A stretch of DNA of 23,768 nt. It comes from a virus. The stretch covers positions 1 through 23,768 of IMG/VR virus record IMGVR_UViG_3300030090_006326, one strand, 5' to 3'. Shown in pieces: positions 1 through 23,768 of this stretch (positions are counted from its first letter, which is position 1; each line of letters opens with the position of its first letter). The notes under the pieces were generated by a model, which saw nothing but the letters and a program-made list of their open reading frames with translations, was not told the DNA's origin and did no database searches. The translations under genes were made by a program, and so were the position numbers.

Positions 1-668
1 GTTGCTCTATTACGATATTTTTCTGCATGTTCACTTAACTCAAAACTACAAGGACATGCTGAAGAATAAACAAAGTCAAAGTGAATATATTTCTTAAATT
101 CTCCATCTTTAGTTAGATCACCTTCAAATACTACATCATAATATTGATAACCTTCTAGACCACTGCGTAAGCTTTTTTGCTTAATAGGATAAGATATCTT
201 TAACATGATACGGGAGTCAAAAGACTTAAGGTTATTTCTATATGTCTCTAAAACGTCTTTTATTTTACTGATACTAAAAACCTCGTCTTTGTGATCGTAA
301 AAACTTCTCATAATACGAGACATATTAATACCTTTTTTATGAGCCTCTAAACTAACACTACCAGTAACGCTAGTTTCTAGCTCGATAGTATCTCCGTTTC
401 TTTTTTTATAATTAAGAGGTAATTTGAAATTATGTATTCCAACTTGCTGAATAGGAACTGCTGCTCCTTGAATCAAACTAGAAGGACCATTCTGAAGATC
501 AGGTAAAGAGGAAATATACTTCTTATCAGCTTTTACTGTATTGTCGTATACTCTGATTGGAGGAAAATAACCTTTACTATATTCCTCGCCCATAATCTCT
601 TTAGCGATCTCATCCTTTTCTCCGGTCAGTTCATCATCCTCACCTAACCATTCATACTTGTTATCCAT
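1..668 (-). CDS. folE2: GTP cyclohydrolase type IB (FolE2), 3' end cut by window edge
   Basis: Likely converts GTP to 7,8-dihydroneopterin triphosphate, the entry step to 7-deazaguanines (queuosine or modified phage DNA) and folate. I translated this leftward frame by hand: 222 residues are visible before the window edge. Family marks are LPDLQNGP near residues 55-62 with IQQVGI at 73-78 (FolE2 proteins carry DVQN...P..IQRVG), KKGINMSR at 111-118, and SSACPCSFELSEH at 202-214. That last motif holds the cysteine region FolE2 uses for metal binding and catalysis. FolE2 proteins are usually about 260-300 residues, so some tens are missing. It is divergent from queD, whose product uses FolE2's product, and the two share a 71-base promoter region. 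FolE2 is unrelated in sequence to the commoner FolE. Identification is from motif recall, fairly sure. Confidence 0.85.
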   Translation of the reverse strand, partial: MDNKYEWLGEDDELTGEKDEIAKEIMGEEYSKGYFPPIRVYDNTVKADKKYISSLPDLQNGPSSLIQGAAVPIQQVGIHNFKLPLNYKKRNGDTIELETSVTGSVSLEAHKKGINMSRIMRSFYDHKDEVFSISKIKDVLETYRNNLKSFDSRIMLKISYPIKQKSLRSGLEGYQYYDVVFEGDLTKDGEFKKYIHFDFVYSSACPCSFELSEHAEKYRNRA

Positions 669-674
669 GCGTCT

Positions 675-702
675 ATTATATGAAATATTTTCTTAAGTTC
701 AA
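675..702 (-). promoter_or_regulatory. sigma70-like promoter for folE2
   Basis: Read on the minus strand, TTGAAC (702-697) is followed by exactly 16 bases and TATAAT (680-675). Only six bases separate the -10 box from the folE2 ATG at 668, so the predicted transcription start is the A of the start codon. The -35 box lies three bases from the -35 box of the opposing queD promoter, so the two sites sit back to back. Confidence 0.6.
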
Positions 703-705
703 CAC

Positions 706-733
706 TTGATTTCGGTTTAGAAATCGTTATAAT
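706..733 (+). promoter_or_regulatory. sigma70-like promoter for the queD operon
   Basis: TTGATT (706-711), 16-base spacer, TATAAT (728-733), then six bases to the queD ATG at 740. The expected start of transcription coincides with the start codon, and no Shine-Dalgarno sequence could fit. TTGATTTC is shared with the promoter at 23635. Confidence 0.65.
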
Positions 734-739
734 AGTCGT

Positions 740-1231
740 ATGTTTAGTAGTACTAAGATAATTGAACTTGGGAGTTGTGCATTTCGGCAACCTCAAGCAA
801 CATCGCATTGTCGATTCGTGCACGGATATCGTTTGATTGGTAAGTTTTGGTTTGGTGCTAATGAATTAGATGAGAATAATTGGGTTGTAGATTTCGGAGG
901 TCTAAAAGATCTAAAGAAGAAATTAGAAGAGCATTTTGATCATACAACTGTTATTGCTGATAATGATCCTGCTCTAGAGTCGTTTCGAAAACTACATGAT
1001 GAAGGTATTGTAGATTTGCGTGTTATGCATGGTGGAGTCGGTATCGAGAAATTTGCAGAACATTGTTTTAAATTAGCAGATAAACACGTTAAAGATCTTA
1101 CTAATAAGAGATGCTTTTGCTCTAAAGTAGAAGTTTTTGAACATGAGAAGAACTCCGCTATATATGAAAACAAGTATAATGTTATGGCATGGGCTAACGA
1201 ACAAAACGCAAGAATAAACAAAGGCCGCTAA
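740..1231 (+). CDS. queD: QueD, 6-carboxy-5,6,7,8-tetrahydropterin synthase family
   Basis: Predicted to convert dihydroneopterin triphosphate (the FolE2 product) to 6-carboxytetrahydropterin, second step to 7-deazaguanines. Of 163 residues, the recognisable marks are SHCRFVHGY (22-30) with the catalytic-type Cys24 and His28, VVDFGGLK (49-56), FDHTTVI (66-72), GVGIEKFAEHC (99-109) and VEVFEHEKNSA (130-140), all in the order expected of the PTPS/QueD fold. The classical zinc set is a first His in an F-x-A-A-H segment plus HGH. Here the first segment has no such His and HGH is HGY, so His23 and His28 may substitute. The start is fixed by the promoter six bases upstream. It is followed within two bases by a 49-residue gene and then queE. 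Confidence 0.85.
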   Translation: MFSSTKIIELGSCAFRQPQATSHCRFVHGYRLIGKFWFGANELDENNWVVDFGGLKDLKKKLEEHFDHTTVIADNDPALESFRKLHDEGIVDLRVMHGGVGIEKFAEHCFKLADKHVKDLTNKRCFCSKVEVFEHEKNSAIYENKYNVMAWANEQNARINKGR

Positions 1232-1232
1232 T

Positions 1233-1382
1233 ATGGGTAAAGGTAGTAAACGCCGAAAAGAAAATACTAGCAAAATTAACGATAACTGGGATAATATTGA
1301 TTGGGGTAAACCTAAGAAAGAAGAGGTTAAACCTGAGACAAGAGACATAAAGGACATATATTTAAATGACAGAACTTTATAA
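1233..1382 (+). CDS. Small basic protein between queD and queE (49 aa)
   Basis: This open frame starts two bases after the queD stop codon begins and encodes 49 residues beginning MGKGSKRRKE, with an NDNWDNIDWGK segment (residues 16-26) and a charged Lys/Glu-rich tail. It has no membrane segment or catalytic motif. Short proteins of this MxKGSKxR...WDxI type are, from memory, common hypothetical proteins in marine T4-like phages. The frame lies inside the queDE operon and its last 17 bases overlap the queE start, which suggests translational coupling. The basic N-terminus would suit nucleic acid binding, but the function is unknown. Confidence 0.6.
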   Translation: MGKGSKRRKENTSKINDNWDNIDWGKPKKEEVKPETRDIKDIYLNDRTL

Positions 1383-2127
1383 AGAGGACTTAAGCGCAAA
1401 AACGTTACTTTTATCTGATGATAAAGTATTCTATACAGTAGAAGGTGAAGGAGAATACGTTGGATATCCATCTGTATTCATGAGATTATCAATGTGTAAT
1501 CTCACGTGTAAAGGCTTCGCATCTGCTGATTCTCCTCATGGTTGTGATAGCTTTATTTCCTGGAGTGTTAGGAATAAAATTACTAACGCAGATCTATTGC
1601 AGCACTTAGAACAAGAAGGCTTTAAGGATCATTTATATAACGGTGCTATTTGGAAGATCACTGGTGGTGAACCATTAGTACAACAACCTGCTCTTCTTAG
1701 ATTTTTAGCTCATATGGAAGTAGAGTGGGGTTGGTTGCCTAGAATTGATTTTGAAACTAACGCTACAATTATGCCAGATAAAGAATGGGTTAGAGTAGGT
1801 GCAACATTTACTACTTCTCCTAAGCTTAGTAATAATGGAGACCCTGAGGATAGAAGATATAAACCTCAAGTATTGGAATGGCATGCTAATCAAGGTTCTG
1901 GCTTCAAGTTTGTTATAGATAAAGAGTCAGATTTAGATGAAGTATTAGAAAGATATGTAGATAAGTTTGATATACCTAGCGGTAGGGTTTGGTTAATGCC
2001 TTGTGCTGGTAGTCGAGCTGAGCATATTGAGAAGGCTCCTATGGTAGCAGAGTTAGCTAAAAAGTATCGCTTTAATTTTAGTCCTAGATTACATTTACTT
2101 GTGTGGGATATGGCGTTGAAGGTATGA
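1366..2127 (+). CDS. queE: QueE, 7-carboxy-7-deazaguanine synthase (radical SAM)
   Basis: Predicted radical S-adenosylmethionine enzyme that contracts 6-carboxytetrahydropterin to 7-carboxy-7-deazaguanine, third step after FolE2 and QueD. Marks in the 253 residues: VEGEGEYVGYPSVFMRL (25-41) at the N-terminus, CNLTC (44-48), a further cysteine in GCDS at 60, the SAM-binding TGGEPLVQQ, a DFETNAT strand, and a C-terminal WLMPC...FSPRLHLLVWD as in QueE. The cluster cysteines are spaced CX3CX11C instead of CX3CX2C, so a loop is inserted between the second and third ligands. The start overlaps the preceding small gene and the stop overlaps the next gene as ATGA, both signs of one transcript. No queC is in the window, so the final step to preQ0 must be elsewhere or supplied by the host. 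Confidence 0.87.
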   Translation: MTELYKEDLSAKTLLLSDDKVFYTVEGEGEYVGYPSVFMRLSMCNLTCKGFASADSPHGCDSFISWSVRNKITNADLLQHLEQEGFKDHLYNGAIWKITGGEPLVQQPALLRFLAHMEVEWGWLPRIDFETNATIMPDKEWVRVGATFTTSPKLSNNGDPEDRRYKPQVLEWHANQGSGFKFVIDKESDLDEVLERYVDKFDIPSGRVWLMPCAGSRAEHIEKAPMVAELAKKYRFNFSPRLHLLVWDMALKV

Positions 2128-2543
2128 GAATAGTTGCTACTAATGGTTGTTTTGATATTATCCATGCTGGGCATGTTCAATATTTAAATGAAGCTAGGTC
2201 ATTAGGAGATAAGCTTATTGTTGGTCTAAACTCAGATAAGAGTGTCAGACAACTTAAAGGAGAAGATAGACCATATAATACTGAACAAAATCGCGCTGAG
2301 GTTCTTCTTGCATTAGAGAGTGTAGATCAAGTTATTATATTTGATAGTATTGATTGTCGCGGTTTTTTAAAAAAGGTACGTCCTGACATATATGTTAAAG
2401 GTGGAGATTATACTATAGATACTCTACCTGAATGTGAGAGAGAGACTATTCTCAGTTGTTGCAAAGAAGTAAGAATTCTTAAAAAATACGATAGTCTTTC
2501 TACATCTCAAATTATTGAAAAATTACGATTAACAGATAAATAG
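2124..2543 (+). CDS. RfaE2/HldE-C-type nucleotidyltransferase (sugar-1-phosphate or glycerol-phosphate type)
   Basis: 139 residues, matching the length of a stand-alone cytidylyltransferase-fold domain. NGCFDIIHAGHVQYL (7-21) carries the HxGH nucleotide-binding signature (HAGH, 14-17). GLNSDKSVRQLKG (34-46), RAEVLLALESVD (57-68), VRPDIYVKGGDY (85-96) and SLSTSQIIEKL (124-134) follow the order seen in D-glycero-beta-D-manno-heptose-1-phosphate adenylyltransferase, the C-terminal half of HldE. In bacteria this makes ADP-heptose for lipopolysaccharide. Start chosen at the ATG overlapping the queE stop (ATGA); a GTG further upstream is less likely because the family begins right at this point. 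No heptose isomerase or kinase of the pathway is visible, so the sugar substrate is open. Confidence 0.8.
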   Translation: MRIVATNGCFDIIHAGHVQYLNEARSLGDKLIVGLNSDKSVRQLKGEDRPYNTEQNRAEVLLALESVDQVIIFDSIDCRGFLKKVRPDIYVKGGDYTIDTLPECERETILSCCKEVRILKKYDSLSTSQIIEKLRLTDK

Positions 2544-2547
2544 AAGT

Positions 2548-3300
2548 ATGAGGATTGCAATCAGCGGTACATCTTGTCAAGGTAAGTCGACTTTAGTTAA
2601 AGATTTCTTAGAGCAATGGCCAAGCTATACTACTCCAGAAAAGACTTATAGAGATATTATCGCTGAAAATAATTTAGAACACTCTTCTAAAACAAATAAA
2701 GAAACTCAGCGTAAAATCCTAGATTTTCAGATTGAAGAACAACAGAAATACCGCAACGGAGATAATGTTCTTTTTGATCGTTGTCCTTTGGATAATTTAG
2801 TTTATAGTATGTGGGCATGTGAACAAGAAGGTAATGATATTGACGAAGAGTTTGTTAGTTCGTGTTTGCCTTTAGTTCGAGAGAGTTTTAGAAACTTAGA
2901 CATTATCTTTTTTGTACCTATAACTAAAGCGGCTCCTATTGATATAGTTGAGGACGGTGTGAGGGATACTAATCAAAAAATAATTGAAGAAATCGACTAT
3001 ATTTTTAAAGCTGTACACAGAGATCACGAACATAACCCTAAAACAAATATCTTTGTAGTTGATGATAAACCAGCTATTATTGAAGTGTTTGGTGGTCGCA
3101 GAGAGAGAATAGAGATAATTAAATTATATATTGACGCAGAAGGTGACGCACTCCAGCCTGGGAATCTTATAGATGAAGATACTCTACAAGAAATGGAAAA
3201 AATGAACGACTTATGGGATAAAGTCGATCCAGAAGAAGGTTCAGTACTCAAAAAAGAAATAGAAAAGTACAAAGACGAGCACAAACGATTAAATACTTAA
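2548..3300 (+). CDS. P-loop NTPase / nucleotide-kinase-like protein (AAA_28-like)
   Basis: 250 residues. The N-terminus MRIAISGTSCQGKST contains a Walker A loop (GTSCQGKS, residues 7-14, Lys13), followed by a segment DRCPLDNLVYS (77-87) in the position of the DR-x-P-LDxL motif of NadR/thymidylate-kinase-like enzymes. IIFFVP (119-124) is a likely core strand. The last 70 residues are strongly charged (Lys/Glu-rich), a probable helical tail not needed for catalysis. It lies four bases after the nucleotidyltransferase and directly abuts the next gene, so is co-transcribed. It may phosphorylate a small metabolite such as a nucleoside or sugar, but the substrate cannot be read from the sequence. 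Related kinase-like ATPases are common in large phages. Confidence 0.6.
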   Translation: MRIAISGTSCQGKSTLVKDFLEQWPSYTTPEKTYRDIIAENNLEHSSKTNKETQRKILDFQIEEQQKYRNGDNVLFDRCPLDNLVYSMWACEQEGNDIDEEFVSSCLPLVRESFRNLDIIFFVPITKAAPIDIVEDGVRDTNQKIIEEIDYIFKAVHRDHEHNPKTNIFVVDDKPAIIEVFGGRRERIEIIKLYIDAEGDALQPGNLIDEDTLQEMEKMNDLWDKVDPEEGSVLKKEIEKYKDEHKRLNT

Positions 3301-3492
3301 ATGAAAGAGTATGATAAGGTTTGTGAGAAATATATGATCAAAAAGGTTCGTTCTTTTTATCCTCGTAAATTAGAATTATCACCAGAATTTCTCGAAGCAT
3401 TTAAAGCCGAATATGCTCGTTTAGTAGAAACCGGTCAAAATAAACGTACTCTTTTAGAGAGAATGCGTAAAGCATTAACGTTTCATCTTTAA
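3301..3492 (+). CDS. Small hypothetical protein (63 aa)
   Basis: Begins directly after the preceding stop codon, with no spacer, in a continuous rightward operon. The 63 residues are rich in Lys, Arg and Glu and look helical (EFLEAFKAEYARLVETG, then KRTLLERMRKAL), with no cysteines, signal peptide or membrane segment. It is not a family I recognise. Its final 18 bases overlap the end of the converging phoH-like gene. The lack of a gap and normal codon use support it as real, but the function is unknown. Confidence 0.5.
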   Translation: MKEYDKVCEKYMIKKVRSFYPRKLELSPEFLEAFKAEYARLVETGQNKRTLLERMRKALTFHL

Positions 3493-4266
3493 TTTTTCTA
3501 ATACCTTAACAATATACTTTAATATTTCTGAGCGTACAATCTCAAGTTCAGTAAACTTAAAGCCAAATAACCCAAACTCCTTAGATTCCGTAGTATTAAA
3601 TGCGTTAAATATAGCTTTAAAGCCTGATTTATTACCAATATCGCTTTGTTGAGTATCTCCAACTACAATATACTTAGAATTTTCCCCAAATCTAGTTAAA
3701 ATTGTAGTTAATTCCTCTCTAGTAAGATTTTGAGATTCATCTATAATAACGCATGCGTTTTTAAACGTTAAACCTCTTGTATAATTAACAGGTACACACT
3801 TTACATACCCTTCAGTCATTAAATTGTTTATAGTTGGCTTGTCTAATAGTTCATTAAGCTTTTCTAAAAGAGGTAAACTCCACGGAAGAAACTTCTCCTC
3901 TACCTCTCCAGGGAGGGAACCCATACTCTTAGAAGCTGATTCTACAACACTACGTATATATACAATTTCTTCTATTTTTTGAGTACGTAATAATTGTAAA
4001 GCTACAAAAACAGCTAGATAAGTTTTAGCTGAACCTGCAGGTCCGTCAATCATACACATTTTACAGGCTTCTTTAAAACATATATCTAGAAATTCATCGT
4101 GTGCTTGAGTTAGTGTGTACTTTTGAGAAATATTAAAACTTAAAAATGTATTCTTTTCAATACTCTCTGCAATTTCGGTATCGTTTATTTTTGTCTTTTT
4201 TGAGATCTTTCTAGCACCAACCTGCTGTGTTTTAGACATAGGCGTAACCCTTCCTTTTCTTGCCAT
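3475..4266 (-). CDS. phoH: PhoH-like ATPase
   Basis: 263 residues. Walker A is GPAGSAKT (75-82, Lys81) and Walker B is CVIIDESQN (172-180, Asp176-Glu177), followed by VVGDTQQSD (201-209), the sensor strand typical of PhoH and superfamily 1 helicases. SMGSLPGEVEEK (114-125) and NYTRGLTF (161-168) are also PhoH-type. PhoH-like genes are very common in marine phages; their biochemical role (ATPase, possibly RNA-related) is unresolved. The first 50 residues are basic and low-complexity. It is the only gene on this strand between the que genes and 17.4 kb. It converges with the 63-residue gene and diverges from the glycan operon, with only 46 bases between the starts. Phosphate control cannot be inferred from the name. 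Confidence 0.88.
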   Translation of the reverse strand: MARKGRVTPMSKTQQVGARKISKKTKINDTEIAESIEKNTFLSFNISQKYTLTQAHDEFLDICFKEACKMCMIDGPAGSAKTYLAVFVALQLLRTQKIEEIVYIRSVVESASKSMGSLPGEVEEKFLPWSLPLLEKLNELLDKPTINNLMTEGYVKCVPVNYTRGLTFKNACVIIDESQNLTREELTTILTRFGENSKYIVVGDTQQSDIGNKSGFKAIFNAFNTTESKEFGLFGFKFTELEIVRSEILKYIVKVLEKLKMKR

Positions 4267-4280
4267 ATATTAATATTTAT

Positions 4281-4308
4281 TTGATTTTTTCAATTATACT
4301 ACTAAAAT
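4281..4308 (+). promoter_or_regulatory. sigma70-like promoter for the glycan operon
   Basis: TTGATT (4281-4286), 16-base spacer, TAAAAT (4303-4308). It lies in the 46-base gap between phoH-like and the first glycosyltransferase. Four bases separate the -10 box from the first ATG (4313) and seven from a second in-frame ATG (4316), so the transcript should begin inside or just before the start codon. All genes from 4313 to 17419 lack further obvious promoters, so this may drive a 13-kb operon. Confidence 0.55.
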
Positions 4309-4312
4309 ATAT

Positions 4313-5152
4313 ATGATGAGAATATTGCTCGCGTGTTTATCCTATAGAGAGTTTACTGGTTCAGAGATATATTTTTATGAATTAGGTTCTGCTTTAAGAG
4401 ATGCTGGACATGACGTGTCTATATACTCTCAATTTACTAACGGACCATTAGTAAATAAAACTACAGATATTTCTTTCCCTACAAAAGATACAATTACTAA
4501 AGAAAAATATGACTTACTTATATTTTCTCATGGTAGAATTATATGGGAATATATTAAGGACGTAAAAGCTAAAAAAGTTATTAACGTCATACACTCTGAG
4601 GTTATAGATTTAGAACAACCAGTAATAAATGATAAGATTGACTTTTATGTAGGTATAAGGCCTTCTATAGTAGACTATGTAAGTTCTTTCGATATTAATA
4701 AACCAGTAGAATTAATTTACAATCCGTTTGATTTAAAGAGGTTCAACCCTAAAAATTGTAAAAAGAAAAACAAAAACAAAGAAAAGGTAGTATTATTTCC
4801 AGGTAGTTTAGATTATCTACGTTATCAACCTTTAAGGTACTTATTAGATTTATCTGTCAAACAAAATTTTAAAGTACTACATGTTGGAAGGAACGACTAT
4901 AGTACTGTACATCCGAATTTTACGACTCAAGAGCCTCGGTGGGATGTAGAAACTCTTTACAAAGAATGTGATATTGTTTCTGGTATATTTTTAGGTCGTA
5001 CTTCTATAGAAGGTTTGTTAGCTGGTAAGCGAGTTTTACAGTTCGATGTCGATAAAACAGGTAAAATTAAAAAGGTGTATTGGCACACTGAAAAAGATTT
5101 AGATAAATTTGATAAAAATAAAGTTGCTTTACAATTTATAAATGAAATTTGA
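4313..5152 (+). CDS. GT4-like (GT-B fold) glycosyltransferase
   Basis: 279 residues. The N-terminus MRILLACLSYREFTGSE leads into YFYELGSALRDAGHDVSIYS, the first Rossmann strand and helix of GT-B glycosyltransferases, with a Gly-Ser-Glu loop where acceptor-binding residues occur. The C-terminal half holds VVLFPGSLDYLRYQPLRYL, a nucleotide-sugar-domain opening, and IFLGRTSIEGLLAGKRVLQF, a degenerate form of the EX7E region with Glu kept in SIEGLLAGK. It is shorter than typical GT4 enzymes (350-400). Two ATG codons stand in tandem at 4313 and 4316; the promoter position favours 4316. The gene opens the glycan operon and its end overlaps the next by 11 bases. Donor and acceptor sugars are unknown. 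Confidence 0.7.
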   Translation: MMRILLACLSYREFTGSEIYFYELGSALRDAGHDVSIYSQFTNGPLVNKTTDISFPTKDTITKEKYDLLIFSHGRIIWEYIKDVKAKKVINVIHSEVIDLEQPVINDKIDFYVGIRPSIVDYVSSFDINKPVELIYNPFDLKRFNPKNCKKKNKNKEKVVLFPGSLDYLRYQPLRYLLDLSVKQNFKVLHVGRNDYSTVHPNFTTQEPRWDVETLYKECDIVSGIFLGRTSIEGLLAGKRVLQFDVDKTGKIKKVYWHTEKDLDKFDKNKVALQFINEI

Positions 5153-5861
5153 CGAATTTTTAAATGAGTACTTTGATCAGATCTATGTTATTAATCTAGA
5201 TCATAGGACAGATAGGCTTAATGAAGTTAACAGCTTACTCAAAAAGTACAATATTAACTTCAAAAGACAATCAGGTGTTTTCTTAAAAGAAAAATATACC
5301 GATGTCCTTAATAATACTACTAATACTTCTAGCTTAGGTCATTTAGGTTGTGTACTGAGTCATGTAAATTGTTGTATTGATGCTATAAAAAATAATTACG
5401 ATAAGATTTTAGTATTAGAAGATGATATTAATTTTATACCTGAACATATTGATTCCATTAACTATGATAAGTTGCTTAATGAAGTGAATAATATCGATTG
5501 GGGTTTGTTTTACTTAGGCGGTACGTATAACGACAAATTACAAAAAGTAACTACCTACCTAGACAGACCAACTGGTCCTGTGTTAGGTACTCAAAGTGTT
5601 GGTTATAGTAGACCAGTTATTGAGAAAATTGGAACAAAAATACCGAACAACCCAGAGTATTACGTAAAAGATAATCGCTTGGCGAGAGTTTTACCTATAG
5701 ATGTAATTTATAGCCGTAGTTTTGCTCGTGAACGGTGTATAGCTATAAATCCTATAGTTAGTGTACAAAATACTTCTATTAGTGACATCGTACCAGCTGA
5801 ACTAATGGTAGATAATACAGAGTATCAATTAAGCAGGTGGAATCGAAATAAATCTAGATGA
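5142..5861 (+). CDS. GT25-family glycosyltransferase (LPS-type)
   Basis: 239 residues. The GT25 pattern is complete: YVINLDHRTDR (15-25), GHLGCVLSH (66-74), KILVLEDDINF (88-98) with the acidic cluster at 92-95, then DWGLFYLGGTYN. GT25 members such as LgtB and LpsA transfer galactose or glucose to lipooligosaccharide acceptors. The start overlaps the upstream gene by 11 bases and the stop overlaps the fucosyltransferase start as ATGA, so translation is likely coupled. No signal peptide or membrane segment is seen, so it acts in the cytoplasm or at the inner membrane face. A second, divergent GT25 lies at 14717. Confidence 0.82.
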   Translation: MKFDEFLNEYFDQIYVINLDHRTDRLNEVNSLLKKYNINFKRQSGVFLKEKYTDVLNNTTNTSSLGHLGCVLSHVNCCIDAIKNNYDKILVLEDDINFIPEHIDSINYDKLLNEVNNIDWGLFYLGGTYNDKLQKVTTYLDRPTGPVLGTQSVGYSRPVIEKIGTKIPNNPEYYVKDNRLARVLPIDVIYSRSFARERCIAINPIVSVQNTSISDIVPAELMVDNTEYQLSRWNRNKSR

Positions 5862-6658
5862 TAACATTTCGCAAATTATGTAGGTTCGGTAATTTAGGCA
5901 ATAGTCTATTTCAATACGCGACATTATTAGGGGTTGGTTATAGAACAGGTTACAATATTTCAATACCTAAAAATGAAACATATTATGAAAGAGAATATGA
6001 TAACTATAACTATTCTATTTTTGACGGGTTTAATATTACAACTAATATATTAAAAAAAGATACTACAGAGTATACCTTTGAATACAATGGTATGGATTAC
6101 CAACCGACTATTTTTGATATTAGTGACAACACTAATTTACACGGATATTTTCAAAGTGAAAAATATTTTAATTTTTGTAGATCTTTAATCTTAGATAATT
6201 TAGTATTTAAAGAACATATAATTAAAGATAGTAAAAGGCTTTTTAATAATTTAAATATAGAACCAGAAGAAACTACCTCAATACACGTAAGGAGAGGAGA
6301 TTTTCTCAAGAGAACTCAGCATCACCCGATACAACCGCCAGAATATTATATAGAAGCAATAAAAAATACAAAAAATAAAAACTACTTATTTTTCTCTGAT
6401 GACATAGAATGGTGCAAGCAGTCTTTTAAAAAAAATAAAGATGTTTATTTTAGTGAAAATGTTAATCCTTTTGTTGACCTATATTCTATGTCAAAATGTA
6501 AACATAACGTTATAGTTAATAGTAGTTTTAGTTGGTGGGGCGCTTGGCTCAACACATACAAGGATAAGCGAGTTGTCGCGCCTACTAATTGGTTTGGACC
6601 TGCCTATAAAAATTTTACAACAAAAGATATAATACCTCAACAATGGATTTTAATTTAA
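5858..6658 (+). CDS. GT11 family fucosyltransferase (alpha-1,2-type)
   Basis: 266 residues. It carries the GT11 series: GNLGNSLFQYA (11-21), LHGYFQSEKYF (94-104), SIHVRRGDFL (141-150, the HxRRGD motif that binds GDP-fucose), FFSDD near residue 179, and the C-terminal SSFSWWGAWL. Family members move L-fucose from GDP-fucose onto galactose; one bacterial member, WbgN, is reported to act on GDP-colitose instead. The operon also holds gmd and a GDP-fucose synthase, so the donor can be made locally. The C-terminus DIIPQQWILI is nearly repeated in a short relic at 12151. The first base of ATG lies in an ATGA overlap with the GT25 gene. Confidence 0.87.
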   Translation: MITFRKLCRFGNLGNSLFQYATLLGVGYRTGYNISIPKNETYYEREYDNYNYSIFDGFNITTNILKKDTTEYTFEYNGMDYQPTIFDISDNTNLHGYFQSEKYFNFCRSLILDNLVFKEHIIKDSKRLFNNLNIEPEETTSIHVRRGDFLKRTQHHPIQPPEYYIEAIKNTKNKNYLFFSDDIEWCKQSFKKNKDVYFSENVNPFVDLYSMSKCKHNVIVNSSFSWWGAWLNTYKDKRVVAPTNWFGPAYKNFTTKDIIPQQWILI

Positions 6659-7300
6659 ATGAATGATTCACAGAAAAACTATGATCGTACATTACCTCAA
6701 TTAGTCTCGTATCCACGTACCGGTAGTCATTGGGTACGATTAGTTTTAGAGCAGTATTTAGATGAGTACTGTCGCCCAACTACATTTTTTGATTGCGACA
6801 ATTATTGGGGGTATCATCTTCACGATCGAATTGTAGGTCAAGGAGATGAAGGAATTACCGGTAATTTCGACAAAGTAATATATTTATATCGTAATCCTGT
6901 AGATACTATATTCTCTCAATTAACATATGAAGGTATGAATTGGGAAGATACAGACAATGTTGAGCAAATAATAGAGGAATATTTTAATCATTTAGATAGG
7001 TGGTTATTTAACAACGAGGATATCAAAGACATTATTTTCGTTAAATACGAAGAATTAAAATCCGATACTGTACGTACTTTTAGCAAAATTTTAACATTTT
7101 TAAACCGTGAGGTTGATAAAAGCAAACTATCTAAGATTTGTGAAGAAACAAGTATCAAACAAACAAAGGAAAAAACCGCGTTTGATCAAAACATTATAAA
7201 CACCGATCACTTCAACGGAGATTATGAGGTCAAAAAGAAAAAATTCTATAAAAAATATAAAAAAATTATATTAGATGAATTTTCTGCAGTATGGGAATAG
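6659..7300 (+). CDS. PAPS-dependent sulfotransferase
   Basis: 213 residues. The 5'-phosphosulfate-binding loop SYPRTGSHWVR (17-27) and the 3'-phosphate segment KVIYLYRNPVDTIFSQ (72-87, with Arg78 and Ser86) are both present, the hallmark pair of sulfotransferase family 1 enzymes that use 3'-phosphoadenylyl sulfate. FVKYEELKSD is the usual following helix cap. It starts right after the fucosyltransferase stop and overlaps the next gene by 10 bases. Its position between fucosyltransferases suggests it sulfates a sugar of the same glycan, but the acceptor could be a nucleotide sugar or lipid. Sulfotransferases are uncommon in phages. Length is slightly under the usual 250-300. Confidence 0.85.
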   Translation: MNDSQKNYDRTLPQLVSYPRTGSHWVRLVLEQYLDEYCRPTTFFDCDNYWGYHLHDRIVGQGDEGITGNFDKVIYLYRNPVDTIFSQLTYEGMNWEDTDNVEQIIEEYFNHLDRWLFNNEDIKDIIFVKYEELKSDTVRTFSKILTFLNREVDKSKLSKICEETSIKQTKEKTAFDQNIINTDHFNGDYEVKKKKFYKKYKKIILDEFSAVWE

Positions 7301-8190
7301 TATATAATATTTGGGATCATGAAATTGCGCACTGTTCTAATTTAAAGGAAGCGGGTTTGCGCTGCGGTGTACGGGATAGCTCTATAGCAATTAATTACGA
7401 ACAAGATATTACATGGACAAAAAAGCAAGATAGTGCGGATGTTACCTTTTTTACTGATAGGTGTTTAGTTGAAAATATTATTGATAGGGTTGATAGTAAT
7501 ATAAAAGTTGGCTGGCTTGTTGAACCGCGCGCATATCATCCTTATTATTATAAAAGTGTAGAGTTACTTGAAAATAAATTAAACTTTATTTTTACACATG
7601 ATGATTATCTCTTACGTAAAAATCCTGATAAATATAAGTTTTTAGCAGCTGACTGGGTTTGTATAGAACAAGAATCTCATAGAGTACATACTAAGACTAA
7701 TTTATTATCTATGATTTATTCCAATAAAGGAGAGTTAGATCGTACTCTTCGTGGTCAGGTCGCTACAAAATATAAAGAAAAAATTAATTTGTTCGGCACC
7801 GGTACATCATCTGGTCAGCTTAATCTTAAATCCTTCTCTCTTAACCCTTATTGTTTTTCTATTGCTATGGAAAACAGTATTGCTACAAACTATTATACAG
7901 AAAAAATTATAGATTGTTTTATTACAGGTAATGTACCAATATATAGAGGGTGCAATAATATTGGAGAATTCTTTGATGAGAGAGGTATTATTACATTTAA
8001 TGAGATTGAAGAGTTAGATTGTATAATAGATGAGTTAACATTCTCCAAATATATGGACATGTTACCACATATTAATAAAAACTTTGAAATAGCAAAAAAA
8101 TACATTAACCCTGATAATCTTTTAAATAAATTCATAGTTGCATTAAGGTCAGACTCATCCTATAATACTAAAGATTATTTTATATGTTAA
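7291..8190 (+). CDS. GT10 family fucosyltransferase (alpha-1,3/1,4-type)
   Basis: 299 residues. The C-terminal half has the GT10 donor-binding motif: CFSIAMENS (188-196, Glu194-Asn195), YYTEKIIDCFITGNVPIYRG (201-220) and IGEFFD. This matches the F..xxEN....YxTEK...A...G..PIYWG signature of bacterial and animal GT10 enzymes. The N-terminal half, with GWLVEPRAYHP (74-84), is the acceptor domain and is poorly conserved in the family. No membrane anchor is seen. The start overlaps the sulfotransferase by 10 bases and the end overlaps the next gene by seven. A divergent paralogue lies at 12192, sharing the WL.EP segment. Confidence 0.82.
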   Translation: MGIVYNIWDHEIAHCSNLKEAGLRCGVRDSSIAINYEQDITWTKKQDSADVTFFTDRCLVENIIDRVDSNIKVGWLVEPRAYHPYYYKSVELLENKLNFIFTHDDYLLRKNPDKYKFLAADWVCIEQESHRVHTKTNLLSMIYSNKGELDRTLRGQVATKYKEKINLFGTGTSSGQLNLKSFSLNPYCFSIAMENSIATNYYTEKIIDCFITGNVPIYRGCNNIGEFFDERGIITFNEIEELDCIIDELTFSKYMDMLPHINKNFEIAKKYINPDNLLNKFIVALRSDSSYNTKDYFIC

Positions 8191-8759
8191 AAGAGGACGC
8201 AAGCACATTTGACTTTTGGTTTAATAACAACGAGTTTGATGAACACGATCAATTTGGTAGTAATTACTATGTAAATACATTCTATAAAGATATAGTTTTT
8301 AATTTAGATATTCCAAAAGAAGGTTATATAGTTGTTGCTGGTACAGCTCGTGGTGTGTCGTTTGATTTATTATGCGAAAAGTACGGTCGAGACAGATGTA
8401 TAGGGTTTGATTTATTTAACCCTTCTAATCACTCTAATATTCGTATTAAAAATTGTTATGAATTAGGGGAAAAGGATAATATACCTATCGCGTTTGCTCA
8501 CAACGACATTGGTAGCATGGTACATACCCCTGATCTTAAGATACATACCCATAAATGGTTTATTAATAACGCTGTACCTGGAGGTATTATATTAGGTAAT
8601 AATAATTTAAATCGCGCTAAATTTAAATTTGAAGATATTATGTCTGAAAACAATTTCACAAACTATCAATTTGTCGATTTGCCAAATAATTTAACTAAAA
8701 ATTTGCCATATTCCCGTATAGAGGGTTATATGTATTCTATAAAAAATGAAAGTACTTAA
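8184..8759 (+). CDS. Probable class I methyltransferase-like (Rossmann) protein
   Basis: 191 residues. YIVVAGTARGVSFDLL (48-63) looks like motif I of a SAM-dependent methyltransferase with a glycine-turn variant, and RCIGFDLFNPS (71-81) like the acidic motif II strand. NNAVPGGIILGNNN resembles the strand following motif V. The usual GxGxG is replaced by G-T-A-R-G, so cofactor binding is uncertain. It overlaps both neighbours by a few bases (8184-8190 and 8746-8759), in the operon between a GT10 and an oxygenase. It may methylate a sugar, or be a structural relative without catalysis. Confidence 0.5.
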   Translation: MLKEDASTFDFWFNNNEFDEHDQFGSNYYVNTFYKDIVFNLDIPKEGYIVVAGTARGVSFDLLCEKYGRDRCIGFDLFNPSNHSNIRIKNCYELGEKDNIPIAFAHNDIGSMVHTPDLKIHTHKWFINNAVPGGIILGNNNLNRAKFKFEDIMSENNFTNYQFVDLPNNLTKNLPYSRIEGYMYSIKNEST

Positions 8760-9390
8760 TTTTAACAAAGAAGAATATCCGTTTAAAGAGTTAGTAGAAG
8801 AACTTTACGATATAAAGCTGAACGAACTTGATGATAATTTAGATCATAAAGAAGGTACTGTTGGTGCAGATACAGATTCAGTTTGGCATAAAACATTTTA
8901 CAATAAAATAAGAGAAGGCTATCCAGATTTTGTTAGTTTATATAAAAAGTTTATACAAAATTTTCTCAAACCTCTATTTGTAGATGAAGAAAAACTTATT
9001 TACCAAAAATTGCCTTCCTTCAGGGTGTGTCAACCGGGTGGTAAAGCTGTGTATATACCTCATTACGATGGAGATGCATTACACAAACACCCACCAGGCG
9101 AAATTAATATTTTTATGCCGCTAACTAAAGCTTATGGTAATAATTCTATGTACTTAGAATCAATACCAGGGTTAGGAGACTTTAAATCAGTTGATTTAGA
9201 TTACGGTAATGTGCTAATGTTTTATGGTAACAGACAAAGGCATTTTAACAAATATAATGATACAGGAAAAACTCGGTGTAGTTTTGATTTCAGAGTAATA
9301 CCGCCTGTGAATTACGACGAATCTTATGATTTAGAGAGTGCCACTATGAAAAACAAATTCGCCATCGGTGGTTATTACGATATTGTATAA
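8746..9390 (+). CDS. 2-oxoglutarate/Fe(II)-dependent oxygenase (StrG-like)
   Basis: 214 residues. The facial triad is visible: HYD at 106-108 (His106, Asp108) and His166 in GNRQRHFNKY. Arg177 in TRCSFDFRVIP is the expected 2-oxoglutarate ligand ten to eleven residues later. FRVCQPGGKAVYIPHYDGD (92-110), NIFMPLTKAYGNN (121-133) and YGNVLMFYG (153-161) make the double-stranded beta-helix core. The pattern recalls StrG-type oxygenases next to streptomycin sugar genes, from memory. It would hydroxylate or oxidise a small substrate, perhaps a sugar or lipid carried by this operon. The start overlaps the previous gene by 14 bases and the stop shares a base with the next (TAATG). Confidence 0.75.
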   Translation: MKVLNFNKEEYPFKELVEELYDIKLNELDDNLDHKEGTVGADTDSVWHKTFYNKIREGYPDFVSLYKKFIQNFLKPLFVDEEKLIYQKLPSFRVCQPGGKAVYIPHYDGDALHKHPPGEINIFMPLTKAYGNNSMYLESIPGLGDFKSVDLDYGNVLMFYGNRQRHFNKYNDTGKTRCSFDFRVIPPVNYDESYDLESATMKNKFAIGGYYDIV

Positions 9391-10070
9391 TGTTTACTGA
9401 TCTAAATGATGTAATACCGGGTCTTAATAAAGAAGGTTATGATATACAAGACCCGTGGGACGTGGTTGATGCGTTTGAAGATAAAATTGCGAAATTTGCT
9501 GGTAGTAAATATGCAGTATCTGTAGATAGTTGTACTAACGCTATGTTTCTGTGCTTGAAGTATTTGAAAGCAAAAGGATATATTAGATTACCAAAAAAAA
9601 CTTATTTATCAGTTCCTGGATTAGTAATTCATGCTGGTTGCAAAATTATTTTTGAAGACAAAGAATGGTCTGGGGTATACTCATTAGATCCTTTCCCGGT
9701 TGTAGATAGTGCTACAAGATTTACAGAAAATATGTATGTCAAAGGTACGTTTCAGTGCTTATCTTTTCATATTAGAAAAATATTACCTATAGCGAAAGGG
9801 GGTATGATATTAACAGATAATAAAAACGCTGTAGAGTGGTTCAAACTCGCTCGATATGAAGGTAGAAATAATCGCGTACCACATGATTCTATAGATGATA
9901 TTGATATGATTGGCTGGAATTTCTACATGCCTCCAGAACAAGCAGCAAGAGGTATAGAGCTATTTAATAATTTACCTAAAGTAAATAAAGACTCTGGCGG
10001 TTCGTGGAAGTATACAGATCTCTCAAACTATTCAGCGTGGAAAGATCACGTGTATACAAGTAAATACTAG
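9390..10070 (+). CDS. Half-length DegT/DnrJ/EryC1/StrS aminotransferase-like protein
   Basis: 226 residues against about 370-400 for the family. It keeps the large PLP domain: KYAVSVDSCTNAMFLCLKY (40-58), PVVDSATRF (103-111, Asp106 stacking the cofactor), CLSFHIRKILPIAKGG (123-138) with Lys130 in the place of the PLP lysine, and IGWNFYMPPEQAARGIELF (174-192). The small C-terminal domain is missing. The frame reaches a normal stop and then the next gene starts two bases later, so this is not an obvious recent frameshift. DegT enzymes make amino sugars on nucleotide carriers. Without the C-terminal domain it may have lost activity, or act with the ColD-like protein at 10965; that is speculation. 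Confidence 0.7.
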   Translation: MFTDLNDVIPGLNKEGYDIQDPWDVVDAFEDKIAKFAGSKYAVSVDSCTNAMFLCLKYLKAKGYIRLPKKTYLSVPGLVIHAGCKIIFEDKEWSGVYSLDPFPVVDSATRFTENMYVKGTFQCLSFHIRKILPIAKGGMILTDNKNAVEWFKLARYEGRNNRVPHDSIDDIDMIGWNFYMPPEQAARGIELFNNLPKVNKDSGGSWKYTDLSNYSAWKDHVYTSKY

Positions 10071-10072
10071 AA

Positions 10073-10978
10073 ATGAAAAAAGTATTAGTTACTGGAGGTA
10101 CTGGATTAGTAGGTACAGCCATTGAAGCTGACATAAAAGTTGGCACTAAAGAGGCAGATTTAAGGGATTGGGATCAAACAAATAAACTTATTGAAAACCA
10201 CAAACCAACTCACGTGGTTCATACTGCCGCAAGAGTCGGTGGTGTTGGTGGGAACATGCGAGCTAAAGGAGAGTTTTATTATGACAATATCAGAATTAAC
10301 ACTAATGTATTAGAGTCGTGTAGAATTAACAATGTAGAAAAGGTTGTCTCAATACTATCTACATGTATTTTTCCTGATAAAGTTGAATACCCTCTTACAG
10401 AGAAAAAAATTCATTTAGGTGCCCCGCATAAGTCGAATTATGGTTATGCTTATGCTAAAAGGATGCTAGATGTACAGACTGAAGTATATAGAGAACAATA
10501 TAATGTTAACTATACATGTGTAGTACCCACAAATATATATGGACCTAATGATAATTTTGATATTGATAATGGTCATGTATTACCGTCATTAATACACAAG
10601 TGTTATATCGCTAAACAAAACAATACAAATTTAGAGGTGTGGGGCTCTGGTGAGCCTTTACGAGAGTTTATATACAGTAAGGATATAGGAAAACTAATTA
10701 ATTGGGCGTTAGATAATTATGATGACCCAGAGTCAATTATTTTTTCTACATCTCACGAGATTTCTATTAAAGATGTAGTTGGTTTAATAGTTGACGCTAT
10801 GGGTTTTACAGGGAAAGTAATATTTGATACAACGAAGCCAGAGGGTCAATTTAGAAAGCCATCTGACAATTCAAAATTATTATCTCTTCTACCAGATTTT
10901 AAATTCACACCTATAGATGTTGGTATAAAAGAAACAGTAGAATGGTTTACTAATAATTTTGATAATGCCAGAAAATAA
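10073..10978 (+). CDS. fcl: GDP-L-fucose synthase (GFUS/Fcl type)
   Basis: 301 residues. Converts GDP-4-keto-6-deoxy-D-mannose to GDP-L-fucose by epimerisation at C3/C5 and NADPH reduction at C4. Marks: VTGGTGLVG (6-14) binds NADP; ARVGGVGGN (53-61); SILSTCIFPDK (93-103, Cys98 as the epimerase cysteine); YGYAYAKR (123-130), whose YxxxK pair is Tyr125 and Lys129; and GHVLPSLIHK (167-176, His168). The C-terminus (FDTTKPEGQFRKPSDNSK, then KETVEWFTNNFDNARK) closely recalls animal GFUS/FX, more than E. coli Fcl. The enzyme of the dideoxy sugar colitose, ColC, is a homologue, so that alternative is not excluded. Next gene overlaps by 14 bases. Confidence 0.85.
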   Translation: MKKVLVTGGTGLVGTAIEADIKVGTKEADLRDWDQTNKLIENHKPTHVVHTAARVGGVGGNMRAKGEFYYDNIRINTNVLESCRINNVEKVVSILSTCIFPDKVEYPLTEKKIHLGAPHKSNYGYAYAKRMLDVQTEVYREQYNVNYTCVVPTNIYGPNDNFDIDNGHVLPSLIHKCYIAKQNNTNLEVWGSGEPLREFIYSKDIGKLINWALDNYDDPESIIFSTSHEISIKDVVGLIVDAMGFTGKVIFDTTKPEGQFRKPSDNSKLLSLLPDFKFTPIDVGIKETVEWFTNNFDNARK

Positions 10979-12158
10979 AATTAGCCTTGTTAGTGACACT
11001 ATCGATAGACAAGATATAGATAGTCTAATCGAGTGGTTGTCTCAAGAACCATTGCCCCGTCTAACTAAAGGAGATCTCACCAAAAAGTTAGAAGACAACT
11101 GGGCTAAAAAGATAGGTACGAAGTATAGTGTGTATGTAAACTCTGGTTCTTCTGCTATTTTATTAATGTTAGCCGCTTTAAAGTATATGAGCGAAGATAA
11201 ACCTACGTCATATACTCGTTTAAAAAACAACAAAGTTGTTGTACCTAATTTAAGCTGGGCAACAGATGTATCTACCCCTCACTTATTAGGTTATGATGTT
11301 ACGTTAGTTGATTGTAATCTGGATAATTTAAGTGTAGACTTAGAAGAATTAGAAAAAGTATTTATAGAGCAAGACCCCGCAGTATTTCTTTTAGTTTCTG
11401 TGTTAGGTTTTGTACCAGATATGGCCGAGATAGTTCGACTGTGTAGTAAATACAACGTTATATTATTAGAGGATGTTTGTGAATCTATGGGGTCTGAAAG
11501 TAATAATAGAATGCTAGGACAATTTGGTTTAAGTTCCTGTTTTTCGTTATTTTTCGGTCATCATTTATCGACAATAGAAGGTGGTTTTATTAATACACAT
11601 AACGAAGAATTATATAACTTATTAGTTAGCTTAAGAAGTCATGGTTGGGATCGAGACTGTACTGCAAGTTATCAAACTAAATGGAGAAAAGAATATGAGG
11701 TGGATGAATTTTCAAGTTTGTATACATTTTTTTATCCAGGGTTTAATGTACGCAGTACTGACCTACAAGCATATCTTGGTTTAAGACAAATAGAAAAATT
11801 AGATTGCTACAAATTAACTCGTAATCACAATTATAAGTTGTATAAAAAGTTTATTACTAATAACAAATTAAACTTAGAAGAAAAAAATCAAGATTTTATC
11901 TCTAATTTTGCGTATCCTGTTGTTGCAGAAAATAGAAAAGATATAGTACGTAGATTAAAAGACAATAATATTGAAGTAAGGCCTTTAATTGCAGGAGCAA
12001 TGCATCAAAAACCGTTCGTGAAAAAATATTTAAAAGACCAAGCATGTAAAACATTTCCGAACTGCGAGTTATTAGATAAAGAAGGTTTCTATATACCTAA
12101 TCATCCGTTTTTATCGGAAGCAGATATTAAATTTATAGCAGATATAGTAAATGAATAA
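10965..12158 (+). CDS. DegT-family 3-dehydratase-like protein with His in place of the PLP lysine (ColD/RfbH-like)
   Basis: 397 residues from the ATG at 10965 (a TTG two codons earlier, at 10959, is a weaker start). PLP-fold marks: VNSGSSAILL (58-67), PNLSWATDVS (94-103), LLEDVCESMGS (167-177) with cofactor Asp170, and SLFFGHHLSTIEGGFIN (194-210). In aminotransferases the lysine Schiff base is at the position of His199. The HH-S-T-x-EGG variant is that of ColD, the GDP-4-keto-6-deoxymannose 3-dehydratase of colitose synthesis, and a similar HH occurs in RfbH. It may therefore remove the 3-hydroxyl of a 4-keto-6-deoxy sugar using PMP and glutamate. Full length, unlike the gene at 9390. Confidence 0.75.
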   Translation: MPENKISLVSDTIDRQDIDSLIEWLSQEPLPRLTKGDLTKKLEDNWAKKIGTKYSVYVNSGSSAILLMLAALKYMSEDKPTSYTRLKNNKVVVPNLSWATDVSTPHLLGYDVTLVDCNLDNLSVDLEELEKVFIEQDPAVFLLVSVLGFVPDMAEIVRLCSKYNVILLEDVCESMGSESNNRMLGQFGLSSCFSLFFGHHLSTIEGGFINTHNEELYNLLVSLRSHGWDRDCTASYQTKWRKEYEVDEFSSLYTFFYPGFNVRSTDLQAYLGLRQIEKLDCYKLTRNHNYKLYKKFITNNKLNLEEKNQDFISNFAYPVVAENRKDIVRRLKDNNIEVRPLIAGAMHQKPFVKKYLKDQACKTFPNCELLDKEGFYIPNHPFLSEADIKFIADIVNE

Positions 12159-12207
12159 AAAATCAAATAATCACGATATTATACCTAAAGAATGGATAAT
12201 CGTATAA
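12151..12207 (+). pseudogene. Relic of a GT11 fucosyltransferase C-terminus
   Basis: An 18-codon frame starting eight bases before the stop of the ColD-like gene encodes NNHDIIPKEWIIV at its end. The neighbouring GT11 at 5858 ends KDIIPQQWILI, also right at its stop codon. DIIP..WI matches at both ends, and the DNA shares GATAT, ATACCT and AATGGA in register. This looks like the last few codons of a second, mostly deleted GT11 gene, or a recombination scar. Chance similarity of ten residues cannot be excluded. The GT10 start at 12192 lies inside it. Confidence 0.45.
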
Positions 12208-12995
12208 AAATTAGATTAATAGATAAGACCTTTTCACATTGTGAATTTAGTAATAACCCAATCCCTATTATTAATAAATCAAAATTTATTGAGTGGGTTA
12301 GGGAAGATAGTGATAACGAATTAGTTGTCTATACTGATAGTTATATCAAACTAATTAATTCTACAAATTCGATAGCTTGGTTATTAGAGCCTGAAGAAAC
12401 AAAGGCTGCAGGATATAGATTCGTAAGAGAAAATTTTAAAAAATTCTCTTCCGTATGGACGTGGGATAAAGTTTTATTAGAAACAATACCTAATACTGTT
12501 TTCTACCCAGTCGGTGGGTGTTGGATAGAGCCTAAAGATAGAGTAGTTCATAAAAAAACTAAATTAACTTCTATGATATTTTCTAAGAAAAAAAAATTAC
12601 CAGGCCATATTTTACGACATAAAATATTTGATAATTTTCATGATAAAATAATTTATTTTCAAAAAATAAAAAACAAAATAGAAGGATTAAAACATTTTAT
12701 GTTTCATGTTGTAGTAGAGAGTGTAAAAAAAGATTTTTATTTTACTGAAAAATTAATAGACTCGTTTATTACAGGAACTATACCTGTATATTGGGGTTGC
12801 CCATCAATTTGCAATTTTTTTAATACCGACGGTATGATTATCTTTAATGACATTAATGAATTAAACCAAAAATTAGAAATGTGCACCAAAGAGACATATT
12901 ATAACAAACTACCCGCTGTATTAGAGAACTACGAATTAGCAAAAAAGTATGTTCTCGCTGAAGATTGGATATACAACAATATCTTACATAAATAA
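12192..12995 (+). CDS. GT10-like fucosyltransferase, divergent
   Basis: 267 residues. MFHVVVESV (170-178) followed by FYFTEKLIDSFITGTIPVYWG (182-202) and ICNFFN is the GT10 donor motif. The usual Glu-Asn pair is Glu176-Ser177 here. SIAWLLEPEE (60-69) aligns with GWLVEPRA of the first GT10. Upstream 30-110 is the variable acceptor domain. Its Lys-rich, A-rich stretch around 12590-12670 gives very AT-rich codons. It uses GDP-fucose most likely, or GDP-colitose if the ColD-like gene works. Five bases after its stop comes the gmd start. Confidence 0.7.
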   Translation: MDNRIKIRLIDKTFSHCEFSNNPIPIINKSKFIEWVREDSDNELVVYTDSYIKLINSTNSIAWLLEPEETKAAGYRFVRENFKKFSSVWTWDKVLLETIPNTVFYPVGGCWIEPKDRVVHKKTKLTSMIFSKKKKLPGHILRHKIFDNFHDKIIYFQKIKNKIEGLKHFMFHVVVESVKKDFYFTEKLIDSFITGTIPVYWGCPSICNFFNTDGMIIFNDINELNQKLEMCTKETYYNKLPAVLENYELAKKYVLAEDWIYNNILHK

Positions 12996-12999
12996 CAAA

Positions 13000-13965
13000 G
13001 TGAAGACTGCATTAATTACAGGTATTACTGGGCAAGATGGTTCTTATTTAGCGGAGTTATTGTTAAATAAGGGGTACGATGTGTGGGGTACTTTACGTAG
13101 ACATTCCACACCGCAAAATCAAACCGCAAGAATAGATCATATTTTCAGTAGATTAAAACTTGTATACGCTGATTTAACTGATTTTTCCTCGTTGATACAA
13201 GCTATTAAGAAGAGTCAGCCTGATGAAATTTATAATTTAGCAGCTCAATCCCACGTACGTATAAGTTTCGATCAACCTGTATTTACAGGTAATGTGACAG
13301 GTCTAGGTACTTTGAACATGCTAGAAGCAATCCGTCTTATTAACCCTAAAATTAAAATGTACCAAGCATCTTCTAGCGAAATGTTTGGTAACAGTATAGA
13401 CGCGGATGGTTATCAGCGAGAGACTACACCGTTAATACCTGTGTCTCCGTATGGTTGCGCTAAAGTTTACTCTTATAATATATGTAACAACTATAAAAAC
13501 AGTTACAATATGTTTATTAGTAATGGTATTTTATTTAACCATGAATCCCCACGCCGCGGTATAAATTTTGTTACTAATAAAGTAGTAAAGTCTGCTGTCG
13601 ATATTAAGAAAGGCTTAATAGACACTCTCCCTATGGGTAATTTAGAAGCTACGAGAGATTGGGGTCATGCAAAAGATTATGTCCAAGCTATGTGGTTAAT
13701 GCTCCAACAAGACAAACCTGATAATTTCGTTTGCGCAACAGGTATTTCTCACTCCGTAGGGGAGTTAATTAAGTATGTATTTGGTAAGCTTGGATTAGAT
13801 TGGTCAGAGTATATTACTCAAGATGAGAAGTTTTTGCGACCAGAAGAGTTAACTGACCTCAAAGGAGATTCTAGTAAGGCGCGAAAAATTTTAGGTTGGA
13901 AATCAGAATATACTTTTGAAACTATGCTCGATGAAATGATAGATTTTTGGTTAAATGAAAGATAA
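13000..13965 (+). CDS. gmd: GDP-mannose 4,6-dehydratase
   Basis: 321 residues from GTG 13000; a frame opening at 12949 would overlap the previous gene and add residues the family lacks. Converts GDP-D-mannose to GDP-4-keto-6-deoxy-D-mannose, the first committed step to GDP-fucose. TALITGITGQDGSYLAELL (3-21) is the NADP loop. NLAAQSHV (79-86), YQASSSEMFGN (121-131, Ser124-126 and Glu127), PYGCAKVYSYN (150-160, Tyr151 and Lys155) and FNHESPRRG (179-187) are as in Gmd. It supplies the fucose synthase at 10073 and possibly the ColD-like protein. The last 11 bases overlap the zinc-ribbon miniprotein. Confidence 0.9.
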   Translation: MKTALITGITGQDGSYLAELLLNKGYDVWGTLRRHSTPQNQTARIDHIFSRLKLVYADLTDFSSLIQAIKKSQPDEIYNLAAQSHVRISFDQPVFTGNVTGLGTLNMLEAIRLINPKIKMYQASSSEMFGNSIDADGYQRETTPLIPVSPYGCAKVYSYNICNNYKNSYNMFISNGILFNHESPRRGINFVTNKVVKSAVDIKKGLIDTLPMGNLEATRDWGHAKDYVQAMWLMLQQDKPDNFVCATGISHSVGELIKYVFGKLGLDWSEYITQDEKFLRPEELTDLKGDSSKARKILGWKSEYTFETMLDEMIDFWLNER

Positions 13966-14128
13966 GTGTGTTATATGCGATACAGATACTCAATATGATG
14001 AATTTACTCATATTGATATGAGATATTATTATATAGAGGGTTGCGGTCAGTTATGCCCTAAGTGTTATAACGATACATATGAAAGTAGCAGCGACAATAC
14101 CTATAAAGAGCAATTCGACGAGAGTTAA
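13955..14128 (+). CDS. Small zinc-ribbon protein (57 aa)
   Basis: This frame overlaps the end of gmd by 11 bases and the start of the CMP-sugar synthetase by 50. Its 57 residues have two CxxC pairs: C-V-I-C at 5-8 and C-P-K-C at 34-37, with MRYYYIEGCGQLC leading into the second. That spacing (26 residues between pairs) suits a single zinc ribbon. Similar CxxC...YYVEGxGQLC proteins are, from memory, widespread hypotheticals in marine phages. The frame uses a different register from both neighbours, yet the cysteine order is coherent, so I take it as real. Nucleic acid or protein binding is possible; function unknown. Confidence 0.65.
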   Translation: MKDKCVICDTDTQYDEFTHIDMRYYYIEGCGQLCPKCYNDTYESSSDNTYKEQFDES

Positions 14129-14720
14129 AAATAAGAATTTTCGACTTTTAGGAGGTAAGCCTCTCTATGAATATATTATAGATCATTGTATTCAAGCTGA
14201 ATGCTTTGATGATATATATGTAGATACAGATAGTCCTGAGATTAATAGTTATTGTACAAAAAATCATGTTGTATGTATAAACCGTAAACCAGAGCTCACA
14301 TTAGATACTGCGAACGGTAACGATGTATTTCATTACGATGTAGATTTTATAGGTCATTATGATTTTTACTTTCAATTATACGCTACTGCTCCGTTTTTAA
14401 AACCTGAGACTATTAGAGACTGTGTAGATAAGTTAACTCATAGTTCAAAGCATGATTCTATACTTACAGCTACAGAAGAATATGGTTGGTTTTGGCATAA
14501 AGATCAACCTGTAAACTATCAGCCTAATATACTTCCTAGATCGCAAGACGCTACACCAGTTATTAAAGAGACAACAGGGTTATACGGTATATCTAAACGG
14601 GCCTACGAGCGGTATAGGTGTAGGGTAGGTGCTACTCCATACTTCTATATTATAAGGGACAGAAAAGAGTGTATTGATTTAGATACCATGGCGGATTTTG
14701 AAATAGCCGAGAAAATATGA
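14079..14720 (+). CDS. CMP-sugar synthetase (NeuA/KdsB-like)
   Basis: 213 residues. IPIKSNSTRVKNKN (7-20) is the nucleotide-binding opening of acylneuraminate/KDO cytidylyltransferases, where the canonical form is IPARGGSKRIPxKN. YVDTDSPEI, FQLYATAPFLKPETI, LPRSQDATPVIKETTGLYG and IDLDTMADFEIAE follow in family order. It would join CTP to a 2-keto sugar acid such as sialic, pseudaminic, legionaminic acid or KDO. No NeuB-like synthase or other gene to make such a sugar is in the window, so the substrate would come from the host or elsewhere in the genome. ATGA overlap with the next gene couples translation. Confidence 0.8.
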   Translation: MKVAATIPIKSNSTRVKNKNFRLLGGKPLYEYIIDHCIQAECFDDIYVDTDSPEINSYCTKNHVVCINRKPELTLDTANGNDVFHYDVDFIGHYDFYFQLYATAPFLKPETIRDCVDKLTHSSKHDSILTATEEYGWFWHKDQPVNYQPNILPRSQDATPVIKETTGLYGISKRAYERYRCRVGATPYFYIIRDRKECIDLDTMADFEIAEKI

Positions 14721-15415
14721 GAAGTATTTTAAAAGACACTTTCGAAAAAATTTATTGTATAAATCTCGATTCTAGATTAGATAAATGGAAATCTGTTACT
14801 AAAGAATTTAAAAAATATAACATTGAAGATATCGTCGAACGTTACCCAGGTCATACCAGCAAAGGAAATAGCTGTGGTCGTGGATGTTCCCTTTCTTATT
14901 TTAATTTACTCAAAAAATGTAAGAACGACAAAATAAATCAAGTCTTAGTTTTTGAAGATGATGTCGAATTTTTGACATTTAGCTTAGATTACATTAATAA
15001 GAAAAATATTAAAATTGATAGTAATCCTGCAGACATATTATATAAAGGATTGACTCAATTAAAAAAAATTAAATGGGATATTTTTTATTTAGGTTTTAAT
15101 ATTAAATTGAAAGAGTTTTGCCATAAGGAAATCTTAAGCGATAATTTATTTAAAGCAACTAATCAATTAACTACTCATAGTGTTGCATTTAATAATAGTG
15201 TATATGACGTAATTATCGAAGATTTTCTGCGAAGTGAGTTCATGATTGATACATATTTAGGTTATTATTTGTCTCATAAAATTAATAGTATAAATTTATA
15301 CCCTATGATTACTGGGCAAAAAATAAATTTTACAAGCGATATAACTCATAAAAAATCTCCCAACAAATGGATACATAAAAATGTATTACATAATTTTATG
15401 AACTACGAGAAATGA
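14717..15415 (+). CDS. GT25-like glycosyltransferase, second copy
   Basis: 232 residues. KIYCINLDSRLDKW (11-24) and QVLVFEDDVEF (75-85, acidic residues at 80-82) are GT25 motifs, with CSLSYFNLLKKC between them in place of the usual GxxGCxxSH. KWDIFYLGFNIK matches the DWGLFYLGG of the copy at 5142. The sequence is otherwise quite divergent and Lys/Asn-rich. It probably transfers a hexose to the glycan; donor unknown. Coupled at both ends by ATGA overlaps. Confidence 0.75.
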   Translation: MRSILKDTFEKIYCINLDSRLDKWKSVTKEFKKYNIEDIVERYPGHTSKGNSCGRGCSLSYFNLLKKCKNDKINQVLVFEDDVEFLTFSLDYINKKNIKIDSNPADILYKGLTQLKKIKWDIFYLGFNIKLKEFCHKEILSDNLFKATNQLTTHSVAFNNSVYDVIIEDFLRSEFMIDTYLGYYLSHKINSINLYPMITGQKINFTSDITHKKSPNKWIHKNVLHNFMNYEK

Positions 15416-16506
15416 AAATTGCGGTGTTATTTTATGGGCAACCACGTTTTTTTAATATAACTAAAGGTTTTATTAAAAAGGAATTTACGTTTGATGGTCA
15501 TACTACTCATTATTTCGCACATTTATGGGAAAATGTAGGGTATACCCCTGATGGTGTTGAGCAAACTGAAAGAGAGCTTACTGAAGATATTTTATCTAAT
15601 TATTTCTTAGTTAAAAATTATAAAATTGAAGACAATGAGTATATGTTTAAACTAATAGACTCGTTCAAACACATTTTTTCTATATTAAAACAGGAAACTA
15701 ATCAAAATATACCAGTTAGTTCTTTAGATAACGACTTGAGATATAAATTTTCTCAGCATTACAGTATTAGTCAAGCATTTAATTTACTTAGAGAGTATGA
15801 AAAATTACATAATTTTAAATATGATTTAGTTATAAAAGCGCGAACAGATATAGTATATACTACACAAGACGTGTACTCGAGTTTAAAAGATTATAATTTA
15901 TATAAAAACAATTCATATTTTGATATAGATATCGATATACCTGCAGTAAAATGTAATGGCTTGCGTATTATACAATTAAACGATACAGATAAAGAAAACC
16001 CCCGGTGGGACGATCAATATGTTTATAGTTTTTACAATAAAAGAGTTAAATTTTTAGAAGATAAAAATAATACTCGGTTTGGTTTTCCATATAATTATTC
16101 GTGGAACAATAGACTAGCCTTTAATGATTGGACATTAATTGCGAATCGAAAAGCAGCAGAAATTATGTACTCGGGGTGGTATACATCTTATATTCAAGCC
16201 TTAGGGTTAGATATAGATAAAAATATATCTTGTATATTACAAGATAAAACAAAGTTAAAAAAGAAACCGAAATTTATTTCTAATTCAGAACACACCTTAC
16301 AAGGATTTATGTCTTATAAAAATAACATAAAGACTAGCAGAGTTAGTCCTCATAGGAGAGATTATAAACTATTAAATAAAAATGAAATAAAAGAAAACGT
16401 AACATCGAGAGATAAAATATTAGCAAAAACTGAAGAGGATATTACCGCAGGAATTCGAAAAATTTTTAATATTAGATACCCTTCGTTTTTAAGAAAAAAT
16501 GTCTGA
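15412..16506 (+). CDS. R(T/S)D-motif putative glycosyltransferase, copy 1
   Basis: 364 residues. The N-terminus MKIAVLFYGQPRFF and the HLWENVGY segment near residue 37 closely match the protein at 18759. YDLVIKARTDIVY (137-149, Arg144-Asp146) holds a basic-acidic motif where GT-A enzymes have DxD, and FNDWTLIANRKAAEIM follows. From memory, such GQPR...R(T/S)D proteins occur in viruses and bacterial capsule clusters, but with no characterised activity that I can name. Three copies are in this window. A metal-dependent sugar transferase is likely, substrate unknown. Its start overlaps GT25 by four bases; its end overlaps the next copy by eight. Confidence 0.55.
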   Translation: MKIAVLFYGQPRFFNITKGFIKKEFTFDGHTTHYFAHLWENVGYTPDGVEQTERELTEDILSNYFLVKNYKIEDNEYMFKLIDSFKHIFSILKQETNQNIPVSSLDNDLRYKFSQHYSISQAFNLLREYEKLHNFKYDLVIKARTDIVYTTQDVYSSLKDYNLYKNNSYFDIDIDIPAVKCNGLRIIQLNDTDKENPRWDDQYVYSFYNKRVKFLEDKNNTRFGFPYNYSWNNRLAFNDWTLIANRKAAEIMYSGWYTSYIQALGLDIDKNISCILQDKTKLKKKPKFISNSEHTLQGFMSYKNNIKTSRVSPHRRDYKLLNKNEIKENVTSRDKILAKTEEDITAGIRKIFNIRYPSFLRKNV

Positions 16507-17419
16507 AAAGAAAACAATTAATGTAGCTTTATGTGTCTCAGGAGAAATGAGACGGTGGTATAATTTACATAATACCGTCTTGAATTTAATGTTTCCATAT
16601 AGTAAAAAATATGCTCAAAAAAACGGTATAGAGGAATATGCGAACGTACATTATAATCTCGATGTATTTATACACACATGGGATCAAATAACATATTCAA
16701 AAAGACAAAAAACATGGGATTTAAATATAAGAGAGACTGGATTAGATCATGCAGAGTTAATTGAAAAAATTAAACCTAAAAAGATTTTAATAGAAGATAA
16801 ATCTGCCTTAGATTTTCATATAAACCTATTCAAAGAAAAATGTATAGACTTTCGTAATTGTGATGAAATAGATAAAAAAGTTAAATATACAAATTATACT
16901 TGTTTATCTCAGTTTTACGGTATGCGTAAAGCCCATGACTTAAGATTAGAGTATCAAAAAGAAACAAACACTACATACGATTTTGTAATTCGTACAAGGT
17001 CTGATATTTTAATTAAAGAATATCGAAAAGGACATGTTAATTTTGTGTTAGATAAACTATCTGTGTTTGATAATAGAGTAAAAAAGCATGTTTGTAACGG
17101 GAGCACTCCTCTAATTTATTGTCCATGGATATACGGGGATCATAGATTACACACTATAATGGAATATGCGTTGATGTTAAGTAGACCGAATGCAATGGAT
17201 ATAATCTTTAAAGATTTTCCAGATTGTTTAGATCGACCTGCAGGGTTTGGTAATACCTCTCACGGAGTACTTTATGATCATATACATCATAATTATGTTT
17301 ATCTAAGAGCTCCTAGCCCTCTTACATATTCTCTAGACCATAATCCAATGGAAGTAGCTGAGCAACCTAGTGAAGAAGATGGTCAGTTTTATGAGAACAC
17401 AATACCTATTAAAGAATAA
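16499..17419 (+). CDS. R(T/S)D-motif putative glycosyltransferase, copy 2
   Basis: 306 residues. INVALCVSGEMRRW (7-20) is the counterpart of IAVLFYGQPRF, DVFIHTWDQ (55-63) of the H-F-WD segment, LSQFYGMRKAHDL (136-148) of QFTSLDRVANL, and YDFVIRTRSDIL (160-171, Arg167-Asp169) of the R(T/S)D motif. The order and spacing identify it with the copies at 15412 and 18759, though overall similarity is low. It ends the rightward operon and overlaps the end of the converging methyltransferase by 11 bases. No membrane segment or signal. Activity is inferred only. Confidence 0.55.
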   Translation: MSEKKTINVALCVSGEMRRWYNLHNTVLNLMFPYSKKYAQKNGIEEYANVHYNLDVFIHTWDQITYSKRQKTWDLNIRETGLDHAELIEKIKPKKILIEDKSALDFHINLFKEKCIDFRNCDEIDKKVKYTNYTCLSQFYGMRKAHDLRLEYQKETNTTYDFVIRTRSDILIKEYRKGHVNFVLDKLSVFDNRVKKHVCNGSTPLIYCPWIYGDHRLHTIMEYALMLSRPNAMDIIFKDFPDCLDRPAGFGNTSHGVLYDHIHHNYVYLRAPSPLTYSLDHNPMEVAEQPSEEDGQFYENTIPIKE

Positions 17420-17969
17420 CCATTATACCACCTCGTACATTATCTACATCTCTAGGTTTTGGATTATTTAAGAGAGACTCAAACTTCGGTATCCACCACT
17501 TTTTTTTATGTTCTTGTATTAAGTGTAATTCCCCTACTTGTTTTCTATGAGATGCGCTTGGGTTTGTGTTAATGGTATGAAACATACATTTACGTGTTAC
17601 TCTTATCATTTCTGATATAGTTTTATCTATAAAATCTGGGTGTACATGCTCTAAAAAATCAAAAGATGTGGTCATATCCACACTTTTATCTGGTAATGGT
17701 ATATCGTGACTAACTCCTTTTAAAAATTTTATATCTTTTTTTTCAAATTCTGGTTTTGGATTAATCGAAATATCTAAACCATATACTGTATCGCATAATT
17801 CGGTTTTTGCCCAATCGCAAAATTGCCCGGCCCCAGTACCTACGTCAAGTATAGAGTTTATTTTCAATAATTTTAAAAACTGCAAATGATTTTTTGCGTG
17901 AAACCCATTCCCATATCCTTTAGTACCTAACCAATCATATGTTTTTTTTATATCAGCTATTGTTTCCAT
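17409..17969 (-). CDS. Class I SAM-dependent methyltransferase
   Basis: 186 residues. SILDVGTGAGQFCDW (39-53) is motif I, YGLDISINPKP (63-73) supplies the acidic cofactor residue, and TSFDFLEHVHPD with EMIRVTRK matches motif IV-VI of UbiE/methyltransferase-11 proteins. GELHLIQEHKKKWW is a common feature of sugar-cluster methyltransferases. It is last in the leftward block of four genes and its start overlaps the preceding gene by 13 bases. Likely O- or N-methylates a sugar or small metabolite. It is short but reads to a normal end. Confidence 0.75.
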   Translation of the reverse strand: METIADIKKTYDWLGTKGYGNGFHAKNHLQFLKLLKINSILDVGTGAGQFCDWAKTELCDTVYGLDISINPKPEFEKKDIKFLKGVSHDIPLPDKSVDMTTSFDFLEHVHPDFIDKTISEMIRVTRKCMFHTINTNPSASHRKQVGELHLIQEHKKKWWIPKFESLLNNPKPRDVDNVRGGIMVIL

Positions 17970-18766
17970 TCTTTATTATAAATAAATTTTTCTTTCTCTG
18001 TGTTGTTTCCTATATGATGGAATCGAAAGTTATATTTTCGCTGAGCTCCGCATGTTGGACATTTTAAATTTTTCCATCTAGTTAGTATATCCTCTTTAAG
18101 TTCGTTTTTATATATGGTGTAATTTAAAATAGATTCTTCTCTTATAAACATAGAGTCTTTCAACCAAAGATCGTATATATAATTATAGTTAAAAATCTTT
18201 GATAAATTATGTCTATAATCTTTAGTTAAAAAAATACAACCCGCTAAAAATCTTTCCTGTATATTTTTATTTAAATATTTTTCAGTTGTTATTTTAGGTA
18301 CTGATTTACTTTGAGGTGGGCATGATTTACTAATCAAAAACCATGTATCCTTTACCATATTAAATTCAAACTCTGATTTTTCTTCATTTGGATAAATATC
18401 GCAATCTACATATAACATTTTTTCGTATTCACTATTATAAAAATCCTGTAATACATAAAACTTAGTCATCCATGCTTTATACATGTGAGTAATAGGGTGT
18501 AATTTATCTTTGTAATTAGGTTTATTACTGTTAATTATTCTTTTGCTAAATGTTTGCTTTCGAAAAACATCTCTATTTTTTGTATAATGGTTTTCAATCG
18601 AGGAATACATATCCTCAATTACATCAGGTATTTTTGTTATAAGTTTGAAATCCGCGTTCTTGTGATTAGACCATAATTCCATATCCTTAACCATAGGTAG
18701 AAAGTTTTTCGCAAATGGATTATTCTCAAGATAAGAATATATGCAATATACAATGTTTTTATTCAC
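17957..18766 (-). CDS. Putative GT-A glycosyltransferase with DxD motif
   Basis: 269 residues from a GTG start. KMLYVDCDIYPNE (116-128, DxD at Asp121-Asp123) is a metal/nucleotide-sugar site, preceded by a long KAWMTKFYVLQDF helix typical of GT32/GT8-like enzymes. ERFLAGCIFLTKDY gives the later strand. CPTCGAQRKYNFRFHHIGN near the C-terminus adds two cysteines of unclear purpose. The GTG overlaps the previous stop in GTGAATAA, indicating coupled translation; no nearby ATG fits. Family assignment is uncertain but a sugar transferase is likely. Confidence 0.6.
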   Translation of the reverse strand: MNKNIVYCIYSYLENNPFAKNFLPMVKDMELWSNHKNADFKLITKIPDVIEDMYSSIENHYTKNRDVFRKQTFSKRIINSNKPNYKDKLHPITHMYKAWMTKFYVLQDFYNSEYEKMLYVDCDIYPNEEKSEFEFNMVKDTWFLISKSCPPQSKSVPKITTEKYLNKNIQERFLAGCIFLTKDYRHNLSKIFNYNYIYDLWLKDSMFIREESILNYTIYKNELKEDILTRWKNLKCPTCGAQRKYNFRFHHIGNNTEKEKFIYNKEWKQ

Positions 18767-19862
18767 TCGCTATTATTTTTTTATACTGTTCTTTTAACGA
18801 TAAATCAGAATCTGCTAATACTCTAATGTGAGGTCTATCTAAAATGCATTGCTTGGTGTGTTTGTTCGCGATTTTCATTATACGTTGTTGTATAACCATT
18901 TTATTTAAAAAGTCATGACCTAGCTCACCAGCATTAATACCTTCTCTCCCTAATACTTCCCCACACACAACCTCTCCTGCAGCCCAATTAATATCTATAC
19001 CGTTTGTTTTTAACAAATGTTTTGATTTTTCTACCATATCGTAAATTGTATCAATATAATTTTTCATACTTTTTAACATCTCTTTACCGCTACCTAAAAT
19101 GTACCAGTCTTTCATATGGAGATATTGAGTTGTAGGTTTATAAATATCACAAGAGCTTTTATTCCGTTTTTTTGCATATAGTTTTTCGTCTATAATTGAA
19201 AATTCTTCGTATGTAGTTCTTTTTTTAGGTTGATGATCTGTATGATTACCTGATTTATCTACCGCTCCTTCCCATATTTGTAAATCTCCAAACTTACAAA
19301 ATACTCCTTTCTCTTGTTTTTCTAAACGATGGTAAAAAAGCTTTTTATCTGACCTGTAAAAACGTTCATCTTCATACATATCAGGAGTCACAAAAAGTAA
19401 ATCTGTTCTAATTCTAAAAATATAATCATAATCTTCTTTTACTAAATTCGCAACTCTATCTAAAGATGTAAATTGACCAAGATAATATTCTAAATGTTCA
19501 GGTTCACAAATTTCAAATATACTTTTTCCAAGATTTAGAGGTATCATCTTACCGCTTTCTTTATAAAAATAATTTAAACCACCTTTTAACCCGTTAACAA
19601 AATCAAACAATTCGTGACACTTTTCATTTAATGGGTCATAGTTAGTAAATTCATATTTTTTTGGTTGATATACGTCTACAATTTTTTGTTTTTGATCGTC
19701 TGGGATTGAACTTTCCGGGTCTGAATGTCCGTATCCTACTTTATCCCAAAAATGAAAGTAGTAATCCGTAGTACACCCTTCAAAAGTTGTTTCTTGTATG
19801 ATACTTTCGTAACTTAAGTCCCAGAATCTGGGTTGCCCGTATAATAATACTGCTAATTTCAT
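18759..19862 (-). CDS. R(T/S)D-motif putative glycosyltransferase, copy 3
   Basis: 367 residues, nearly the length of copy 1 (364). MKLAVLLYGQPRFWDLS (1-17) and TTDYYFHFWDKVGYG (31-45) are near-repeats of copy 1's MKIAVLFYGQPRFFN and HYFAHLWENVGY. GQFTSLDRVANL (129-140) and YDYIFRIRTDLLF (145-157, Arg152-Asp154) carry the shared motif. MKDWYILGSGKEMLKSM corresponds to copy 1's FNDWTLIANRKAAEIM. Copies 1 and 3 are on opposite strands some 2.3 kb apart, consistent with duplication or separate import. The ATG shares a base with the radical SAM stop. Confidence 0.55.
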   Translation of the reverse strand: MKLAVLLYGQPRFWDLSYESIIQETTFEGCTTDYYFHFWDKVGYGHSDPESSIPDDQKQKIVDVYQPKKYEFTNYDPLNEKCHELFDFVNGLKGGLNYFYKESGKMIPLNLGKSIFEICEPEHLEYYLGQFTSLDRVANLVKEDYDYIFRIRTDLLFVTPDMYEDERFYRSDKKLFYHRLEKQEKGVFCKFGDLQIWEGAVDKSGNHTDHQPKKRTTYEEFSIIDEKLYAKKRNKSSCDIYKPTTQYLHMKDWYILGSGKEMLKSMKNYIDTIYDMVEKSKHLLKTNGIDINWAAGEVVCGEVLGREGINAGELGHDFLNKMVIQQRIMKIANKHTKQCILDRPHIRVLADSDLSLKEQYKKIIASE

Positions 19863-20920
19863 TAATCAGTTATAAAATCTGTCAAATTACCCCAGTCATG
19901 CTTGTGCCAATGGTAATCTTTGTTAAGTACCTTCAAAAATTCGACATGTTCGGGGTGTTTAGAGTCAAAAATGTTGTGAAAGTTATAAGATTTGTCATCA
20001 AACGTTCCCCAGTTGTAAATTCTTGATGTATATGACTTAAAATCGTGTGCTTGCGCTATTTGTATGAACTCAGGAATACTTTTATAGTTATTTTTTTGTA
20101 CACACATGTCTAATCTAACTTCTTTTAGGCCTAACTGACCAATAAAGTGAAGATTATTCATTAATTTATTCCAATCACCACCTACTCTTACTTTATCATA
20201 GTGATCTTTAATACCAGCGTCCAAACTTATAATAGTACTAATGTGTTCTGTTATCTTATGTAGGTTTTTTAAACGATCCCAACGTTTCTCGTCAAATAAA
20301 ACTCCATTTGTTTGTAGGCATAAACTAATTTCAGGGTTCTTTTTGAGATCTATTTTTTTCATGAACTCAAAAAACGAAGGTGACCCGAATGGATCTCCCG
20401 ACCCTGTTATATTAAGATGTACCTTATGAGGTTTGCTATGAATCATTCTCAGCAACCTTTTATTAATCATTAAAGTTTGTTTATACTTGTCTGGTTCGTT
20501 TTTTTCTCCATATTGTATCAAGTTTTTCCGACAACTAGGGCATCTTAAGTTGCAAGATTTATCGTAGCATAGATTAATTGTGTTAGGAGGTTGTGCGACA
20601 TCCATTTCAAACTCTAAAATAAATTTCATTTGATCTCCATATTTACCTTCTAGTACTTCTTGCCTAGTAGGTAAGGTACCATTTTGTATTTTAGGACATT
20701 CCTCTGCATTACACATACTAAAAGAACCATCCAGTATAGAGCGTCGAAATGCTTTACTTCTTTTACTATTCCATTCTTCGTAAAAATCTAAATCTGGAGT
20801 TAAATCTCCTATACGGTTATGATTTACCCATCGCGGACAACAGTTATATAATCCCTTTTCTTGTATTTCTAGAAAGGTCCAAGGATGCTCACAAAACTTA
20901 GTTGATAGTTCTTTATCCAT
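19862..20920 (-). CDS. Radical SAM protein with N-terminal SPASM-like cysteine region
   Basis: 352 residues. The radical SAM cluster is DKSCNLRCPSCRK (120-132; Cys123, Cys127, Cys130, CX3CX2C), with NITGSGDPFGSPSFFEFM as the SAM-binding GGEP-equivalent, LCLQTNGV, and ISTIISLDAG as core strands. Before it, FCEHPWTFLEI (9-19), NCCPRWVN (26-33), IGDLTPDLDFYEEWNS (37-52), RRSILDGSFSMCNAEECP (59-76) resemble a SPASM auxiliary-cluster domain, normally C-terminal. This order is unusual. Substrate could be a sugar, lipid or peptide of the glycan system. First gene of a four-gene leftward block. Confidence 0.75.
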   Translation of the reverse strand: MDKELSTKFCEHPWTFLEIQEKGLYNCCPRWVNHNRIGDLTPDLDFYEEWNSKRSKAFRRSILDGSFSMCNAEECPKIQNGTLPTRQEVLEGKYGDQMKFILEFEMDVAQPPNTINLCYDKSCNLRCPSCRKNLIQYGEKNEPDKYKQTLMINKRLLRMIHSKPHKVHLNITGSGDPFGSPSFFEFMKKIDLKKNPEISLCLQTNGVLFDEKRWDRLKNLHKITEHISTIISLDAGIKDHYDKVRVGGDWNKLMNNLHFIGQLGLKEVRLDMCVQKNNYKSIPEFIQIAQAHDFKSYTSRIYNWGTFDDKSYNFHNIFDSKHPEHVEFLKVLNKDYHWHKHDWGNLTDFITD

Positions 20921-20921
20921 G

Positions 20922-20935
20922 TATAATTAATTATA
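20922..20935. promoter_or_regulatory. Palindromic divergent -10 region
   Basis: TATAATTAATTATA is a perfect 14-base palindrome, so each strand reads TATAAT. It lies in the 20-base gap between the divergent starts at 20920 and 20941, nine bases from the leftward ATG and 13 from the rightward one. No good -35 box at the right spacing is seen for either direction, so this is a candidate, not an assured promoter. Confidence 0.4.
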
Positions 20936-20940
20936 GAGTT

Positions 20941-21342
20941 ATGCCAAGTATACAAGCAGCTAAACCTGAGATCAAAGAGATCTTCTTCAACGGTGTACAA
21001 TATAAACCTAATCAGAAGGATGTTGAAGAGATTACTTTTTTAGGTACTAAGACTATCCAAGCAAAAGTTAAAGAGAACTTAACTATATTCTGGAACCCTC
21101 TTACATGGGACTGGACTAAAGCAGCAGACAAGAGCGCATACGAAACCAAATACAAAAGAAAGACTAGACCTGTGTACTTCAAAGAAAAAGTCTTTCTTGT
21201 TGAGACTTCTAAAATGAAAAAGGGTATTGTTGACGATGAGTTCGTTGATACCGCTGAATTACCAATCGGTATTGTTGTGTATTGGGAAGCTGATACTGAA
21301 CAATGGCAGATGCTTGGCTATAAAGAAAACTTACTTCGATAG
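20941..21342 (+). CDS. Hypothetical phage protein (133 aa)
   Basis: Starts at the ATG 20941 with MPSIQAAKPEIKEIFFNG; an upstream GTG at 20902 would overlap the divergent gene and is rejected. 133 residues with alternating strand-like pieces (TFLGTKTIQAKV, RPVYFKEKVFLVET, GIVVYWEADTEQWQML) and a Trp-rich middle (FWNPLTWDWTKAADK). It has no cysteines, signal or membrane segment. The base composition and codons look less AT-rich than the flanking glycan genes, more like the que genes. It may belong to the phage's own gene set. I do not recognise the family. Confidence 0.6.
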   Translation: MPSIQAAKPEIKEIFFNGVQYKPNQKDVEEITFLGTKTIQAKVKENLTIFWNPLTWDWTKAADKSAYETKYKRKTRPVYFKEKVFLVETSKMKKGIVDDEFVDTAELPIGIVVYWEADTEQWQMLGYKENLLR

Positions 21343-21346
21343 ATGA

Positions 21347-22306
21347 GTGAAAAAAACAGCTTGTATCTATACTTCTAACACTGGTGTAGGTTTAGTAGCA
21401 GATGTCGATCTACTTCAAGACTTGTTACATGAATATTATGACGTAGATGTCTTATTTTTTAACTGGAAAAATGAGCAAGTATATACTACGAGCGAAAGCA
21501 CAAAATATGACTTAGGTATATTTCTACAAGAAATAGAACCTGCATTTTTTGAACGAGCTAAACACAACGTGTTTCTTCCAAACGAAGAATGGCTTAATGA
21601 AACAAAAATTAATTCTATTCGGGAGTTTGACAAAGTAATATGTAAATCTACATTTAGTCAGCAATTATTATCTCCATACAATAATAACGTAGTTAATAGT
21701 GGCTTTATTTCTAGAGATAAATTTGACCCTAATATTCAGCGTAAGGATACATTTTTGCATTTAGGTGGTAAGAGCTGGCAAAAAGGTACTGAAGCTGTTC
21801 TCAATATTTTTAATAAAAACGAACTACCGCTAACATTTATACAGAGTAATAAGAATTACGACAACTCTGATAAAGATAAAAATATTAATTATATAAATAC
21901 CTTTTTAGACGTAAGCGAATTAAACAAACTTTTTAACACATCCTCTATTCATTTGTGTCCTAGTATATATGAAGGCTGGGGACATTACTTATATGAAGCT
22001 CTCTCAGTAGGTGCTTTAGTTTACGTAACAAGGCTACCTATGTTCCTTGAATGGCTTGATCCTGAATTAGTAGTATTTAATGATTGTATTTATAGTGGTA
22101 TGAATGATGATGTTTTATTTTTACGTAAAAGAAAAAATACTCTCCATCAGTTTGGTTGGTTGGTTGACGAAGAATGTTTGGAAGACAATATTAATAATTA
22201 CAAAAAGCATTTAGAAAAACACAACCCAACTAAAGTAAGAGATTATTTTCGTCACCTAAACGATAAAAACTCTGATACTCTCTTAAACCATTTGTTGGAC
22301 TTGTAG
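21347..22306 (+). CDS. GT4-like glycosyltransferase
   Basis: 319 residues from GTG 21347, four bases after the preceding stop; an ATG at 21343 opens only a short unrelated frame. FLHLGGKSWQKGTEAVLNIF (136-155) opens the nucleotide-sugar domain, and IHLCPSIYEGWGHYLYEALSVGALV (201-225) holds the GT4 EX7E motif with Glu209 and Glu217. VDLLQDLLHEYYDVDVLF matches the acceptor-domain start. It would move a sugar from a nucleotide donor. Its last 77 bases overlap the end of the converging GH130-like gene, an unusually long tail-to-tail overlap. Confidence 0.8.
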   Translation: MKKTACIYTSNTGVGLVADVDLLQDLLHEYYDVDVLFFNWKNEQVYTTSESTKYDLGIFLQEIEPAFFERAKHNVFLPNEEWLNETKINSIREFDKVICKSTFSQQLLSPYNNNVVNSGFISRDKFDPNIQRKDTFLHLGGKSWQKGTEAVLNIFNKNELPLTFIQSNKNYDNSDKDKNINYINTFLDVSELNKLFNTSSIHLCPSIYEGWGHYLYEALSVGALVYVTRLPMFLEWLDPELVVFNDCIYSGMNDDVLFLRKRKNTLHQFGWLVDEECLEDNINNYKKHLEKHNPTKVRDYFRHLNDKNSDTLLNHLLDL

Positions 22307-23099
22307 TTGATATCTCCTCGATAAAGTCCTTTCTTTGATCAATCCACTTTATAAAATCTTGCGCATTGATTGTAATTAGCGCACATTCACAATCATTAAT
22401 ACCCGCTGTAATATATAGCTCTTCATTTATAATTCGTACACACATAACAAACACACATCTGTTTTTATTCTTTTTAAATTTATAAGGGTTTGTTTTTGTT
22501 GGCGGATAAAACAAAGGCTTTGGTACATAAAATTTTGGTCGTAAGTCTTCAAGCTCTACTACTCCTTGATAATATCTTCTTGTGTTTACTGTGTGACCTT
22601 TATAAGAATGAAAAATAATAAATTGTCTGTCATTAATTTCAAACATATTACTACTTAAATGAAAAACATCTCCATAATTCCAATCCATATTGTACTCAAA
22701 TCGCTCTTTATAGTTTGGTCCTTTAATTACTAGTGGTTTAATTTTATAAAAATATTTTTCTTGATCTATAAACTGCCAGTTTTTTTCCCAAGCGTGACCG
22801 TTAGTAAGAGGTTTGTCGTCTTTCATTAAATAACACGCGACATTTTCTCTATCATACTTTACATATGTAAAACTATTTTTTGATATTAGTCTAGGATCTT
22901 CTAAACTAAAATAAGGATCTTCTAATATTGTTTTCGGTTCGGTAAGAGTTTTATTTATGTGGTCAAATTTGTATTCTACAATTTTACTTCTATAGTTCTT
23001 ACCTTCAACTCGAACTAAAGCTCTATCCTCCCAAAACGACCAGTTGTAAGAGTTTGTATCCTGATCAGGACTGAGCAATGTATATACTTTTTTCTTCAT
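22230..23099 (-). CDS. GH130-like five-bladed propeller protein (glycoside phosphorylase/hydrolase family or relative)
   Basis: 289 residues from the ATG at 23099; a GTG one codon earlier (23102) is less likely. NWSFWEDRALVRVEG (19-33) and YFSLEDPRLISK (63-74, EDPR at 67-70) repeat a blade motif. HLSSNMFEINDRQFIIFHSY and ITAGINDCECALITI are like the SSNP and AGxxDxxxA segments of GH130-type mannoside phosphorylases, from memory. This suggests cleaving or binding a beta-mannoside or similar sugar. The catalytic acid cannot be assigned without a structure. Its start overlaps the preceding methyltransferase by 35 bases. Confidence 0.6.
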   Translation of the reverse strand: MKKKVYTLLSPDQDTNSYNWSFWEDRALVRVEGKNYRSKIVEYKFDHINKTLTEPKTILEDPYFSLEDPRLISKNSFTYVKYDRENVACYLMKDDKPLTNGHAWEKNWQFIDQEKYFYKIKPLVIKGPNYKERFEYNMDWNYGDVFHLSSNMFEINDRQFIIFHSYKGHTVNTRRYYQGVVELEDLRPKFYVPKPLFYPPTKTNPYKFKKNKNRCVFVMCVRIINEELYITAGINDCECALITINAQDFIKWIDQRKDFIEEISTTSPTNGLREYQSFYRLGDENNLLL

Positions 23100-23634
23100 C
23101 ACTTTGGTAATCAGTAACCCATGTGTAGTTAGCGAATTTATGTCTTAATATACCTCCAACATCTCCTGGAGTAATTACAACTTTGTATCTCGAATTAATG
23201 TCATTAATTGGATCAGTTATTTGTCGTGGGTTGTCAAAATTATGCTGAAGGACATCTTTACACAGTACAAGATCATATTGCCCTATATGCTCAAAATCTT
23301 CTGCAGTTACATCCTTACATACAAAAGTGTAGTCAGGGTATTTTTTTGCATGAGATTCAATCAAGGCATTAGCGCAATCGATGCCAATATAATCTACGTT
23401 TGGAAACTTTCGCAGAAGCAATGGCATCCATTGAAAATCTCCACAACCAATATCTACGATACTACTTATAAAGTTTTTAGTTATAAACTTCTCAAACCAT
23501 TCAATAAGAGTTTTATTATTCTCGACAAAACTACCTCGCCCGGATCCCTCTCCCTTAAACCCTCCGTGTTTGTAAATGTTATTCCATTCCTCTGCGGTAA
23601 TGTTACTTAAATCTATCTCATCACAATAATTCAT
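23065..23634 (-). CDS. Class I SAM-dependent methyltransferase
   Basis: 189 residues. SSIVDIGCGDFQWM (57-70) is motif I, VDYIGIDCANALIESH motif II, and YDLVLCKDVLQH motif IV, with FVCKDVT as the motif III strand. The N-terminal EEWNNIYKHGGFKGEGSGRGS (15-35) is a cap typical of small-molecule methyltransferases seen with sugar clusters. It leads the leftward pair with the GH130-like gene, which overlaps it. Sugar methylation is plausible. Upstream lies the DUF366-like gene's promoter. Confidence 0.75.
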   Translation of the reverse strand: MNYCDEIDLSNITAEEWNNIYKHGGFKGEGSGRGSFVENNKTLIEWFEKFITKNFISSIVDIGCGDFQWMPLLLRKFPNVDYIGIDCANALIESHAKKYPDYTFVCKDVTAEDFEHIGQYDLVLCKDVLQHNFDNPRQITDPINDINSRYKVVITPGDVGGILRHKFANYTWVTDYQSDEEKSIYIAQS

Positions 23635-23662
23635 TTGATTTCTGCTCTAGTTATTTTATAAT
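23635..23662 (+). promoter_or_regulatory. sigma70-like promoter for the right-edge gene
   Basis: TTGATT (23635-23640), 16-base spacer, TATAAT (23657-23662), then seven bases to ATG 23670. It starts one base past the methyltransferase ATG on the other strand. It shares the TTGATTTC run and spacing with the queD promoter, and again leaves no room for a ribosome-binding site. Confidence 0.65.
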
Positions 23663-23669
23663 ACTTACT

Positions 23670-23768
23670 ATGATTTTGAGAGATATCGATATCTATGATG
23701 GTAATCTTATTCACGGACGGTTTGCTTATAAATATTTTCGCAAAAAGACTCTTCCAATTGGTAACATT
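23670..23768 (+). CDS. DUF366-like protein, N-terminal part only
   Basis: 33 residues are visible before the window ends, starting MILRDIDIYDGNLIHGRFAY. DIYDGNLIHGRFAYKYF followed by PIGNI fits, from memory, the opening of DUF366 proteins (a short strand, a Gly, then H/W..R..Y, and a GxI-V turn), a family of unknown function that I recall near queuosine-pathway genes in some phages and archaea. With so few residues this is tentative. The start is set by the promoter seven bases upstream. A TATAAATA string at 23727 lies inside the frame. Confidence 0.45.
   Translation, partial: MILRDIDIYDGNLIHGRFAYKYFRKKTLPIGNI

Follow-up and report, generated by a model that had tools for sequence, protein, structure and literature searches.

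The divergent genes folE2 and queD of this uncultured virus very probably have back-to-back sigma-70-type promoters of a T4-superfamily phage, with the predicted first transcribed base (+1) of each at the A of the ATG start codon. RNA polymerase would then initiate on the first base of that codon, so that the folE2 and queD mRNAs would be leaderless or would carry at most one or two leader bases. Comparison with related phages supports, as far as sequences can tell, the existence across one lineage of two promoter classes that drive leaderless expression.

The probable promoter pair between folE2 and queD

We analyzed a window of 23,768 nt (the whole stretch of viral DNA under study), in which the identities of folE2, queD and phoH were confirmed by Pfam (Table 1). 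A previous sequence-only reading had described TTGAAC-N16-TATAAT-N6-ATG in front of folE2 on the minus strand and TTGATT-N16-TATAAT-N6-ATG in front of queD on the plus strand, and both sites read as claimed. Each matches the sigma-70 consensus (TTGACA-like and TATAAT) at 10 of 12 positions, with a 16-nt spacer that falls inside the 15–19 nt range. The six bases between the -10 box and the ATG are AGACGC for folE2 and AGTCGT for queD, giving predicted +1 positions of 668 and 740, respectively. The same reading had listed two additional sites of this kind. The 16-nt spacer was found at both, and the site before the gene at 23670 has the TATAAT box followed by N7, whereas the site before the glycosyltransferase gene has TAAAAT, not TATAAT, and lies either 4 or 7 nt from an ATG; relatives favor the ATG at 4316 (N7), which is better conserved than the one at 4313.

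Table 1 Promoter elements and genes of the window (window coordinates)
Feature	Position	Strand	Remarks
folE2, GTP cyclohydrolase, PF02649	3..668	minus	cut by window end; ATG 668-666
folE2 -10 box TATAAT	675..680 (reads 680-675)	minus	N16 from -35 box; kept in clade relatives, also where folE replaces folE2
folE2 -35 box TTGAAC	697..702 (reads 702-697)	minus	
queD -35 box TTGATT	706..711	plus	3 bp from the opposed folE2 -35 box
queD -10 box TATAAT	728..733	plus	kept in nearly all queD homologues
queD, PF01242	740..1231	plus	ATG 740-742 is the sole in-frame start
Possible late-like box GATAAATA	2535..2542	plus	5 nt before AAA_28 kinase-like gene, ATG 2548
phoH, PF02562	3475..4266	minus	
T4-late-like box AATAAATA	4274..4281	minus	7 nt before phoH ATG; adjoins opposed -35 box
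TTGATT-N16-TAAAAT promoter of glycosyltransferase gene	4281..4308	plus	ATG 4313 (N4) or 4316 (N7)
Glycosyltransferase family 4-like gene	4313..5152	plus	match below Pfam cut-off
TTGATT-N16-TATAAT promoter	23635..23662	plus	N7, then ATG 23670
Conserved gene, function unknown	23670..23768	plus	cut by window end; 195 aa in relative L052

Relatives of queD were collected from 34 loci in IMG/VR. Of 29 loci, with protein identities down to ~60%, nearly all have TTGA-N16-(TATAAT or a close variant)-N5/6-ATG before queD, and the spacer sequence varies freely among them. For three loci (L022, L023 and L033) the automated best-window pick differs and the N16 reading was present on inspection of the sequences, the variants among them being TTGAAT-N16-TACTAT-N6-ATG and TTGATT-N16-TAATAT-N6-ATG. 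At three others (L016, L029 and L032), TATAAT-N6-ATG is intact and the -35 box is weaker (TGG for TTG), and L031 has TTGACT with N17. The promoter of the gene at 23670 is kept as TTGATT-N16-TATWAT-N6/7-ATG in ~20 loci at 65–100% identity. At one locus (L014, 1460–1570), the stretch between the opposed promoters is gone and CATGCGTCTATTAT is joined to the queD ATG, reflecting either a natural deletion between inverted copies or an assembly fault.

At five loci (L004, L008, L009, L013 and L015), the same promoter is followed on the minus strand by a gene that starts with MSELLQYANG and not as folE2 does. In L013 this gene is folE (PF01227, E 8.5e-47), whose product is unrelated to FolE2 and catalyzes the same reaction. 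Judged by these matches, the exchange of FolE for FolE2 is a non-orthologous replacement of GTP cyclohydrolase in which the promoter–ATG junction was kept (FolE itself being shown for L013).

Early-type and late-type boxes across the lineage

The pattern scan that the sequence-only reading had suggested was run on 15 related records and returned 49 matches, compared with 6 when the pattern was reversed; the same scan of eight control T4-superfamily records gave 20 and 16, respectively. In 420 kb of related contigs, TTGANN-N16-TANNAT occurs 102 times, and 31 of the 37 occurrences within 40 nt of a called ATG lie at 4–8 nt. The motif might have been as frequent inside genes as before them; in these contigs, TTGA-N18-TANNAT sites before called starts peak sharply at 6 nt from the ATG. 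This distance peak is strong only at a spacer of 16, with a small echo at 17 and none at 13–15 or 19–20. Across 164 related loci (1.73 Mb), with gene calls from a simple longest-ORF script, 78 of the 92 non-redundant TTGA-N18-TANNAT sites are 4–8 nt from the ATG (binomial p ~1e-49 against an even spread over 0–32), and the mode is 6 nt, with 39 sites. The start codons after the promoter boxes are ATG (74), GTG (11) and TTG (1), a strong preference for AUG.

A second box emerged from de novo k-mers at transcription-unit starts, where ATAAATA and TAAATAT stand 4–8 nt before the ATG. Non-redundant NATAAATA boxes end 3–8 nt before the ATG in 66 of 117 cases and 3–10 nt before it in 80 of 117; most end at 5–8 nt, and some in the group lie more than 10 nt away. 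We call the two classes early-type and late-type by their resemblance to T4, not by a time course. At the strict thresholds applied, many transcription-unit starts have neither of the two boxes.

Among genes picked by length rather than at random, many of them lacking a PHROG match, those behind early-type boxes encode UvsX, two primases, two SSBs, GTP cyclohydrolase, nucleotide-sugar epimerase, DNA polymerase and helicase, and those behind late-type boxes encode tail fibre, terminase large subunit, tail sheath, tape measure, two tail tubes, head-tail adaptor and one HNH endonuclease. This split fits the early and late logic of T4, which argues that both classes are real promoters. As a rule of the lineage, early-type TTGA-N18-TATAAT promoters before replication and nucleotide-metabolism genes and late-type NATAAATA promoters before virion genes, the latter presumably read with a gp55-like sigma of the phage, would both be fused to the ATG. 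Sub-threshold Sigma70_r2 hits to such a sigma were obtained in 8 of 13 large records, and in the one record scanned against PHROGs it matched phrog_234 (late sigma factor) with E 7e-29.

In the window, the late-like box of phoH is kept in ~11 relatives at 66–98% identity, and the GATAAATA box is a weak candidate, as it shares bases with the upstream stop codon. Depending on the relative, the AAA_28 kinase-like gene behind the latter (window 2548; L050, L233 and L235) is preceded by either a fused early-type promoter or a late-like box, which suggests that its promoter class has switched. At 20920–20945, AATTAATTATAC directly precedes the ATG of a minus-strand radical SAM gene and is kept in seven relatives (67–94% identity); here, TTGAAA lies ~14 nt before a TATAAT-like box, a poor fit to either promoter class. 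The region from 4313 to 23634 is dense with glycosyltransferase-like, sugar-nucleotide, aminotransferase, methyltransferase and radical SAM genes, and this block probably serves surface-glycan or virion decoration functions.

Translation signals and alternative readings

Shine-Dalgarno sequences are at background level in the lineage, occurring at 131 of 1915 gene starts against 144 of 1915 in the control interval. This holds in all gene classes of the lineage, with one record (G023) slightly above control; in T4, 36 of 72 starts have one. For gaps of 9–60 nt, a Shine-Dalgarno sequence was found in 6 of 196 genes of the group versus 12 of 13 in T4. Gaps between same-strand neighbors peak at -4 and -1, with a tightness similar to that of control phages. 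Downstream cistrons sit tightly against the stop codon of the gene before them, as translational coupling would predict, and such coupling is a plausible route for their translation. A pyrimidine precedes the ATG in 52 of 78 early-type and 48 of 66 late-type sites versus 131 of 250 internal genes (p 0.03 and 0.003, respectively), an excess that is expected of a Y-A initiator and is a modest sign of +1 at the A of the ATG.

According to published work, leaderless bacterial genes are marked by a TA-like signal that lies ~12 bp ahead of the start codon (PMC3160421). Viewed by the criterion of that study, the placement of the -10 box at the 92 non-redundant sites, with its mode at N6, would put +1 on the start codon. 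The offset from the -10 box to +1 varies by a few bases, and sites at 7–9 nt could leave leaders of 1–3 nt. The promoter class for leaderless mRNAs that had been proposed from the window alone is borne out in its geometry and its lack of Shine-Dalgarno sequences. The class looks sigma-70-type and early or replicative and need not be specific to the phage, and it is one of two such classes, as a T4-late-like box is placed likewise.

An alternative, which we consider unlikely, is that these are ordinary host-type promoters followed by short real leaders (~5–15 nt) that result from genome compactness, with Shine-Dalgarno-independent initiation on leadered mRNAs as in Bacteroidetes. The coding density of ~95% agrees with it, as does the absence of Shine-Dalgarno sequences, which is shared with bacteria that lack them and use leadered mRNAs (PMC6847099). 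However, compactness predicts a spread of distances instead of a mode at 6 nt with almost nothing at 10–32 nt, and T4 and P-SSM2, similar in GC content and compactness, keep 16–36 nt between the late box and the ATG. We also rejected a Bacteroidetes-type promoter, since the boxes are not TAnnTTTG (PMC6847099), and an archaeal promoter, since the TATA box of leaderless archaeal genes lies ~25–37 nt upstream (PMC3160421) versus TATAAT at -12 and TTGA at -34 here.

The opposed -10 boxes, discriminators and ATGs form a palindrome, CATGCGTCTATTATA...TATAATAGTCGTATG, that could itself be a functional operator or hairpin with a secondary likeness to promoters. It is imperfect (window 660–745; AGACGC against AGTCGT), and its 86-nt DNA fold beats 200 of 200 shuffles (z -4.3). 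We nevertheless find this reading very improbable and rejected the palindrome as a functional element, because L015, where the discriminators diverge (AAACTC versus AGGTTT), has lost the symmetry and kept the geometry of both promoters; moreover, distant homologues keep the queD promoter without an opposed partner. Equally little credence goes to the boxes being an mRNA-level translation signal that is transcribed from further upstream. Their tie to the ATG, and not to operon borders alone, would suit such a signal, but one set fits a bacterial -35/-10 arrangement with a fixed spacer and the other fits the T4 late promoter, each class stands before the expected class of genes, and the sites in the window are at divergent gene starts.

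Generic scans of the window for sigma-70 promoters and terminators gave no excess over shuffles; sigma-70-like sites numbered 107 versus 108.8 expected, as they would if the boxes were chance strings in AT-rich sequence. The sequence-only reading had called chance unlikely, and indeed the window has 3 copies of TTGANN-N15..17-TATAAT-N4..8-ATG, whereas dinucleotide shuffles average 0.13 and 0 of 100 reach 3. The signal in the window lies in exact boxes that combine with N16 and the distance to the ATG. With this strict geometry enriched here, absent from other T4-like phages, and conserved across homologues while the spacer varies freely, chance has a negligible probability and was ruled out.

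Lineage identity and known systems

The relatives carry a gp20 portal (phrog_213, E 1.6e-108) and a gp43 polymerase (phrog_262, E 7.6e-189) that are ~30% identical to those of Kyanoviridae and pelagiphages, so they fall within the T4 superfamily, outside every cultured group. The window, a 23.8 kb fragment without gp20 or gp43, is linked to the lineage via synteny of the queD locus with two records that carry the portal and are 94–100% identical to each other (G002 and G003). Comparison of the window with phages by blastn returned only a 71-nt phoH match. In search of the host, genome contigs searched with the polymerase and portal yielded no relatives, and tblastn of QueD, PhoH and QueE in cultured phages returned only distant hits (<60% identity) that give no host clue. 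The hosts would probably be bacteria capable of translating leaderless mRNA efficiently.

The classic leaderless phage mRNA is that of lambda cI from PRM, with transcription starting at the AUG. Lambda has a single leaderless gene, whereas the lineage described here would have a genome-wide habit. Leaderless initiation was first found in lambda (cited in PMC3160421). The leaderless TA-led genes of bacteria such as Actinobacteria and Deinococcus-Thermus (PMC3160421) have, as here, a -10 box that begins ~12 nt before the start and no Shine-Dalgarno sequence; in contrast, the phages of the present lineage are lytic, their -35 box is clear and stands at a rigid N16, and two promoter classes are involved. 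The late promoters of T4 and cyanophages (TATAAATA / NATAAATA with gp55; PMC2984593) share the box, a gp55-like sigma and the virion genes downstream. However, all sampled late boxes of T4, Syn9, P-SSM2 and C48C1 are 16–36 nt upstream of the ATG, with room for a leader and a Shine-Dalgarno sequence, compared with mostly 5–8 nt in the lineage, and these four phages use Shine-Dalgarno sequences and lack the fused-promoter pattern. Some late boxes of the pelagibacter phages HTVC008M (L075–L077) and Mosig (L078–L080) end 5 nt before the ATG, as in the lineage (exactly so for 6 of 7 in the 60 kb of HTVC008M sampled). Unlike the lineage, these two phages have Shine-Dalgarno sequences at ~40% of starts and no early fused class, and they possibly represent a mixed or intermediate state. 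A non-exhaustive search of the open-access literature, with subscription journals outside its coverage, found no description of a leaderless T4-like phage.

A bolder reading, to which we give slightly less than even chances, is that a whole T4-superfamily lineage has dispensed with leaders and Shine-Dalgarno sequences, such that every promoter-proximal gene would be leaderless and its abundant aquatic hosts would mainly translate leaderless mRNAs. In phages, leaderless mRNAs usually count as exceptions. An uncultured aquatic lytic lineage with records of 105–200 kb, in which early and late promoters are locked to the start codon, would offer a clean system in which to study ribosome takeover and leaderless translation, and a natural genome-wide test of the latter. 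Its Shine-Dalgarno-free, leaderless habit may be a clue to the host. Furthermore, the promoter here would fix both the start codon and the class of the gene, which may allow better gene-start calls and the prediction of early and late genes from sequence alone.
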